Assembly: GCF_001463905.1 (NCBI RefSeq)
Contig: NZ_BBWR01000010.1
Coordinates: 1 to 64,000 of the forward strand
DNA length: 64,000 bases
Source of the DNA: Aureimonas frigidaquae
Lineage (GTDB): Bacteria > Pseudomonadota > Alphaproteobacteria > Rhizobiales > Rhizobiaceae
Reading direction: 5' to 3'
Shown one piece after another: positions 1 to 64,000 of the stretch. Both the position numbers and the translations under genes were made by a program. Under the pieces are notes generated by a model, which searched no databases, was not told where the DNA came from, and saw only the letters and a program-made list of their open reading frames with translations. Within the stretch, counting starts at the first letter, position 1, and each line of letters starts with the position of its first letter.

Positions 1-395
1 CTTATAGGTCCCACAAACCCAAAACGTCAACTGGAAAAAATCGGGCTCTGTCAAAAAACTTTCAAACGCTAGATTTTCCAATGACTTGTCACAGGGCTCA
101 TATGGGTGTGCCCAGCCCCGTCCGCAAGAGGTTCTGGCCGCAAACCCCTGCAACAGCGGCGAATCGTGCGCCAAATGCCCGTCTGCGGCCGGGAATCGCG
201 GTTCGCTGACGGGCCGATGGCCTGCCCGTGCGCATTGACAAGAGCGACCCAAAGCAGCCAATCGTTGCGCCGACAGTCCGCCTCACGGAAGACGCTTTCC
301 ATCCATAGACGGGAATGCGCGCCATACAGAGGCATAGGCCCCGGGATTGCGCCTTTGCGCAGTGCTGCCGGTATGGCCAGACGACAAGGATGTGG
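1..395. other. Non-coding stretch upstream of the M23 peptidase gene
   Basis: I see no credible gene here. The first ~100 bases are visibly AT-richer than the rest of the window, which would fit a promoter region for the downstream peptidase. I cannot place a -35/-10 pair with confidence. The short open frames on both strands have no recognisable protein family. Confidence 0.5.
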
Positions 396-2333
396 ATGAA
401 GCAGGAGCGGCAGGTGCTGGAGGAGCTGGGCGACGCGCCTGCGCTGATCGCGGATCGGCGTCGCCGGCCCGACCGTCGGCAGGTGTCCGCCCGCTGGCTG
501 GCTGGCACGCTCCTGACCGGCGTGACCTCGGTCACGCTGATGGGCATTGCCCTGTCGGCCGCGCATGAGGGCCATCCGCTGCTGACGCGTCCTGTCGTGC
601 AGGGCCTGCCGCAGGCCATGGCTGCGCCTGACGCGCCGGTCGTGCGTGGCGAGCGGGTTTTTGCGACGGCCATTCCGCTAAGCCGGAGCAAGCGCATCCT
701 GGAAGTGCCGACCATGATCAGCGAGGGGAGCCGCGATGTCATACGATCGCTGCCCTTCGCCTATGTGTCGATGACGCTGGGCGCCCGCCACACCGCGACG
801 GATGATTATCCGGGCTTCGATCCCATGAACGTCTTTGCCGAGGACGACGAGGACGGCGGCGGCAAGAACACCGAGCAGGGCCAGATCTACGGGGCGCGGG
901 TCGAATCCGATGTGCGCCTGGCGGTCGAGCCATTCAATCCGGCCGATCCGAAGCTCGACACCTTCGACGACATCGGCACCGAGGAGGCCGAGGCGCTTCT
1001 GCGCCAGACCGAGCAGGACCTGGAGACGACCCCCGTCCAGGTGGCCGCCTTCCTGCCCTTCGATCCCGGCCGCTTCGACCCGATGAGCGATGTGCAGGCC
1101 TATGTGCCCGGCTCCGCCTTCCGCGTGATCCAGGAGAATGTCTCCGTCGCCGAGGCGGACCAGGGCCTGGAATCCTCGCCGCGCTACTCGGAAGAGATCA
1201 TTCCGCTGCGCGAGACCGAGAGCATCGAGGAAGCCCTGACCGAAAACGGTTATGGCGTCGAGGAATCGAAGCACGCCGCCAGCGCCCTGTCACAGTTGCT
1301 CGACCGCGACGAGGTGCGCGCCGGCGAGGTGCTGCGTCTCGGCCTTCTGGCGCATGATGGCGGGCCGGCGCTGGTGCGCCTGTCGGCCTATCGCGGCACG
1401 TCGCATCTGGCGACCGTGGGCGTGTCGGATACGGGGCGCTTCGTCGAGGGTCCGGAGCCCAGGCTGAGCAAATCCGTGGCCCAGGCTTTCGACGAGAACG
1501 CCACCGAAGAGCCGATGCGCTCGAGCATGCCCACCGTCTATGACGGCATCTACCAGGCCTCCCTATCCTACGGGCTGGACGACCGGCTCGTGCGCAGGCT
1601 GATCCGGCTTCTGGCCTCCGACCTGGATTTCCAGGCGCGGCTGGAGCCCACCGACAGGCTGACAGTTCTCTACTCACTGTCGGAAGGCAAGACCGAAGCC
1701 GACGCTTCGTCCGATCTGCTCTTCGTCGAGGCGCGTTTCGGCAGCATCGAAAAGCGCTACTACCGCTATTGGGATTCCGACTCGGAAACGCTCGACTACT
1801 ACGACGCGGAAGGGCGCAGCTCGCGCCAGTTCATGCTGCGCAATCCGGTGCCGAACGGGCGCTTCACCTCGCCCTTCGGATCCCGCCGGCACCCGGTGCT
1901 CGGCTATTCGCGCATGCATTGGGGCGTCGACTGGGCGGCGCCGCGCGGCACGCCGATCCTGGCTTCGGCCAGCGGCGTCGTCACCCATGCGGGATGGACG
2001 AGCGGTTACGGCCGCCAGACCGTAATCAAGCATGCGAACGGCTATGAGACCTCCTATTCGCACCAGAACAGCATTGCCAAGGATGTGACGGTGGGTGCCA
2101 AGGTTCGCCAGGGCCAGGTGATCGGTGCCGTCGGCTCGACCGGCCTGTCGACGGGCAACCACCTGCATTACGAAGTCTCGGTCAACGGCCAGCGCGTCGA
2201 TCCCATGCGCATTCGCCTTCCGGCCAGCCGTTCGCTCAAGGGTGAACAGTTGCAGGCCTTCCATGAGGAGCGCGAGCGCATCGACAAGCTGATCGAGGAC
2301 AGCACCGGCGACATGCGCCTGGCCGGCCGGTAA
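396..2333 (+). CDS. M23 family metallopeptidase (murein endopeptidase-like)
   Basis: Predicted zinc endopeptidase acting on peptidoglycan cross-links in the periplasm. The 645-residue protein has a short cytoplasmic N-terminus, one hydrophobic segment (about residues 35-55, signal anchor), a long acidic middle region, and a C-terminal LytM/peptidase_M23 domain (about 495-605). The zinc motifs are visible: the first histidine lies in the SRRHPVLG stretch, then HWGVDW, and the HLHYE pair at H589/H591. I chose the ATG at 396 because AAGGA lies five bases upstream; a longer frame reaches back to 315 but its start lacks a good ribosome site. The gene stands alone and ends at a hairpin shared with the convergent aldo/keto reductase. 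The family is certain; whether it cuts murein itself or activates amidases, as EnvC-type proteins do, is open. Confidence 0.88.
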   Translation: MKQERQVLEELGDAPALIADRRRRPDRRQVSARWLAGTLLTGVTSVTLMGIALSAAHEGHPLLTRPVVQGLPQAMAAPDAPVVRGERVFATAIPLSRSKRILEVPTMISEGSRDVIRSLPFAYVSMTLGARHTATDDYPGFDPMNVFAEDDEDGGGKNTEQGQIYGARVESDVRLAVEPFNPADPKLDTFDDIGTEEAEALLRQTEQDLETTPVQVAAFLPFDPGRFDPMSDVQAYVPGSAFRVIQENVSVAEADQGLESSPRYSEEIIPLRETESIEEALTENGYGVEESKHAASALSQLLDRDEVRAGEVLRLGLLAHDGGPALVRLSAYRGTSHLATVGVSDTGRFVEGPEPRLSKSVAQAFDENATEEPMRSSMPTVYDGIYQASLSYGLDDRLVRRLIRLLASDLDFQARLEPTDRLTVLYSLSEGKTEADASSDLLFVEARFGSIEKRYYRYWDSDSETLDYYDAEGRSSRQFMLRNPVPNGRFTSPFGSRRHPVLGYSRMHWGVDWAAPRGTPILASASGVVTHAGWTSGYGRQTVIKHANGYETSYSHQNSIAKDVTVGAKVRQGQVIGAVGSTGLSTGNHLHYEVSVNGQRVDPMRIRLPASRSLKGEQLQAFHEERERIDKLIEDSTGDMRLAGR

Positions 2334-2339
2334 TGCGAA

Positions 2340-2363
2340 CGCCCCGGCACGAGGGCCGGGGCG
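2340..2363. terminator. Bidirectional hairpin between convergent genes
   Basis: Perfect 9-bp stem (CGCCCCGGC / GCCGGGGCG) with a six-base loop, starting seven bases after the M23 stop codon. The opposite-strand reductase ends 35 bases further on. There is no strong T-run, so termination is inferred from position and stem strength. Confidence 0.6.
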
Positions 2364-2397
2364 CTGTCTGCCATTCACCTGCCGGAAGCCCGAGCTG

Positions 2398-3432
2398 TCA
2401 GGCCGGGCGGATGCGCGACTGGGCGCGCCACAGATCGATCCCACCATCGGTGGCGTAACCGTCGATCTCTGCCAGCTCCTCGACGGAAAACTCCAGGACA
2501 TCGAGCGCATCGATCGAATTGTCGAGCTGCTCCACGCTGCGCGCGCCGATCAGCGCCGAGGTGACGGCCGGCTGGCGCAGGACCCAGGCAATGGCCATCT
2601 GCGCCAGGGACTGGCCGCGCCGTTGCGCGATCGCCGACAGGGAGCGGATGCGCGCCAGGTTGTCGTCCGAGATCAGGTCACGCTTGAAGGACACGCCCTT
2701 CGTTGCGCGGGAGCCCTCCGGCACGCCGTTCAGATATTTGGCCGTGAGCAACCCCTGCGCGAGCGGCGAGAAGGCGATGCAGCCCAGCCCGAGCTCTCCC
2801 AGCGTGTCCAGCAGCCCATCCTCGACCCAGCGATTGAGCATGGAATAGGAAGGCTGGTGGATCACGAAGGGTGTGCCCTGGGCCTTGAGGATGCGGTAGG
2901 CCTCTCGCGTCAGTTCGGGCGAGTAGGAGGACACGCCCACATACAGCGCTTTCCCGGAGCGGACGGCCTGGTCGAGCGCCCCCATGCTTTCCTCCAGCGG
3001 CGTGTCGGGATCGGGCCGGTGGTGGTAGAAGATGTCGACATAGTCGAGCCCCATCCGGGCAAGGCTCTGGTCCAGGCTCGCCAAAATGTACTTGCGCGAA
3101 CCGGCATTGCCGTAGGGGCCCGGCCACATGGGGTAACCGGCCTTGGTGGAGATGATCAGCTCATCGCGGTAGGGGCGGAAATCGAGGTTCAGCCAGCGCC
3201 CGAAATGTTCTTCCGACGACCCGGGAGGCGGGCCGTAATTGTTGGCCAGGTCGAAATGGGTCACGCCCCGGTCGAAGGCGCGCCGCAGCACGGCGCGGCC
3301 GGTTTCGAAGGAGTCCACCCCGCCGAAATTCTGCCAGAGGCCGAGCGATATGGCCGGGAGTTGCAGCCCCGATCGGCCGCTTCGCCGGTAGGGCATGGTT
3401 TCGTAGCGGCCATCCGAGGCACTGTACGGCAT
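2398..3432 (-). CDS. Aldo/keto reductase, YghZ (L-glyceraldehyde 3-phosphate reductase) type
   Basis: NADPH-dependent cytosolic reductase. The 344-residue sequence follows E. coli YghZ/GPR from end to end: an N-terminal YETMPYRRSGRSGLQLPAISLG segment type, then THFDLANNYGPPPGS (catalytic Asp and Tyr of the AKR fold), ISTKAGY with the catalytic Lys, an HRPDPDTP segment, and a C-terminal SALIGARSVEQL cofactor-binding stretch. YghZ detoxifies L-glyceraldehyde 3-phosphate and methylglyoxal; this activity is known for the family and inferred here. The start at 3432 follows a strong GGGAGGAA site; the frame extends to 3714 but that part looks non-coding. It is monocistronic and convergent with the M23 gene. 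Confidence 0.88.
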   Translation of the reverse strand: MPYSASDGRYETMPYRRSGRSGLQLPAISLGLWQNFGGVDSFETGRAVLRRAFDRGVTHFDLANNYGPPPGSSEEHFGRWLNLDFRPYRDELIISTKAGYPMWPGPYGNAGSRKYILASLDQSLARMGLDYVDIFYHHRPDPDTPLEESMGALDQAVRSGKALYVGVSSYSPELTREAYRILKAQGTPFVIHQPSYSMLNRWVEDGLLDTLGELGLGCIAFSPLAQGLLTAKYLNGVPEGSRATKGVSFKRDLISDDNLARIRSLSAIAQRRGQSLAQMAIAWVLRQPAVTSALIGARSVEQLDNSIDALDVLEFSVEELAEIDGYATDGGIDLWRAQSRIRPA

Positions 3433-3571
3433 GGGGGTTCCTCCCTTGAGCCCCGGGCAGATCCGGGGCTGGTCGGAACCTTGTAACAAATCACGGGCCG
3501 GTTTGAAGGTCGAAGGCGGCGCGGGCGGCCGCCATAGTCCCGTGCCGGCTACACGACACGGTGAGCCAGGC

Positions 3572-4573
3572 TCAGCGGCAATATGTGGAATCGTTGTTGC
3601 GCGCCGCGATGTCGAGATGGAAGTGCGTATCGTGATCCGCATCCGTGCCGGGGCCGAGAACGGTCCGGAACGGCCCGCACGCCGTGCGCCGCGCCTTGGC
3701 CAGGAACTTGTCATCCGCCGAAGACGGCGTCTGGGCCTTCACCTCGACGGTGCGCCCCCCATCGAAGCCGAAGGCGGATATATCGATGGCACTGCCGCGC
3801 GAATGCTCCGAAATGCGGCTTTCGCTGGCCCGCGCACGGCAGACATAGGTCGACGCCTGCGACAGGCTTTCCAGCTTCGCCCCATCCAGGAGCTCGCTTC
3901 CAGCCGCCACGACACCGTCCGATACCCAGATATCCAGAGCGAGCGCCGTGCGGCACAGCATCTGCGTCGGGGGCGCGACGGTGACGCCGCTCGACAGGGC
4001 CTCGATGCGCACCGGTCGCAGGACGCCGCAGTCCCCGTCGGAGATCGTATCCTCGATCGAAAAGCGCACCCCGCGCTCCGTCAGTTCGGCCTCGCAATCT
4101 TCGGCATCCTTCAAGGCGGCGGCCGCTTCGACCGCCTGTTCCGGGGTTACGGCAGCGTCCGGGGTTTGCGGGGCGTCGGGCTCGGGCTTGGTGCGGGCCT
4201 TGTCGGGGGAAATATAGGCAGGTTGCGGCGCGGGCGCCGGCTCGGCCGCTTCGGATGGCGCTTGCGAAGGCCCGGCTGCAGCGTCCGGCGGCGTCTCCGG
4301 CACAGGGACCACCGGCGGTACGGTCGCCTCGCCGTTGGCCTCCGGCGCGGTGTCCGGGGTTGCCTCAGGCGCAGCTTCCGCGGGCCGGTCGTCCGGAACG
4401 GGCAGTTCCTCCACCGGCCGGTTCTGCGGCTCGGGCGTCGGCGCCGATGGTTCGGCGCCCTCGGCGCCCGGCGCGGGCGTTGGCACCGGTGCGTTCTGAT
4501 CCTGCGCCAGCGCCGGCAGCGTAAGCGCTACCCATACCATCGCGGCCGCTCCGGCCATCCCCGCTCGGCGCAT
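3572..4573 (-). CDS. Extensin-like C-terminal domain protein
   Basis: Secreted protein of 333 residues: a signal peptide ending near LPALAQ, a Pro/Ala/Glu-rich low-complexity linker (about residues 25-150), and a C-terminal extensin-like (PF06904) domain of about 180 residues. The domain carries the typical SEHSRGSAIDIS and DTHFHLDIA motifs, whose His/Asp residues resemble metal ligands of D,D-carboxypeptidase-like (VanY/M15) folds, and paired cysteines. The start at 4573 sits three bases after the stop of the L,D-transpeptidase with a GGAG site inside that gene's end, so the two are almost certainly co-translated. A cell-wall role alongside the transpeptidase is an inference; the biochemical activity of this family is not established. 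Confidence 0.82.
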   Translation of the reverse strand: MRRAGMAGAAAMVWVALTLPALAQDQNAPVPTPAPGAEGAEPSAPTPEPQNRPVEELPVPDDRPAEAAPEATPDTAPEANGEATVPPVVPVPETPPDAAAGPSQAPSEAAEPAPAPQPAYISPDKARTKPEPDAPQTPDAAVTPEQAVEAAAALKDAEDCEAELTERGVRFSIEDTISDGDCGVLRPVRIEALSSGVTVAPPTQMLCRTALALDIWVSDGVVAAGSELLDGAKLESLSQASTYVCRARASESRISEHSRGSAIDISAFGFDGGRTVEVKAQTPSSADDKFLAKARRTACGPFRTVLGPGTDADHDTHFHLDIAARNNDSTYCR

Positions 4574-4575
4574 GG

Positions 4576-5910
4576 TCACTCCACAAATTCGACGGTGACC
4601 CCGGATTTGACCAGCTTGGCCAGTTCACGGGCATCCCAATTGGTCAGGCGGATACAGCCATGGCTGTTGGTCTTGCCGATCTGCGAGGGCTCTGGCGTCC
4701 CGTGAATGCCATAGGTCGGCTTGGAAAGAGCGATCCAGACCGAGCCGACCGGGCCGTTCGGCCCCGGCGGGATGGTGAGCACGCTCGTATTCTGGCCCTG
4801 CTGGAAGTTGATCTTCGGATTGTAGGTGTAGTTCGGATCGAGCGCCACCCGCGCGACGGTGTGCACCCCGCTCGGCGATGGCGTCGCGGACGATCCGATG
4901 GTTGCCGGATAGGCCACGACGAGACGGCCGGCCTCGTCATAGGCGCGGACCTGCTCACGCCCCTTGTCGGCGATGATCCGCGTCACGGGCGTGGTGACGT
5001 TGCGCCCCACGTCCATTACTTTCAGGATCGTCCCCGGGCGCGAGAAATCGGCGCCGGGATTGATCTCCTTCAGGTAGCCCTCGTCCATATGGAAGCGCTC
5101 GGCCAGCATTTCCGAGACGCGCTGATAGGACATTGCGGGCAGGAGTGCCTTTTCCGCGTAATCGCTTGGAATGGAGGCGACGAAGGGCCCGGAGACATCC
5201 TCATTGGTGATTTCGTACTGGATGACCGCGGGCCCGCCCGTCGCGTAGAGCTCTTCCAGGAGCGCCTGCGGATTGGTGGCGTCGATCTGCCGCCCGGTCA
5301 TCTCGTAATAGGCGGCGACCGCTTTGTTCACGTTGGAGCCCAGGCGCCCGTCGATGACGCCCGGCGAAATGCCGGCGCGGTCCAGAATGACCTGCAGCGC
5401 CGCGGTCTCCGCCTTGGCGTTGCGGCCCGACGGTCCGGCCACCGGAGGCGCCGGGTTGGTTTCGATCATCGGCTGCCCGGGGGCCGGCATGGCCGGCTGC
5501 GGCTGCTGCACCGAGCCCGTATAGGTATCGTCGATGGGCGGCAGGCCCGCGCGCTGCGAGGCGCCGGCCGGCGGGCGCGGCATGGAGTCGATCGCCGCGG
5601 GGCTGCGTCCGCCGCCGGCCCCGCCATACTGTCCGTAAGGATCGTACTCGGCGCGCCCCTCGAGCACGGCGCCGGGGGGCGGTGCGCCACGCGCCGGCTC
5701 CTCGATCGATACGACGCGGCCATAGGGATCGACCGTGACGATACGCCCCTCCTCGTCGATGAAGCGGCGGACCTCTCCGATATCCTGCGATTCGTAATAG
5801 GGATCGTTCTGCGGGTAGGCGCGCTCGGGCGCCCATTGCGCCGAAGCCGGAACGGCGCCGCACAAAGCGGCGAGACATACGACATGGGTGAGCGGGCGCA
5901 GACGCATCAT
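4576..5910 (-). CDS. L,D-transpeptidase (YkuD domain) with peptidoglycan-binding-like region
   Basis: Periplasmic enzyme forming 3-3 cross-links in peptidoglycan or linking outer membrane components to it. The 444-residue protein has a signal peptide (cleavage near VPASAQ), a Pro/Gly-rich stretch, a region around residues 160-210 resembling a peptidoglycan-binding helix bundle, and a C-terminal YkuD domain. The active-site motif SHGCIRLTNWD is complete, with catalytic C419 and H417. The start at 5910 is supported by AAGGA seven bases upstream; an alternative ATG lies one codon downstream. It is the first gene of a two-gene operon with the extensin-like gene. The 175 bases before it contain no gene and presumably hold the promoter. 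Confidence 0.9.
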   Translation of the reverse strand: MMRLRPLTHVVCLAALCGAVPASAQWAPERAYPQNDPYYESQDIGEVRRFIDEEGRIVTVDPYGRVVSIEEPARGAPPPGAVLEGRAEYDPYGQYGGAGGGRSPAAIDSMPRPPAGASQRAGLPPIDDTYTGSVQQPQPAMPAPGQPMIETNPAPPVAGPSGRNAKAETAALQVILDRAGISPGVIDGRLGSNVNKAVAAYYEMTGRQIDATNPQALLEELYATGGPAVIQYEITNEDVSGPFVASIPSDYAEKALLPAMSYQRVSEMLAERFHMDEGYLKEINPGADFSRPGTILKVMDVGRNVTTPVTRIIADKGREQVRAYDEAGRLVVAYPATIGSSATPSPSGVHTVARVALDPNYTYNPKINFQQGQNTSVLTIPPGPNGPVGSVWIALSKPTYGIHGTPEPSQIGKTNSHGCIRLTNWDARELAKLVKSGVTVEFVE

Positions 5911-6085
5911 GACCAATCCTTCGATGCCCCCGCCGCACCGGCGGAGGGCACAGCCATCCACGGACGGAGGTCCGTCCATAAGCTATTGCAAGATATGGTT
6001 ACCGAAAGGCAAAAATATACGGCGCAATTGCGCCCGACATGGCCGAACCTCTCCAACGTATGGCCGATGGGGTCGGCGTATGCCA

Positions 6086-6493
6086 TCACAGGCCCGGCCG
6101 CGCCGGCCCCTGCTCCGAGCGCCGCAGGCGGAAGCGGACCGGGTTCGGCTCGTGATCGTAGATCGCCCCGGTATAGACATCGACGCCAGCACCGACGGCA
6201 CCGACGCCGGTCATCAGGTTGCGCGCCGCGCCGGTGGCGCCCGCCAGGGTGATCTTCGGCTGCACCTCGATTGTCTGGCTCGTGAAGCCGGGCTTTTCCG
6301 CCGTCACGGTGAAGGCCTCGCCGCGCGGGGCGCGGATGGTGCAAGGCCCCCGGCAGACCCGCCCGTAGCTGGTCCGCACCAGGGCGTCGGCAGGATCCAC
6401 CTCGATGGACACCTGGTCCGACGTGCCGCGCGTGATGGTTCCGCACCCCGCCAGCACCAGGACAAGGGAAAGGCTGACAGCAATTCGGTACAT
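6086..6493 (-). CDS. Small lipoprotein, PEGA-like fold
   Basis: Predicted 135-residue lipoprotein. The N-terminus (MYRIAVSLSLVLVLAGC) is a clear lipoprotein signal peptide with LAGC lipobox. The mature part contains a short beta-rich segment (IEVDPADALVRTSYGRVC...PCTI, then FTVTAEKPGF) that resembles PEGA-type repeats, followed by a small-residue-rich, possibly membrane-associating segment (ATGAARNLMTGVGAVGAGVD). Two cysteines in the VCRGPC motif could form a disulfide. The frame could start at 6520, but starting at 6493 places the signal peptide at the very N-terminus. Function unknown; it lies between a transpeptidase and a reductase without clear operon linkage. Confidence 0.72.
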   Translation of the reverse strand: MYRIAVSLSLVLVLAGCGTITRGTSDQVSIEVDPADALVRTSYGRVCRGPCTIRAPRGEAFTVTAEKPGFTSQTIEVQPKITLAGATGAARNLMTGVGAVGAGVDVYTGAIYDHEPNPVRFRLRRSEQGPARPGL

Positions 6494-6516
6494 GGGCGAT
6501 GGGTCCGTTGACACTC

Positions 6517-7353
6517 TCATATGATGGCAAGCGGAACCTTGTGCGACGGTGGCGCGAAGGCTTCGTCCATCTCGGCCAGGTCGGCCGGTGACAGCTCCAG
6601 CCGCAAAGCGGCGGCATTCTCGGCCGCATGGGCGGGATCGCCGGCCTTCGGGATCGCGAGCGTGTTTCCGTCACGGATTGCGAAGGCGAGAGCAACCTGC
6701 GCGGGCGTTGCGCCATGCCGTTCGGCGATGCGCCGCAGGCCGGACCGGCTCAGAAGCTTGCCGCCCTGTCCCACTGGGGAATAGGCCATGGCGGGCATCC
6801 CCTTCTCCCGCATCCAGGGCAGGAGGTCGAACTCGGCCCCCCGCTCCTCCGGGTTGTAGAGGATCTGGTTTGTCGCACAGGCACGCCCGCCGGCAACGCT
6901 CATGAGTTCTTCCATATCGTCCGTGTCGAAGTTGGACACGCCCCACAGCCCGATCTTGCCATCCTTCTGCAGCCGCTCGAAACCACGCAATGTCGCCTCC
7001 AGCGGGTGGCCACCGCGCCAGTGCAACAGGTACAGATCCACCCTGTCCGTTCGCAACCGTCGCAGACTGTCCTCCAGGGCGCGTATCGTGCCCGCTTCCG
7101 ATGCGTGCGACGGCGCCACCTTGGACACGAGGAACAGATCGTCCCGCCGCCCCGCTATGGCCTCTCCCACCAGTTCCTCCGATGCGCCGTCGCCGTAGAT
7201 CTCTGCCGTATCGACCACCGTCAGCCCATCGTCGAAGCCGATCCGCAAGGCCCGGATCTCCGTCCCGCGGTCGGCCCGCCCTTCGGCCATCATCCAGGTC
7301 CCTTGGCCGATGGCTGGCACCGTGCGGCCGTTGGGAAAGCTGATCGTGCGCAT
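6517..7353 (-). CDS. Aldo/keto reductase (YeaE/DkgB-like)
   Basis: Cytosolic NAD(P)H-dependent oxidoreductase of 278 residues with the single TIM-barrel AKR domain. Visible motifs: VVDTAEIYGDGASEE (Asp and Tyr of the catalytic tetrad), LVSKVAPS with the catalytic Lys, LYLLHWRG (His position), and a C-terminal LAIPKAGDPAHAAENA cofactor segment. It differs clearly from the YghZ-type reductase at 2398-3432, so it is not a recent copy. The start at 7353 has AAGGA seven bases upstream. It is divergent from the PRC-barrel gene across about 105 bases. The substrate is unknown; relatives reduce methylglyoxal or 2,5-diketo-gluconate. Confidence 0.86.
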   Translation of the reverse strand: MRTISFPNGRTVPAIGQGTWMMAEGRADRGTEIRALRIGFDDGLTVVDTAEIYGDGASEELVGEAIAGRRDDLFLVSKVAPSHASEAGTIRALEDSLRRLRTDRVDLYLLHWRGGHPLEATLRGFERLQKDGKIGLWGVSNFDTDDMEELMSVAGGRACATNQILYNPEERGAEFDLLPWMREKGMPAMAYSPVGQGGKLLSRSGLRRIAERHGATPAQVALAFAIRDGNTLAIPKAGDPAHAAENAAALRLELSPADLAEMDEAFAPPSHKVPLAII

Positions 7354-7458
7354 GCTAGAATCCTTGTCCGACATTTCCATCAATTGCGGTTCGGGGAGGA
7401 ACGGCAGCGCCGAAGCCTCGTTGTGGAAGAGACGCTGAGACAAGAAGGGAGGTTCCCA

Positions 7459-7845
7459 ATGTCCATCGACAATGAAGCACTGCGCAGTGGCGAGGTCGCC
7501 ATCGGCGCCGACGCGATCGAGGCCAGCCGGGTCAACGGAACGCGGGTCTACAACACCGAGGGCGACCATCTCGGGCATATTTACGACCTCGTCATCGGCA
7601 AGCGGGACGGCAAGGTCAAATACGCCATCATGTCCTTCGGTGGCTTCCTCGGCATCGGCGAGGAGTACCACCCGCTGCCGTGGGAAGTCCTGAAATACGA
7701 CGAACGGCAAGGCGGCTACGTAGTCGGCCTGACGGTCGAGCAGTTGCAGGGTGCGCCCCGCTATGCGGACAGCGAGCGCCCGGACTGGGTCGATCCGGCC
7801 TATGGCCGCCGCATCGACGATTATTACGGCATCGCCTCCTACTGA
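7459..7845 (+). CDS. PRC-barrel domain protein
   Basis: Small soluble protein of 128 residues with a single PRC-barrel domain (about residues 20-85), seen in the GTRVYNTEGDHLGHIYDLVIGKRDGKVKYAIMS pattern type and the following GIGEEYHPLPW segment. The PRC-barrel is a beta-barrel found in RimM and in photosynthetic reaction-centre H subunits; stand-alone copies in Rhizobiales are often stress-induced, but no function is proven. The start is marked by GGGAGG seven bases upstream. It is a single gene ending at a perfect palindromic terminator shared with convergent clpB. Confidence 0.85.
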   Translation: MSIDNEALRSGEVAIGADAIEASRVNGTRVYNTEGDHLGHIYDLVIGKRDGKVKYAIMSFGGFLGIGEEYHPLPWEVLKYDERQGGYVVGLTVEQLQGAPRYADSERPDWVDPAYGRRIDDYYGIASY

Positions 7846-7867
7846 CGGGGCCCGACATATCGAACGA

Positions 7868-7897
7868 CGAAGGGGCGGCCCATGGGCCGCCCCTTCG
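7868..7897. terminator. Perfect 30-bp palindrome, bidirectional terminator
   Basis: A 15-bp perfectly self-complementary half (CGAAGGGGCGGCCCA and its complement) lies between the convergent PRC-barrel gene and clpB, 22 and 29 bases from the two stop codons. On the plus strand it is followed by a short CGCTTAT tail. Position and symmetry argue for a shared terminator. Confidence 0.75.
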
Positions 7898-7926
7898 CTT
7901 ATCTGTGCACCGCGGACCGGCGTGGC

Positions 7927-10548
<2,622 letters not shown>

Positions 10549-10682
10549 TTCCCGTCATCTCCTTTCGACGACGACCCGCCCTCGCGGCATCGTTCATCAA
10601 TCCGTGGAGTCGGCTCCCTTTCGGCGAACCGCTGACATCGATATGGGAAGCCTTTCAAGTCCCGAAAAGACCCTGAAACAGA

Positions 10683-10710
10683 AATGGCCCGGCGTCGCCG
10701 CCGGGCCATT
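10683..10710 (-). terminator. Rho-independent terminator after the DUF4167 gene
   Basis: A perfect 12-bp stem (AATGGCCCGGCG / CGCCGGGCCATT) with a four-base loop lies 27 bases past the stop of the DUF4167 gene on the minus strand. It is followed in that direction by a T-rich TTTCTGTTT tail. Confidence 0.75.
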
Positions 10711-10736
10711 CGAACATGCTGCAGTATCGGGTCGTC

Positions 10737-11831
10737 TCAGCTGTCGGAGCCGACCAGGAATGCCGGCAGGTGGGTCTCCCCCTCGGCCGAATCCTCGTCA
10801 CCCTTCTTGCGACGGGGACGGGCAGGCGCCTTGCGCTTGGGCGCGGCATCGGCGGCTTCCACGGCCGGTGCCTCACCCTCGACCGCCTTGACCGCGCGGC
10901 GGCGGCGCTGGGCGGGCTTTTCGTCGCCGGCATCCTCATGGGCCGCAACCGGTGCCGGAGCGCTCGGCTCGACAGCCGGCGGTGCGGACACAGCCGCGGC
11001 CTCGACCGGAGCGTCGACTGCATCCTCGCGCCGCGGACGGCCGCGGCGGCGGCCGCCATCGGCCCGCACGTCGGCGCTTGGCTGCGTCGACGCATCGTCG
11101 GCGAAGGTCGCCTCGGCGATGTCGGGCTGCGGTGCGCCGATCGCGGCGACATCCGACGGGCCGGAATGGCCCTGGCCTTCACCCCGATCGCGGTTGAAGC
11201 GCTCGCGCCGACCCTCGAAGCGGTTGCGACGGTCGTCGCGATCGCGGCGGAAATTGTTCTCGTCGTTCCGGCGGGCATCCTGCGAGCCGCCTTCGCCACC
11301 GGCTTCAACCTGTCCCTCGCCGCCGTTCTGCCGCTCGCGGAAGTTGTTACGGCGCTCATCGCGGCGGTCGCGGCCATGATCGCTGCGGCCGTTCTGCCCG
11401 TTATAACCGCCCTGCCCGTTGTGACCGTTCTGGCCGCCCTGCCCGCTTTGGCCATTCTGACCGTTCTGGCCATGCGGACGCTCGTTCTGGCCGTTCTGGT
11501 ACGGCATGGGGGCAGCCATCTCGCCGCCCTCCTCCATCTCGTCCTCGTCGCCGTCATAGTCACGGTCGTTGGCCTGGAGTTGGAAGCTGCCCTGCGCAGC
11601 GGCAACGATCCGGCCGTAATGCTCGGCATGCTGCAGGTAGTTTTCGGCCATGACGCGGTCGCCGGAGGCGGTGGCATCCCGCGCCAGCGTCGTATATTTT
11701 TCGGCGATATGCTGGGCCGTGCCGCGGATCTTCACGTCCGGGCCGTTCGACTCGTAGCTACGCTGGAGCGGATTGGGCCCCTTGCGCCCACGTCCACGCA
11801 TACGCTTGTTCTGCTGCTGTCCTGGCCTCAT
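10737..11831 (-). CDS. DUF4167 domain protein with Asn/Gly/Gln-rich low-complexity tract
   Basis: Protein of 364 residues. The conserved DUF4167 (PF13763) domain occupies about residues 1-85, with a basic start (QQNKRMRGRGRKGPNPLQR) and the helical PDVKIRGTAQHIAEKY...AENYLQHAEHYGRI segment. The rest is predicted to be disordered: an acidic patch at 90-105, an N/G/Q repeat tract at 111-149, then Arg/Asp-rich and Ala/Pro-rich blocks with a basic end. The basic, RGG-like composition suggests RNA binding, but no function is established. The start has AGGA six bases upstream. In Rhizobiales this gene typically neighbours prmC and prfA, as here, though 388 bases separate it from prmC. Confidence 0.83.
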   Translation of the reverse strand: MRPGQQQNKRMRGRGRKGPNPLQRSYESNGPDVKIRGTAQHIAEKYTTLARDATASGDRVMAENYLQHAEHYGRIVAAAQGSFQLQANDRDYDGDEDEMEEGGEMAAPMPYQNGQNERPHGQNGQNGQSGQGGQNGHNGQGGYNGQNGRSDHGRDRRDERRNNFRERQNGGEGQVEAGGEGGSQDARRNDENNFRRDRDDRRNRFEGRRERFNRDRGEGQGHSGPSDVAAIGAPQPDIAEATFADDASTQPSADVRADGGRRRGRPRREDAVDAPVEAAAVSAPPAVEPSAPAPVAAHEDAGDEKPAQRRRRAVKAVEGEAPAVEAADAAPKRKAPARPRRKKGDEDSAEGETHLPAFLVGSDS

Positions 11832-12219
11832 GCTATTCCTGTCTTTGGATCGCCGCCCCGCCACTGAACGCCGCTCGGGCGTCGTATCGGCGGTCGGTCT
11901 GGCCCCCACGTAACGGGCGGTCCCGCCGCCGCGCATGAAAATTACCCGTTTGAGCTTTGACCTTGCCTATCCAGCCTGGCCGGATGCAGCGCAACAGCTC
12001 CACAATGTTTCGTGTTGATCGTGTCCTGTGATTGATCACCGACACAAGGACGGACCGGAGCCATATCGGGGGTTGACATACTGGCCGCCTCCTCGAAGGC
12101 ATCAGGCCATCCCTGCCGATCATTCCGTCTGTGTCACCTAGTCCTAGTGGCTGAAATGCGGTCTCACAAGGGGTTTATTGCATCGGCTGCCGATAATTTT
12201 GCGTTATTCACGCACAATT
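11832..12219. other. 388-bp intergenic region between prmC and the DUF4167 gene
   Basis: No supported gene. The region lies upstream of the DUF4167 gene and downstream of prmC on the minus strand, so it should hold the DUF4167 promoter and leader. It contains a short inverted repeat (GTGATTGATCAC, 12028-12039) flanked by GTGTC/GACAC arms. The 96-codon minus-strand open frame here has no recognisable domain and I leave it out. Confidence 0.5.
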
Positions 12220-13092
12220 TCATGCCGTGCGCCGGCGAAACCAGAGCGCACGCTCCGTCCCGGACAGGTCGTCCGCCGAACCGCTCTGGATCAGGCCTTG
12301 CGCCTGCATGAGCGAGACCACCTCGGGCCCCTGGCCCTGACCGATCTCCAGAAAGAGATCGCCGTCCGCAGCCAGGCACGTGGCAGCCCCGGCGGCGATG
12401 GCGCGGTAGGCATCGAGCCCGTCCGGCCCACCATCCAGCGCACGGCGCGGATCGTGGTCACGCACGTCACGATCCAGCGCGTCCACGGTCGCGGATGCGA
12501 TATAGGGCGGGTTCGACAGGATGGCGTCGTAGGGCCCGGTCACGCCCGCCAGATAGTCTGCCTGCAGAGCGGCGAAACGCTCCGCCACCCCGGCGGCGCG
12601 CGCGTTTTGCACGGCCATGTCGAGCGCACCGGGCGCGATATCGATGGCCAGGCATTGCGCCTGCGCAAATTCGGCCAGGAGCGATATGGCGATCGCCCCC
12701 GTGCCCGTTCCGACATCGACGAAGCGAAACGGCGCCTGCCGGCCGAAGCGGGCATCGAGCACCCTAACAGCCAGATCGACCAGTGCCTCGGTATCGGGGC
12801 GCGGCTCCAGCGTGTCGGGCGACAGGGCGAAGACATGGTTCCAGAAGGGCCGCGCGCCGAGGATGCGAAAGACCGGTTCCCCCGCCGCGCGGCGCGCCAG
12901 AAAATCCTCGAAGCGGGCGGCCTCTTCCGGCGTGACCCGCCGCTCGGCATTCAGGTGAAGCTGTGCCGCCGTCAGGTCGAAGCTGGCGCAGATGAGAAGC
13001 CGCGCATCCAGAGCCGGGCTGTCGACGCCAGCCGCCGCCAGCCGCTGCCGCGCCAGGCGATTCAACGAACCGATGGTGGTTGCCTCAGGCAT
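12220..13092 (-). CDS. prmC: Release factor glutamine methyltransferase PrmC
   Basis: Methylates the glutamine of the GGQ motif in peptide release factors RF1/RF2 using S-adenosylmethionine, which raises termination efficiency. The 290-residue protein has the helical N-terminal recognition domain and a Rossmann methyltransferase domain with [12 protein letters not shown] (about 125-136) and the substrate-glutamine-binding NPPY motif at 194-197. Its ATG overlaps the last eight bases of prfA, the gene for its own substrate, so the two are translationally coupled. Confidence 0.95.
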
Positions 13093-14164
13093 CCGCGCCC
13101 ATCGCGGCCAGGAGCGCGGCCTGGTGGTCGGCCACCAGCGCGTCGACCAGTTCGTCCATCTCTCCCTCCAGGACGCGGTCCAGCTTGTAGAGCGTCAGGT
13201 TGATGCGATGATCGGTTACGCGCCCTTGCGGGAAATTATAGGTCCGGATGCGCTCGGACCGGTCGCCCGAGCCAACCTGCGATCGGCGCGCTTCGGACCG
13301 CTCGCTGTCCTGGCGCTGGCGCTCCGCGTCGAACAGGCGCGCCCGCAGCACCTGCATGGCGCGGGCCCGGTTCTGGTGCTGCGACTTCTCGGACGAGGTT
13401 ACGACGATTCCGCTCGGTATATGGGTGATGCGAACCGCCGAGTCCGTCGTGTTGACATGCTGTCCGCCGGCGCCGGAGGCGCGCATCGTATCGATACGGA
13501 TATCCTCGGCCCGGATTTCGATATCGACATCCTCGGCCTCGGGCAGGACGGCAACCGTGGCGGCGGAGGTATGGATGCGCCCGGACGATTCGGTCGCCGG
13601 CACGCGCTGTACGCGGTGGACGCCGGATTCGAACTTCAGCCGCGAGAAGACGCCCCGCCCCTTGACCGAGGCGATGACCTCCTTGAAGCCCCCGACCTCG
13701 CCGTCCGATGTTTCCATCACCTCGACCTTCCAGCCCTGGAGCTCCGCGTAGCGCTGATACATGCGGAACAGGTCACCCGCGAAGAGGGCGGCTTCCGAGC
13801 CGCCCGTCCCGGCGCGGATTTCCAGGATCGCGCCTTTTTCGTCGGCCGCATCGCGCGGCAGAAGCAGAATGAGGATCTCGTCGGACAGGTTCTCGATGCG
13901 CTCCTGCAGCGCCCCGAGCTCGGCCGAGGCGAGATCGCGCATCTCGCGGTCGGCAGAAGGATCTTCCAGAAGCTCCTTCAAATCGGTCTGCTCCTTGCGG
14001 GCAGCGTGATAGAGGCGGATCGCCGCCACCACATCCTCCAGGCCTGCATATTCGGCCGCCAGCCGGGCATAGACCTCATGATCGGGGCCCTTCGCCATCT
14101 CGGCCTCCAGATAGGCCGAGCGCTTGAGGATCTCGTTCATCGTATCGGCAGGCAAGATCGCCAT
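13085..14164 (-). CDS. prfA: Peptide chain release factor 1
   Basis: Recognises UAA and UAG stop codons on the ribosome and triggers peptide release. At 359 residues it has the standard RF1 length. The codon-recognition tripeptide PAT (189-191, in [14 protein letters not shown]) marks it as RF1 rather than RF2, and the catalytic GGQ lies at 233-235 (GAGGQHVN). The ATG at 14164 has TAGGA upstream. It precedes prmC with an eight-base overlap, and ptsP lies about 110 bases upstream in the same direction. Confidence 0.97.
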
Positions 14165-14272
14165 GATTATCCTAAGAAAGTGATGGTCCCGGCCTTTGCC
14201 GGCGCATTGGATGATGCGGCGGACGGCATCAAGGCCTGTTCCCCCCGCATGGCGGTGGCCGCCAATGCCGCG

Positions 14273-16552
14273 CTATAGCGGAATATTGTGGCGGGCCGCG
14301 TAGTCGCGCAGGAAATCGCGAAGACGCCCCTGCCGGAACCTGTTCTCGAGATAGGTTTCCAGTTCCTGGGCAAGATCGGCGACATCGAGCTCTAGGAGCA
14401 TGGCCTTGACCGGCCCGATCGACGCCGTCGTCATGGATATGGAGCGGAAGCCGATGCCGATCAACGCCATGGCCGAAAGCGGCTGGCCGGCCATTTCCCC
14501 GCACAGCGTCACGGAAACGTCGTTGCGCTCGCCGGCGCGCAGGATCTCCCGCAGCGCCTTCAGGAAGGGCGGGGAGAGGTCGTCGAAGCGGCCAGCGATC
14601 TGGGCGTTGCCGCGATCCACCGCACAGAAGAACTGGAACAGATCGTTCGAGCCGATCGACACGAAGTCCACCAGCGCCATCAGCTCGTCGAGCTGGTAGA
14701 GCATGGACGGAACCTCGATCATGGCGCCGAGCTTGAGCCGGCGCGGCATGACATGGCCGAAGCGCGTCTGCTGCTTGAACTCGCGGGAAATCAGGTCCCG
14801 CGCCTGGCGCAGTTCCTCGATATCGGTGACCATCGGGAACATGACGCGCAGCTCGCGCCCGCCAGCGGCGCGCAGGAGCGCCCGCAGCTGCGTGCGCATG
14901 AGCCCCGGCTTGTCGAGCGCCAGGCGCAGCGCGCGGTAGCCGAGCGCGGGGTTTTCCTCCGGCGACTGGTGCAGGTAGGGCAGGACCTTGTCGCCGCCGA
15001 TATCCAGCGTCCGGAAGGTCACCGGCTTATCGCCCGCCGCATCCAGGACAGAGGCGTAGAGCCGCTCCTGTTCGCTGGTCTTGGGCATGGACGACGCAAC
15101 CATGAATTGCAGTTCCGTCCGGAACAGGCCCACCCCGTCGGCCCCGGAATCGGCAAGCTGCGGCAGATCCACCAGAAGGCCGGCATTCACCAAAAGGTTG
15201 ATGCGGCAATTGTCCTTGGTTTCGGCCGGCTGGTCGCGAAGCTGGCGGTAGCGCTCCTGCCGCCGCGCGCGGAAGGCGACGCGCTCTTCGAAGACATCCT
15301 CGATATCGCTGGGCGGGCGTAAGTGGACGACGCCCTCTTCGCCGTCCACGATGATCGCATCGCCCTTTTCGGCCATCGACACGGCGCCCTTGGCCTGCCC
15401 CACGACAGGGATGCCGAGCGCCTTGGCGACGATGACGACATGGCTGGTGGCGGCGCCCTCTTCCAGGACCAGGCCGCGCACCTGCTCGCGCCGATAGTCG
15501 AGGAGTTCGGCCGCGCCCATGTTGCGGCAGACGATGATCGCATCGCCCGAAGCGTCCCCGCCGAAGGGATCGGCAGCCTGCCCCATAAGCTGGCGCAGCA
15601 GCCGGTTGGCAAGATCGTCGAAATCGTGCAGCCGCTCGCGCAGGTAGGGATCGGCCATGTGCATCATGCGGGCCCGCATGTCCGACTGCACCTTTTCGAC
15701 CGATGCCTCGGCGGTCAGTCCGTTGCGCACCGCCTCTTCCAGCTTGCGCACCCAGCCGCGATCATTGGCGAACATGCGATAGGCTTCGAGCACGGCGCGG
15801 TGCTCGCCCTCCGCCGCGATGTCGCGCCGCGACAGCATGTCCTCGATCGAGATGCGCAGCGAGGACAGGGCTTCGCCAAGCCGGCCGACCTCCCCTTCGA
15901 CATCCTCGTTAAAGAGGTTCGTCACCACCACGCGCGGCTCGTGCAGCACGACCCGGCCAAGGCCGATCCCGTCCGCCAGGGCCGTGCCCTCGATGACGAC
16001 CGGGCGCGACAGATCCAGGACGACGCCGGGCCGCGACAGGCCTTCCAGGCTGCCGGCGGCGATCATCTCGGCAATCACCATGCCGACGGTTTCGAGCGCT
16101 TCGGTTTCCTCGTCGCGGTAGACGCGCTTGGACTTGTTCTGCACCACCAGAACGCCCAGCGTGCGGCCCGCACGAAGGATCGGCACACCCAGGAAGGAGT
16201 TGTACACTTCCTCGCCCGTTTCCGGCAGGTAGGTAAAGGCCGGGTGCTTCTGCGCGTCGTTCAGGTTGAGCGCGCGGGCCGTCGCCGCAATGGTGCCCAC
16301 CAGGCCCTCGCCCAGCTGCAGCTGCGCCAGGTGCACGGAGCCCGGGTTCAGACCTTCCGTGGCGTAGAGCTCCAGGACGCCGTCCGCCCGCAGAATGTAA
16401 AGCGAGCAGACTTCGGCGACCATGTTGGCGGCGATCTGGCGCACGATCTCGTCGAGCCGCGCCTGCGGCTCCAGCGGCTCGGCCATGAGCTCCCGCATGC
16501 GGCGCAGGAGCACCCGCGGCCCAGGAGAATCGCTTCTCGTCACCGGCGTCAT
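14273..16552 (-). CDS. ptsP: Phosphoenolpyruvate-protein phosphotransferase PtsP (enzyme I-Ntr)
   Basis: First enzyme of the nitrogen-related PTS, passing phosphate from PEP to NPr. The 759-residue protein has an N-terminal GAF sensory domain (about 20-165) and then the enzyme I parts: HPr-binding helical domain, phosphohistidine domain with the GAATSH motif (H371), and the C-terminal PEP-binding barrel (with LFRTELQFM and LCGEMAGQP). The GAF domain separates it from sugar-type PtsI. In alphaproteobacteria this route regulates potassium uptake, carbon storage and nitrogen responses, with glutamine and 2-oxoglutarate sensed by the GAF domain in studied relatives. It sits between lysC and prfA, all on the minus strand. 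Confidence 0.95.
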   Translation of the reverse strand: MTPVTRSDSPGPRVLLRRMRELMAEPLEPQARLDEIVRQIAANMVAEVCSLYILRADGVLELYATEGLNPGSVHLAQLQLGEGLVGTIAATARALNLNDAQKHPAFTYLPETGEEVYNSFLGVPILRAGRTLGVLVVQNKSKRVYRDEETEALETVGMVIAEMIAAGSLEGLSRPGVVLDLSRPVVIEGTALADGIGLGRVVLHEPRVVVTNLFNEDVEGEVGRLGEALSSLRISIEDMLSRRDIAAEGEHRAVLEAYRMFANDRGWVRKLEEAVRNGLTAEASVEKVQSDMRARMMHMADPYLRERLHDFDDLANRLLRQLMGQAADPFGGDASGDAIIVCRNMGAAELLDYRREQVRGLVLEEGAATSHVVIVAKALGIPVVGQAKGAVSMAEKGDAIIVDGEEGVVHLRPPSDIEDVFEERVAFRARRQERYRQLRDQPAETKDNCRINLLVNAGLLVDLPQLADSGADGVGLFRTELQFMVASSMPKTSEQERLYASVLDAAGDKPVTFRTLDIGGDKVLPYLHQSPEENPALGYRALRLALDKPGLMRTQLRALLRAAGGRELRVMFPMVTDIEELRQARDLISREFKQQTRFGHVMPRRLKLGAMIEVPSMLYQLDELMALVDFVSIGSNDLFQFFCAVDRGNAQIAGRFDDLSPPFLKALREILRAGERNDVSVTLCGEMAGQPLSAMALIGIGFRSISMTTASIGPVKAMLLELDVADLAQELETYLENRFRQGRLRDFLRDYAARHNIPL

Positions 16553-16621
16553 CCGTTCATCACGTTGCAGGCGCCGCCGTCAGGACGCCGCTGATTCGGG
16601 CGCGTGAGCCGCCGCCCCCAT

Positions 16622-17884
16622 TCAGGGACGAACTTTGTCCAGACCGTAGACCGAATGCAAGGTCCGAACCGCGAGTTCGGAAAACTCCCCATCGATCAGG
16701 ATGGAGATCTTGATCTCCGACGTGGTGATGGCGCGGATGTTGATGCCCCGGTTCGCCAGGGCCTTGAAGGCCGTGGCGGCAACGCCGGTATGGCTGCGCA
16801 TGCCGATGCCGATCACCGAAACCTTGGTCAGCCCGCCCTCGGACTGGATGATGTCGAAGCGCATGTCGGCCTTGGCCGCCTCGATGATGCGCGTGGCCTT
16901 GTCCAGATCGCTCGCCGGGACGGTGAAGGTCATGTCGGTGCGGGTGCCGTCCTCGGACACGCTCTGCACGATCATGTCGACGTTGACGCCCGCATCGGCC
17001 AGCGGTCCGAAGATGGCGGCTGCGATGCCGGGCCTGTCCTCCACGCGCCGGAGGGAGATCTGGGCCTCGTCCTTGGCATAGGCGATGCCGGTCACGACCT
17101 GCTGTTCCACGATTTCATCCTCATCGCAAATGAGCGTCCCGGGCGGATTGTCGAAATCGCCCATTCCGGGCGCGTCCGGGTCTTCGAAAGACGAGCGCAC
17201 GAAGGTGCGCACCTTGTGCACCATGGCGAGTTCGACCGAGCGGACCTGCAGCACCTTGGCGCCGAGCGAGGCCATCTCCAGCATTTCCTCGAAGGAAATG
17301 CGATCCATGCGCCGGGCCCGCGGCTCGATCCGCGGATCGGTCGTGTAGACGCCGTCGACATCGGTATAGATGTCGCAGCGGTCGGCCTTGATCGCTGCGG
17401 CGATGGCGACGGCGCTGGTGTCGGAGCCGCCCCGGCCGAGCGTGGCGATGCGGTTGTCCGGCGCCAGGCCCTGGAACCCGGCGATCACGGCGACCTGGCT
17501 GTCATCCTCGAAGCGGCGGATGATGTCCGAGCCGTCAATATCCTCGATCCGGGCGGCGCCGTGGCTGTTATCCGTGCGCACGGGGATCTGCCACCCCATC
17601 CAGGACCTTGCATTGACGCCCATCGACTGCAGGGTGATCGCCAGGAGGCCGGCCGTCACCTGCTCGCCGGAGGCGACCACGGTATCGTATTCGCGCGCAT
17701 CGTGGATGGGCGAGGCTTCGCGGCACCAGCCGACGAGCTCGTTCGTCTTGCCGGCCATGGCCGATACGACGACGGCGACGTGGTGGCCGGCATCGACCTC
17801 GCGCTTGACGTGCCGCGCGACGTTCCGGATCCGATCGACATCAGCGACGGAAGTGCCGCCGAACTTGAGTACGAGACGCGCCAT
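16622..17884 (-). CDS. lysC: Aspartate kinase
   Basis: Phosphorylates L-aspartate in the first step to lysine, threonine, methionine and diaminopimelate. The 420-residue protein has an N-terminal amino-acid kinase domain (KFGGTSVADVDRI near residue 7, later GRGGSDTSAVAIA) and two C-terminal ACT domains (about 265-420, including GIGMRSHTGVA), the layout of lysine/threonine-sensitive single-domain aspartokinases. The ATG at 17884 gives the standard N-terminus MARLVLKFGG. It is divergent from ubiG across about 257 bases with no gene. In many Hyphomicrobiales lysC lies between ubiG and ptsP, as here. Confidence 0.97.
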   Translation of the reverse strand: MARLVLKFGGTSVADVDRIRNVARHVKREVDAGHHVAVVVSAMAGKTNELVGWCREASPIHDAREYDTVVASGEQVTAGLLAITLQSMGVNARSWMGWQIPVRTDNSHGAARIEDIDGSDIIRRFEDDSQVAVIAGFQGLAPDNRIATLGRGGSDTSAVAIAAAIKADRCDIYTDVDGVYTTDPRIEPRARRMDRISFEEMLEMASLGAKVLQVRSVELAMVHKVRTFVRSSFEDPDAPGMGDFDNPPGTLICDEDEIVEQQVVTGIAYAKDEAQISLRRVEDRPGIAAAIFGPLADAGVNVDMIVQSVSEDGTRTDMTFTVPASDLDKATRIIEAAKADMRFDIIQSEGGLTKVSVIGIGMRSHTGVAATAFKALANRGINIRAITTSEIKISILIDGEFSELAVRTLHSVYGLDKVRP

Positions 17885-18141
17885 GGGACCGTTAAGAACC
17901 TGGGTTGACGGCGGGCTTGCCGGGCCGCCGCAAATGGGCAGAATGTCTTCGGCGGCAGGCGCCGCAGGGCGCCACGCCCCCTGAAGGGCACTGCCCAGTA
18001 ACCGAAATTACGGCCCCTCGCAAGAAGCTCGGCGCGCGCGCCCGCCCGGCCCGTAGCCGGACGCGACGCCCATTGACTTGCCTGTGGCCGCGGCCCATCC
18101 ACCTTGCAGTACGGCGGAACAGGATCGAGGAGACCTTGGCG

Positions 18142-18933
18142 ATGACAGGCACGCACGGCGGGGGCGGATCCACGTCCTCGATCGACACGGCGGAAGTCGA
18201 GCGGTTTTCGCGGCTGGCCCAGGAGTGGTGGAACCCGGTGGGCAAGTTCCGCCCGCTGCACAAGTTCAATCCGGTGCGCATTGCGTGGCTGCGGGACAGG
18301 ATGCTCGACCATTTCGGCCGGACGCCGGGCATGGCGCGCCCCCTGGAAGGTCTCGACATTCTGGACATAGGCTGCGGCGGGGGCCTTGTCTGCGAGCCGC
18401 TGGCAAGACTCGGCGGTCATGTCACGGGCGCCGACGCCTCCGACACGAACATCGAGGTGGCGCGGCTGCACGCCAGCGAGCAGGGCCTTGCCATCGACTA
18501 TCGCGCGACCACGGCCGAGGCGCTCGCCGCGCAGGGCAAGCGATACGACGTCGTCCTGGCGCTCGAGATCGTCGAGCATGTGGCCGATGTTCCGTTTTTC
18601 CTCGATACCTGCGCCGGCATGGTCAAGCCGGGCGGCCTCATCGTCGTGGCGACGATCAACCGGACCTACAAGGCGCTGGCGCTCGCCATCGTCGGTGCCG
18701 AATACGTGCTGCGCTGGCTGCCACGTGGCACCCACACCTATGAGAAGCTCGTCCGCCCGGGCGAGATCGAGGGGCCGCTGACATCGTCCGGCCTCATAAT
18801 GGGGCCGTCGACGGGTGTTGCCTACAACCCCGTGGCCGACCAGTGGCGCACCACTGCGGACATGGATGTGAACTACATGGTCAGCGCCGTCCGGCCGGCT
18901 GCGCCCGTGGACGACAGGGCCGCCACGACCTGA
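18142..18933 (+). CDS. ubiG: Ubiquinone biosynthesis O-methyltransferase UbiG
   Basis: SAM-dependent methyltransferase performing the two O-methylations of ubiquinone synthesis at the inner membrane. The 263-residue sequence shows the family start ([25 protein letters not shown]), SAM motif [16 protein letters not shown], the acidic loop [12 protein letters not shown], and [14 protein letters not shown] chose the ATG at 18142 because GAGGAGA precedes it; the frame extends upstream to 17905 but that part has unusual composition. A small gene of unknown function follows in the same direction. Confidence 0.94.
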
Positions 18934-19026
18934 ATCCCGGCGGGCTGGAATCCGCACATTCTTTCTGTTAGTTGAAGCTGACACCGCAGGTCAGCTTTCC
19001 TGCGCTGCAGCCTCGGGAAGTGTTGA

Positions 19027-19497
19027 ATGACCATGTCGGCACAGCGTGCGATCGCATCCGAAACGGAAGGCAAGGTCATCGCCTTTCCGGCCTGTCCGAC
19101 GGCAGCGCGGCTGAAACCGGCCCCGGCGGAACTCGACGATGCCCAGCGTGTCGAACTCGACCGTCTGCGCTGGCTGGCGCTGCGCAGCCGCCTGGCCCCG
19201 CGGCCGAACCTGGAGAAGGCCTGTTTCCTCCTCGCGGCTGGCCGTGAAGCCTCGCTCGAGCGGATCTCGGTCTGCTTCTTCCACGGCCTGTCCGCGCATG
19301 GCCGGCACGACATGGTCCTGTACCGGCCGGGCGCGAAGGCCGTCAGCGACGACGAGATCTGGCTGATGCGCCTGCTGGCGGCCTGGCGGCGCGGCGACAG
19401 CCGGGCGGCAGGGGCCCTGGTGGCCTGGCGCGTCGCGCCGTCGCATCAGCGCTGGCTGCGCTTCCTGGCGGAAGGCCTGAGCAAAGCGCTCGACTGA
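19027..19497 (+). CDS. Conserved-looking hypothetical protein, 156 aa
   Basis: I do not recognise a family. The predicted protein is soluble, has no signal peptide or membrane segment, and is rich in Arg, Ala and Leu with several Trp-containing helical stretches (LDRLRWLALRSRL, DEIWLMRLLAAWRRGD, APSHQRWLRFLAEGL). Codon use matches its neighbours, and the opposite-strand frame has no domain, so I take it as a real gene. It lies 93 bases after ubiG and about 100 bases before the helicase gene on the same strand. The alternative start two codons downstream (19033) would change little. Confidence 0.65.
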   Translation: MTMSAQRAIASETEGKVIAFPACPTAARLKPAPAELDDAQRVELDRLRWLALRSRLAPRPNLEKACFLLAAGREASLERISVCFFHGLSAHGRHDMVLYRPGAKAVSDDEIWLMRLLAAWRRGDSRAAGALVAWRVAPSHQRWLRFLAEGLSKALD

Positions 19498-19601
19498 GCG
19501 CCGCGCGCACCTGATTTCTGTGGACGAAGCCCGTCCGCACCCCGCCGACCGGCCCGCCGCATTTGCCTTTGGCCCTGCCCCTCCCCAAATGTCGGTCTGA
19601 C

Positions 19602-22600
19602 ATGATGGATGCACGCCTGACCCGCAATCGGCCCGCCGCCGGAGCCCCCGGCTTCGACGCCGGAGGCGTTACCGCCGTCCTGGGCCCCACCAACACCGGC
19701 AAGACCTGGCTGGCGATCGAGCGCATGGTGGCCCATTCGTCGGGCATCATCGGCCTGCCGCTGCGCCTCCTGGCGCGGGAAGTGTACCAGAAGGTCGTCG
19801 ACCGGGTCGGCGTCGGCGCCGTGGCGCTGATTACGGGCGAGGAAAAGATCAAGCCGCCCAATGCCCGCTATTCCGTCTGCACGGTCGAGGCCATGCCGGT
19901 GGATGGCAGCGCCGCCTTCGTGGCGATCGACGAGGTCCAGCTTGCCGGCGATCTGGAGCGGGGGCACCTCTTCACCGACCGCATCCTGCATATGCGGGGC
20001 ACGCAGGAAACGCTGCTCCTGGGCTCGGCGACCATGCGGGGCGTTCTGGAGCGACTCCTGCCGGGGCTGACGGTCCAGACGCGGCCACGCATGTCCAACC
20101 TCGTCTATGCCGGCTCCAAGAAAATCACACGGCTGCCGCGCCGCAGCGCCATCGTGGCCTTCTCCGCCGACGAGGTCTACGCCATCGCCGAGCTGATCCG
20201 CCGCCAGCGCGGCGGCGCGGCCGTCGTCCTGGGCGCGCTCAGCCCGCGCACCCGCAATGCGCAGGTGGAACTCTACCAGAACGGCGACGTCGAGTTCCTG
20301 GTGGCGACGGACGCCGTCGGCATGGGCCTGAACCTCGATGTCGATCACGTCGCCTTTGCGCAGGACTGGAAGTTCGACGGTTTCCAGTACCGCCAGCTGA
20401 CACCGGCTGAGTATGGCCAGATCGCCGGGCGCGCCGGCCGCCATGTGCGCGATGGCACGTTCGGCGTGACCGGACAGGTCGATCCGCTCGGCGAGGAACT
20501 GGTCGAAGCCCTGGAATCGCACCGCTTCGAGCCATTGAAGGTCCTGCAATGGCGTTCGCGCCGGCTGGATTTCAGTTCGTTGCAGGGCCTGCGCCACAGC
20601 CTGGACGCCTTGCCGCCGGTGGCGGACCTTGCCCGGGCGCTGCCATCCGTCGACCAGCGGGCCCTGGAACTCCTGTCCGCCGACGAGCGGATCGCGGCCA
20701 TGGCCCGCACGCCGCGCAATGTCGAGCTCCTTTGGGAAGCCTGCAAGTTGCCGGACTACCGGCGAATCGCTCCGGCCCAGCATGCGGAGATCATCGCGGC
20801 CGTGTACCGGGACCTTGCCACCCAAGGCCATGTGGCCGAAGATTACATGGCGAACCAGGTCCGGCATGCCGATTTTGCCGAAGGCGATATCGATGCCCTG
20901 TCGCGCAGGATCGCGGAAATCCGGACCTGGACCTATATTTCACACCGGCCGGGTTGGCTTGCCGATCCGTCACACTGGCAGGAAAAGACGCGCGCGATCG
21001 AAGACAGGCTGTCGGACGCGCTGCACGACAGGTTGACGAAACGCTTCGTAGATCGCAGGACAAGCGTCTTGATGAAGCGGCTGAGAGAGAACGCATTCAT
21101 GGAAGCTGAGATCGGCAGCGACGGGAAGGTCCTCGTCGAAGGCCATCATGTGGGCGAGCTGCAGGGGTTCAGGTTCACGCCGGACGTAAAGTCCGATGGG
21201 CCCGATGCCAAAGCCGTCCGCGCCGCTGCACAAAAAGCCCTGTCCGGTGAGTACGAGGCACGCGCCGAGCGTTTCAGCAATGCGCCGAACGGCGACATCG
21301 CGATCGGCTCGGACGGGCTCCTGCGCTGGCTGGGTGCGCCGGTGGCCAGCCTGACGGCCGGCGACAGCGCCCTGCGCCCGCGCATCGTGCTCCTGGCCGA
21401 TGACCAGCTTGCCGGCCCCGCGCGTGATAAGGTCGCCGCACGGGCGGATCGCTACGTGGCCTACCAGGTGTCGACCGTCCTCAAGCCGCTGGCCGATCTG
21501 GAAGCCGGTGAAGGGCTGGAAGGCACCGCCAAGGGCATCGCCTATCGCCTGGCCGAGAATTACGGCCTGATCCAGCGCCGGGACGTTGCGGACGAGGTCC
21601 GCTCCCTGGACCAGGACGCACGCGCAGCCCTGCGCCGTCTAGGCGTTCGCTTTGGCGCCTACCACATCTTCCTGCCGGCGCTGGTGAAGCCCGCTCCGGC
21701 GCAGCTCGTCACGCTGCTCTGGGCCATCCGCAACGATGGGCGGGACAAGCCCGGCTTCGGCGACGTGACTCAGCTCCTGGCGACCGGCCGCACATCCGCG
21801 CCGCTCGACCCGGCGATTGATCCCGTCTTCTACACCCTCTCCGGCTATCGCGCGCTCGGTCGCCGGGCCGTGCGCGTGGACATTCTGGAGCGGCTGGCCG
21901 ATCTGATCCGCCCTGCCCTGGCCTGGAAGCCGGGCACGGGCAAGCGGCCGGATGGCGCCTTCGACGGGCGCGAGTTCCTCGTCACCGCAGCCATGATGTC
22001 CATTCTGGGCGCCACCGCCGACGATATGGAAGAGATCCTCAAGGGCCTCGGCTATCGTGCCCGGCCGTTGCAGTCGAGCGCGGTCGAGGAGCAGCTCGCT
22101 GCCCAGGACGCCGCTGCGCAGGATGCAGCCCCCCGCGACAGCACCGCAACAGAGGCGGTCGCCGAACCGGCCGCGACCGCTGACCAGGCCCCGCAGGCCG
22201 AAGACCAGCCCGCTGGCGCGGACGTGTCGAACGGTCCGGACGGCGAGACGGTGGAGCCGGCGGCGCAGGACGATGGCGCCGACGCCGCCCCGGCGGCCGA
22301 GGCAACCGCGGCCGAACCCGAAGCCGTGGTGGAGGCCAGCGAAGCATCGCCGGCTCCGGAGCCCGCGCAGGATGCGGCGCCGCAGGCCGACGAATCTGCC
22401 GAGGTGCAGTCCGGCACGGCCGCGCAGCTCCCCGTTGGGGAAGCCCCGGCGCCGGCCGAGGCAGAGGTCAAGCTCGTGCAGCTCTGGCGTCCGCATCGTG
22501 GCGGCGAAGGCCGTGGACGCGGGCAGGAAAACCGTCCGCGGCACGACCGCAACCGCCGTCGCCAGGGTGGCGAGCCGGTGGAAGCGCGGGGCGATGCGCC

Positions 22601-22850
22601 AGCCGCCGAGCGTCAGCCCAACCGCGAGGGCGACAAGCGCCAGGAGCGTTTCGGCAAGCGGTCCGAGGGACGCGGCAAGCCGCGCCCGGGCAATGACGAG
22701 CGTGAGCGTGCCCCGCGTGAGGGCTCCTTCCGGGACGGGCCGCGCCGCGATGGGGCGCGGGACGAGCGTCGGAACGACCGCCAGAAGCCGGTCGATCCCG
22801 ATTCGCCCTTCGCCAAGCTGGCGGCGCTGAAGGACAAGCTCAAGAAGTAG
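19602..22850 (+). CDS. SUV3-like superfamily 2 RNA helicase
   Basis: ATP-dependent helicase of 1082 residues, related to mitochondrial SUV3, the degradosome helicase. Walker A GPTNTGKT lies at 28-35, the DEVQ box (Walker B) at 110-113, the GSATM motif near 141, and motif VI QIAGRAGR at 273-280. A conserved C-terminal helicase region runs to about 820, followed by a roughly 140-residue acidic, Ala/Pro/Glu-rich linker and a strongly basic Arg/Gly-rich end that could bind RNA. I start at 19602 (ATGATG) rather than the upstream TTG at 19563. The gene is followed 15 bases later by an S4-domain gene, suggesting one transcript for two RNA-binding proteins. The role in RNA decay is inferred from the mitochondrial relative. 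Confidence 0.9.
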   Translation: MMDARLTRNRPAAGAPGFDAGGVTAVLGPTNTGKTWLAIERMVAHSSGIIGLPLRLLAREVYQKVVDRVGVGAVALITGEEKIKPPNARYSVCTVEAMPVDGSAAFVAIDEVQLAGDLERGHLFTDRILHMRGTQETLLLGSATMRGVLERLLPGLTVQTRPRMSNLVYAGSKKITRLPRRSAIVAFSADEVYAIAELIRRQRGGAAVVLGALSPRTRNAQVELYQNGDVEFLVATDAVGMGLNLDVDHVAFAQDWKFDGFQYRQLTPAEYGQIAGRAGRHVRDGTFGVTGQVDPLGEELVEALESHRFEPLKVLQWRSRRLDFSSLQGLRHSLDALPPVADLARALPSVDQRALELLSADERIAAMARTPRNVELLWEACKLPDYRRIAPAQHAEIIAAVYRDLATQGHVAEDYMANQVRHADFAEGDIDALSRRIAEIRTWTYISHRPGWLADPSHWQEKTRAIEDRLSDALHDRLTKRFVDRRTSVLMKRLRENAFMEAEIGSDGKVLVEGHHVGELQGFRFTPDVKSDGPDAKAVRAAAQKALSGEYEARAERFSNAPNGDIAIGSDGLLRWLGAPVASLTAGDSALRPRIVLLADDQLAGPARDKVAARADRYVAYQVSTVLKPLADLEAGEGLEGTAKGIAYRLAENYGLIQRRDVADEVRSLDQDARAALRRLGVRFGAYHIFLPALVKPAPAQLVTLLWAIRNDGRDKPGFGDVTQLLATGRTSAPLDPAIDPVFYTLSGYRALGRRAVRVDILERLADLIRPALAWKPGTGKRPDGAFDGREFLVTAAMMSILGATADDMEEILKGLGYRARPLQSSAVEEQLAAQDAAAQDAAPRDSTATEAVAEPAATADQAPQAEDQPAGADVSNGPDGETVEPAAQDDGADAAPAAEATAAEPEAVVEASEASPAPEPAQDAAPQADESAEVQSGTAAQLPVGEAPAPAEAEVKLVQLWRPHRGGEGRGRGQENRPRHDRNRRRQGGEPVEARGDAPAAERQPNREGDKRQERFGKRSEGRGKPRPGNDERERAPREGSFRDGPRRDGARDERRNDRQKPVDPDSPFAKLAALKDKLKK

Positions 22851-22865
22851 GAGGTTGCGGGGCGC

Positions 22866-23189
22866 ATGGCGGCGGGTGAGCAGCGGATCGATAAGTGGCT
22901 GTATTTCGCCCGCGTCGTGAAATCCCGCAGCCTCGCCCAGAAGCTGGCTCTGTCCGGGGCCGTCCGGGTTAATCGTGAGAAGGTGCAGCACAGTGCCCGG
23001 ATCGTCCGCCCGGGCGATGTGCTGACCATTCGCCTGGATCATGCCGTGCGGGTGTTGCAGGTCATGTCGCCGGGGGTGAGACGCGGCCCGGCCAGCGAGG
23101 CCGCGCTCCTCTACGCCGATCTGTCGGCTCCCCTGCCGGATCTGGCGCCGGCAGTCGATGACGAGCCGGAGAACAGTTTGTCAGCCTGA
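22866..23189 (+). CDS. S4-domain RNA-binding protein (Hsp15/HslR-like)
   Basis: Small basic protein of 107 residues with an S4 RNA-binding domain at about 7-70 (QRIDKWLYFARVVKSRSLAQ, then GAVRVNREKV and PGDVLTIR). This is the layout of HslR/Hsp15, which in E. coli binds 50S subunits carrying stalled nascent chains. It lies 15 bases after the helicase gene, and the GGAGG at its front begins just after the helicase stop codon. The domain is certain; the HslR role is inferred. Confidence 0.9.
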   Translation: MAAGEQRIDKWLYFARVVKSRSLAQKLALSGAVRVNREKVQHSARIVRPGDVLTIRLDHAVRVLQVMSPGVRRGPASEAALLYADLSAPLPDLAPAVDDEPENSLSA

Positions 23190-23349
23190 GCCACAAACAC
23201 AGTATCCTTTGCTCTTGCAACGCACACGGTGAGGGTCTACCTCCCGGCACGAGAAGCTCTCCTCCGCCGTTGCGGGGCTGTGGGCTATCCTGCAATCGCG
23301 CCCGGCAGTCGATCGCCTCCACTGCCGTTCAGCCCCGGGAATAGGTTCA

Positions 23350-23688
23350 ATGACCTACGTCGTGACCGACAACTGCATCCGCTGCAAGTACACCGATTGC
23401 GTGGAGGTCTGTCCCGTCGATTGCTTCTATGAGGGCGAGAACATGCTCGTCATCCATCCCGATGAATGCATCGATTGCGGCGTCTGCGAGCCCGAATGCC
23501 CGGCCGAGGCCATCAAGCCCGATACGGAGCCCGGCCTCGACAAGTGGCTCAAGCTCAATGCCGAATATGCCGACAAGTGGCCCAACATCACGATCAAGCG
23601 CGATGCGCCGGCCGATGCGAAGGACATGGATGGCGTCGAGGACAAGCTCGACAAGTTCTTCTCGCCGGAGGCCGGCTCCGGGGACTGA
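23350..23688 (+). CDS. fdxA: Ferredoxin FdxA, 7Fe type
   Basis: Cytosolic electron carrier of 112 residues. Nine cysteines are visible: C9, C12, C17, C21, C25 in the first cluster region and C40, C43, C46, C50 in the second. This is the Azotobacter-type 7Fe pattern, where a [3Fe-4S] and a [4Fe-4S] cluster are bound, and the long C-terminal extension ([21 protein letters not shown]) matches that subfamily. GGGAATAGG precedes the start. In this group of bacteria fdxA usually stands between the S4-domain gene and carD, as here. Confidence 0.95.
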
Positions 23689-23727
23689 GGCGGCCCGGCG
23701 CCAGCGCCGCCCCGCTCATGGAACCGC

Positions 23728-23746
23728 CCCGGCCGGATCGGCCGGG
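23728..23746 (+). terminator. Hairpin after fdxA
   Basis: Perfect 8-bp stem CCCGGCCG / CGGCCGGG with a GAT loop, about 40 bases past the fdxA stop. There is no T-run, so terminator function is only likely. Confidence 0.45.
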
Positions 23747-23893
23747 AGGGCGCTGACGCATTCTGTCCCGTCCGCGCACTGCAATGCCGGGTCACCCGCG
23801 CATAGGGCGACTGACATTTCGGCAAAGCCCTGCAACAGGCAACCGGAGGTTGCCTGTCCACATGTCATGTCGGACTCATCCCACGCAAATACC

Positions 23894-23922
23894 TTGAGTT
23901 TTCGCCGCCAATAGGGTATTAT
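23894..23922 (+). promoter_or_regulatory. Probable sigma-70 promoter of carD
   Basis: TTGAGT (23894-23899), a 17-base spacer and TATTAT (23917-23922) form a near-consensus housekeeping promoter in an AT-rich patch. Transcription would start near 23930 and give a leader of about 260 bases before carD. CTTGAG at the -35 would also fit an RpoH-type element, but the -10 does not. Confidence 0.6.
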
Positions 23923-24188
23923 TTTCGCAACAGTCGAATGCTGGCTTCCGTCAAGCTACTTGACCCGGCTTTCGCGGCACTTCCGAAAGGCGCTTCTTCG
24001 TCAGCCGTGGTCGTACTCAGCCGGTTCCCGAACTGGACATGACCGCTTTGGCCTATAGGTGCCCATGGAAGGTCCAGGCTGGCGTATCATCACAGGATGG
24101 CACGCGCTTCAAATCCGGCGACTCTCCATGTCGTCCCCGTGCATAGCGGCACTCGCGGCCGCGCACAACAGGGAGTTTTATCAGGCGT

Positions 24189-24764
24189 ATGAGCATTCAG
24201 AAGAAGACCTCCCAGCGTCAAGGCTTCAAGACCGGCGAAAGCATCGTTTACCCTGCTCACGGCGTCGGCCAGATCGTTGCGATCGAGGAACAGACCGTTG
24301 CGGGGATGAAGCTCGAACTCTTCGTCATCGACTTCGAGAAGGACAAGATGCGGCTGAAGGTGCCGGTCGCGAAGGCGGAAGCGGTCGGCATGCGCAAGCT
24401 GTCGGAAACCGATTTCGTCGAGCGGGCGCTGAAGGTCGTGCAGGGCCGCGCGCGCGTCAAGCGCACCATGTGGAGCCGCCGCGCCCAGGAATACGATGCC
24501 AAGATCAATTCGGGCGATCTCATCTCCATCGCCGAGGTCGTCCGTGATCTGTATCGTGCCGAAAGCCAGCCGGAACAGTCCTATTCCGAGCGTCAGCTCT
24601 ATGAGGCCGCGCTCGGCCGCATGGCGCGCGAACTCGCCGCCGTGAACGAGGTATCGGAGACTGAGGCGATCCGCCTGATCGAGGTGAACCTCAACAAGAG
24701 CCCGAAGCGCGGCAAGGTCGCCGAGAACGACGAAGACGAGATCGAGGCCGACGAAGCCGCCTGA
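24189..24764 (+). CDS. carD: CarD family transcriptional regulator
   Basis: RNA-polymerase-binding protein that stabilises open promoter complexes, notably at rRNA promoters. The 191-residue protein has the N-terminal RNAP-interaction domain of the TRCF/CarD type (about 12-75, FKTGESIVYPAHGVGQIVAIEE pattern) and an all-helical C-terminal DNA-binding domain (about 80-165), then an acidic tail (ENDEDEIEADEAA). Length and order match CarD/CdnL of alphaproteobacteria. It is monocistronic, with its own promoter upstream and a strong terminator 33 bases downstream. Confidence 0.93.
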   Translation: MSIQKKTSQRQGFKTGESIVYPAHGVGQIVAIEEQTVAGMKLELFVIDFEKDKMRLKVPVAKAEAVGMRKLSETDFVERALKVVQGRARVKRTMWSRRAQEYDAKINSGDLISIAEVVRDLYRAESQPEQSYSERQLYEAALGRMARELAAVNEVSETEAIRLIEVNLNKSPKRGKVAENDEDEIEADEAA

Positions 24765-24796
24765 TCGTCTCTCCTACAGTCAGAAGCAGTCAGAAG

Positions 24797-24824
24797 GCCG
24801 GTCGTTTCGACCGGCTTTTCTTTT
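24797..24824 (+). terminator. Rho-independent terminator of carD
   Basis: Perfect 8-bp stem GCCGGTCG / CGACCGGC with a TTT loop, followed at once by TTTTCTTTT. This is a textbook intrinsic terminator. Confidence 0.92.
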
Positions 24825-25039
24825 GCGTGGATCGCAGAACTGGACTTTCGTTCGGGCCGCGGCGTCCTGCCGCGCTGGACATAGCCCTTGCCGGCGCTGC
24901 GCGCTGATCTATCTGAGCAAAAATTATCTTCACCCCCCGGAACCAACCGGCGCGCGTGCGGTTGTAACCGTGCGTAGGGTGAGGGGGATGTGTCCGGCCT
25001 TGCGCGACGAACTGTCAGATTTCAGCGAAAGGCTCCGAC

Positions 25040-25906
25040 ATGAAATCCCAGTCCGCAGGCCGCCTCATGATCCGTGCTGCCATGGCTGCACCCTATCTCC
25101 AGAGGGACGAAGAATATCAGCTCGCGGTTCGCTGGAAGGAGAGCCACGATCAGGCCGCCCTGCACCGCATGACTGCCGCTCATATGCGCCTGGTCATTTC
25201 CATGGCGGCCAAGTTCCGCCATTTCGGACTGTCGATGAACGATCTGATCCAGGAAGGGCATGTCGGCCTTCTGGAAGCTGCGGCCCGCTTCGAGCCCGAG
25301 CGCGAAGTCCGCTTCTCGACCTATGCGACCTGGTGGATCCGCGCCTCCATTCAGGATTACATCCTGCGCAACTGGTCCATCGTACGCGGCGGCACCTCTT
25401 CCGCGCAGAAGGCGCTGTTCTTCAACCTGCGCCGCCTTCGGGCGCGGTTGAGCCAGGGCTCGGAAGCGCTGGCCAGCAGCGAGATGTACCGGGAAATCGC
25501 CCAGGCGCTGAACGTTTCGGTCGGCGATGTCGCGCTGATGGACAGCCGCCTGTCCGGACCCGACTCCTCCCTGAACGCCCCCTTGATGGAAGACGAGTCC
25601 GGCAGCGCCGACCGCCAGGATTTCCTCGTCTCCGACTCTCCCCTCCCGGATGAGATGGTGTCGACCTCCATCGACGATGAGCGCCGCGTGTTGTGGCTGA
25701 CCGACGCCCTCGATGTCCTGTCGGAACGTGAGCTGCGCATCATCCGCGAGCGCCGCTTGCAGGACGAAGGCGCGACGCTTGAAGCCTTGGGCAGTGAGCT
25801 CGGCATCTCCAAGGAGCGCGTCCGCCAGATCGAGACGCGCGCGCTGGAAAAGCTGCGTGCGGCCCTTCTGGCCCGCAACCCCGACCAGGCTGCCTATGTG
25901 AGCTGA
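25040..25906 (+). CDS. rpoH: RNA polymerase sigma factor RpoH (sigma-32 family, RpoH2-like)
   Basis: Alternative sigma factor for heat-shock or oxidative-stress genes. The 288-residue protein shows region 2 (LVISMAAKFRHFGLSMNDLIQEGHVGLLEAA, then FSTYATWWIRASIQDYILRNW), the RpoH box variant AQKALFFNLRRLR (consensus Q-R/K-K-L-F-F-N-L-R), and region 4 with a helix-turn-helix (LEALGSELGISKERVRQIETRALEKLR). Many alphaproteobacteria carry two RpoH proteins; the divergence of the box suggests the RpoH2 type, linked to singlet-oxygen responses, but a second copy cannot be seen here. AAAGG precedes the start. A strong terminator follows. Confidence 0.93.
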   Translation: MKSQSAGRLMIRAAMAAPYLQRDEEYQLAVRWKESHDQAALHRMTAAHMRLVISMAAKFRHFGLSMNDLIQEGHVGLLEAAARFEPEREVRFSTYATWWIRASIQDYILRNWSIVRGGTSSAQKALFFNLRRLRARLSQGSEALASSEMYREIAQALNVSVGDVALMDSRLSGPDSSLNAPLMEDESGSADRQDFLVSDSPLPDEMVSTSIDDERRVLWLTDALDVLSERELRIIRERRLQDEGATLEALGSELGISKERVRQIETRALEKLRAALLARNPDQAAYVS

Positions 25907-25930
25907 CGCTCCGTAGACAGGTATCGTATC

Positions 25931-25962
25931 AAGGGCGCGGTGTATCTCAACACCGCGCCCTT
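25931..25962 (+). terminator. Terminator after rpoH
   Basis: A 13-bp perfect stem (AAGGGCGCGGTGT / ACACCGCGCCCTT) with a six-base loop, followed by TTTCTG, 24 bases past the rpoH stop. It is oriented for rpoH but could also stop minus-strand transcripts. Confidence 0.85.
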
Positions 25963-26052
25963 TCTGTATCTGCAACTTGTCGTCGGATGCCAGGCTACGG
26001 AGCAGGACCGAAAAGCTCCGGCAATCGGGTGCCGGAAACCCTTGGGAAGCGC

Positions 26053-27597
26053 CTATTCGGCGATGATCTTGTAGCGCGTGCCGGTGCGCACGCCGCCCCC
26101 GCCTTCCAGCCCGTTCAGAAGGCGGAACAGTTCGACCTTTCGGTCCACGCCCTGCATGCGCCCGGCAATGGAGGCTTCCGTATCGCCGAGGCCGGCCGTC
26201 ACAATGCGGATGCGCAAGGGCTTCAGATTCTGCCGCTCGGCCGGCGACATGAGCCGGAAACTGTCGGAAATCTGCCGCGCGGCCGCGTCCAGACGGTCTG
26301 AGGCATTGGCCGGCATGGCCGTCAGGAAACGATAGACCTGCCCGCCGACCCGGATCAGCGTGATGTCGAACACATAGGCGCCGCCCTGAGCCCTCGCGGT
26401 CACGCCCTCGAGCCCCGCCACACGGATGGGGCGGATGGAATTGGCGTCGAGCCCGCCGATCCAGCCGCTGCGGACATAGTCGTCCAGCGAGCTGCGCTCC
26501 GGCAGGGCAACCCCGTCGAAGCGGATCGCCGTATCCCCCGGCCCGGTCGCCAGCACCGCCTCGGCCGTGTTGTCGATGACGAAGTCGCGCGGGACGGTGA
26601 AGGTGATGCCAAGCCCCGGATGGAAGAAGCTGCGCTCACGCACATAGCCTTCCGCTGCGGTGTCGCCGAAGAGCATGCCGTCAATGCCCGACAGGTAGCG
26701 GTCACGATCGGCAATGCCGGTCCCCTCCGGACCGAACTCGGCGGCATGCCGCCGGGCGAAATCGATCCGCTGCGCGGAGGCCGGATGCGAGGCCAGAAAA
26801 TCCAGATCGGCGTTGGGCGCCTGGAAGGCGTTGCGGAAGCGCGAGAAGGACTCCATCGCCTCCAGGAAGCGCGCGGCCGAATAGGGGTCGTAACCTGCGC
26901 GGCCGATATGCCGGATCCCCAGCGCGTCAGCCTCCAACTCCTGATTGCGGGAGAAGCTGGCAAGGTTGAGCTGCCCCTTGGCCAGGGCCGCCTGTCCGGC
27001 CTGCGGACTGGACAGGACTTCGGCCACGACGCGCCCGGCCAGCTCGGCCGCCTGCTCGCGCTCCTGGCGCTTAATGCCGTGATTGGCCGAGACATGGCCC
27101 ATCTCATGGGCCAGCACGGCCGCGACTTCGGCCGAATCGTTTGCCAGGGCCAGAAGGCCCCGCGTCACGTAGAGATAGCCCCCCGGCAGCGCGAAGGCGT
27201 TGATGTTGGGGGAGTTGAGAACGGTGATGGAGTAGGCGCGGTTCGGATCGTCCGAGTAGGCGGCCAGGCGGCCCACAATGGCGGCGAGCGAACGCTCAAG
27301 CCGCGGATCGGAATAGGCGCCGCCATAGGCGGCGAGGATCCGCGGGTGCTGGGACCGGCCGATGGACGATTGCGGATCGTTCTGTTGGGCGCTCTCGAAG
27401 CTGATGGGCTGGCGCTGCTGCGGCAGGAAGCCGGACGGCCCGGAAGCCCCTTGCGCCATGTCCTCCATGCCCGCGCCGAGCGAGGTGCAGCCGGACGCGG
27501 CAAGGCCGGCCAGAAGCACGGCCAGCACGGCCACGCGCCTGCCCTGCCGAACCCGGCGCTCCGTCCTGCCACTCCGAACCGACGTGCTGGCCGTCAT
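26053..27597 (-). CDS. M48 family metalloprotease, lipoprotein, with C-terminal substrate/LysM-like region
   Basis: Predicted periplasmic zinc protease of 514 residues, similar in layout to BepA/YfgC-type outer-membrane quality-control proteases. The N-terminus is basic, then hydrophobic, and ends in a lipobox (LAASGC, C37). The peptidase_M48 domain spans about 80-300 with HEMGH at 164-168 and the third zinc ligand in LEADALG (E222). Instead of BepA's tetratricopeptide repeats, the C-terminal half is a beta-rich region (about 310-450) and a short end resembling LysM-type repeats (TEASIAGRMQGVDRKVELFRLLNG). It is a single gene between rpoH and the thiamine locus. The substrate is unknown. Confidence 0.9.
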   Translation of the reverse strand: MTASTSVRSGRTERRVRQGRRVAVLAVLLAGLAASGCTSLGAGMEDMAQGASGPSGFLPQQRQPISFESAQQNDPQSSIGRSQHPRILAAYGGAYSDPRLERSLAAIVGRLAAYSDDPNRAYSITVLNSPNINAFALPGGYLYVTRGLLALANDSAEVAAVLAHEMGHVSANHGIKRQEREQAAELAGRVVAEVLSSPQAGQAALAKGQLNLASFSRNQELEADALGIRHIGRAGYDPYSAARFLEAMESFSRFRNAFQAPNADLDFLASHPASAQRIDFARRHAAEFGPEGTGIADRDRYLSGIDGMLFGDTAAEGYVRERSFFHPGLGITFTVPRDFVIDNTAEAVLATGPGDTAIRFDGVALPERSSLDDYVRSGWIGGLDANSIRPIRVAGLEGVTARAQGGAYVFDITLIRVGGQVYRFLTAMPANASDRLDAAARQISDSFRLMSPAERQNLKPLRIRIVTAGLGDTEASIAGRMQGVDRKVELFRLLNGLEGGGGVRTGTRYKIIAE

Positions 27598-27759
27598 GAT
27601 CGCAACTGTCCCCTCGCTTCGGCGTGTGTCAACCGGCCCCCTTCATAGCGCGCTCCGGTGGCAAACCGAAAGCGCGGCAGGGCAACAGCGGCCGAACAAC
27701 CGACGCATGCGCATGCAGCGCAATTCCGACGGAAGTGTGAGAGCGCAAGGCTTGGCCTC

Positions 27760-28461
27760 TCAACTCAGGTAATCGGCCAGGCGCGGATGCGGCGGCGGCC
27801 CCATCAGCTCCGCGACAGGACCGTCCAGCGCCACACGCCCCTTGTCGATGAAGACGATTCGCTCCGCATGGCCGAGCGCGTCCTCTGGCTGGTGCGTCAC
27901 CATCAGGATGGTCAGCCGCGCCCTTTCGCGCAATTGGCCGATCAGGCCCAGCATGTCTTGCCGCAGGCCGGGCCCGAGCGCGGCGAAGGGTTCGTCCAGG
28001 AGCAGAAGCGGGCGCTCGCGCACCAGGGCCCGTGCCAGCGCCACACGCTGGCGCTCACCACCCGACATGGCGGCCGGGCGGCGCGGGCCGTAGCCGGCAA
28101 GGCCGACCGCGGCGAGTGCTTCCTCTGCGCGGGCGCGCAAGGGCGCGCCGGGCCGAGCCCGCGTCGTCAGCCCCAGAAGAACGTTCTGCAGGGCCGTCAA
28201 ATGCGGGAAGAGGTTGTTTTCCTGAAACACCAGGCTGACCGGCCGCTCCGATGGCGCCATGCCGGACATGTCCGCCCCGCGATAGAGGATCCTGCCGCTG
28301 TCCGGGCCGACGAAGCCGGCCACGAGATCGAGCAGGGTGGACTTGCCTGCGCCGCTCGGGCCGATGACGGCGATCCACGCGCCCTCAGCCACGTCGAGGT
28401 CGAAGCACATGTCGAGCCCGTCATAGGCGAAACGGACGGCGTCGAGTTGGAGAATCGGCAT
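27760..28461 (-). CDS. thiQ: Thiamine ABC transporter ATP-binding protein
   Basis: ATPase of the ThiBPQ importer for thiamine and its phosphates. At 233 residues it is a compact single-domain ATPase like known ThiQ. Walker A GPSGAGKST lies at 34-42, the Q-loop in VFQENNLFPHL, the signature in MSGGERQRVALARAL, and Walker B in LLLLDEPFAALG. I chose the ATG at 28461, eight bases past the thiP stop; a GTG at 28473 overlapping that stop is an alternative. Last gene of the riboswitch-controlled operon thiB-thiP-thiQ. Confidence 0.93.
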   Translation of the reverse strand: MPILQLDAVRFAYDGLDMCFDLDVAEGAWIAVIGPSGAGKSTLLDLVAGFVGPDSGRILYRGADMSGMAPSERPVSLVFQENNLFPHLTALQNVLLGLTTRARPGAPLRARAEEALAAVGLAGYGPRRPAAMSGGERQRVALARALVRERPLLLLDEPFAALGPGLRQDMLGLIGQLRERARLTILMVTHQPEDALGHAERIVFIDKGRVALDGPVAELMGPPPHPRLADYLS

Positions 28462-28469
28462 CGTCACTG

Positions 28470-30062
28470 TCACCCTCGTTCCGTGCGCCCCGCGCCGCGC
28501 TCGGCCAGAATCATCAGGACCAGGCAGAGCGCCGCCAGGATCAGCGCCAGGCCCGCCGCGTCGTCGGTGCGGTAGCTGCCCATGCGCTGCAGGAGAAGAT
28601 AGGGAAGCGTCACCAGATCCTGGCTGCCGAACAGCGCCACGACGCCGAGATCGCCCAGCGACAGAGCCAGTCCGAATGCCGCCGCAAGGCCGAGCGGCCG
28701 CCGCAGCACCGGCCACAGGACAAGGCGCCCATAGGCCATGCCCGACAGGCCGAGCTGCAGCGCCAGCCGGCGCTGAGTCGCCTCTGCGCCGTCGAGCGCG
28801 GGCTTCAGAATCCGCATCATGAAGGGCACCGCCATGACGGCGTTGGCCAGGATCACGATGACCGGGGCGAGCCGCGACACCGCCCCGACATCGCGCAGCA
28901 GGAGGAACCAGCCGGCGCCCACCACCACCGGCGGAACCACCAGGACGATGCTTCCCGCCATGGTGAAAGCGCTGGCCCCCAGGCGGCGCGATGCGGCCCC
29001 GAAGACGAGGGCCATCGACAGGGCCAGGCCGCAGACTGTCGCCAGAAGGGCGATGACGAGGCTCGTGACCATGGCCCGGTGGACGCTCGCCTGCATGAGC
29101 AGCCCCGCCAGATCCGCCTTCAACCCATTGGCGAGGATGGCCGCGAAGGGCGTGAGCACGAAGGCGAGGCCGAGCGCGATGACGGCGATATCGCACAGGC
29201 GCGCCAGGCGTCCCGGCCGTTCATAGCGCTGCACCCTGCCCCCGAGCGAGAACATGGCCGGCGCGGAGCGCGTCCAGAGGCTCGCCGGCACCAGGACGAG
29301 CGCCACGACGACGATCTGCGTCAGCGACAGGGCGATCACGCGGCCCGGGTCGAAATCGTAGCGCAGCGACTGGTAGATCGCCACTTCCAGTGTCGTCGCC
29401 GCCGGCCCGCCGCCCAGCACGAGGACGAGCGCGAAGCTGGTCACGCAGAGCATGAAGATGAGCGTCAGAATGCCAGGCAGGACGGCACGGATGGCCGGCC
29501 ACTCCACGATGCGGAAGGTCGCGGCGCGCCCGAGCGACAATTGCCCGGCCAGCTTCCAGCTTTCGTTCGGCACGGCCGACAGCGCCGCAAAGCCGATGCG
29601 CGCGGCCAGCGGCATGTTGAAGAAGACATGCGCCAGGAGGATGCCGCTCAACCCATAAATGTCGAGCCGTGGCAGGCCGAGCGCCGCCAGGCCCTGCGAC
29701 AGAAGGCCGGACCGGCCGAAGACGGCCAGGATGCCCAGCGCCGCCACGAGGGTCGGCAGCGCCTGCGGCAGGAGGAACAGCCGCAGCAGCATGTGCCGCC
29801 CGAAAAACTGCGTCCGATGCAATGCGAGCGCCAGCGGTATGCCGAACAGCGCCGACAGAAGCGCCGACAGGGCCGCCTGCATCAGCGTGAAGCGCAGGAC
29901 CCCGAGAAGGTAGGGATCGGCCAGCACGTCGAGCGAGGGCATCGACCCGGTGGCGAGCGGCAGCACGAGGAACGGCGCGCCGAGGATGAGCACCAGGCAG
30001 GCCAGCCCCGCGGCCCCGGCGGCCATGCGGGGCCAGGAGCCGGCAGTCAGGGCGTGCCTCAT
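28470..30062 (-). CDS. thiP: Thiamine ABC transporter permease ThiP
   Basis: Inner-membrane permease with two fused BPD_transp_1 domains and about twelve membrane segments over 530 residues, the usual ThiP length. The first half contains the EAA-type loop around PNESWKLAGQLSLGRAATF and the second the DGAEATQRRLALQLGLSGMAYGRL loop, both contact points for the ATPase. The start at 30062 (MRHALTAGSW) begins right before the first hydrophobic segment. The preceding thiB ends 29 bases upstream and thiQ follows eight bases downstream. Confidence 0.93.
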   Translation of the reverse strand: MRHALTAGSWPRMAAGAAGLACLVLILGAPFLVLPLATGSMPSLDVLADPYLLGVLRFTLMQAALSALLSALFGIPLALALHRTQFFGRHMLLRLFLLPQALPTLVAALGILAVFGRSGLLSQGLAALGLPRLDIYGLSGILLAHVFFNMPLAARIGFAALSAVPNESWKLAGQLSLGRAATFRIVEWPAIRAVLPGILTLIFMLCVTSFALVLVLGGGPAATTLEVAIYQSLRYDFDPGRVIALSLTQIVVVALVLVPASLWTRSAPAMFSLGGRVQRYERPGRLARLCDIAVIALGLAFVLTPFAAILANGLKADLAGLLMQASVHRAMVTSLVIALLATVCGLALSMALVFGAASRRLGASAFTMAGSIVLVVPPVVVGAGWFLLLRDVGAVSRLAPVIVILANAVMAVPFMMRILKPALDGAEATQRRLALQLGLSGMAYGRLVLWPVLRRPLGLAAAFGLALSLGDLGVVALFGSQDLVTLPYLLLQRMGSYRTDDAAGLALILAALCLVLMILAERGAGRTERG

Positions 30063-30091
30063 GTGCCGGCGCGGCACGGACGGCAAAGGCC

Positions 30092-31114
30092 TCAGCGCCC
30101 GATGGCCTGAAGCCATTCCTGCGTCCAGGCCTGCCGGTTGGCAGCCACCTCCTCCGGGGCGATGGTCAGCGCGTGCGACGGCACCACCAGCCGCGAGAAG
30201 GCCTCCGGCAGCGGTTCGGCCAGCGCGCGCACGGGCAGGGTCCAGTTGGTCGTGGGAATGAAGGCCTGAACCTGCGGCGAGATCATATAGTCGAGGAACC
30301 GTCGCGCGAGTTCGGGGTGGTCGGACGTCTTCAAAACGCCCGCGATCTCGACCTGCAGATAGTGCCCTTCGGAGAATGCGGCGGCCTGGTAGCGCTCCGA
30401 ACCCTCTTCGATCATGTGATAGGCGGGCGAGGTCGTATAGGACAGGACGATGGGCGCTTCGCCATTGGTGAAGAGCCCGTATGCCTCGCTCCAGCCAGGG
30501 GTAACCGTCAGGATGCGCCGGCTGAGTTCGCGCCACTTATCGGCTGCCTGATCGCCGTAGACGGACTTCATCCAGAGGAGAAGGCCGAGGCCCGGCGTCG
30601 AGCTGCGCGGGTCCATGATGACGATCTTCTGGTCCGCAGGCCCCGTCACCAGCGCGTCGAGGGATGTCGGCGGGGTTGAGATGGCTTGCGTATCGTAAAT
30701 GAAGGCGAGCGGCGCATAGTCGAAGGGGACGAAATCCGGGTCTTCATAGGCAATGGGCAGGTCGAGCACGGAGAGGTCGATGCCGGAGGCGGCGAACAGT
30801 CCGGTCGCCCGCAATTCGGGGATGAGGTCCGTCGTCATGCCGAGCGCGACATCGGCCTGCGTCCCCTCGCCTTCCAGGCGCAGGCGGTTCAGGATTCCGA
30901 CGCCGTCGTCCAGGCCGACGAAGCGCAGCTCGCAATCGCAGATCGCCTCGAAACCCTCTTTGACCCGCGGGCCGGGCCCCCATTCGGGAATAAAGCTGTC
31001 ATAGGTGTAGACCGTCAGCACGGGCTTGTCGGCCGCGAGCGCAGGGCCGCCGGCCGCCGGCAGAAGGAGGGAGAGGGCGACGACGAGGTTGCGCGCGCGC
31101 ATGAATGCTTCCAT
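30092..31114 (-). CDS. thiB: Thiamine-binding periplasmic protein
   Basis: Substrate-binding subunit of the ThiBPQ importer. The 340-residue protein starts with a signal peptide (cleavage near GPALAA) and continues with the family's typical mature start PVLTVYTYDSFIPEWGPGPRVKEGFEA and CDCELRFVGLDDGVGILNRLRLEG. These match ThiB/TbpA closely, including the paired cysteines. An in-frame ATG at 31102, preceded by GGAAG, is an equally good start and would shorten the signal peptide by four residues. First gene after the TPP riboswitch. Confidence 0.94.
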   Translation of the reverse strand: MEAFMRARNLVVALSLLLPAAGGPALAADKPVLTVYTYDSFIPEWGPGPRVKEGFEAICDCELRFVGLDDGVGILNRLRLEGEGTQADVALGMTTDLIPELRATGLFAASGIDLSVLDLPIAYEDPDFVPFDYAPLAFIYDTQAISTPPTSLDALVTGPADQKIVIMDPRSSTPGLGLLLWMKSVYGDQAADKWRELSRRILTVTPGWSEAYGLFTNGEAPIVLSYTTSPAYHMIEEGSERYQAAAFSEGHYLQVEIAGVLKTSDHPELARRFLDYMISPQVQAFIPTTNWTLPVRALAEPLPEAFSRLVVPSHALTIAPEEVAANRQAWTQEWLQAIGR

Positions 31115-31157
31115 CGGTTCCGGACGACATGAAAGCGCAAGGGCGCATAGGCGCTTG

Positions 31158-31249
31158 AACTCCCATCCCTCCGCCGGTACGAGCCGGATCAGGTTCGGCG
31201 GGTTGGCGTCTAGCCTCTCAGCCCTCTCGTCAGGGCACCCCGTGAGTGA
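31158..31249 (-). promoter_or_regulatory. TPP riboswitch (THI element) controlling thiBPQ
   Basis: Read on the minus strand, the conserved aptamer parts occur in order: GGGGTGCCC, the CTGAGA box after a short stem, then ACCCG and GAACCTGATCCGG, then the GTACCGGCGGAGGGATGGGA closing stretch. It ends about 45 bases before thiB. Binding of thiamine pyrophosphate should shut off the importer. No U-run follows; a small AAGCGC/GCGCTT hairpin lies between aptamer and start codon, so translational control is more likely than termination. Confidence 0.95.
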
Positions 31250-31333
31250 GCGTAAAGTCTACCCTATTTGCAGCGGCGGTGGAAACACTGCATCCCGGAT
31301 TTCGATGATGCGATGTCACGGTGGGAGAAGCGG

Positions 31334-31969
31334 ATGAATACGGCCTGCGTGGTGCTTCTGGCCGGCCCGATCGAGCCGACGCCGCGCCTGCGCGCGGAGG
31401 TGGCCGGGCGGCATGTCATCGCCGCCGATGGCGGGCTGCGCCACGCGCTGAGCTTAAGCCTTGCGCCCGACCTCATCGTCGGCGATCTCGATTCCGCACC
31501 GCCGGATCTCCTGGCCCGCTTTCCCGGCGTCGAGCGCCGGACCCTGCCGCGCGACAAGGCCGAAACCGATGGCGCCGCGGCGCTGACAGCCGCCACGGAG
31601 CGCGGCTGCCGCGACCTCCTCATCCTCGGCGCGCTGGGCGGGCCGCGCACCGACCACGTCTTCTCCAACCTCGTCCTGGCACTGGATCGCGCACACGGCT
31701 TCGACAGGCTCGTGATGTTCGACGGCCGCGAGCGGGCTTTTCCCCTGACACCGGGCCAGACGCTCCATCACGAGGCGAGCCCCGGAACGCAGTTTTCCAT
31801 CTGCCGCTTCGGCGAGGTCACGGGCCTGACGATCCGCGGCGCCAAATGGCCGCTCGACGCCGTCACCTTGCCCTTCGGCTCGGTCCTGACCCAGTCCAAC
31901 GAGGCTGCCGGCCCTGTCGCCATCACCATCGCCACCGGCCGCGCCTTCGCCCTGTTCAACGAGAACTGA
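31334..31969 (+). CDS. thiN: Thiamine diphosphokinase
   Basis: Transfers pyrophosphate from ATP to thiamine, making the cofactor TPP directly. The 211-residue protein has an N-terminal catalytic Rossmann-like domain with IAADGGLRHAL, LIVGDLDSAP and DKAETDGAAAL motifs plus LGALGGPRTDHVFSN, and a C-terminal beta-sandwich thiamine-binding domain (GLTIRGAKWPLD, FGSVLTQSNEAAG). GGGAGAAG supports the ATG at 31334; the frame extends back to 31268. It is divergent from the riboswitch-controlled thiBPQ operon, so uptake and activation of thiamine are encoded side by side. Its own upstream stretch shows no riboswitch on the plus strand. Confidence 0.93.
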   Translation: MNTACVVLLAGPIEPTPRLRAEVAGRHVIAADGGLRHALSLSLAPDLIVGDLDSAPPDLLARFPGVERRTLPRDKAETDGAAALTAATERGCRDLLILGALGGPRTDHVFSNLVLALDRAHGFDRLVMFDGRERAFPLTPGQTLHHEASPGTQFSICRFGEVTGLTIRGAKWPLDAVTLPFGSVLTQSNEAAGPVAITIATGRAFALFNEN

Positions 31970-32026
31970 CCCTGGCGCTTTGCCTCTGGCAACCCCGGCC
32001 CCGATCCCCTATTGTGCGCCCCGGCT

Positions 32027-32103
32027 GGTCCCATAGCTCAGCAGGATAGAGCACCAGATTCCTAATCTGGGGGTCGTTGGTTCGAATCCAACTGGGATCA
32101 CCA
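32027..32103 (+). tRNA. tRNA-Arg (anticodon CCU)
   Basis: A 77-base cloverleaf with encoded CCA. The acceptor stem GGTCCCA pairs with TGGGATC (one G-U). The D arm reads GCTC...GAGC, and the anticodon stem CCAGA/TCTGG holds the loop TTCCTAA with CCT at 32061-32063. The T arm GTTGGTTCGAATCCAAC is canonical. It decodes AGG, a rare arginine codon in such high-GC genomes. It lies 57 bases after thiN on the same strand. Confidence 0.96.
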
Positions 32104-32329
32104 AGCTCGGGCCTAGACGCATCAGGCCTTCCCGAGCCGACCGGCAATACAAAACTTCCAGTTTGCCTTTGCATCAAAACGCAGCCGGCGCTCCACCGCT
32201 GTCAGCGGTGTGCGCCGAAGCTCGCGCGTCCGCGCGACATGGGATTTCCGTTCGACGCCTGCGCCGGGAACCGGGCCGTGATGGCCCGGCCGGAACAGGC
32301 GCCGATCGGTGGGCAACAAGGCTTTGTCG
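32104..32329. other. Intergenic stretch with two hairpins, between tRNA-Arg and the autotransporter remnant
   Basis: No gene. Two stem-loops are visible. One (32187-32216) has a CACCGCT/AGCGGTG stem flanked by GGCGC/GCGCC. The other (32271-32289, CCGGGCC/GGCCCGG) lies about 40 bases past the autotransporter stop on the minus strand and could terminate it. I looked for a repeat of the tRNA 3' end as a sign of integration and found none here. Confidence 0.45.
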
Positions 32330-34609
32330 TCAGAAACGCGCCTTGAAGCCGATGGTGCCGTCGAGCGTGTATGCGTCTCCAAAGCTCTCGATCGCGCTGC
32401 GCGCGCCGAGCTCGCCATAGAGCGAATAGGCGTCGTTGGCCCAGTTGTAGCTGGCGCCGAGGCCCAGCCCGCCCCACAGCCGGTCCTCGCGTGAGGCGAA
32501 GGTGGCCGAGCCGACACCGACCTCGGTTCCGTCGAGGAACTCGTAATAGAGGTTGGCCAGGGCATAGCCCTTCAGTCGCCGCGTATCGCCCGCGCTGCTC
32601 TGCCAGCTGCGTTCGTGATCGATGGACAGGCCGAGACGTCCGTTCAGGCTGTCGCCGCCGAGGCGGCGGACGGTGGCTCCGAAGGCATCGTCGAACGTAT
32701 CGAAGTCGACATTTGAGTAGACGAGCTGCGCCTGCGGCGTGAGCGTCCACTGGTAGGCGATGTCGATGGCCTTTCCGGCCTCGATGCTGAGGGCGTAACC
32801 GAAGCCGTTGTTGCCGTTCGCTTCCTGAACGTGCAGCGTATCGGAATAGATGTCGCTGTCGTACCAGGTCGCCTGCGCCTGACCGTCGACATAGAGGCCG
32901 TTCTGACCGTACCAGGTCAATGTGCCACCGACGCCGTAGCCGGTCGCATCGACGGAGCCGGTGCCATAGGGCGAGGTGATGCCGGCATCGGCACGGCCAT
33001 AATGGACGTTGATACCGCCGATCAGGCTCGATCCGTCGGCAAAGCTGGCCACATCGAAGTCGTACCCGGCCTGCAGACGCCACAGATCGATGTCGTAATC
33101 GCTGAAGCTCGTGGACACGGCCGGATCGGCCACGATGCGCGAGCCTTCGATGCGACCCCAGGCCCCGGTGCCGTCCAGGATGTCGTCCGGTGCGGTCGCC
33201 GACAGCGCACCCTTGGCGAAGGGCTGCGGGTCAGCGGTACCCGACCAGACCCGGTTGCCCTTGCGCTGTTCCAGCGTCGGTACGCGGTTCAGGCTCATCA
33301 GCACCTGCGGATAGGCCTCATAGAGTGGCACGCCGGGCTGGTACACCGGCCCAAAGGGGAGAGCCGGATCGATCGGCGTGAGGGGCGGAACCACCGGTGG
33401 GTTGACGATGGTGCGCAGATACCAGTCGCCATCGGCGGGTGCGGCAGGGCTTCCCTGGTAAAGACCGTAGGCATAGGCGCCGCCGATCACCGCCGCCTCG
33501 CCCGTCGGGGCGACGTAATCGGGAATGAGCGAGAAGGTGCCGGGCGAAGCCCCGTCCACCCGCACGATGCGGATGCCCTGATCCGTCACGCCACCTCCGC
33601 CGCCGAGGTTGATGACGTTGACGCGCGTCGTGCCAGTGCTGTCGCCGGTGATGATGAGAAGATCCGTCGGCGAGGCGTCGTCGCCCAGCACGACCTCGTT
33701 CTCCAGGATGCCGCCGGCGCCGACATAGTCGCCCAGAATGGTGAGCGTTCCGATGGAGGTACCCGGCGCGACAGTGCCCGCATTGATGGTCGGGCCGACA
33801 AAGCCGTTGCCTTCCAGGCGGCCACCGGGCAGCACGTCCAGCGTGCCCCCGAGGAGCCCGTTCACCTGCAGCACGCCGCCCGCGATCTGCGCAAAGCCGG
33901 TAAAGCCGGCATGGGCTGCGTTGAGGATCGTGCGTCCGGCCAGCACGTCGATCGCACCATCGCCGACAATGGTGCCGACTCCCGTTTGCGGGGCCTGCGA
34001 GTCGAACTGGTAGCTGCTGCTGGAATGGTTGAAAACCAGCCGCGCATCGCCGGGACTTAAGGTGAGCGTCGGCGTGTTGATGGAGCCCGGCGCAACCGGA
34101 GCCGTTCCGTCCAGACTGCCGATCACCACCGTTCCGCTGGAGGCGGGCACCGGGCCGACGATGAAATCTCCAGGCGTCGTCAACACCGCGCCGGTGGACA
34201 GAACCAGCGTGCCCGTGCCGGCAGAACCGTCCGGCGACTGGCCGACATAGGTATTGGCGGGGTTGAGCGTCGCTCCGTCGATCAGACCGAGGGTACCGCC
34301 CTGTACGTAGAGATCGCCGTTGAAGCCGTTGCCGGCACTCCCCGTCAGGTCCAGTCGGACCGGTCCGACCTGCACCAGGTCGCCCATGCCCGACAGGCCG
34401 CCGCCGAAGCGCACATTGTCGGCGCGGTTGAAGGCCAGGGCCGCGTCCGGATTGATCTGGACATTGCCGACGATGGAGCCGGACGTACCGCCCGCCCCGA
34501 TGGACAGGGTTCCGCTATCGACCAGCGTATTGCCGGCATAGGTGTTCGTCCCGGTCAGCGTCAGCGTGCCGTCGCCCAGCTTGACCAACCCGCCCGGCCC
34601 GGTAATGCC
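32330..34609 (-). pseudogene. Autotransporter, 5'-truncated (passenger fragment plus intact beta-barrel)
   Basis: The frame encodes about 760 residues of a type V secretion autotransporter. An N-terminal passenger part has PATR-type beta-helix repeats (VKLGDGTLTLTGTNTYAGNT, then GTLSIG, GGGLSG), and a C-terminal autotransporter beta-domain of about 270 residues ends in Phe (GFKARF), as needed for outer-membrane insertion. The frame begins right after an in-frame TAG (34610-34612), and no signal peptide or start codon with a ribosome site is present; the first possible start is a TTG at 34588. Without a signal sequence it cannot be exported, so I call it a remnant that lost its 5' part. A rearrangement or assembly break at about 34610 would explain it. 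Confidence 0.75.
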
Positions 34610-34612
34610 CTA

Positions 34613-34821
34613 CGAAACAATTGACGAAAAGCCGTTGGTATCGATCCCGCCGGCCGTTCCAATCTTGAACGGTTTATACTTGAAATCCTGTATCGCTTAC
34701 TTCTCCAGCGCCAAGCCGAAGATATCTGTTGCGGCATTCGATGTGGCCGGTAGACCAAAGCACACATCGGAGGCTGGGGGCCGGCGCCCCCACCCTTCGA
34801 CGGATCATGATGGCACGGCCG
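34613..34821. other. Unexplained AT-richer segment at the autotransporter breakpoint
   Basis: No recognised gene or insertion-sequence end. The ~90 bases next to the breakpoint are lower in GC than the flanks. A GGGGGC/GCCCCC hairpin near 34777-34792 follows the short-chain dehydrogenase gene on the minus strand and may terminate it. A plus-strand frame crossing the breakpoint (34542-34847) has no known domain. Confidence 0.4.
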
Positions 34822-35715
34822 TCAGGCGATCCCGGCGCCGCCGGTGACGCCGAAGACCTCGCCGGTGATGTAGCTGCCCTCCTGGCTGGCGAGGAGCACG
34901 TAAACGGGGGCGATCTCCACCGGCTGACCGGGACGGCCGAAGGCGCTGTGGCCACCGAAATTTTCGACCTTTTCCTGCGGCTGCCCGCCACTGGGCTGCA
35001 GAACCGTCCAGAACGGGCCCGGCGCGACGACGTTGGCGCGAATGCCTTTCTCGATCAGTTGCTTGGCCAGGGCCTTGGTATAGGCGACGATGCCCGCCTT
35101 GGTGGTCGCATAGTCGAGCAGGAAATCGGACGGCTCATAGGCCTGCACCGAGGCCGTGGTGATGACGGACGCCCCGGCCGGCAGGTGCGGGACAGCCGCC
35201 TGGCTGATCCAGTGAAGCGCGTAGAGGTTCGTCTTCATCGTCTTGTCGAAATCGGCCGACGACAGCTCCGAAATATCGTTCCGGAACTGCTGGCGCCCGG
35301 CATTGACGACGAGGATGTCCAAGCCGCCCAGGCCCGCAACGGCCTTGGCGACGAGTTCGCGCGCCCAGTTTTCATCTGTTATGTCGCCGGGCAAGGCCAG
35401 CGCCGTCCGGCCCTCCGCCTCGATCAGGCCGATCACCTCCTGGGCATCGGCTTCCTCCGACGGCAGATAGGCAATCGCGACATCCGCGCCTTCCCGCGCA
35501 TAGGCGATGGCCGCCGCACGGCCGATCCCGCTGTCACCGCCGGTGATGAGCGCCTTGCGACCGGCGAGCCTGCCGCTGCCGGTGTAGCTGACCTCCCCAT
35601 GATCGGGTGTCGGCTCCATCCTGGCGGCGATACCGGGGGCGGATTGCGGTTGCTTTGGAAAGGGCGGCTGCGGGTACTGGACGCGCGGATCCTGCATTTT
35701 CAAACGGTCGTTCAT
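34822..35715 (-). CDS. Short-chain dehydrogenase, general-stress (YhdF/GSP39-like) type
   Basis: NAD(P)-dependent oxidoreductase of 297 residues. An N-terminal extension of about 45 residues rich in Pro and Gln ([14 protein letters not shown]) precedes the Rossmann fold, as in the YhdF/YhxD group linked to stress in Bacillus and Rhizobiales. The cofactor motif [10 protein letters not shown], the NAG motif (VVNAGRQQ) and the catalytic YATTK are intact, and Ser of [11 protein letters not shown] aligns as the catalytic serine. CGGAG precedes the ATG at 35715. It is divergent from the RcnB-like gene; the 259 AT-rich bases between them hold no gene. The substrate is unknown. Confidence 0.88.
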
Positions 35716-35974
35716 CGGTGTTCTCCGAAACAGTGAACAACCGCAATCCGTTCATGGCGGATGCGTTCCAACCCGCTGAGACATGATGAGACGGACCGCC
35801 TGACATTGCGCTCTTAATACTTTCGTCCCCCATAATAATCGAAGGTCAATATTCTCCCCGTTTTTTGTCAGGATACAGTCTAACATCAACGGATACATTT
35901 CGAAACACGACAATTCAGTTCCCGTTCATGTGCCGGCGACGATTGTTGCATCACCGGAACAAAGGAACGCAGCC

Positions 35975-36322
35975 ATGTTCAAACGTCTTCTGATCGCCGT
36001 GTCGGCCCTCTCCATGCTGGCCGCCCCCATGGCCCAGGCGCAGGCGCAAAGCCGCCATGACGGGCCGCGCCACGGCTACCATCATAGCCAGCCGCGTTTC
36101 CATGCGCCCCAGCGCATGGAGCCACAGCGCGCCGGGCCGCCGCGCCACCATCTGCGCAAAGGTCAGCGCGTGCAGAACTGGCAACGCTACCAGCGTGTCG
36201 ATCACCGGCGCTACAAGCTGCGGGCGCCGTCCCGGGGCCAGCAATGGGTGCGGGCCGGCAACGACTATCTCCTGATCGCGGCAGCGACGGGCCTCGTCAT
36301 CGCCATGGCGACGGCGCGCTAG
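35975..36322 (+). CDS. RcnB-like periplasmic protein
   Basis: Small exported protein of 115 residues: signal peptide (MFKRLLIAVSALSMLAAPMAQAQA), a His/Arg/Pro/Gln-rich mature part, and a C-terminal RcnB-like motif with RRYKLRAPSRGQQWVRAGNDYLLI and a final hydrophobic stretch. RcnB in E. coli affects nickel/cobalt balance, but members of this family in Hyphomicrobiales are numerous and mostly uncharacterised. AAAGGA precedes the start. Its last bases overlap the end of the convergent LysR gene. Confidence 0.8.
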   Translation: MFKRLLIAVSALSMLAAPMAQAQAQSRHDGPRHGYHHSQPRFHAPQRMEPQRAGPPRHHLRKGQRVQNWQRYQRVDHRRYKLRAPSRGQQWVRAGNDYLLIAAATGLVIAMATAR

Positions 36323-37299
36323 AGCGTGGCAGCCAGCGTGCTGAGCGGTGCGGGCCCCGTCTGTGCGGACGACCCGCCCTCCTTCAGCCGCGCCTGCCAG
36401 GTGCCGGAGGCAACCAGCCCGGCGATCACATCGGCAAGGCAGCGCGCCACCACGTCGCTGCCTTGCGGGTTCATGGTACGCCGGGACACGACGACGGAAA
36501 GGCGCCAGGAGGGCGTCGGGTCGACAATGCGCACCGCCGCCATCTCACCCCGCTCCAGTTCCGACAGGAAGGCGAAATGCGGCATGATCGTGCAATGGCC
36601 TTCCTCTGCGACCAGTCGGGCAATGGCCGGCAGGCTGTCGCAATCCAGTGCGGCGGGCACGATATCGTGCCGGGCGGCGAGGCGCTCGACCAGGCCGCGC
36701 AGCACATGCGGCCGGCCGGGCAGCACCAGGGGCAGATCGAAAACCCGGTCGAAGCTGATCGAAGCGCGCCGCGCCAGCGGGCTGTGCCGCGGGACGAAAA
36801 GCATCAGATCCTCCGACATCGTCTCCGTCCAGGCGACGGTCTCGAAGGCCCGATGATCGTAGAGCAGCGCCACATCCAGCCGCCCCGCCTGGACGAAATC
36901 GTCGAGATAGCCCGACATCGCCTCCACCATATGCAGGACGATGTTGGGGTGGCGCGATGCGAGCGCGCGGTAGAGCGGCAGCGAAAGGTTCCGGGCCGCC
37001 GACGTCGGCAGCCCCACACAGACGCGCCCGGTCGGGTTTCCCGCGCGGGACTGGATGGCTTCGCGCGCCCTGTCCACGCCGTTCAGGATCTTGCGCGCAT
37101 GGTCGTAGAACTGGCGGCCGAGTTCCGTCAGCGCCGCGCCGCGGGCATGGCGCACCAGGAGTTCGGCGCCGAGCTCATCCTCCAGATTGCGCATCTGCTG
37201 GCTGAGGGACGGCTGTGCGATCCGCAGAGTTTCCGCCGCGCGGGAAAAATTGCCGACATCGGCGATCTCGACGAAGTAGCGAAGCTGGCGCAGATCCAT
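36319..37299 (-). CDS. LysR family transcriptional regulator (first of two flanking the deaminase)
   Basis: DNA-binding regulator of 326 residues with an N-terminal winged helix-turn-helix (MDLRQLRYFVEIADVGNFSRAAETLRIAQPSLSQQMRNLE) and a C-terminal effector-binding domain. It resembles the second LysR at 38710-39651 along the whole length (for example the shared ALDCDSLPA stretch, LLYD, DPTP-WRLS), so the two are paralogs. Both resemble the Nac/CbbR-like branch. GGAAGGGGG lies before the ATG at 37299. Immediately upstream is a perfect 15-bp inverted repeat (37324-37359), a likely operator, in the 73-base gap to the deaminase gene. Confidence 0.9.
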   Translation of the reverse strand: MDLRQLRYFVEIADVGNFSRAAETLRIAQPSLSQQMRNLEDELGAELLVRHARGAALTELGRQFYDHARKILNGVDRAREAIQSRAGNPTGRVCVGLPTSAARNLSLPLYRALASRHPNIVLHMVEAMSGYLDDFVQAGRLDVALLYDHRAFETVAWTETMSEDLMLFVPRHSPLARRASISFDRVFDLPLVLPGRPHVLRGLVERLAARHDIVPAALDCDSLPAIARLVAEEGHCTIMPHFAFLSELERGEMAAVRIVDPTPSWRLSVVVSRRTMNPQGSDVVARCLADVIAGLVASGTWQARLKEGGSSAQTGPAPLSTLAATL

Positions 37300-37323
37300 G
37301 ACACCCCCTTCCCCGACGCTGGT

Positions 37324-37359
37324 CGCATTCTGTGCAAAAGTCAATTTGCACAGAATGCG
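37324..37359. promoter_or_regulatory. Perfect 15-bp inverted repeat, probable LysR operator
   Basis: Arms CGCATTCTGTGCAAA and TTTGCACAGAATGCG are perfectly complementary, separated by six bases (AGTCAA). It lies 25 bases upstream of the first LysR start. The inner TTGCACAG also occurs in the promoter region of the second LysR gene, which supports a shared recognition site. Confidence 0.75.
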
Positions 37360-37372
37360 TACAATTACGGCG

Positions 37373-38683
37373 TCACTGGCGCTCGTTGGGACCGGGCCAA
37401 ATGGGTGCGAACTTGGCGATCGAAACCGTTTCCGGGCGGTTGTCCAGGTATAGGCGCGTCCGGCGGGCGGGCGTTTCTGCCAGGATGCGTCCGCGTCGCA
37501 CCACCAGGAGTCGGTCGGCCCGCAGGCGCACGGCATCGATCGGGCTTGGCGCGTCCAGTAGGACGAAGTCGGCATGGCAACCCGGTTTCAGCCCGTAGCG
37601 CTCCAGGCCGAAGGCATCCGCGGCATGGGTCGTGACCGCGTCGAAGGTATAGCGGATATCGTTCAGGCCGATCATGTGCGCAGCGTGCGTGGCCATATGG
37701 GCCACATCCAGCATGTCGGCATTGCCGAGCACGTACCAGGGGTCCATGCAGGAGTCCTGCGCCAACGCAACATTGACGCCCTGCGCCCGCAGTTCGGGGA
37801 TGCGCATCAGCCCGCGGCGCTTGGGGTAGCTGTCCGATCGGCCCTGCAGGTTCAAATTGGCCAGGGGGTTCGCGATGCAATGCAACCCGGCTTCCGCGAT
37901 GAGCGGAATGAGCTTGCTGGCATAATAATTGTCCATCGAGTGCATCGAGGTCAGATGCGATGCGGCGACCTGCCCCCGGAGGCCCAGACGGATGGTCTCG
38001 GCGGCGAGCGTCTCGACATGGCGCGAATGCGGATCGTCGGTCTCGTCGCAGTGAATATCCACTTTCAGGCCGCGCGCCGCCGCAAGCGTGCAGAGTTCGA
38101 CGACCGAGCGCTGACCGTCTGCCATGGTCCGCTCGAAATGCGGAATGCCGCCGACAATGTCGACGCCCATGTCCAGCGCGCGCACCAGATTGGCGGCGGC
38201 CGTGGGTGCGCGGAAGTAGCCATCCTGCGGGAAGGCGACGAGCTGCAGGTCGATCCTGTCCTTGACCATATCGCGGACATGCAGCAGCGCCTCGACCCCG
38301 ACCAGGCCCTCGTCGCACACGTCGACATGGGTCCGGATTGCGAGGAGCCCCTGCGCCACGGCCAGGTCGCAATAGCGCATTGCCCGCTCGACCACGGCAT
38401 CGACGGTGCGCAGCGGACGCTGTTCGCCCCAGAGCTGGATACCTTCCAGAAGCGTGCCGGAATGATTGAAGCGGGGCTGGCCGACCGACAGGGTGGCGTC
38501 CAGATGGAAGTGAACATCGACGAAGGGTGGGGCCAGCAGACATCCATCCGCCTCCACCACGCGGCCGGCCTCTGCCGTGATGGCCGGCTCAATGGCGGCG
38601 ATCTCTCCCCCGGCGACCGCCACGTCCATATGGGTGCGCCCATCGGGCAGGGTCGCATTCTTGATGATCAGGTCGAAGGTCAT
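37373..38683 (-). CDS. Cytosine deaminase-like amidohydrolase (CodA family)
   Basis: Metal-dependent hydrolase of 436 residues aligning with E. coli CodA without large gaps. Metal ligands H58 and H60 (VHFHLD), H211 (DIHCDE, with E214), H243 (SHLTSMHS) and D310 are present, as is the FPQDG glutamine. At the position of CodA D314, which shapes pyrimidine specificity, this protein has S311 (AQDSCMDPW). Related enzymes deaminate cytosine, isocytosine-type rings or creatinine; the substrate here is uncertain. GAGGA precedes the ATG. It lies between two LysR genes and next to an operon ending in a creatininase-like gene, so a creatinine-type substrate is one reasonable guess. Confidence 0.85.
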   Translation of the reverse strand: MTFDLIIKNATLPDGRTHMDVAVAGGEIAAIEPAITAEAGRVVEADGCLLAPPFVDVHFHLDATLSVGQPRFNHSGTLLEGIQLWGEQRPLRTVDAVVERAMRYCDLAVAQGLLAIRTHVDVCDEGLVGVEALLHVRDMVKDRIDLQLVAFPQDGYFRAPTAAANLVRALDMGVDIVGGIPHFERTMADGQRSVVELCTLAAARGLKVDIHCDETDDPHSRHVETLAAETIRLGLRGQVAASHLTSMHSMDNYYASKLIPLIAEAGLHCIANPLANLNLQGRSDSYPKRRGLMRIPELRAQGVNVALAQDSCMDPWYVLGNADMLDVAHMATHAAHMIGLNDIRYTFDAVTTHAADAFGLERYGLKPGCHADFVLLDAPSPIDAVRLRADRLLVVRRGRILAETPARRTRLYLDNRPETVSIAKFAPIWPGPNERQ

Positions 38684-38709
38684 CCTATCCTCGTTCGCGT
38701 TTGAAAACT

Positions 38710-39651
38710 TCAGGCCGGAGTGGCGCCCGTCCGGCGCAGGTCGGCTTTCCAGTGGCCGGACTGGACGAGTGTCTGGACGACCTCGTCCACAAGATGGGCG
38801 ATGGCGGCGACGGCGCGCATGTTGGCCGCCTTGTGCGACAGGACGAGGGACAAGCGCCAATCGGGCGTCGGATCCCTGATCGCCACGGCGGCCACATCGC
38901 CGCGCAGAATGGCCGGGCCGATGCCGAAGGCGGGGTATAGGCTGCCATAACCCTCACCGATCAACGCCAGCATGGCCGGGAGGCTGTCGCAATCCAGCGC
39001 CACGGACAGTTCCGTATCCGCTCGCGCGGCAAAGGCTTCGGCAACCTCGCGGATGACATGGGGCCGCGCCGGAAGCACCAGCGGCAAGCCCCGCAGCCGG
39101 CGGAAGCCGACGGCGCCCTCCCCGGCCAGCGGGTGACCGACCGGCAGGATCAGGTGCAGATCCTCCCGCAGGAGGTCCATAGTCCGGATGCCGCCCGGGC
39201 CACGCCGATCGTACAGAAGGGCAATATCGAGCCGCCCGCTCTGGACCCACTCGTCGAGCGGCCCGGTCATGCCCTCCACCAGATGCAGGGCAATATCGGG
39301 GAAGCGCCGCCGGGCGGTTAGGATCAAGGGGGCAGCGAGGCCCCGGCAGACCGCCGAGGGTATGCCGATGACGACCCGGCCCCTGGGGCTTGCGAGCGCC
39401 TCGGTCATCGCCTCACGCGAGCGGTCAACGTCGCGCAGGATAGCGCGGGCATGATCGGCAAGGATGCGCCCCGCCGGCGTCGGCGCCACGCCGCGCGCAT
39501 GGCGGGTCAGGAGCTCGACCCCCAATTCGTCCTCCAGGAGGCGCAGGTGCTGGCTGAGCGAGGGCTGGGCGACCCGCAGCACGCGCGCAGCCCGCGACAG
39601 GCTTGCGCTTTCGGCGATCTGCAGAAAGTAACGCAGTTGCCGCAGCTCCAT
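38710..39651 (-). CDS. LysR family transcriptional regulator (second)
   Basis: Regulator of 313 residues with the same layout and close similarity to the LysR at 36319-37299: N-terminal winged helix (MELRQLRYFLQIAESASLSRAARVLRVAQPSLSQHLRLLE) and an effector domain. It lies 26 bases before the deaminase gene on the same strand and is divergent from the ABC-transporter operon, so it is well placed to control both. Its upstream region carries two TGCACAG motifs (39725, 39743). The stop is followed directly by the deaminase ribosome site, suggesting one transcript for LysR, deaminase and possibly the other LysR. Confidence 0.9.
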   Translation of the reverse strand: MELRQLRYFLQIAESASLSRAARVLRVAQPSLSQHLRLLEDELGVELLTRHARGVAPTPAGRILADHARAILRDVDRSREAMTEALASPRGRVVIGIPSAVCRGLAAPLILTARRRFPDIALHLVEGMTGPLDEWVQSGRLDIALLYDRRGPGGIRTMDLLREDLHLILPVGHPLAGEGAVGFRRLRGLPLVLPARPHVIREVAEAFAARADTELSVALDCDSLPAMLALIGEGYGSLYPAFGIGPAILRGDVAAVAIRDPTPDWRLSLVLSHKAANMRAVAAIAHLVDEVVQTLVQSGHWKADLRRTGATPA

Positions 39652-39966
39652 TCCATGCTCCGCCCGCTTGTCGATGCCGGGAGTGTCGTGGCCTGTCGCA
39701 GGCTGTCAAACTGCACGTCTCGTATGCACAGCGCCTATCGATTGCACAGTATAGATGCGGCATATGGGATATTTCCCAATCGATTCAGTCATGACGCTTC
39801 TATGCTGCGGGCGATGGATGCACTGCCATAACTTATGCCTATGGCTCGTCATCGGTATTTCATCTTTTGATTTGGAGTGTGCGTCGGGCAGTCTGAGGTC
39901 CTGCTGCGCTGCCGCAAAGGCAAGCCCGCACATGTTCGACCGTATGTTTTTCGACTGGAGAACAGG
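39652..39966. promoter_or_regulatory. Divergent control region between LysR and ABC-operon
   Basis: A 315-bp gene-free region, AT-richer than its surroundings. It contains two direct TGCACAG copies (39725-39731 and 39743-39749, the second inside ATTGCACAGTAT) that match the arms of the palindrome at 37324-37359. It also contains a TGGGA/TCCCA short palindrome (39765-39778). It should hold both promoters and the LysR sites. Confidence 0.6.
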
Positions 39967-41118
39967 ATGACGAAGTTTCCGATCACCGATCTGCGCGGCC
40001 TGCTTCTGCAGCCGAGCCGCCGCGAGCTCCTGAAGGGTGCCGGCGCTTTGGCCGGGGCGGCCGCTCTCAGCGGTTTGCTGCCGGATGGCGCGGTGGCACA
40101 GGAGAATGTCCTCAACATCCTGTCCTGGCCCGGCCATGGCGATCCGGCCTTCGTCAAGCCCTTCGAGGATCAGTACGGCGTCAAGGTCGTCGCCAAGGAA
40201 TATGTCGGCGGCGAACCCATGCTCGCTTTGATGAACCAGTCCCCTCCCGGCTCCTTCGACGTCGTGCTGGCCGATGCCGAATATATCGGAATGCTGCAGG
40301 AAGGCGGCTTTATCGATGAAATGGACCCCGCGGACTACCCGCTGGCCGACTACTGGCCGGAGTTCCAGAAGTTTCCCCTGCACTGGCAGGACGACAAGCT
40401 CTATTCGGTCCTGATCCGGTTCGGATATCTGGGCCTTGCCTATCGCACCGACATGCTGAGCCCCGAGGACGTGCAGAGCTACGAGGCTCTGTGGAACGAG
40501 AAGGTCAAGGGCAAGGTCGGCTTCTTCGACTGGTATCTGCCCACCATGGGCTGCCTCAGCCTCTACAACGGCAACCGGCCCCCCTTCGATATCGACGATG
40601 CGGCCTTCGACACGCTCAAGGAGACGCTCTTCTCGCTGCGCCCGCAGGCGAGCGGCTTCTATTCCATGGCCGATCAGTTCGCCATGCTCACCAATGGCAC
40701 GGCGGCCATCATTCCCGGCATCGGCGACTGGGTCGTCCTGCTTCTGCAGAACGAAGGCGTACCCGTCGACGCGGTCGTGCCCGAACAGGGCGGCATCCAG
40801 TGGACGGAATCCATGTCCATCGTGTCCTCCTCGACCAAGAAGGACCTCGCCAAGAAGTTCATCCAATATGCCAGCTCGCCGGAGGGACAGTTCCGCTCAG
40901 CCCGCCTGCCGGCTTACTGGGCCTCCATCCCGAACAAGAAAGGATGGGAGTTGATGAATGAGCAGGCGCCGGAGGATGCCAAAAAACTGCGCCACACCTT
41001 CGACGCGCGCAACGTGATGGACGAGTACAAGGAAGGGAAGATCTTCATCCGCCAGACTCCCGTCCAGCAGGACATCGAGACCTGGAACGACACCTGGTCC
41101 GAATTCAAGGCCATGTAG
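39967..41118 (+). CDS. ABC transporter substrate-binding protein, spermidine/putrescine (PotD) type
   Basis: Periplasmic binding protein of 383 residues. The N-terminus has a twin-arginine-like motif (PSRRELLKGAGALAGAAALSG), suggesting Tat export, and the mature protein begins near ENVLNILSWPGHGDPAF. The SBP_bac_8 / PotD-like fold is seen in the WPGHGDP, DVVLADAEY and FFDWYLPTMG stretches. First gene of a compact operon with two permeases, an ATPase, an amidohydrolase and a creatininase-like enzyme, so the ligand is probably a small cationic or cyclic nitrogen compound rather than a polyamine; that is inference. GGAG precedes the ATG. Confidence 0.88.
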   Translation: MTKFPITDLRGLLLQPSRRELLKGAGALAGAAALSGLLPDGAVAQENVLNILSWPGHGDPAFVKPFEDQYGVKVVAKEYVGGEPMLALMNQSPPGSFDVVLADAEYIGMLQEGGFIDEMDPADYPLADYWPEFQKFPLHWQDDKLYSVLIRFGYLGLAYRTDMLSPEDVQSYEALWNEKVKGKVGFFDWYLPTMGCLSLYNGNRPPFDIDDAAFDTLKETLFSLRPQASGFYSMADQFAMLTNGTAAIIPGIGDWVVLLLQNEGVPVDAVVPEQGGIQWTESMSIVSSSTKKDLAKKFIQYASSPEGQFRSARLPAYWASIPNKKGWELMNEQAPEDAKKLRHTFDARNVMDEYKEGKIFIRQTPVQQDIETWNDTWSEFKAM

Positions 41119-41207
41119 GCCCGCTTCGCCCAGACGACGGGCGGCATCGGGCGGCACCTTTGCCCGCCCGACGCATCAGCCATCCGCTCAACAACGGCCA
41201 AGGCCCC

Positions 41208-42077
41208 ATGAAACACAGACAGGATGCCGCCGCACGACACGCGCGGGCCCGCTTCGCCGTTGCCCTCGCGGCTCCGACGCTGATCTGGCAGATCGCCTTC
41301 TTCGTGGTTCCCATGGGGTTCCTGGTGGCGATGACCTTCTGGTCCGTGCGCAATTTCCGCCTGCAGCCCGATTTCACTTTGGCCAACTGGCAGACGATCC
41401 TGTCGGCCGGCTTCTTCCAGAACGCCTTCGTCTACACCTTCGCCATGTCGGCCGGGGCGGCGCTCTTCGTCAGCCTGGCGGCCTTTCCCGCGGCCTATGC
41501 GCTCGCCTTCCGCGCCGGGCCCCGCCTGCGCCTGATGGCGGCCGGGCTCCTGATCGTCCCCTTTTTCACCAGCCTGCCGGTCCGCATCTATTCCATGCAG
41601 ATCTTCTTCAGCCCGGGCGGCGTCATCAACAGTATGCTGGCGGCGTTGTCCCTGCCCCCGATCAGCGTGCTCAACTCGCCCACCGGCACCTTCATCGGCT
41701 TTCTCACGCTGACGGCGCCGCTCGTGGTGCTGCTCCAGACCTTCGCCCTCTCCGCCGTCGACCGGCAGTTGATCGAGGCCGCACAGAACCTGCGCTGCGG
41801 CCGGATGCGCACCATCCTGGACGTGATCATCCCCTCGGCGCGCGTCGGGCTGGTCGTGGCCGGCGCACTCGCCTTCGTGCTGGCTTTCGGCGACTATATC
41901 AGCCCGCAATTCCTGGGCGGGTCGAACCCGCCCACGCTATCCATCCTGATCGCCGATCAGGTGAAGTCGGGCAATCACTGGCCCCGCGCCTCGGTCGTCG
42001 CCGTGGTCATGATCGTCACCCTGACGGCCGTGCTCGGGCTTCTCCTGAAATTTGCCTATGGAAGGAAAGCCGCGTGA
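41208..42077 (+). CDS. ABC transporter permease, PotB/PotH type
   Basis: Inner-membrane permease of 289 residues with six predicted membrane segments and one BPD_transp_1 domain. The EAA loop is visible in IEAAQNLRCGRMRTILDVIIPSA. The start at 41208 has AAGG upstream, and the frame extends slightly further back to 41160. Its stop overlaps the start of the second permease (GTGA), so the subunits are co-translated and probably form a heterodimer. Confidence 0.9.
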   Translation: MKHRQDAAARHARARFAVALAAPTLIWQIAFFVVPMGFLVAMTFWSVRNFRLQPDFTLANWQTILSAGFFQNAFVYTFAMSAGAALFVSLAAFPAAYALAFRAGPRLRLMAAGLLIVPFFTSLPVRIYSMQIFFSPGGVINSMLAALSLPPISVLNSPTGTFIGFLTLTAPLVVLLQTFALSAVDRQLIEAAQNLRCGRMRTILDVIIPSARVGLVVAGALAFVLAFGDYISPQFLGGSNPPTLSILIADQVKSGNHWPRASVVAVVMIVTLTAVLGLLLKFAYGRKAA

Positions 42078-42895
42078 CACGCGCCCGCATCGCCGACGGG
42101 GTCCGCAGCGGCCTGCTTCTGGCCTGGCTCGGAATCGTCTTCGCCTTCATCTTCGCGCCCATCGCCTCGACGATCCTGTTTTCGTTCAACGCAGATCGCT
42201 TCGTCAGCCTGCCCTGGGGCGGTTTCTCGCTGCAATGGTACGAGGCCGTGTTGAACGACGAATCCGTGCGGCGCGGCCTGTCCAACAGCCTCATCGTGGC
42301 GGCAGGCAGCGCGGTCCTGTCGACCTTCATCGGCTTTACGACCGCCTATGTCGACTATCGGTTCCGATTCTTCGGCAAGCGCGTCTACATGGCGCTCGCC
42401 GCGCTGCCGCCCACCGTGCCGGTGGTGATCATGGGCGTGGCCATGCTGACCTTCCAGGGACGGATCGGCCTGTCAGGCACGATCTTCGGACTGATCGCGG
42501 CGCATGTCGTGATCTGCGCGCCCTTCGCCATGGCCTTGATCCGGATGCGTCTGGCCGATCTCGACCCGGATCTGGAGCCCGCGGCCTGGAACCTCGGCGC
42601 CGGGCAATGGACGACCCTGCGGGAGATCGTGGTACCGTTCCTCGGCCCGACGCTGTTTGCGGCGCTGCTCATCACCGCCTCGGTCTCCTTCGACGAGTTC
42701 ATGATCGCCTGGTTCATCTCGGGCCTCAACGAAACCCTGCCGGTCCGGGTGCTGGCCATGCTGCAGGGCCAGGTCAGCCCGCGCATCAACGCCGTCGGCG
42801 CCATGGTCTTCGCCGTGTCCATTCTCCTGGTGGCGACCGCGCAGTTCATCGCATCGCGCCGGCTTGCGGCAGCAGGAAGGGAAAAGGCGCAATGA
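42074..42895 (+). CDS. ABC transporter permease, PotC/PotI type
   Basis: Second membrane subunit, 273 residues, six predicted segments, with the EAA-type loop LEPAAWNLGAGQWTTLREIVVPFLGP. It starts with GTG overlapping the previous stop and ends in an ATGA overlap with the ATPase gene. These overlaps on both sides indicate strict translational coupling of the importer subunits. Confidence 0.9.
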   Translation: MTRARIADGVRSGLLLAWLGIVFAFIFAPIASTILFSFNADRFVSLPWGGFSLQWYEAVLNDESVRRGLSNSLIVAAGSAVLSTFIGFTTAYVDYRFRFFGKRVYMALAALPPTVPVVIMGVAMLTFQGRIGLSGTIFGLIAAHVVICAPFAMALIRMRLADLDPDLEPAAWNLGAGQWTTLREIVVPFLGPTLFAALLITASVSFDEFMIAWFISGLNETLPVRVLAMLQGQVSPRINAVGAMVFAVSILLVATAQFIASRRLAAAGREKAQ

Positions 42896-43974
42896 GTGTT
42901 ACCATGATCGAGCTGGACCATGTGGCCAAGGCCTACGACCGCCAGCAGGCCGTGGCGGATGTCTCGCTCACCATCGAGAAGGGCGAGTTCATCGCCTTGA
43001 TGGGCCCGTCCGGCTGCGGCAAGACGACCACGTTGCGCATGCTGGCAGGCCTGGAGCGGCCGACGGGCGGCGAAATCCGCGTTTGGGGGCGGCGCATCAA
43101 CGAGGATCCGGCCTGGTCGCGCGATACGCCGCTCGTCTGGCAGAACTACGCCCTGTTCCCCTTCATGTCCGTGCGGCGCAATGTGGAGTTCGGCCTCAAG
43201 CACCGGGGCATGCCGCAGAAGGAGCGCTCCGCCAAGGCGGATGAATGGATGGGGCGCATGGGCATCGCCGCCTTTGCCGACCGGCTGCCCAGCCAGCTGT
43301 CCGGTGGCCAGCGCCAGCGGGTCGCGCTGGCGCGGGCGCTGGCGACCGAGCCGGAATTGCTCCTGCTCGACGAACCGCTCAGCGCGCTCGATCCGCACCT
43401 GAAGGTGAAGATGCAGTCCGAGTTGGTGCGCCTTCATCGAGAGCTCGGCATCACCTTCGTCTGCGTCACGCACAGCCCGTCCGAAGCCTTCGCCATGGCC
43501 GATCGGGTGGTGATCATGAAGGATGGGCATGTGCAGCAGGTCGGCGCCCCGCGAGACATCCACCGGCACGCCGCCAACCGCTTCGTCGTCGAGTTTCTCG
43601 GCGGCTCCAACATGTTCCCGGCCCGGATCGACACGCTGGAGGGCGGCATGGCCGTGCTCGACGCCGCCGGTACGCGCCTGCGTGCGCCTGTCGGCGGGCA
43701 GGCGCTCGCGCCGGGCGATGCGGCGACGCTGGTCGTCGGATCGGACCGCATGTCGGTCGGCGGCGCCGTGCCGCCCGGCGACAATGTGATCGAAGCCACC
43801 GTGAGCCTTGTCGAATATGTCGGCGCGGCGGTCACCGTCTTCCTGGAGACCGAGCGCGGGCACGACATCCGTGCCCAGCTTTCCGCCCGCGACCTGGAGG
43901 CCAGACCGCTGGCCCCGGGCGACCGCCTCCCCGTGCACTGGCCGGTCGAGGCGGGCTATTTCATCCATGACTGA
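42892..43974 (+). CDS. ABC transporter ATP-binding protein, PotA type
   Basis: ATPase of 360 residues: Walker A GPSGCGKT at 38-45, Q-loop VWQNYALFPFM, signature LSGGQRQRVALARAL, Walker B LLLLDEPLSALDP, and a C-terminal TOBE domain (about 280-355), the standard MalK/PotA layout. All catalytic elements are intact. It overlaps the second permease by four bases and is followed 16 bases later by the amidohydrolase gene. Confidence 0.92.
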   Translation: MSVTMIELDHVAKAYDRQQAVADVSLTIEKGEFIALMGPSGCGKTTTLRMLAGLERPTGGEIRVWGRRINEDPAWSRDTPLVWQNYALFPFMSVRRNVEFGLKHRGMPQKERSAKADEWMGRMGIAAFADRLPSQLSGGQRQRVALARALATEPELLLLDEPLSALDPHLKVKMQSELVRLHRELGITFVCVTHSPSEAFAMADRVVIMKDGHVQQVGAPRDIHRHAANRFVVEFLGGSNMFPARIDTLEGGMAVLDAAGTRLRAPVGGQALAPGDAATLVVGSDRMSVGGAVPPGDNVIEATVSLVEYVGAAVTVFLETERGHDIRAQLSARDLEARPLAPGDRLPVHWPVEAGYFIHD

Positions 43975-43990
43975 CATCGGGAGACGATCG

Positions 43991-45493
43991 ATGAGCACTC
44001 TCATTGAAGGGGCGACCCTCATCGCCATGGACGGCGCCCACGGCGCAGAACCCTTCACGGGCGACATCCTGTTCGGCCCGGACGGGATCGAAGCCATCGG
44101 CCCCGGCATCGTGCCGAAGGACGGTGACGATGTGATCGACGGGCGGGGCAAGCTCGTCATGCCGGGGCTCGTCAACAGCCACCTCCATTCCAACGAGGCG
44201 CTGTACAAGGGGCGGTACGACAATATGCCGCTCGAAGTCTGGATGCTGTACGCCTACCCCATCCTGGCGGCCAAGCCGCTTGCGCCGCGGCTCATCTATC
44301 TGCGCTCGATGCTGGTGGCCATGGAATCGCTGCGCACCGGCGTCACCTGCATCACCGACGATCTTTACGAGAGCCCGAAGTCCGAACTGTCCCTGATGGG
44401 CGCCGTGGTCGATGCCTATGACGATGTCGGCATCCGGGCGACGGTGTCGGCGCATGTCGTCAACCGCAACTTCCTGGACACGATCCCCTTCTCCCGCGAC
44501 TACGTGCCCCAGGATCTGCAGGACGAGATCGGCCGCATCACGCCCATGAGCACCGGCGAATACATCGCCTTCGTGAAGGAAGCGCATGCCCGCTTCCAGG
44601 GCCGATCCGGCAGGATCGGCACCATGCTCGCCCCTTCCGCCCCGCAGCGCTGCACCGTCGATCTGATGCAGGCCGCCAACGAGCTGGCGCGCGACTGGGG
44701 TGTGCCCTTCCACACCCATATCGTGGAGACAAAGGTACAGGGCGTCACCGGGCCGCAATTCTACGGCAAGTCGCTCATGGCCTATATGGACGATCTCGGC
44801 CTTCTGAACCCCTGGACGACCATTGCCCATTCCATCTGGGTCAGCGACGACGATATCGCGCGGATGGGCCGGGCCGGCGTCAGCGTCGCCCACAACGCCA
44901 TATCCAACCAGAAGCTCGGGGCCGGTTCGGCGCCGGTGCGCAAGCTGCTCGATGCGGGCGTCCATATCGGCCTTGGCTCGGATGGCATCTCATCCAACGA
45001 TACGCCCCGCATCTTCGACGTGATGAAGGCCGCGGGCCTGATGCACAAGGTCAACAATCCGGACTGGGCCCGCTGGCTGACGGCATCGGAAGTGCTGCAT
45101 GCCGGCACCCTGGGCGGCGCACGGACGGCCCTCCTGGAGGACAAGACCGGCTCGCTCGAAGTGGGCAAGGCAGCCGACCTCCTGGTGATCGACATGGAGA
45201 CCGCCAATTTCACGCCGCTCCACGATATCCGCAACCACCTCGTCTATTGCGAAAACGGGTCCTCGATCACACAGGTCTATGTCGGGGGCGAACTCGTCTG
45301 CGAGGACGGCCGGCTGACGAAGGTGGACGAGAAGGCCCTCCTGGCCGAACTGCGCGCCATGATGCCGGAATTCGTCGCCTACACGAAAGGCGTCGAAGCC
45401 GCCAATCGCCAGCTCGAACCGGCCTTCACCAAGGTCGTGCACCGCTGCTACGGCATGGATATCGGCATGACGCGGTGGGCCAGCGATGTCTGA
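43991..45493 (+). CDS. Amidohydrolase family protein (TRZ/ATZ, guanine/8-oxoguanine deaminase-like)
   Basis: Cytosolic metal-dependent hydrolase of 500 residues in the subtype that deaminates purines, s-triazines and related rings. Metal-site motifs: NSHLHSNEAL (HxH), HTHIVET, AHSIWVSDDDI (His) and GSDGISSND (Asp). The composite barrel with N- and C-terminal beta-sandwich parts is typical. Compared with guanine deaminase it is about 50 residues longer, so the exact substrate is unknown. GGGAGA precedes the ATG, and its stop overlaps the creatininase start by eight bases, so both enzymes probably act on one pathway. Confidence 0.86.
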   Translation: MSTLIEGATLIAMDGAHGAEPFTGDILFGPDGIEAIGPGIVPKDGDDVIDGRGKLVMPGLVNSHLHSNEALYKGRYDNMPLEVWMLYAYPILAAKPLAPRLIYLRSMLVAMESLRTGVTCITDDLYESPKSELSLMGAVVDAYDDVGIRATVSAHVVNRNFLDTIPFSRDYVPQDLQDEIGRITPMSTGEYIAFVKEAHARFQGRSGRIGTMLAPSAPQRCTVDLMQAANELARDWGVPFHTHIVETKVQGVTGPQFYGKSLMAYMDDLGLLNPWTTIAHSIWVSDDDIARMGRAGVSVAHNAISNQKLGAGSAPVRKLLDAGVHIGLGSDGISSNDTPRIFDVMKAAGLMHKVNNPDWARWLTASEVLHAGTLGGARTALLEDKTGSLEVGKAADLLVIDMETANFTPLHDIRNHLVYCENGSSITQVYVGGELVCEDGRLTKVDEKALLAELRAMMPEFVAYTKGVEAANRQLEPAFTKVVHRCYGMDIGMTRWASDV

Positions 45494-46265
45494 CGGCGCG
45501 GCCGTCCGCCTGGCGGACATGACATGGATGGAGTTCGCGGAGCGCCTGCCATCCAACCCGATCGTGCTTCTGCCGATCGGCTCCACCGAGCAGCACGGAC
45601 CGCATCTGCCGCTCGCCACCGATGCCATCCTACCGGAAGAGATCGCCCTGCGGGTGGCCGAGCGGATCGGCGGCATCGTCGCGCCGACGCTTTCCTATGG
45701 CTACAAATCGCAGCCCAAGACCGGCGGCGGCAACCACTTTCCCGGCACCATCAGCCTGGACGCTTCAACGCTGATCGCCCTGATGCGCGATATCATCAAC
45801 GATCTCTGCCGCCACGGCATACGCCGGATCGTCCTGTTCGATGGCCATATGGAGAACCAGTGGTTCATCACCGAAGCCGCGGACCTCGCCATTCGTGACC
45901 AGCGCCGCGAAGGGGTGAACGATGTCACCATCCTGAAGCTCGGCTACTGGGAGTTCATTTCGGCACAAACGGAAGAGATCCTCTTTCCGGACGGGCTGAT
46001 CAGCTGGGCCCTGGAACACGCCGCCGTCATGGAAACCTCTGTCATGCTGCATCTGCGCCCGGACCTTGTGCGGGCGGACCGCATTCCCGACGGGCCGCCG
46101 GCGGCTTTCCCCCTGTTCGATCCCTACCCGTTCGACCTGCGCCCCATACCCGCGCACGGCGTCCTGTCCTCCGCCGCCAGCGCGACGGCCGAGAAGGGAC
46201 GCGCAGTGTTGGCGCAGGTCGTGCCGGACATTGCCAGGGCACTCCAGGATCACTTCGCCGCCTGA
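45486..46265 (+). CDS. Creatininase (creatinine amidohydrolase)-like enzyme
   Basis: Predicted binuclear metal amidohydrolase of 259 residues, the usual creatininase length. The metal ligands align with Pseudomonas creatininase: E35 and H37 (STEQHGPH), D46, H121 and E123 (GHMEN). The stretch YGYKSQPKTGGGNHFPGTISLD is nearly the Pseudomonas sequence, and W155, W174, H178 and E183 of the pocket are kept. One difference is M122 where the Pseudomonas enzyme has a tyrosine. Creatininase converts creatinine to creatine; other members cleave FAPy or mycofactocin precursors. The strong local similarity favours creatinine or a near analogue. No creatinase gene is seen nearby, so the next step is missing from this window. 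Confidence 0.85.
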   Translation: MSDGAAVRLADMTWMEFAERLPSNPIVLLPIGSTEQHGPHLPLATDAILPEEIALRVAERIGGIVAPTLSYGYKSQPKTGGGNHFPGTISLDASTLIALMRDIINDLCRHGIRRIVLFDGHMENQWFITEAADLAIRDQRREGVNDVTILKLGYWEFISAQTEEILFPDGLISWALEHAAVMETSVMLHLRPDLVRADRIPDGPPAAFPLFDPYPFDLRPIPAHGVLSSAASATAEKGRAVLAQVVPDIARALQDHFAA

Positions 46266-46352
46266 AAGGAGCAGGCACGATTCCCTCTGGCGTTCCGCCC
46301 CGCCGGGCGTAACATCCGCTTAGGGGAGAGACGGTGGAGGGGACACCAGGCC

Positions 46353-46769
46353 ATGTCAGACAAGATCAACGATGTCCTTCGGGTTCCGGCGGTCGCCTTC
46401 GTCGCACGCGTCCTTCTGACGTTTCCCTTCTGGGGCAGCGGGCTTTCCAAGCTCATCGACTTTCCCGGCGGCGTCGCCGAAATGGCGCAGTTCGGGCTGG
46501 AGCCGGCCGTGGCCTTCAACATCGCGACCATCATCGTCCAGGTGGGCGGCTCGCTCCTCGTGATCGTCAACCGCGCCACGTGGTTGGGGGCCGGGGCGCT
46601 CGGCGTGTTCACGGCGCTCACCATCCCCCTCGTGCACCATTTCTGGGCGATGACGGAGGAGCCCTTCCGCACCATCGCCTTCCACACGGCGACGGAGCAT
46701 GTCGGCATGATCGGCGCGCTGATCGTGGTGTCGATCCTGTCGGCGTGGACGGCAGGCGATCGACGCTGA
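46353..46769 (+). CDS. DoxX family membrane protein
   Basis: Small inner-membrane protein of 138 residues with four predicted membrane segments and the DoxX start FVARVLLTFPFWGSGLSKLIDFPGG. DoxX-type proteins are linked to respiratory or oxidative-stress functions in some bacteria, but this subgroup has no proven role. It begins 87 bases after the creatininase gene on the same strand and may or may not share its transcript; a GGAGG lies slightly far upstream of the ATG. Confidence 0.85.
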   Translation: MSDKINDVLRVPAVAFVARVLLTFPFWGSGLSKLIDFPGGVAEMAQFGLEPAVAFNIATIIVQVGGSLLVIVNRATWLGAGALGVFTALTIPLVHHFWAMTEEPFRTIAFHTATEHVGMIGALIVVSILSAWTAGDRR

Positions 46770-46899
46770 CCCGGGCCTGACCACGCCGCAGCAACTCCCG
46801 GTCATTCAGTCGCCAGCAATCGAAACTTGTGAGAGAGTTCCGCCGCCATGATCCTGGCGGGCGCAAGCCCGCGCCCCGATCCTTGAGAGGAACTTTTCC

Positions 46900-47376
46900 A
46901 TGAACGTCATTCCTGCGCTTGCCCTCCTCGTTGCTTCCGTCGCGCTGACGGGCGCCGCCAAGGCGGAGGTCGGGGTGAATGTCGGCCTTCTCTCCTGCGA
47001 TCTGTCGCAGGGGATCGGCCTGATCCTGGAAGAGAAGCAGGAGATGACCTGCACCTTCACGCCCTCGTCCGGCGCGGCGCAGACCTATACCGGCGTCGTC
47101 CATGAATACGGGCTCGAGCTGGGCGATGTGGAATCCGGCCAGATGACCTGGACCGTCCTCGCCCCGAATACGGGCGTCGCGGCCGGGGCCCTGGCCGGCA
47201 CCTATGCCGGTGCCGAGGCCGATGCTGCCTTGGGGCTCGGCGCGGGCGCCAATGTGCTCGTCGGCGGCGGCGGACGGTCCATCACGTTGCAGCCCCTGTC
47301 GGTCGAAACGGAGAAGGGTACCGCCCTGTCGGCCGGCGTCGAAATGCTCGAACTGACGGCTGCCACCACAAACTGA
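46900..47376 (+). CDS. DUF992 family exported protein
   Basis: Secreted protein of 158 residues: signal peptide (ALALLVASVALTGAAKAE), then the DUF992 domain with GLLSCDLSQGIG, CTFTPSSGAAQTYTGVV and a Gly/Ala-rich stretch (GAEADAALGLGAGANVLVGGGGRSI). DUF992 proteins are common in Rhizobiales, with no known function. GAGAGGAAC precedes the ATG. A hairpin with GCAA loop (about 46857-46872) lies just upstream and may end the DoxX transcript. Confidence 0.87.
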   Translation: MNVIPALALLVASVALTGAAKAEVGVNVGLLSCDLSQGIGLILEEKQEMTCTFTPSSGAAQTYTGVVHEYGLELGDVESGQMTWTVLAPNTGVAAGALAGTYAGAEADAALGLGAGANVLVGGGGRSITLQPLSVETEKGTALSAGVEMLELTAATTN

Positions 47377-47419
47377 CCGCTGCGGCGGCGCTGCCCCGCG
47401 CAAGACCTGCATTCTGTCC

Positions 47420-47453
47420 GGCCCGCGCCTGGCCGCAAAGCCATGCGCGGGCC
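47420..47453. terminator. Long hairpin between convergent DUF992 and aldolase genes
   Basis: Outer stem GGCCCGCGC / GCGCGGGCC (9 bp) and inner stem TGGC / GCCA with a single mismatch between them and a six-base loop. It lies 43 bases after the DUF992 stop and 52 bases past the aldolase stop, so it can serve both. Confidence 0.65.
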
Positions 47454-47504
47454 GAACCAATTCATGGGCGCGCCCATCGGCCGGCCGCCCCGTGCCGACC
47501 GCCG

Positions 47505-48194
47505 TCAGGCTTTCGGGCGCGCGACGTCGTTGACGCCGTCGGCATCCGGGGCAAGCCCGTAGCTCATGCGGCGCATCTGCTCCAGGACACGCTCCATCTC
47601 GTCATCGGGCAGGATGGGCGGCTCGCCCAGGGTCAGCGCCTGGACATAGAGCCGCGACAGCGTCTCCACCTCGATCGCGAGCCACAAAGCCGATTCCAGC
47701 GTCTTGCCGAGGGCGATCTGCCCATGCTGCCCGAGCAGGCAGGCGAGCCGGTCCTGCAGCGCCTCCAGCGCCGCGTCGGACAGGGCCTGCGTCCCGAAGG
47801 TGGCATAGCGGGCGCAGCGTATGGTGGTGCCGCCGGCCACGCCCGTCATGTAGTGGAAGCTCGGTATGGTCTTGTGGTGGACCGCGAGCGTCGTGGCATA
47901 GACCGAGTGGCAATGCAGCACCACGTCGATATCGGGTCGTGCCCGCAGGATATCACGGTGGAAGCGCCATTCGGACGATGGCCGGCGGCCGCTGTAGCTC
48001 CCGTCGAAATCCATCTCCACGATGTCGGCCGGCTCCATCCTGTCATAGGCGAGCGAGGATGGCGTGATCAGGAGCCCGCTGCCGGTGCGGACCGACAGGT
48101 TGCCGGCCGTCCCCTGGTTGATGCCGCTTTCGTTCATCTTGCGGCAGGTCGCGACCATCTCCTCGCGCAGCGCCGTTACGTCCGTCTCTGTCAT
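47505..48194 (-). CDS. Class II aldolase/adducin family protein (L-fuculose-phosphate aldolase-like)
   Basis: Zinc-dependent aldolase of 229 residues, predicted to cleave a ketose-1-phosphate to DHAP and an aldehyde. Motifs: GTAGNLSVR near the N-terminus, the acid/base SSEWRFH region with its Glu, and zinc ligands in HCHSVYATTLAV plus the distal LLGQHGQIALGK. The fold and length match FucA/AraD-like enzymes. It lies 31 bases after the FGGY kinase gene, third in a lacI-kinase-aldolase operon. The true sugar phosphate is unknown; a five- or six-carbon ketose-1-phosphate is likely. Confidence 0.88.
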   Translation of the reverse strand: MTETDVTALREEMVATCRKMNESGINQGTAGNLSVRTGSGLLITPSSLAYDRMEPADIVEMDFDGSYSGRRPSSEWRFHRDILRARPDIDVVLHCHSVYATTLAVHHKTIPSFHYMTGVAGGTTIRCARYATFGTQALSDAALEALQDRLACLLGQHGQIALGKTLESALWLAIEVETLSRLYVQALTLGEPPILPDDEMERVLEQMRRMSYGLAPDADGVNDVARPKA

Positions 48195-48225
48195 GTCTTC
48201 TCTCTCTCCTCCAGGTTGTCAGGGT

Positions 48226-49659
48226 TCAGGCTGCCGCGGCCAGCGCCAGGCTGCGCCAGCGGGCCGCATAGGGCAGGATTTTGGCTATCTCCAATGGGCG
48301 GGCATCCTCCAGCGCCAGCGGCACCGATCGTGCCGGCCGGCCGTGCGACGCCAGGAGGGCAGCCCCGGCCGCCACGCCATCGGCCTGCCGGTTGAAGGCC
48401 ACCCGGCATTGCGGGTTCAGCGCCGCCAGGAGCGGAGCGAAGAGGGGATCGCGCAGGAAAGCTCCATCCAGGACGATGGTGCCCTGATTGCCCAGCGCCG
48501 CCACGCACTCGCTCGCCAGGAGCGCCGCGGTCATGAGCGCCAGGGACACGCGCTCGCCGGCATCCGCCGGCGCCGGCCCCTCGATCCGGCCGCGGCCGGC
48601 GCTGCCGGGAAACAGCCCGTCATCGCGCCCGAAGGAGGGCACCGCGAAGCTTTCCCGCGCGACCAGCGCCTGGAGCGCCGCTTGCGACGCCATGCCACCG
48701 GCTGCCCCCTCCCCGGCAATGGCGGCAAATTCACGCCCGCCCTGGGTCAGCGCGCCGCCGAGCGGGCGGCCGTCCACATCGGCATTGAGCGTCATGCCGC
48801 GCCGCGGATCCAGGCGGTCGAGTGCGGCATGGTCGGACAGGGCCACGATCCATGTTCCGGTGGAAACGACGGTCATGTGCTGAAGGCCCGCCGCCTGGTA
48901 GCGGTAGAAATTGGCGCTGGAATCATGAATGCCGGCGAGCACGCGGCAGGTCGGCGAAAGGCCGGTCCGGGCGGCGATGGCCGGACGCACCGGCCCGAGC
49001 GTCGCATGCGCCGGCTGCAAGGGCGGCAGGTAGCGCCCCCAACCCCGGGCCCGCACGATGTCGGAGGGCCGCCCCTCCTGCAGGCGCCAGAAGCCGGATT
49101 GCGCCGCATGGTTGGTGATCTCGCTCGCCATCCCGCCGCTGAACCGCCAGGCCCAGTATTGCGGCACGCTCAGGAAGGCCGACGCCTCGCCCGCGGCGTC
49201 GGGACGCTCCGTCATCACCCACAGCATCTGCCGCGCCTGATGCGTCGCCCCCATCATGATGGCGCTGCCGCGCTCGGCGAAATCGCCCGATTGCGCCCGA
49301 TAGACGGCATCGACCGCCTGAGGGGCCGGTTGCTCGTAATCGATCATCGGCAGGATCGGCTCGGGGCGCTCCAGCTCGTCCTCGCGCACGAGGACGCCGC
49401 CCGAACCGTGTCCGGCCGCCACGATCGCCTCCAGGCGAAAGCGGCGCGCCGCCTGGCCGAGCGCGTCCAGGAGCCAGGCCTCCGCCGCGGCAAGGTCATG
49501 CCGGCGCCAGGGCGCGCCCTCTCTCTGCGTGACCCCATTGCCGGTGGAAATCTGGTCGAGAATGGTTCCGTCCGCCGCCGCGACCGCCAGCTTCAGATTG
49601 GTCTTGCCGGCATCGATGACGGCCACGCAGGCCTGTGCCGGTTCGTTCGTCTCGTTCAT
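48226..49659 (-). CDS. FGGY-family carbohydrate kinase
   Basis: Sugar kinase of 477 residues. N-terminal ATPase motif VIDAGKTNLKLAVA (usual form D-x-GT-T/S) and C-terminal FGGY domain with LDGAFLRDPLFAPLLAAL and AAGAALLASHG. It resembles the fuculokinase/rhamnulokinase branch more than xylulokinase, and pairing with a class II aldolase agrees with phosphorylation at C1 of a ketose. I start at 49659 because GGGAGGA lies eight bases upstream; the frame runs back to 49800. It sits 35 bases after lacI and before the aldolase gene. Confidence 0.87.
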   Translation of the reverse strand: MNETNEPAQACVAVIDAGKTNLKLAVAAADGTILDQISTGNGVTQREGAPWRRHDLAAAEAWLLDALGQAARRFRLEAIVAAGHGSGGVLVREDELERPEPILPMIDYEQPAPQAVDAVYRAQSGDFAERGSAIMMGATHQARQMLWVMTERPDAAGEASAFLSVPQYWAWRFSGGMASEITNHAAQSGFWRLQEGRPSDIVRARGWGRYLPPLQPAHATLGPVRPAIAARTGLSPTCRVLAGIHDSSANFYRYQAAGLQHMTVVSTGTWIVALSDHAALDRLDPRRGMTLNADVDGRPLGGALTQGGREFAAIAGEGAAGGMASQAALQALVARESFAVPSFGRDDGLFPGSAGRGRIEGPAPADAGERVSLALMTAALLASECVAALGNQGTIVLDGAFLRDPLFAPLLAALNPQCRVAFNRQADGVAAGAALLASHGRPARSVPLALEDARPLEIAKILPYAARWRSLALAAAA

Positions 49660-49694
49660 GTCACGGTCCTCCCCACCGTTCGTCTCGCCTCCCG

Positions 49695-50726
49695 TCAGGC
49701 CAGTTCGGCCCCCGGCGGCCGGTGCGCCGCGGCGTCGCGCGGGGGCACCACGATGCGGCTGCCCGGGGGCACGCCCGGCCCGTCGAACACCGCGAAGCAA
49801 TGACGGATCAGCTCCTCCACATCCTGGCGCATCATGATGACGGGAAGTGGCATGGCATAGGCGAAGGGGTCCCAGTCGAAGCAGCCGAGCACCGTCGAGG
49901 CGGGCCAGCGCCCTGCCGCGACGAGGCGCGCGAGCCCTTCCAGCGCGGTGATGGAATTGACGAAGATGCCGGGCGGGGCATGATCCGCCAGCCGGGCAAA
50001 AACCTCCTGTGCAGCGGAGGGCTGGTAGCCGCAGGGCAGGATCGATTCGGGATGAAAGGCGACCTGCCGTGCCGCGAAGGCCGCCTCGAAGCCAATCATG
50101 CGCTCATCCGTGGCGAACTCGCCCCGCCGCCCCCCGACGAACTGGATCTGCGCGGGGTCACCGCCGCGCTCGGCCACCATGTCAATCAGCCGCAGGGTCA
50201 GTTCGGTCGAGCCACCACGATTGTCGGTTACCACGGAGGGCGCGGCGGCGCCCGGCAGGTCGAGGTTCACGCAGGCAATGCCGGCATCGATGCAGAGCTG
50301 GTTCAACGGATCGGGACGGTTGACGCCTGCGAAGATCAGGCATTCGACCGCCTGGGCGATCAAGGTTTCCGTGACCTGCCGCTCGGTCGCATCGTCGCGC
50401 TGCGTGCTCACCACGATCGGACAGAGGCCGCGCTCCCGCGCCCGCGCCTCGAAGGTCTCCGCCAGCCCGGCGAAGAAGCGGTTTCGGTAGTGCGGGATGA
50501 TCATGCCCGCCAGGCTGGAGCGTTGCAGGCGCAATCCCCGGGCACGCTGGTTGGCATTGTAGCCGACGGCCTCCGCCGCCTTCAGGACGCGCCCGGCCGT
50601 ATCGGCATGGATGCGGTAGCGCTCCCAGGACCCGTTCATCACCAGGCTCACCGTGGAAGCGGAAATGCCGGCCGCCTCGGCGATGTCGTAGATGGTGGAG
50701 CGCCGCCCCGCCTTGGCCTTCCGCAT
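49695..50726 (-). CDS. LacI family transcriptional regulator
   Basis: Repressor of 343 residues with an N-terminal LacI helix-turn-helix (STIYDIAEAAGISASTVSLVMNGS, about 10-33), hinge region (YNANQRARGLRLQ), and a periplasmic-binding-protein-like sensor domain. The start at 50726 (MRKAKAGRR) fits the family; an in-frame ATG exists at 50750. It is the first gene of the minus-strand kinase/aldolase operon and divergent from the ABC operon, and a perfect GCTAAAT-GG-ATTTAGC operator lies between them. It most likely represses both directions until a sugar or its phosphate binds. Confidence 0.92.
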   Translation of the reverse strand: MRKAKAGRRSTIYDIAEAAGISASTVSLVMNGSWERYRIHADTAGRVLKAAEAVGYNANQRARGLRLQRSSLAGMIIPHYRNRFFAGLAETFEARARERGLCPIVVSTQRDDATERQVTETLIAQAVECLIFAGVNRPDPLNQLCIDAGIACVNLDLPGAAAPSVVTDNRGGSTELTLRLIDMVAERGGDPAQIQFVGGRRGEFATDERMIGFEAAFAARQVAFHPESILPCGYQPSAAQEVFARLADHAPPGIFVNSITALEGLARLVAAGRWPASTVLGCFDWDPFAYAMPLPVIMMRQDVEELIRHCFAVFDGPGVPPGSRIVVPPRDAAAHRPPGAELA

Positions 50727-50786
50727 TGCCTGGCCCCTTCCCTGCCCCACCCTGTCTACCCTCCCGGAACAGTTTGGAACAGCCTG

Positions 50787-50815
50787 TTGACGCCAGTGCT
50801 AAATGGATTTAGCGT
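50787..50815 (+). promoter_or_regulatory. Promoter of the LsrB/RhaS-like ABC operon overlapping a LacI-type operator
   Basis: TTGACG (50787-50792), a 17-base spacer and TAGCGT (50810-50815). The perfect palindrome GCTAAATGGATTTAGC (50798-50813) covers the spacer and part of the -10. This layout allows repression by blocking RNA polymerase. The -10 is weak, so the exact promoter is provisional; the palindrome is certain. Confidence 0.7.
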
Positions 50816-50897
50816 CCAGATCAAGCCGGTCGCGATCATGATGCCGGCACACCGTACGGGGCTTGGGAGAGCCGTTCGGTCACCTGGGAGGAAAGCC

Positions 50898-51908
50898 ATG
50901 TCTATCGCCACCGTCACCCGCCGGGCGCTGCTCGGCGCGGCCTGTTTCCTTGCCGTATCGGCGAGCATGCCCGCATTTGCGCAAAGCGCCGACGCGCCGA
51001 CCATCGGCGTCGTGGTCAAGATCGGCGGCATCCCGTGGTTCAATGCCATGGAAGCCGGGATCAAGGAGCGCGCGGCGGCGCTCGGCGTCAACGCCTTCAT
51101 GGTCGGCCCGACCAGCGCCGATCCGGCATTGCAGGTGCGTGCCGTGGAGGATCTGATCGCCCAGGGCGTGGATGTGATCGGCGTCGTCCCGAACGATGCG
51201 CAGGTGCTGGAACCGGTGCTCAAGCGCGCCATGGATGCCGGCATCAAGGTCATCGCCCATGAATCGCCCGACCAGCAGAATGTCGACTGGGACTTCGAGC
51301 TCGCCTCCGTCCAGGGCTTCGGAGACGCCTATGGCAAGCAGCTCGCGGAGGTGATGGGCGGCAAGGGCAAATACGCCGTCTTCGTCGGCTCCCTCACCGT
51401 GCCGCTGCACAATGCCTGGGCCGATGCGGCCATCGCCTACATCAAGGCGAACCATCCGGACATGGAACTGGTGGGCGATCGCTACGGCGTGGCGGAAGAT
51501 GCCGATGCCTCGCGCCGCACGGCGCTCGATCTGATGCGCGCCCATCCGGACCTCAAGGGCTTCCTGGCCTTCGGCAGCCAGGGTCCGATCGGCGCGGCGC
51601 GCGCCGTGGAAGAGCGCCGCAAGGGCGGCGAGATCGTGGTCATGGGCCCATTCTCTCCGGGCCAGGGACGCACCCTCGTCCATGACGGCATCCTGACCGG
51701 CGGCTTCATGTGGAACCCCAAGCAGGCCGGAGAGGTCTTCGTGACGCTCGGCACGATGCTCGCCAAGGGCGAAGAGGTCAAAGACGGTATGGAGATCGAA
51801 GGTCTGGGCACCGTCCATCCCGACGTCGCCAAGAAGAACATCATCGTCGATCAGCTCGTCACCATCAACAAGGACACGGTGGACGAGCTGGCCGGCCTCG
51901 GACTGTAG
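50898..51908 (+). CDS. Sugar ABC transporter substrate-binding protein (LsrB/RhaS-like)
   Basis: Periplasmic binding protein of 336 residues with signal peptide (cleavage near PAFAQ) and the type I two-lobe fold of the AI-2/rhamnose group (GVVVKIGGIPWFNAMEAGIKERA; ASVQGFGDAYGKQLAEVM; TGGFMWNPKQAGEVF). It resembles LsrB and rhizobial RhaS more than ribose-binding RbsB. GGGAGGAA precedes the ATG. It leads an operon of one ATPase, two permeases and a ketose 3-epimerase. The epimerase makes a ketose or polyol-derived sugar a likelier ligand than autoinducer-2. Confidence 0.9.
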   Translation: MSIATVTRRALLGAACFLAVSASMPAFAQSADAPTIGVVVKIGGIPWFNAMEAGIKERAAALGVNAFMVGPTSADPALQVRAVEDLIAQGVDVIGVVPNDAQVLEPVLKRAMDAGIKVIAHESPDQQNVDWDFELASVQGFGDAYGKQLAEVMGGKGKYAVFVGSLTVPLHNAWADAAIAYIKANHPDMELVGDRYGVAEDADASRRTALDLMRAHPDLKGFLAFGSQGPIGAARAVEERRKGGEIVVMGPFSPGQGRTLVHDGILTGGFMWNPKQAGEVFVTLGTMLAKGEEVKDGMEIEGLGTVHPDVAKKNIIVDQLVTINKDTVDELAGLGL

Positions 51909-51967
51909 GCAAGCCCTGCGGCGCGGCCTTGCCGCGCCGCTTCCGCCCGCTGATCGCACGAGGGTAC

Positions 51968-53509
51968 ATGACGACGGTTCCCCAGCCCGGCCGCCAGGCG
52001 GCCCTGCCCGGCCAGCCCGGCGCTCCGGCACTCATCGATCTCAGGCACGTGTCCAAGCGCTTCGGCGGGGTGCAGGCCCTGTCCGACGTCGCCTTCGATG
52101 TCGCACCGGGGGAGGTCCTGTGCCTTGCGGGCGAGAACGGGTGCGGCAAGTCCACGCTCATCAAGATCATCAGCGGCGTCTACCGCCCCGAGCCGGGCGC
52201 CAAGATGCTCTTCGACGGCCGCCCGGTCGACGGGCTGACCCCGGCCATGGCGCGGGCCATGGGAATCCAGGTCATCTGGCAGGATCTTGCCCTGTTCCCG
52301 GAAATGACGGTCGCCGAAAACATCGCCTTCGAAGGCAATCTCGGGGGCGGACCGCGCCTCGTCCATTATGGCGCGATGCGCGAGCGCGCCACGCAGATCC
52401 TGAGCCGGCTCGGCGTCGACATTCCCCTCGAGCAGCCGGTCAAGCGCCTGTCCATCGCCCGCCGGCAGCTCGTGGCCATTGCCCGGGCGCTCGTCGCCGA
52501 TGCGCGGCTCGTCTTCATGGACGAGCCGACGGCATCGCTCAGCCGGGCCGAAACGGACGCACTCCTGTCCATCGTGCGGCGCCTGTCGGCGCAAGGGATC
52601 GCCGTCGTCTTCGTCAGCCATCGGCTGGCGGAAGTCCTGGATGTGTGCAGCCGCGTGACCGTCCTGCGCGACGGCCGGTTGGTCGGCACCTATCGCACGC
52701 GCGGCATGACGCAGACCCGGCTGACCGAGTTGATGACGGGCAGGAACTTCGATGCCTGCGTCCACGCGCCGGTCGCCCGCAGCGGCACGCCGGTCCTGGC
52801 CGTGGAAGGGCTGAGCCGCCAAGGCGAATATCGCGGCATCGACCTGTCGATCATGCCGGGCGAGATCGTCGGACTGACCGGCCGCCTGGGGGCCGGGCGG
52901 ACAGAACTGGCCCTGACCCTGTTCGGCATGAACCGGCCCGACCGGGGCCGCATCCTGATGGATGGCCGGCCGCTGGCGTTGCGCTCGAACCGCGACGCCA
53001 TCGCCGCGGGCATCGCCTATGTCTCGGAGGATCGCCTGTCGCTCGGGCTCGTCCAGCCGCAGCCGATCGGCGACAACATCGTGGTCAGCGTGCTCGACAA
53101 GGTTCTCGACCGGCTTGGGCTCCTCTCCGCGCCCCGGCGCCGCGCTCTGGTGGATCACTGGATCGGCCGGCTCCGGGTCAAGATCGGCCATCCGCAGGAT
53201 CCTGTCTCCACCCTGTCGGGCGGCAACCAGCAGCGCATCGTTCTGGCCAAATGGCTGGCCACCGGGCCGCGGCTCCTGATCCTCGATTCACCGACCGTCG
53301 GCGTGGATGTCGGCGCACGGGCGGGCATCTTCGAGATCGTGCGGGAACTGGCCGCCGAAGGCATGGCGATCCTCCTGATCTCGGACGAGATTCCGGAAGT
53401 CTACTTCAACGCCGACCGCATCCTGCACATGCGCGACGGCGCCATCATCGGCCAGTATGTCCCGAACGAGACGCGCATGGACGATATCGAGGAGGCCGTC
53501 CATGCTTGA
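51968..53509 (+). CDS. Sugar ABC transporter ATP-binding protein (two ATPase domains)
   Basis: Duplicated ATPase of 513 residues like RbsA/LsrA. The first domain has an intact Walker A (GENGCGKST) and Walker B (VFMDEPTASLS) but a degenerate signature (LSIARRQ). The second domain lacks a true P-loop lysine (TGRLGAGRTE, usual for this family), keeps the signature LSGGNQQ, but has LILDSPTVGVDVG, with serine in place of the catalytic glutamate that RbsA carries here. GAGG precedes the ATG at 51968. Its end overlaps the first permease gene by eight bases. Confidence 0.9.
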   Translation: MTTVPQPGRQAALPGQPGAPALIDLRHVSKRFGGVQALSDVAFDVAPGEVLCLAGENGCGKSTLIKIISGVYRPEPGAKMLFDGRPVDGLTPAMARAMGIQVIWQDLALFPEMTVAENIAFEGNLGGGPRLVHYGAMRERATQILSRLGVDIPLEQPVKRLSIARRQLVAIARALVADARLVFMDEPTASLSRAETDALLSIVRRLSAQGIAVVFVSHRLAEVLDVCSRVTVLRDGRLVGTYRTRGMTQTRLTELMTGRNFDACVHAPVARSGTPVLAVEGLSRQGEYRGIDLSIMPGEIVGLTGRLGAGRTELALTLFGMNRPDRGRILMDGRPLALRSNRDAIAAGIAYVSEDRLSLGLVQPQPIGDNIVVSVLDKVLDRLGLLSAPRRRALVDHWIGRLRVKIGHPQDPVSTLSGGNQQRIVLAKWLATGPRLLILDSPTVGVDVGARAGIFEIVRELAAEGMAILLISDEIPEVYFNADRILHMRDGAIIGQYVPNETRMDDIEEAVHA

Positions 53510-54506
53510 ACGGCTGTCCCGCTTCGGAACGGAAGGGTGGCTCGCCCTGGTGATCCTGATCATCGCGATCACGCTGTCGCTGGCCACCGACACTTTCCTG
53601 ACCCTCGTCAACCTGTTCGACATTCTCAACTACTCGGCCGTCAACGTCATCTTCGCGGCGGGTCTGCTCGTGGTGCTGATCGCCGGGGGCATCGACATCT
53701 CCTTCGCCGTCGCCGCATCGGTCGTGCAGTATGTGGTGGTGACGCTCCTCATCCAGATGGGCGGCGGGAACTGGGCCATCGGCATTGCACTGTCGCTCCT
53801 GGCCGGCGCGTGCCTCGGCGCGTTGAACGCGGCCCTCATCTATCATCTCCGCATCATCTCCATCGTCGTCACCATCGCGACCTTCAACCTCTTCTTTGGG
53901 CTGTTGATGTTCGTAACGGGCGGCGTGTCGATCTATGCCCTGCCGGACTGGCTCTCCCGCCGCGTCATCCTGTTCGAGGCGGAGACGCAGGCCGGCTGGG
54001 CCGAGATCACGCTTCCCGTCCTCGTCATGGCCGTCACCGTGCTGGCGACATGGCTTCTCCTGCGGCGCGTGACCATCGGCCGCCAACTCTTCGCCATGGG
54101 CGACAATGTGGAAGGCGCGCGCCGGCTCGGCATCAATCTCGGCGCCATGCACTATCTAGCCTATGGGTGGCTCGGCGCCTGCGCGGGGCTCGCCGGGCTG
54201 ATGCAGGCGCATTATGCGCGCGAGGTGGTGCCCAATGCCCTTTACGGGCGTGAGCTGGAGGTTCTGGCGGCCGTGGTCCTGGGCGGCGCCCGGCTCGGCG
54301 GCGGCCGCGGCACGCTCATCGGGGCGATCCTGGGTCTTGCCCTCGTCTCCGTCACGCAGAACGGCCTGAACCTTCTTGGCATATCGCCCTATGCGTTCCG
54401 CATGATCATCGGCTTCATCATCCTCGTCGCCATCAGCCTGTCGGGAGATACGATCGGCCGGCTCGCCGCGTGGATGGGCGCCCGCACCGCCGGAGGCACG
54501 CGATGA
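53502..54506 (+). CDS. Sugar ABC transporter permease 1
   Basis: Membrane subunit of the BPD_transp_2 (RbsC/LsrC) family, 334 residues, about nine to ten membrane segments. The GRQLFAMGDNVEGARRLGINL and [21 protein letters not shown] motifs are typical. GGAGG lies six bases before the ATG within the ATPase gene, and its stop overlaps the next start (ATGA). Confidence 0.9.
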   Translation: MLERLSRFGTEGWLALVILIIAITLSLATDTFLTLVNLFDILNYSAVNVIFAAGLLVVLIAGGIDISFAVAASVVQYVVVTLLIQMGGGNWAIGIALSLLAGACLGALNAALIYHLRIISIVVTIATFNLFFGLLMFVTGGVSIYALPDWLSRRVILFEAETQAGWAEITLPVLVMAVTVLATWLLLRRVTIGRQLFAMGDNVEGARRLGINLGAMHYLAYGWLGACAGLAGLMQAHYAREVVPNALYGRELEVLAAVVLGGARLGGGRGTLIGAILGLALVSVTQNGLNLLGISPYAFRMIIGFIILVAISLSGDTIGRLAAWMGARTAGGTR

Positions 54507-55564
54507 ACGCTTTCCTGTCCAACTTGCTGGGCCAAAGCGGCCGCAAAGCCGGGTCCGGCGTGTCCGGCGGCAGCGAAATCGGCGGGCTCCTGGCCGTTCT
54601 GCTCGTGCTGATCGTCCTCCTGTCGCTGACGACGGACCGGTTCCTGACGCAGGCGACCTTCACCTCCATCGCCTTCCAGCTTCCCGAGCTCGGCCTTCTC
54701 ACCCTGGCCATGCTGATCCCCATCCTGTCCGGTGGGCTCAACCTCGCCATCACCTTCGCTGCCAATATTTCCGCGCTCGTCCTCGCCTGGATCCTCCAGG
54801 CGGGCGGCGGCGCGGATGCGGGGCTGGCGGTCTTCGCGCTCGGGTGCCTGGCGGCGATCCTGTCGGGGGCGGCGATCGGCGGCATCATGGGCCTCGTCAT
54901 CGCCTATACGGGTGCGCACCCCATCCTCGTGTCCCTGTCAATGATGATCTTTCTGCGCGGTCTCGGCGAGTTCCTGACCCGCGGGGGCGACGTTTCGGGC
55001 TTTCCGCCCTTCGTCGTGGCACTCGGCCAGGGCACGGTGCTCGGCGTGCCGGTACCGCTGATCATCCTGATCGTCTGCGTCCTGGCCTGGATGCTGATCC
55101 TGAACCGCACGCGGCTTGGCTTCTCCATCTATATGCTCGGCTCCAACCCGGAGGCCACGCGCTATTGCGGCGTCGATACCCACCGCGCCTTGACCATGGT
55201 CTATGTCCTGTCGGGCATCATGTGCGCCGTGGCCGGCATCGTCATGCTGACGCGCTTCAACTCGGTGCGCGTCGGTCATGGCGAATCCTACCTGCTCATC
55301 ACGGTTCTCGCCTGCTTTCTCGGCCGGGTCGATCCGTTCGGCGGCTTCGGGCGCGTCGTGCCGGTGGTAATCGCCCTCGTCATTCTGCAGGTGATCGGCT
55401 CGGGCCTGAACCTGTTCGGCACCAACCAGCATCTGGCGACGGCCCTTTGGGGCGCGATCCTCATTTGCGTCATGGTGATCCGCTCGGTCTGGGCGCGCCT
55501 GCAGATCGGCGCCTATCTGCGCCGCCCCGCAATACCGACTTCAACACACACAACGCAGGAGTAA
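54503..55564 (+). CDS. Sugar ABC transporter permease 2
   Basis: Second BPD_transp_2 permease, 353 residues, with membrane segments throughout and the YMLGSNPEATRYCGVDTHRA and FLGRVDPFGGFGRVV motifs. It is divergent in sequence from permease 1, so the importer probably uses a heterodimer, as RhaP/RhaQ or LsrC/LsrD do. The first 30 residues are hydrophilic. The epimerase gene begins three bases after its stop. Confidence 0.9.
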   Translation: MNAFLSNLLGQSGRKAGSGVSGGSEIGGLLAVLLVLIVLLSLTTDRFLTQATFTSIAFQLPELGLLTLAMLIPILSGGLNLAITFAANISALVLAWILQAGGGADAGLAVFALGCLAAILSGAAIGGIMGLVIAYTGAHPILVSLSMMIFLRGLGEFLTRGGDVSGFPPFVVALGQGTVLGVPVPLIILIVCVLAWMLILNRTRLGFSIYMLGSNPEATRYCGVDTHRALTMVYVLSGIMCAVAGIVMLTRFNSVRVGHGESYLLITVLACFLGRVDPFGGFGRVVPVVIALVILQVIGSGLNLFGTNQHLATALWGAILICVMVIRSVWARLQIGAYLRRPAIPTSTHTTQE

Positions 55565-55567
55565 GGC

Positions 55568-56422
55568 ATGAGTGTCAGTGGTTTTGGCGTGCATACGGCC
55601 ATGTGGGCCATGGAGTGGGATCGCGCCGCGGCCGAATTCGCCATCCCGGAAGCGGTGAAGCACAAGATCGACTTCCTCGAAATCACCATGCTCGACCCCG
55701 AGGGCGTCGATGCCGAGCACACGCGCAAGCTCCTGGAGGCGCACGAGGTCGAATGCGTCTGCTCGCTCGGCCTGCCGCTCGACAAGCTGCCGACCAACAA
55801 TCCGGACGGCGCGCTCGACTTCCTCAAGATGGCCATCGACAAGTCGCACGCCATCGGCGCCAAGGCGATGAGCGGCGTCATCTATGGCGGCATCGGCCAG
55901 CGCACCGGCGTTGCCCCGACGCAGGACGAAATCGACGCCACGGCGCGCGTCGTCCAGAAGGCGGCGGCCTATGCGGCCGAGCGCGGAATGGGCTACGGGC
56001 TGGAAGCGGTGAACCGCTACGAGAACCATATCCTCAACACGGCCGAACAAGCGGTGGATCTGTGCGAGCGTGTCGGCGCGCCGAACATCTTCGTGCATCT
56101 CGACACCTACCACATGAATATCGAGGAAAAGGGGATCGCCAACGGCATCCTCAAGGCGCGTGAGCACCTGAAATACATCCACCTGTCGGCCAGCGACCGC
56201 GGTACGCCGGGTGGCGATACGATCCAGTGGGACGAAGTTTTCGTGGCGCTCGCCGCAATCGGCTTCAAGGGCGGCATGGCCATGGAAAGCTTCATCACCG
56301 TGCCGCCGCAGGTGGCCAGCGCCCTGTCGGTGTGGCGCCCTGTCGCCCCCGCGCGGGAAGAGGTGCTCGGCCAGGGCCTGCCCTTCCTGCGCAACAAGGC
56401 GCGCCAGTACGGCCTGATCTAA
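55568..56422 (+). CDS. Ketose 3-epimerase (D-tagatose/D-psicose 3-epimerase family)
   Basis: TIM-barrel isomerase of 284 residues that inverts C3 of free ketoses. The four metal ligands of the family appear in order: Glu in GLEAVNRYENH, Asp in HLDTYHMNIEE, His in YIHLSASDRG and Glu in AMESFI. The stretch YENHILNTAEQ matches Agrobacterium psicose 3-epimerase closely. Last gene of the importer operon, with AGGAG before the ATG. Substrate range cannot be read from sequence; possible pairs are D-fructose/D-psicose, D-ribulose/D-xylulose or L-ribulose/L-xylulose. A 15-bp terminator follows. Confidence 0.9.
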   Translation: MSVSGFGVHTAMWAMEWDRAAAEFAIPEAVKHKIDFLEITMLDPEGVDAEHTRKLLEAHEVECVCSLGLPLDKLPTNNPDGALDFLKMAIDKSHAIGAKAMSGVIYGGIGQRTGVAPTQDEIDATARVVQKAAAYAAERGMGYGLEAVNRYENHILNTAEQAVDLCERVGAPNIFVHLDTYHMNIEEKGIANGILKAREHLKYIHLSASDRGTPGGDTIQWDEVFVALAAIGFKGGMAMESFITVPPQVASALSVWRPVAPAREEVLGQGLPFLRNKARQYGLI

Positions 56423-56447
56423 GGGGCGCTTGGCGTTCGAAACGCGA

Positions 56448-56478
56448 AGGGAGAGCCCGGCCAGGCCGGGCTCTCCCT
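56448..56478. terminator. Perfect 15-bp hairpin between epimerase and SDR genes
   Basis: AGGGAGAGCCCGGCC pairs fully with GGCCGGGCTCTCCCT around a single-base loop. It lies between convergent genes, 26 and 29 bases from their stop codons, and should terminate both. Confidence 0.85.
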
Positions 56479-56506
56479 GACGTATGACCGGTCTTTGTCG
56501 GCCGAA

Positions 56507-57232
56507 TCAGACGGCCAGGAAACCGCCATCCACCGGCAGCACGGCGCCCGAGATCATCCGGCTGTCATCCGACAGGAGCATGGCGACGGAGGCCGCCACC
56601 TCGTCCGCCTCGGCAAAGCGCGCCAGCGGATGGCGCACCATCATCGGCGCGCTCTTGGCTTCGTCGCTCCAGGCTTCGATGGCCAGTTCCGTCAGGGTGA
56701 TGGTCGGCGCCAGGGCGTTCACGCGGATGCCATGGGCGCCGAGCTCCTTGGCCAGGACGCGCGTCGCCCCCTCCAGCCCGGCCTTGGACGCGGCATAGGC
56801 CAGATGGTTGACGAAGCCGCGATGGCCCGCAATCGACGTGATGTTGACGATGGCGCCGCCGCCCCCGGCCTCCACCCGCATGCGGGCGAACTCCTGGCAG
56901 GCGATCAGCGCGCCGCGCAGATTGATGCCGAGCACCGTCTCGTAACCGTCTTGCGTCATCTCGAGCACGCTTTCCAGGACGTTCGTCCCGGCGCTGTTGA
57001 CGAGATGGTCGCAGGTCCCAGCCTGCCGGATGGCCGCGCGCGTGGCGGCCACGTCGGACAGATCCACCTGGATGGACTGGCCGCCGATATCCGCCCGCAG
57101 GCTGTCGAGGTCCGCCGCGGTCCGCGCCAGGGCGACGATCTCGGCGCCGCGCCCGGCCAGGAGCGTGGCCGTGGCGCGGCCGATGCCCTTACCGGCACCG
57201 GTCACGATGATGCGCTTGCCCGTGAACTGCAT
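56507..57232 (-). CDS. Short-chain dehydrogenase (L-xylulose reductase-like)
   Basis: NAD(P)H-dependent oxidoreductase of 241 residues with TGAGKGIGRAT cofactor loop, VNSAG, NITSIAG (Ser) and YAASK (Tyr/Lys) catalytic motifs. The N-terminal half (ALARTAADLDSLRADIGG, then VDLSDVAATRAA) is most like dicarbonyl/L-xylulose reductases. Last gene of the ribitol-type operon. Together with the ribitol dehydrogenase it could interconvert a pentitol and a pentulose. GGAG lies eight bases before the ATG. Confidence 0.87.
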   Translation of the reverse strand: MQFTGKRIIVTGAGKGIGRATATLLAGRGAEIVALARTAADLDSLRADIGGQSIQVDLSDVAATRAAIRQAGTCDHLVNSAGTNVLESVLEMTQDGYETVLGINLRGALIACQEFARMRVEAGGGGAIVNITSIAGHRGFVNHLAYAASKAGLEGATRVLAKELGAHGIRVNALAPTITLTELAIEAWSDEAKSAPMMVRHPLARFAEADEVAASVAMLLSDDSRMISGAVLPVDGGFLAV

Positions 57233-57261
57233 ATGATGTGCTCCGTCAGCAGAAATCCGAA

Positions 57262-57288
57262 CGGGCGGAGCCGGAATGGCTCCGCCCG
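57262..57288 (-). terminator. Intercistronic hairpin after ribitol dehydrogenase
   Basis: An 11-bp perfect stem CGGGCGGAGCC / GGCTCCGCCCG with a five-base loop, 11 bases past the dehydrogenase stop on the minus strand, without a T-run. It may reduce readthrough into the second SDR or protect the upstream message. Confidence 0.6.
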
Positions 57289-57298
57289 GACCCGAAGG

Positions 57299-58030
57299 TC
57301 AGACCCGGTCGAAATTGGTCGGCAGGACCAGCATGTCGCGGATGGTGACCGTGCGCTTGCGGGTCAGCATGTAGACGACCGCGTCGGCCACTTCGCTCGG
57401 GTCGATCAGGCTGCCGGATTCCTTGGCCTTGCGCAGGTTCTCCTCCGGCCAGTCGGCGAGCAGCGCCGACACGACGGGGCCCGGTGAAACCTGGCCCACG
57501 CGCACGCCATGCGGGATCATCTGCCGGCGCATGGTCTGCACGAAGCAGGTGACGGCCCATTTGGACGAGGCGTAGACCGGCTCCCAATAGGTCGGGTAAT
57601 GGCCGGCCACCGAGCAGGTGACGATGATGTCGCCCGTCTTGCGCGCAGTCATGTGCGGCACGACGTCATGCACGTTCTTGATGACGGCGTTGACGTTGAG
57701 GTTCAGCATCTTGTCGATGGCCTCGGACGTCGTCTCGGTGATGTCGCCGCCGATATAGGTGCCCGCATTGCAGTAGAGAATGTCGATATGATCGACCTTC
57801 TCCAGGATCTGCGGGATCATCGCCGCGCAGCTTTGCGCATCCAGGAGGTTGGTCACCTGCGGGATCGCCTTCTCGCCGAGGCGGCCGGCCAGTTCGTTCA
57901 GGCTCGCCTCGTTCCAGTCGACCATCACCACCGTGGCGCCCTCTGCCAGCAGCGCCTCCGTCGTGGCGAGGCCGATGCCCGAAGCCGCGCCGGTAATGAC
58001 GGCGATCTTGCCGTCGAGAGATTCAGCCAT
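57299..58030 (-). CDS. rbtD: Ribitol 2-dehydrogenase
   Basis: NAD-dependent SDR of 243 residues oxidising ribitol to D-ribulose. It aligns with Klebsiella ribitol dehydrogenase across the length: GKIAVITGAASGIGL, NAGTYIGG, GDIIVTCSVAGHYPTYWEPVYASSKWAV (Ser, Tyr, Lys), and RVGQVSPGPVVSALLADWP. I chose the ATG at 58030 because AGGAG is seven bases upstream; an ATG two codons earlier has poor spacing. It lies behind rbsB-rbsA-rbsC-like transporter genes, so the importer probably carries a pentitol such as ribitol. The related D-arabinitol or xylitol remain possible. Confidence 0.88.
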   Translation of the reverse strand: MAESLDGKIAVITGAASGIGLATTEALLAEGATVVMVDWNEASLNELAGRLGEKAIPQVTNLLDAQSCAAMIPQILEKVDHIDILYCNAGTYIGGDITETTSEAIDKMLNLNVNAVIKNVHDVVPHMTARKTGDIIVTCSVAGHYPTYWEPVYASSKWAVTCFVQTMRRQMIPHGVRVGQVSPGPVVSALLADWPEENLRKAKESGSLIDPSEVADAVVYMLTRKRTVTIRDMLVLPTNFDRV

Positions 58031-58069
58031 GTTCATGCTCCTGAGTGTTGGTCGTGCCGGGCGCGTGGC

Positions 58070-59041
58070 TCAGCGCCATTCGCGGCCGATATAGATGGCG
58101 AGCAGGATGATGCCGCCCTTGATGACGTCCTGGAGATACGGGTTGATACCCATGAGGTTCAGGCCGTTGTTCAGAATGCCGAGCAGGATCGCCCCGATCA
58201 GCGTGCCGAGGATCAGGCCGCGGCCGCCGGCGATGGCGGTCCCGCCCAGCACCACGGCGGCGATGGCGTCCAGTTCGAAGCCGACACCCGCATTGGGCTG
58301 TCCGCTCATGAGGCGCCCGGTCAGGATCAGCGCGGCGATGGCCGCCGTCAGGCCGGAAATGCCGTAGACGGCAAGCTTGATCCGCCGCGTCTTGACGCCG
58401 GACAGCTGCGCGGCAAGCTCGTTGCCGCCCAGCGCATAGACGTGGCGCCCGAAGGCCGTGCGCTGCAGGAGCACCCAGGCCAGAGCATAGACCACCAGCA
58501 TGATGATGACCGGAACCGGCACCATGCCCACGCGCCCCACGCCGAACCAGGAGATCCAGCTCGGAATGCCGCTGACCGGGTAGCCGCCCGAATAGATGAG
58601 CGCCAGGCCCCGGGCCATGCCCATGGTCGCCAGCGTGACGATGATGGCCGGCATGCGGCCCCAGGCCACGAGCGCACCGTTGGCAAGGCCGATGCCGAGG
58701 CCGAGCGCAAGGCCCGCCGCCAGCGCGACGCCGCCCGGCAGGCCGGAATTGACGATCAGCCCGGCGGCGATGGTCCCCGCAAGGGCCATAACGGCGCCGA
58801 CCGACAGGTCGATGCCGCCCGTCAGGATGACGAAGGTCATGCCCACCGCCAGGATGGCGACGATCGACACCTGCCGCAGCACGTTGAAGATGTTGCTGAT
58901 GCTGAAGAAATTGTCGCTCGCCAGGCCCATGAGGCAGGAAACGACGATCAGTCCGACGAGCGGCAGGGTCAGCGGCGAATGCAGGAGGTTGCGCAAGCCC
59001 GCCGTGCGGCCGGCCGTGGCGGTGGTGGCGTCAGGCGACAT
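58070..59041 (-). CDS. Ribose-type ABC transporter permease (RbsC-like)
   Basis: Inner-membrane permease of 323 residues (BPD_transp_2) with about ten membrane segments and hallmark [34 protein letters not shown] and [14 protein letters not shown] motifs. It overlaps the ATPase gene by 11 bases, and GGGAGGG lies inside that gene before the ATG. A single permease gene means a homodimer, unlike the two-permease importer upstream at 53.5-55.6 kb. Confidence 0.92.
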
Positions 59042-60533
59042 TGTCGACCCTCCCTGTTGTCGCGTGGGTCATGATGACTTCCGAATTGATGGCATCGCCT
59101 TCGACCGTCGCCACGATCCCGCCGGAGCGGAAGACGCAGACCCGATCGGACATGCCGACGATTTCCGGCAGTTCCGACGAGACCATGATGATCGCGTGGC
59201 CTGCCTCAGTGAACGCGCGCATCAGCGCGTAGATTTCGGCCTTGGCGCCGACATCGATGCCGCGCGTCGGCTCGTCGAAGATCAGCACCTTCATCTGGTG
59301 GTTCATCCACCGGGCGATGACGACCTTCTGCTGGTTGCCGCCCGACAGCGTATCGACGCGCGCATCGGGCCCCTGCGCCTTCACGCGGACCTGCTCCATG
59401 GCAGCCTGCGTGGAGGCCCGCTCCTTCTTGAGGTCCAGGAACCAGTGGCCCTTGCGGTACTTGCGGTAATTGTTGAGCGAAATATTCTGCAGGATCGAGA
59501 AGCTGGTGATGAGCCCCTGCTCCTTGCGGCTTTCCGGCAGAAGCCCGATCCCTTGCGCCAAAGCCACATCCGGGCCTGAGAAGCGCGTCGGCTTGCCGCC
59601 CACCTTCACCTCGCAGCGCACGGCCGAATGCGCGCCCAGCATGGCAAGGACGGTTTCCGTCCGCCCCGAACCGACCAGGCCCGCAAAGCCGAGGATCTCG
59701 CCCTCCCGCAGATCGAAGCGGGAGACTGGCGCGCCCTTGCGCAGCTGGATCGCCTCCACCTCGATCATGAGCGGGGCATCGGCGGGCCGCGGGGGCTTGG
59801 GCGGAAAATTGCTTTCCAGCTTGCGGCCCACCATCATCTCGACGAGGCGGTCATTGTCGATCTCGGACACGGCGCAGGCGCCCACGAAGTCGCCGTCGCG
59901 CAGGACGGTGATCCGGTCGCAGATCTCGAAGATCTCTTCCAGGTGATGCGAGATGAAGACGATAGCGACGTTCTGCCGCCGCAATTCCCGCATGACCTTG
60001 AAGAGGTGCTCGACTTCCGACGGCGTCAAGGTGGCGGTCGGCTCGTCGAGGACGAGGATCCGCGCATCCAGGGACAGCGCCTTGGCGATCTCCACGAATT
60101 GCTGTTGCGCCACGGACAGCCGGTTCACCGGAACGCTCAAGGGCACGTCGATGCCGAGCCGCTGCATGATCTCGGCCGCGCGCTTGCGCATGGCCTTGCG
60201 ATCGAGCAGCCCGAGCGGGCCCTTGACCTCGCGCGCCAGGAACATGTTCTCCACCGCGTCGAGATAGGGAATGAGGCTGAATTCCTGGAAGACGATGCCG
60301 ATGCCGGCGGCGATGGCCTCGTCGTAATCGGCGAAGCTGCGCTCCTGCCCGTCGATGCGGATGGTCCCCGCGCTCGGCTGGACGATGCCGCACAGAATCT
60401 TCATCAGGGTCGATTTGCCGGCGCCGTTCTCGCCCAGGAGAGCGTGAATTTCGCCCGCGCGCACCGTCAGGTCGATACCGTGCAGAACCTCGATCTTACC
60501 GAAGCTCTTCCGGATCCCGCGCAGTTCCAGCAT
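59031..60533 (-). CDS. Ribose-type ABC transporter ATP-binding protein (RbsA-like)
   Basis: Duplicated ATPase of 500 residues. First domain: GENGAGKST, signature-like LSVAQQQ, Walker [12 protein letters not shown]. Second domain: usual degenerate P-loop (GLVGSGRTE), signature [14 protein letters not shown] and intact Walker [23 protein letters not shown] precedes the ATG at 60533. A hairpin separates it from the binding-protein gene, which usually keeps binding protein more abundant than the ATPase. Confidence 0.93.
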
Positions 60534-60554
60534 GTCGAATCCTCCTAGCGGAAA

Positions 60555-60580
60555 GCCCCCCGCGAAAGCTCGCGGGGGGC
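60555..60580 (-). terminator. Intra-operon hairpin between rbsB-like and rbsA-like genes
   Basis: An 11-bp perfect stem GCCCCCCGCGA / TCGCGGGGGGC with a four-base loop, eight bases past the binding-protein stop, followed by TTT on the minus strand. Such hairpins typically let only part of the transcription continue and stabilise the upstream message. Confidence 0.7.
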
Positions 60581-60587
60581 ATTGATA

Positions 60588-61502
60588 TTACCAGCTGAAG
60601 TCGGCCGCGTTCTTGGAATCGACGACCATGACGTCGATCGGCACTTCCTTCGGGACGACGCGGGCACCCCACTTCTGGGCCAGCGCCATGGCCAGGCCCA
60701 CGCGGACCTGATCGCGCGGGAACTGCGCCGTCGTCTCGATGAAGGGCCCGCCTTCCGCGATCGCCTGCACCGCTTCCGGCGCACCGTCGACGGAGGTCAG
60801 CTTGATGTCGCGGCCCGAACCCTGGATGGCGGCCAGGGCACCCATGGCGCCGCCGTCATTGACCGAGAAGATGCCGGCCAGGTTCGGGTTGGACTGGATC
60901 ATGTTCTCGACCACGCCGAGCGCGACGGAGCGGTCCTGACGGCCGTTCTGCGTCGTCACGAGCTTGATGCCCTCGAACTCTTCCAGCGCGGCCTTGCAGC
61001 CTTCCACGCGCTGCAGGATCGGCACGACCGGGATGCCGTCCAGGATCGCGACCTCACCCTGGCCGTTCAGCGACTCGCCCAGATACTTGCAGGACATGTA
61101 GCCGGCGTCGCGGTTCTTGGAGCCGACGAAGGTGTCGACCGGGCCGTTGGCGTTGGCGTCGACCGCCACCACGATGACGTCCTGCGCCTTGGCGGCGTGG
61201 ACGGCCGCTTCGATGCCCGCGCTGTCGGTCGGGTTGAGGAGCAGGATGTCGATGCCCTGCTGCAGCATGTCCTCGACGTCGGAAATCTGCTTGGCGACAT
61301 CGTGGCCGGCATCCGTCACCACGACAGTCGCGCCCAAGCTCGCGGCAGCCTCGTTCAGCGCTTCCTGCATGGAGACGAAGTAGGGATTGTTCAGTTCCTG
61401 GAACGTCATGCCGATCTTGAGCGGCGCGTCCTGCGCCAAAGCCGGCGATGCGATCAGCGCAAGCGCCGTCATGGACGTAGCGAAGAGGGTCTTGGCGAGC
61501 AT
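60588..61502 (-). CDS. Sugar ABC transporter substrate-binding protein (RbsB-like)
   Basis: Periplasmic binding protein of 304 residues with signal peptide (cleavage near SPALAQ) and the ribose-binding fold: LKIGMTFQELNNPYFVSMQEALNEAA, VVTDAGHDVAKQISDVEDML, ILLLNPTDSAGIEAAV, and VAVDANANGPVDTFVG. Ligand likely a pentose, pentitol or similar, judged from the ribitol dehydrogenase in the operon. GGGAGGA precedes the ATG. An AraC gene lies 105 bases upstream on the same strand. Confidence 0.92.
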   Translation of the reverse strand: MLAKTLFATSMTALALIASPALAQDAPLKIGMTFQELNNPYFVSMQEALNEAAASLGATVVVTDAGHDVAKQISDVEDMLQQGIDILLLNPTDSAGIEAAVHAAKAQDVIVVAVDANANGPVDTFVGSKNRDAGYMSCKYLGESLNGQGEVAILDGIPVVPILQRVEGCKAALEEFEGIKLVTTQNGRQDRSVALGVVENMIQSNPNLAGIFSVNDGGAMGALAAIQGSGRDIKLTSVDGAPEAVQAIAEGGPFIETTAQFPRDQVRVGLAMALAQKWGARVVPKEVPIDVMVVDSKNAADFSW

Positions 61503-61607
61503 TCTATCCTCCCAGAGGGGTTATACGGACATATTCGCACCGCGACCGGACCGGCCGTGGCGGAATGGGTTGGCGGTCCCGCGCGTGAGGGCGGGCCCGG
61601 ATCGGGG

Positions 61608-62489
61608 TCAGTCGGACATGGCCAGTTCGCGATTGGCCGCGAAGGTCGCGCGGAAGCGCGCCGGCGACATGCCCTTCAGGTTCAGGAAATGCCGGTTGAA
61701 GTTGGACAGGTTGGAAAACCCGACCTCGTAGCAGACGGCGGCGATCTTGACCTGCGGATCGGTGACGAGCATCTGGCAGGCCAGGTCGATCCGAAGCTGG
61801 TTGCGGTAGCGCACAAGGGTCTGGCCCGTATGCCGCTTGAAGGCTCTGGAAAAGGCGCTCGGGCTCTGCCCCACCAGGGCGGCCAGCTCGGCCTCTTCGA
61901 TCCGCTCGGTGATGTGCTCGCGCAGATAGGCGATGGCGCGGTTGATGCCGCTATCGTCCGTGCGGGTCATGTCGAGCTCGAAGCTCAGGCTTGCCAGCAC
62001 CTCGTGCTCGCCGGCGGCGAGCCGGTCCAGGATTTCCCAGAACAGGGCGACGCGGCGCAGACCCTGCGCCTCGATCAGCCGCTCCATCAAGGGATGCACC
62101 GCCCGGCTGGTGCCCCTGTCGAACAGAAGGCCGCGGCGGCTGCGCTCGAGAAGCGGCCGGATGGCCTGCATCTCGGCGATGGCGCCGCAGGCGCTTTCGA
62201 TGAACTCTTCCGGAAACTGGATCACCATGGAGCGCGCCGGCACCGCTTCGCCGGCCGGCACGTCGCTGATCCAGTTCTGCGGCAGGTTCGGCCCCGTCAT
62301 GATCAACTGCCCGGGCTCGAAATCGCCCACGAAGTCGCCAATGTAGAAACGGCCCGTCGTGGCCGCGATCATGTGGATCTCGTATTCGGGATGATAGTGC
62401 CAGCGCACCGTGCGGAACGGATAGCCATGCATCCAGGCGGCGAAGGACTCGCCCTTGCGGATATGCACAAGCTCCAGATCGGGTTGCAT
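61608..62489 (-). CDS. AraC family transcriptional regulator
   Basis: Regulator of 293 residues: N-terminal cupin-like sensor (TVRWHYHPEYEIHMI, then FVGDFEPGQLIMTGPNLPQNW) and a C-terminal double helix-turn-helix (about 190-285, IEEAELAALVGQSPSAFSRAFKRHTGQT and IAAVCYEVGFSNLSNFNRHF). The cupin with a His-rich sensor is typical of sugar/polyol responders. Located just upstream of the rbsB-like gene on the same strand, it is the probable activator of the ribitol-type operon. GGGAGAG precedes the ATG. Confidence 0.92.
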   Translation of the reverse strand: MQPDLELVHIRKGESFAAWMHGYPFRTVRWHYHPEYEIHMIAATTGRFYIGDFVGDFEPGQLIMTGPNLPQNWISDVPAGEAVPARSMVIQFPEEFIESACGAIAEMQAIRPLLERSRRGLLFDRGTSRAVHPLMERLIEAQGLRRVALFWEILDRLAAGEHEVLASLSFELDMTRTDDSGINRAIAYLREHITERIEEAELAALVGQSPSAFSRAFKRHTGQTLVRYRNQLRIDLACQMLVTDPQVKIAAVCYEVGFSNLSNFNRHFLNLKGMSPARFRATFAANRELAMSD

Positions 62490-62945
62490 TCGGCGGCTCT
62501 CCCACTGCGCGTCCTGCGCCTTTGACGGCGCGGGACCGGCTCCTCAACCGGCCCAGGCAACGCATTGCGCAGACGATAGGAGCCCGGCAGGCCACCGTTC
62601 CACATCACAAATCGCCGATTGATGATAGTTTTTTGACGTTTTCGTCGGGTGATTGTGGTCGTGACCTGCGCAAGTCCCTCAGATGCAGGCCTGGTGGAGC
62701 AGTGGGGCCGCTTCGGTGGTGACCGTAAACCCCATAAACTCTTTGCGATTTCTGGATGATGGCCGCACCGGGCAGTCGACGCACATCATCTCGCCCACCC
62801 AGCCGGGAACGAAATCACATCACCCATGACTCATACTTTTTCGCAAGTGCAGCATGCGCAGGCATCCACACTTTCTGGTGGGTAAGTTCACGCATTCATC
62901 AAACCTTTAGTTTAATTCTGATCGGATTTGCGCTACCCGTCCGCA
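62490..62945. other. 456-bp intergenic region between AraC and thermonuclease genes
   Basis: No gene is supported. The region is AT-richer from 62600 to 62930 and separates divergent genes, so it should hold both promoters. A TTTAAT (62911-62916) could be a -10 for the nuclease, but the -35 match is poor. I see no repeats or hairpins of note. Confidence 0.5.
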
Positions 62946-63659
62946 ATGATGTTCAAAGCCTTTGCCGCCCTTTTGATTCTCGCCTCCGTCTGTGGTCCTG
63001 CCGTGTCGCAGGAGCGCATCGTGTCCGGCCGCGCAAGCGTCGTCGATGGCGACACACTCGCCCTGGAGGGCGTGGCGCAGAGGGTGCGGCTGCACGGAAT
63101 CGACGCGCCGGAAGGCAAGCAAAGCTGCACGAATGCCGCCGGCCAGACCTATCTGTGCGGTGCGAAGGCCGCGCAGGCGCTGGCGGGACTGATCGGGCGC
63201 AATGGCCGCGTCGTCTGCCGGCAGGAAGACATGGACCGTTACGGCCGCATCGTCGCACGGTGCAGCACCCGCGACAGGGTCGAGGTGAACGCTGCCATGG
63301 TCCGGTCCGGATGGGCGGTCGATTACCGGCGCTACAGCCGTGGCGCCTATGCCCGGCAGGAACAGGCGGCACGCCGCGACAAGGCCGGCCTGTGGGAAGG
63401 CCGCTTCGTCACGCCAGAGGAGTGGCGGCGCGGCAAACGCATGCCGGCCGGAAGGGGCGACCCCGTCATCGCGGTCGAGGGCACCTGCCGCATCAAGGGC
63501 AATATCGGCCAGCGCGCGCGCATCTATCATATGCCGGGTTCTGCCGCTTACGACAGCGTGCGCATCGACACGTCCCGCGGCGAGCGCTGGTTCTGCTCCG
63601 AGCGCGAGGCCCGCGACGCCGGCTGGCGCCCGATCCACGGCCCTGGCGGCGCGAGCTGA
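62946..63659 (+). CDS. Secreted thermonuclease family (SNase-like) protein
   Basis: Exported nuclease of 237 residues: signal peptide (FAALLILASVCGPAVSQ), an SNase-like OB-fold domain (about 25-150) with VVDGDTLAL, RVRLHGIDAPEGKQ and DRYGRIVARC, and a separate C-terminal module with paired cysteines (CRIKGNI...RIYHMPGS...GERWFCSEREARDAGW). Domain order matches rhizobial ExoI-like proteins. The staphylococcal catalytic Asp, Arg and Glu positions appear kept (VDGDT, RVRL, DAPE). I start at the first of two adjacent ATGs (62946). It probably cuts nucleic acid outside the cytoplasm. Confidence 0.87.
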   Translation: MMFKAFAALLILASVCGPAVSQERIVSGRASVVDGDTLALEGVAQRVRLHGIDAPEGKQSCTNAAGQTYLCGAKAAQALAGLIGRNGRVVCRQEDMDRYGRIVARCSTRDRVEVNAAMVRSGWAVDYRRYSRGAYARQEQAARRDKAGLWEGRFVTPEEWRRGKRMPAGRGDPVIAVEGTCRIKGNIGQRARIYHMPGSAAYDSVRIDTSRGERWFCSEREARDAGWRPIHGPGGAS

Positions 63660-63741
63660 CGCGAGGCGCGCCGCGGCCCTGCCGGGTGCGTGACGACACA
63701 GCCGCTCCCTGCGCCCGCAGTGAGCCAAAAGCCCTTCGATG

Positions 63742-63802
63742 TCGCAACCCGTCTACACATCCATTGCGGAGCCGGTCGAAAACTCGTGTATACGGGTTGC
63801 GA
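63742..63802. repeat. 17-bp inverted repeat upstream of the last gene
   Basis: TCGCAACCCGTCTACAC (63742-63758) and GTGTATACGGGTTGCGA (63786-63802) are complementary at 16 of 17 positions, separated by 27 bases. Centre-to-centre spacing is 44 bases, about four helical turns. The right arm ends 67 bases before the start codon. It looks like a paired operator rather than a terminator. Confidence 0.7.
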
Positions 63803-63869
63803 AATCCTCTGTGCCGGACCCAAGCGGCAAAGAGCGCGCGCGGCGTCGCGCAAGGAGAAGGAAGCTGCG

Positions 63870-64000
63870 ATGAGCACCAGGCCCTACGACCCGAAGCATG
63901 CCGCCGAGTACGGCTATACCCGGCAGGATTGGGAGGCGGTGGACGGTTCGGAAGCGACCGATGACCAGCAGTCCCAGGCCGCCATGTTCTCCGAGGCGTT
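63870..64000 (+). CDS. Start of a small gene, possibly BrnA-type antitoxin-like (cut by window end)
   Basis: Only 43 codons are in the window (MSTRPYDPKHAAEYGYTRQDW, then EAVDGSEATDDQQ). AAGGAGAAGGAAG precedes the ATG, so it is a real start. The YGYTRQDWEAVD pattern recalls the N-terminus of BrnA-like antitoxins or small stress proteins in rhizobia, but I cannot confirm this from a fragment. No brnT-like gene lies before it, which argues against a normal brnTA pair. The long inverted repeat upstream suggests tight regulation. Confidence 0.55.
   Translation, partial: MSTRPYDPKHAAEYGYTRQDWEAVDGSEATDDQQSQAAMFSEA

Follow-up and report, generated by a model that had tools for sequence, protein, structure and literature searches.

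Animal excretion delivers creatinine and creatine to soil and sea. In the classical creatinine pathway creatininase acts first and is followed by creatinase, which yields sarcosine and urea. Another gene set is carried by C. glutamicum ATCC 14067, which grows on creatinine and possesses crnT, codA, creT, crnA, hyuB and cshA; according to the sections of the report consulted here, CreT is a single membrane protein with 11 predicted helices, like an MFS transporter (PMC8864220). A search of the open PubMed Central literature found no description of an ABC system for creatinine-like rings. A further point of comparison is PotABCD, the ABC importer for spermidine and putrescine.

Here we analysed a stretch of 64,000 nucleotides from Aureimonas frigidaquae (the window), in which a cluster at positions 36319-46265 had been predicted to degrade creatinine or a related cyclic amide. 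The cluster shares with the classical pathway a creatininase of the curated family, and its importer belongs to a family seen in creatinase-linked operons, but it has no creatinase (none in the window, and none found in the genome) and contains instead an amidohydrolase (AHS) and a CodA-like gene. In common with C. glutamicum ATCC 14067 it combines a creatininase, a CodA-type deaminase and substrate transporters, whereas its binding-protein ABC importer, AHS and LysR genes set it apart from the gene set given in the consulted sections of that report, which mention no importer or amidohydrolase of this kind (PMC8864220). The union of creatininase and CodA with creatine and creatinine transporters has a precedent in that strain.

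The region comprises nine intact genes in two divergent, tightly packed units, with spacing as originally described and with gene classes that agree with Pfam and NCBIfam profile matches. The minus-strand unit contains a LysR-type regulator (LysR1, 36319..37299; Pfam LysR_substrate and HTH_1), the CodA-like deaminase (37373..38683) and a second LysR-type regulator, also assigned by Pfam (LysR2, 38710..39651). The plus-strand unit encodes the solute-binding protein of an ABC importer, predicted to be Tat-exported (SBP, 39967..41118; SBP_bac_8 and TAT_signal), two permeases (41208..42077 and 42074..42895; both BPD_transp_1), an ATPase (42892..43974; ABC_tran and TOBE_2), AHS (43991..45493; Amidohydro_1) and a creatininase homologue (45486..46265), a putative ring-opening cyclic-amide hydrolase. 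Genes in this unit overlap by 4, 4 and 8 bases, and 89 bases separate the SBP gene from the first permease. AHS could start at 43967 or 43991, and alignment with its relatives favours 43991, which leaves a gap of 16 bases behind the ATPase gene; only the upstream alternative, 43967, would make AHS overlap the ATPase gene, by 8 bases. Between the two units, positions 39819..39867 contain most of the columns that stay invariant when four intergenic regions are aligned (mean identity only 50%), and constitute a candidate regulatory site. A relative of LysR1 with at least 45% identity was found in 12 of 41 SBP-holding loci, and LysR2 has relatives at L034 (60%) and L040 (55%); the two LysR proteins would regulate the region. 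When the whole window was searched with Rfam at gathering thresholds, the only matches were a tRNA and a TPP riboswitch, both outside the cluster.

A comparison of gene order among relatives, as suggested in the original prediction, revealed that the six-gene block (SBP, permease, permease, ATPase, AHS, creatininase) keeps its order at 21 of 80 related loci, these being the best 80 of 235 relatives. L050, from Ancylobacter aquaticus, has the complete block. Like the other counts given here, this one is not independent of phylogeny. All loci with the block are alphaproteobacterial. Since the order is held in 21 loci, the arrangement reflects more than chance. L115, L117 and L120 are second copies of L073, L048 and L056, and were omitted from the counts of the block, of importer neighbours and of creatininase residues.

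The strongest new fact to come from this comparison is the company that genes of the importer family keep in relatives. In a quick, midpoint-rooted SBP tree, one group of 39 rows (SH-aLRT 100) includes the importers linked to creatinase; the window falls in a subclade of 23 rows (support 93), and the creatinase-linked importers form a separate one of six (support 99). By this sequence comparison, the window importer shares ancestry with the creatinase-linked importers. The importer family, creatininase and creatinase occur together in five genomes (L121, L122, L130, L132 and L207, the last three of which were retrieved via creatininase and not via the importer), and against solved creatine amidinohydrolases the L132 creatinase scores 839, 679 and 588 bits. 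Five of the six stretches that carry both creatinase and creatininase have the importer; in the sixth, L170, the contig ends 421 bases before the creatininase. Against a creatinine-ring reading, the importer was present at just 2 of the 22 creatinase places inspected (20 in one set and two in another, out of 46 listed). The best reading of the importer, suggested by its sequence relationships and neighbours, is that of a carrier of creatinine-type rings, that is, of cyclic acylguanidines.

The second enzyme found beside the importer varies. AHS, to which the original prediction gave little weight, adjoins it in 29 of 44 importer loci, the window included, and accompanies importer and creatininase more often than any other enzyme does. 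A ureohydrolase lies alongside the importer at L127 and L191, and for the L064 ureohydrolase the closest match is 3-guanidinopropionase (479 bits, versus 325 for guanidinobutyrase). At L119 a single stretch contains the importer, two creatininases and urease genes. Creatinase and AHS did not co-occur in any of the loci examined. Because eight loci carry both AHS and a ureohydrolase, the slot for the second enzyme is not strictly exclusive, and at the thresholds of this analysis 11 of 47 importer-linked creatininases are accompanied by neither creatinase, AHS nor ureohydrolase. In Bradyrhizobium p186_1, the importer and a frameshifted AHS lie in a stretch without creatininase. These last three observations weigh against the creatinine-ring reading.

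The creatininase homologue passes the curated TIGR04448 model (357.7 bits, cut-off 235). It retains all five of what we take to be the metal ligands of the P. putida-type enzyme (E34, H36, D45, H120 and E122), which are likewise intact in 125 of 125 creatininases. Of the residues presumed to line the substrate pocket (G119, Y121, Y153, W154, W174 and F182), four of six are kept, with M121 and M182 replacing the Tyr and Phe of P. putida; creatinase-linked creatininases have Tyr or Phe at 121 and Leu at 182. Trp174 is present in 44 of 47 importer-linked creatininases versus 9 of 78 others. We at first favoured the argument that Y121M together with D175A excludes creatininase activity, and dropped it because the creatinase-linked L130 and L207 enzymes also have Ala175 and because positions 121 and 182 vary among creatinase-linked creatininases. 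Two further creatininase-family genes are present elsewhere in the genome.

With an importer family found beside creatininase and creatinase in relatives, a good TIGR04448 match and an SBP unlike a polyamine binder, the idea of a dedicated importer and enzymes for a creatinine-like cyclic amide is supported, though not to the point of establishing creatinine itself as the substrate. We judge the chances to be slightly better than even that the cluster would import and degrade a small cyclic acylguanidine, either creatinine or a close analogue; that the compound within this class is creatinine itself appears plausible but falls short of even. In the proposed scheme, the Tat-exported SBP and the ABC transporter would bring the ring in, and the creatininase-type enzyme would open the cyclic amide. 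AHS might take nitrogen off the amidino carbon, acting on the intact ring or, once that has been opened, on the resulting guanidino acid, and would thereby take the slot held in sister operons by creatinase or a guanidino-acid ureohydrolase.

AHS itself belongs to no named NCBIfam family: it does not reach the cut-off in any of the 25 top-ranking NCBIfam models listed. It fails the guanine deaminase model (TIGR02967) with 120 bits against a cut-off of 375, which makes the earlier label of ‘guanine-deaminase-like’ a loose one. Among solved structures, the folds closest to its predicted structure (pLDDT 87.2) are those of AtzA, MTA/SAH-type deaminases, TrzN and Vcz. AHS shares its fold and its active-site set of H,H,H,E,H,D with the COG0402-type deaminases and chlorohydrolases AtzA, TrzN, 8-oxoguanine deaminase (3HPA), Vcz and NdmH, but, in addition to lying under all cut-offs shown, it has Glu69 where 3HPA has Gln.

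These folds raise an alternative that we consider unlikely, yet the best of those weighed: the operon may degrade a ring that resembles a nucleobase and has a 2-amino-4-oxo face (isocytosine, a substituted guanine, 5-methylcytosine or a related pyrimidine), with AHS and the CodA-like protein as base deaminases and the creatininase homologue opening a later ring intermediate. Such a role would fit the closeness of the AHS model to the folds of MTA/SAH-type deaminases and of Vcz, an isocytosine deaminase, and a GuaD-fold deaminase lies near in 20 of 43 importer loci, the window not counted. In the CodA-like protein, the pocket has Ala278 and Ser314 (E. coli positions). Ser314 occurs in 8 of 10 operon-linked copies, whereas 21 of 21 sampled unlinked family members have I278 and Cys314. 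The ten linked rows omit the second CodA-like genes of L056 and L057, the remote ones of L037 and L038, the duplicates L115 and L120, and L055, which is absent from the alignment; the 21 unlinked rows are a sample from 141 genomes with a family member. If the positions are equivalent, as we infer, Ser314 is the residue of 5-methylcytosine deaminase, to judge from the consulted part of its description (PMC6186785).

Further support for a nucleobase substrate comes from L056 and L057, where a barbiturase-like enzyme is found with an amidase. In the loci searched, this ring-opening enzyme occurred only there and in L120, the copy of L056. For L056 we also weighed an s-triazine (cyanurate) pathway, as its enzyme scores above the threshold for cyanuric acid hydrolase (425 bits, cut-off 360), and rejected it on the enzyme's closer match to barbiturase in the PDB (464 versus 282 bits) and its restriction to these loci among those searched. 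In S. meliloti, an AHS relative lies with an ABC system of the BMP type as well as a nucleoside hydrolase and is nested, weakly (SH-aLRT 80), within the AHS clade of a tree from which matches crossing a stop codon were left out and L040, L055 and L143 are absent. However, N78 and H155, common to 33 of 49 AHS rows, both differ in the S. meliloti and Ensifer copies, which weakens a direct transfer of nucleobase function. The Glu69 difference from 3HPA and the failed guanine deaminase model also argue against base deamination, as does the company of the importer: creatininase, creatinase and guanidino-acid hydrolases.

Use of creatinine by both known routes, with CodA producing N-methylhydantoin and creatininase producing creatine behind a dedicated importer, is a less probable alternative again, and one that we doubt. 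Both gene types are present, the importer has relatives linked to creatinase, and C. glutamicum ATCC 14067, with CodA, CrnA and transporters, grows on creatinine, as stated in the consulted sections of the report (PMC8864220). The CodA-like protein matches the PRK07572 profile with 704 bits (cut-off 438) and keeps the metal ligands H61, H63, H214, H246 and D313 as well as E217 and Q156. Its suggested role as a creatinine deaminase is nonetheless weakened, since the family is widespread, with members in 141 of the order's 397 genomes at E <= 1e-100, and only 8 of 44 importer loci (the window and 7 of 43 others) have a member near creatininase. Moreover, the window has neither N-methylhydantoinase, carbamoylsarcosine hydrolase nor creatinase: tblastn at 1e-5 found in it no creatinase, cysteine hydrolase of the biuret/carbamoylsarcosine type, ureohydrolase, CDA-fold deaminase, amidase, cyclase, urease or other queried enzyme. 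The stated lack of creatinase and carbamoylsarcosine hydrolase is thereby confirmed and, with no partner enzyme matched, the pathway within the window would indeed be partial, as remarked. In the genome no creatinase was found, the best matches having 24% (48 bits) and 25% identity. Unlike the C. glutamicum set of the consulted report sections (PMC8864220), the window has no hyuB or cshA; a family search placed a hydantoinase, the one Hydantoinase_B gene outside the window, on another contig, and four ureohydrolase-family genes also lie outside the window. Within the cyclic acylguanidine reading, the CodA-like enzyme on the divergent unit is probably an accessory ring deaminase.

The likeness of the importer to PotD and PotABC extends to its ABC architecture and distant homology. 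That it is a polyamine importer placed by chance beside unrelated hydrolases is hardly credible and already disfavoured: although Pot-type proteins are the nearest named families of SBP and permeases and one relative's SBP is labelled spermidine/putrescine in the public record, the SBP scores 60.8 bits on PotD against a cut-off of 582, the acidic polyamine contacts of PotD, at what we take to be their positions, align to Trp, Pro and Glu, and the gene order is conserved.

More tentatively, and on the unlikely side, an ABC importer for creatinine-like rings and a creatininase may form a core with an exchangeable second enzyme (creatinase, guanidino-acid ureohydrolase or AHS), the AHS step being an undescribed one in which a guanidino compound, cyclic or ring-opened, is deiminated or hydrolysed. 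The creatinase-linked operons offer a ready positive control. If the cyclic acylguanidine reading is true, an ABC importer family with members that can carry the label of spermidine/putrescine transport would gain a substrate class, and an amidohydrolase family that has no name would gain a function; use of creatinine-like nitrogen by alphaproteobacteria that lack creatinase would also be explained.

The nine genes of the original prediction, at 36319-46265, were all found intact and at the positions proposed, in two divergent units. The minus-strand unit encodes two LysR regulators and a CodA-like deaminase (704 bits against PRK07572, cut-off 438), and the plus-strand unit a Tat-exported solute-binding protein (SBP, 39967..41118) of an ABC importer, two permeases, an ATPase, an amidohydrolase (AHS, 43991..45493) and a creatininase (357.7 bits against TIGR04448, cut-off 235). 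Among the tight overlaps described for these genes, that between ATPase and AHS hinges on the AHS start chosen, for which relatives favour 43991. As predicted, no creatinase or carbamoylsarcosine hydrolase gene was detected in the window (tblastn with creatinase and cysteine-hydrolase queries, nothing at 1e-5), and the same search gave no ureohydrolase match there. Likewise, a creatinase was not found in the A. frigidaquae genome; its other contigs carry two more genes of the creatininase family, four of the ureohydrolase family and one Hydantoinase_B gene. The sugar locus that directly follows the cluster (47505-55564; by eye, a class II aldolase, FGGY kinase, LacI regulator, sugar-type ABC importer and sugar isomerase) shows no sign of belonging to it. 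A TPP riboswitch at 31149-31252 (-) (Rfam, 64.8 bits) adjoins genes at 27760-31114 (-) that by eye resemble an ordinary thiamine ABC importer.

Public genomes were scanned with the window creatininase, and the predicted grouping SBP-permease-permease-ATPase-AHS-creatininase recurred with order and strand preserved in 21 of the best 80 of 235 relatives, with carriers in Aurantimonas, Aureimonas, Neorhizobium, Ancylobacter and other Xanthobacteraceae, Arboricoccus, Roseobacteraceae, Acuticoccus and Rhodospirillaceae-type MAGs. The whole nine-gene arrangement is present in L034 (Aurantimonas; L numbers denote genomic stretches of relatives). In L040, L043, L051, L055, L056 and L073 the CodA-like gene follows the creatininase and shares its strand. 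A small GuaD-fold deaminase, whose top PDB match is B. subtilis guanine deaminase, is close by in 20 of the 43 importer loci outside the window, and a cyclase-family gene and an amidase also occur in seven creatininase loci (Xanthobacteraceae, Arboricoccus). About 2 kb from the creatininase, L037 (12868-19970) and L038 (about 12700-18800) hold another importer operon, which also includes an amidase and remote versions of the CodA-like gene and the AHS; cyanobacterial L076, L083 and L102 have a remote version of the set, in which two AHS genes and a ureohydrolase accompany importer and creatininase.

The assignment we hold most firmly, by analogy, is that the importer would take up creatinine-like rings, because creatinase-linked relatives carry an importer of the same family. 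The SBP matched in 9 of 385 genomes sampled from the class (E <= 1e-90, own genome included) and the creatininase in 34 of 397 genomes of the order, at 41 places; stretches around both sets of matches were retrieved for neighbour comparison. Importer, creatininase and creatinase occur together in five genomes (L121, L122, L130, L132, L207), the L132 creatinase scoring 839, 679 and 588 bits against solved creatine amidinohydrolases. Creatinase and creatininase share one stretch in six cases, five with the importer and the sixth (L170) cut by a contig end; two of these five were found via the SBP, which leaves only three cases without that bias. The importer's partner is a ureohydrolase in L127 and L191, and the single stretch L119 unites importer, two creatininases and urease genes. 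The converse fails: of 46 creatinase places listed, 22 were inspected, and two of these have the importer. Partner counts, which are not phylogenetically independent and vary with identity thresholds, are as follows. Importer genes stand near 47 creatininases, in 44 loci with the window included; 29 come with AHS, 5 with creatinase and 10 with ureohydrolase (8 also with AHS), 11 of the 47 creatininases have none of the three, and creatinase and AHS never co-occur. By eye, 15 of all 41 order-level places have an importer (a more remote one in L114), with AHS at 5, creatinase at 3, ureohydrolase at 2 and none at 5, and a ureohydrolase is close by at 20 of the 26 places lacking an importer. A polysaccharide-deacetylase-type gene weakly resembling the allantoinase PuuE (58.8 bits, cut-off 424.6) recurs beside importers or creatininases (L119 1592, L123 11950, L124 8461, L051 17079, L054 16951, L126 8300, L188 11667, L192 7669, L193 12356, L214 5229).

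A quick tree with 45 binding proteins, rooted at the midpoint and with SH-aLRT as its only support measure, places the window, creatinase-linked and ureohydrolase-linked SBPs in one 39-row group (SH-aLRT 100). The clade of the window SBP comprises 23 rows (support 93), 22 with AHS on the stretch, and the creatinase-linked SBPs fall in a 6-row clade (support 99) that also includes L123 and L124, whose stretches lack a creatininase. AHS-linked SBPs are also found elsewhere in the tree (L056, L064, L052, L114, three cyanobacteria).

When 125 creatininase genes were aligned to the P. putida reference, all retained the five metal ligands. At the positions that we take to form the P. putida pocket (G119, Y121, Y153, W154, W174, F182), the window enzyme has G, M, Y, W, W and M; among creatinase-linked creatininases, position 121 is Y or F and position 182 is L, and the window's Ala175 recurs in two. 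Since the creatinase-linked relatives vary at the pocket too, the changes in the window neither exclude nor prove creatinine. W174 is kept in 53 creatininases, 44 of them importer-near, and absent from 72, of which 3 are importer-near (cyanobacteria). Partners of these 72 include a TauA-like binding protein (39), ureohydrolase (28), a cysteine hydrolase (22; 265 bits against the biuret hydrolase model, under the cut-off of 370) and DUF1989 (19). In relatives, opening of the ring apparently supplies the breakdown of guanidino acids or ureides; the L064 ureohydrolase is closest to 3-guanidinopropionase. Several W174-less operons (L061 and L069, about 5400-14600; L109, 7881-19505; L129, 3945-14423) contain genes such as a TauA-like ABC system, two SDR genes, a biuret-hydrolase-like cysteine hydrolase, DUF1989, a urea-carboxylase-like gene or two ureohydrolases, and appear to form a different ureide or guanidine pathway.

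Some relatives point to other substrates. A pyrimidine-type ring would fit L056 and L057, which additionally hold an amidase, a barbiturase-like enzyme and two CodA-like genes. Bradyrhizobium plasmid p186_1 keeps the importer with no creatininase on the stretch and a frameshifted AHS; this AHS (L143, 10001-11499), split across two frames and unannotated, is an apparent pseudogene. Of 397 genomes of the order, 141 have the CodA-like family. All 21 sampled unlinked genes have Ile at position 278 and Cys at 314; among ten operon-linked genes, Ala278 occurs in six and Ser314 in eight, Cys314 being retained in L116 and L043. This residue pattern makes plain cytosine a less likely substrate of the operon enzyme. 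The K. pneumoniae 5-methylcytosine deaminase has Ser at a residue numbered 315 (PMC6186785), and we take this residue as equivalent to position 314 here. Operon-linked CodA-like genes occupy at least three separate places in the tree, so the family was probably recruited into operons more than once.

The structure model of the AHS is confident (pLDDT 87.2), and its closest solved folds are AtzA, MTA/SAH-type deaminases, TrzN and the isocytosine deaminase Vcz. The protein retains H64, H66, H243, E246, H280 and D331, and its Glu69 aligns with a Gln of 3HPA; in NdmH and guanine deaminases a Gln is among the catalytic residues (PMC13054789), presumably at this same position. R75, Y76, N78 and H155 are common to 33 of 49 rows (including four duplicates). 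The S. meliloti copy adjoins a nucleoside hydrolase and a BMP-type ABC system, and both it and the Ensifer copies have Arg at 78 and Ala at 155. These differences argue for a substrate that is related but not identical, although the copies branch inside the AHS clade, at a weakly supported node (80).

Among published systems, C. glutamicum ATCC 14067 unites CrnT, CodA, CreT and CrnA, and R. denitrificans, which has no CreT homologue, still uses creatine, for which the authors suggest a different entry route (PMC8864220); a sponge study assigns conversion of creatinine to N-methylhydantoin to cytosine deaminase (PMC6742649), and in a nitrifier study one genome had a creatininase-like gene close to biuH (PMC12625717). 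The combination of this ABC importer with creatininase and AHS was not found in the portions of the open-access literature searched. The cluster is conserved and is probably a catabolic operon for creatinine-like cyclic guanidines, a variant in which the AHS would occupy the place held by creatinase or ureohydrolase in sister operons. This AHS step is both the least certain part of the proposed pathway and the most interesting part of the cluster.
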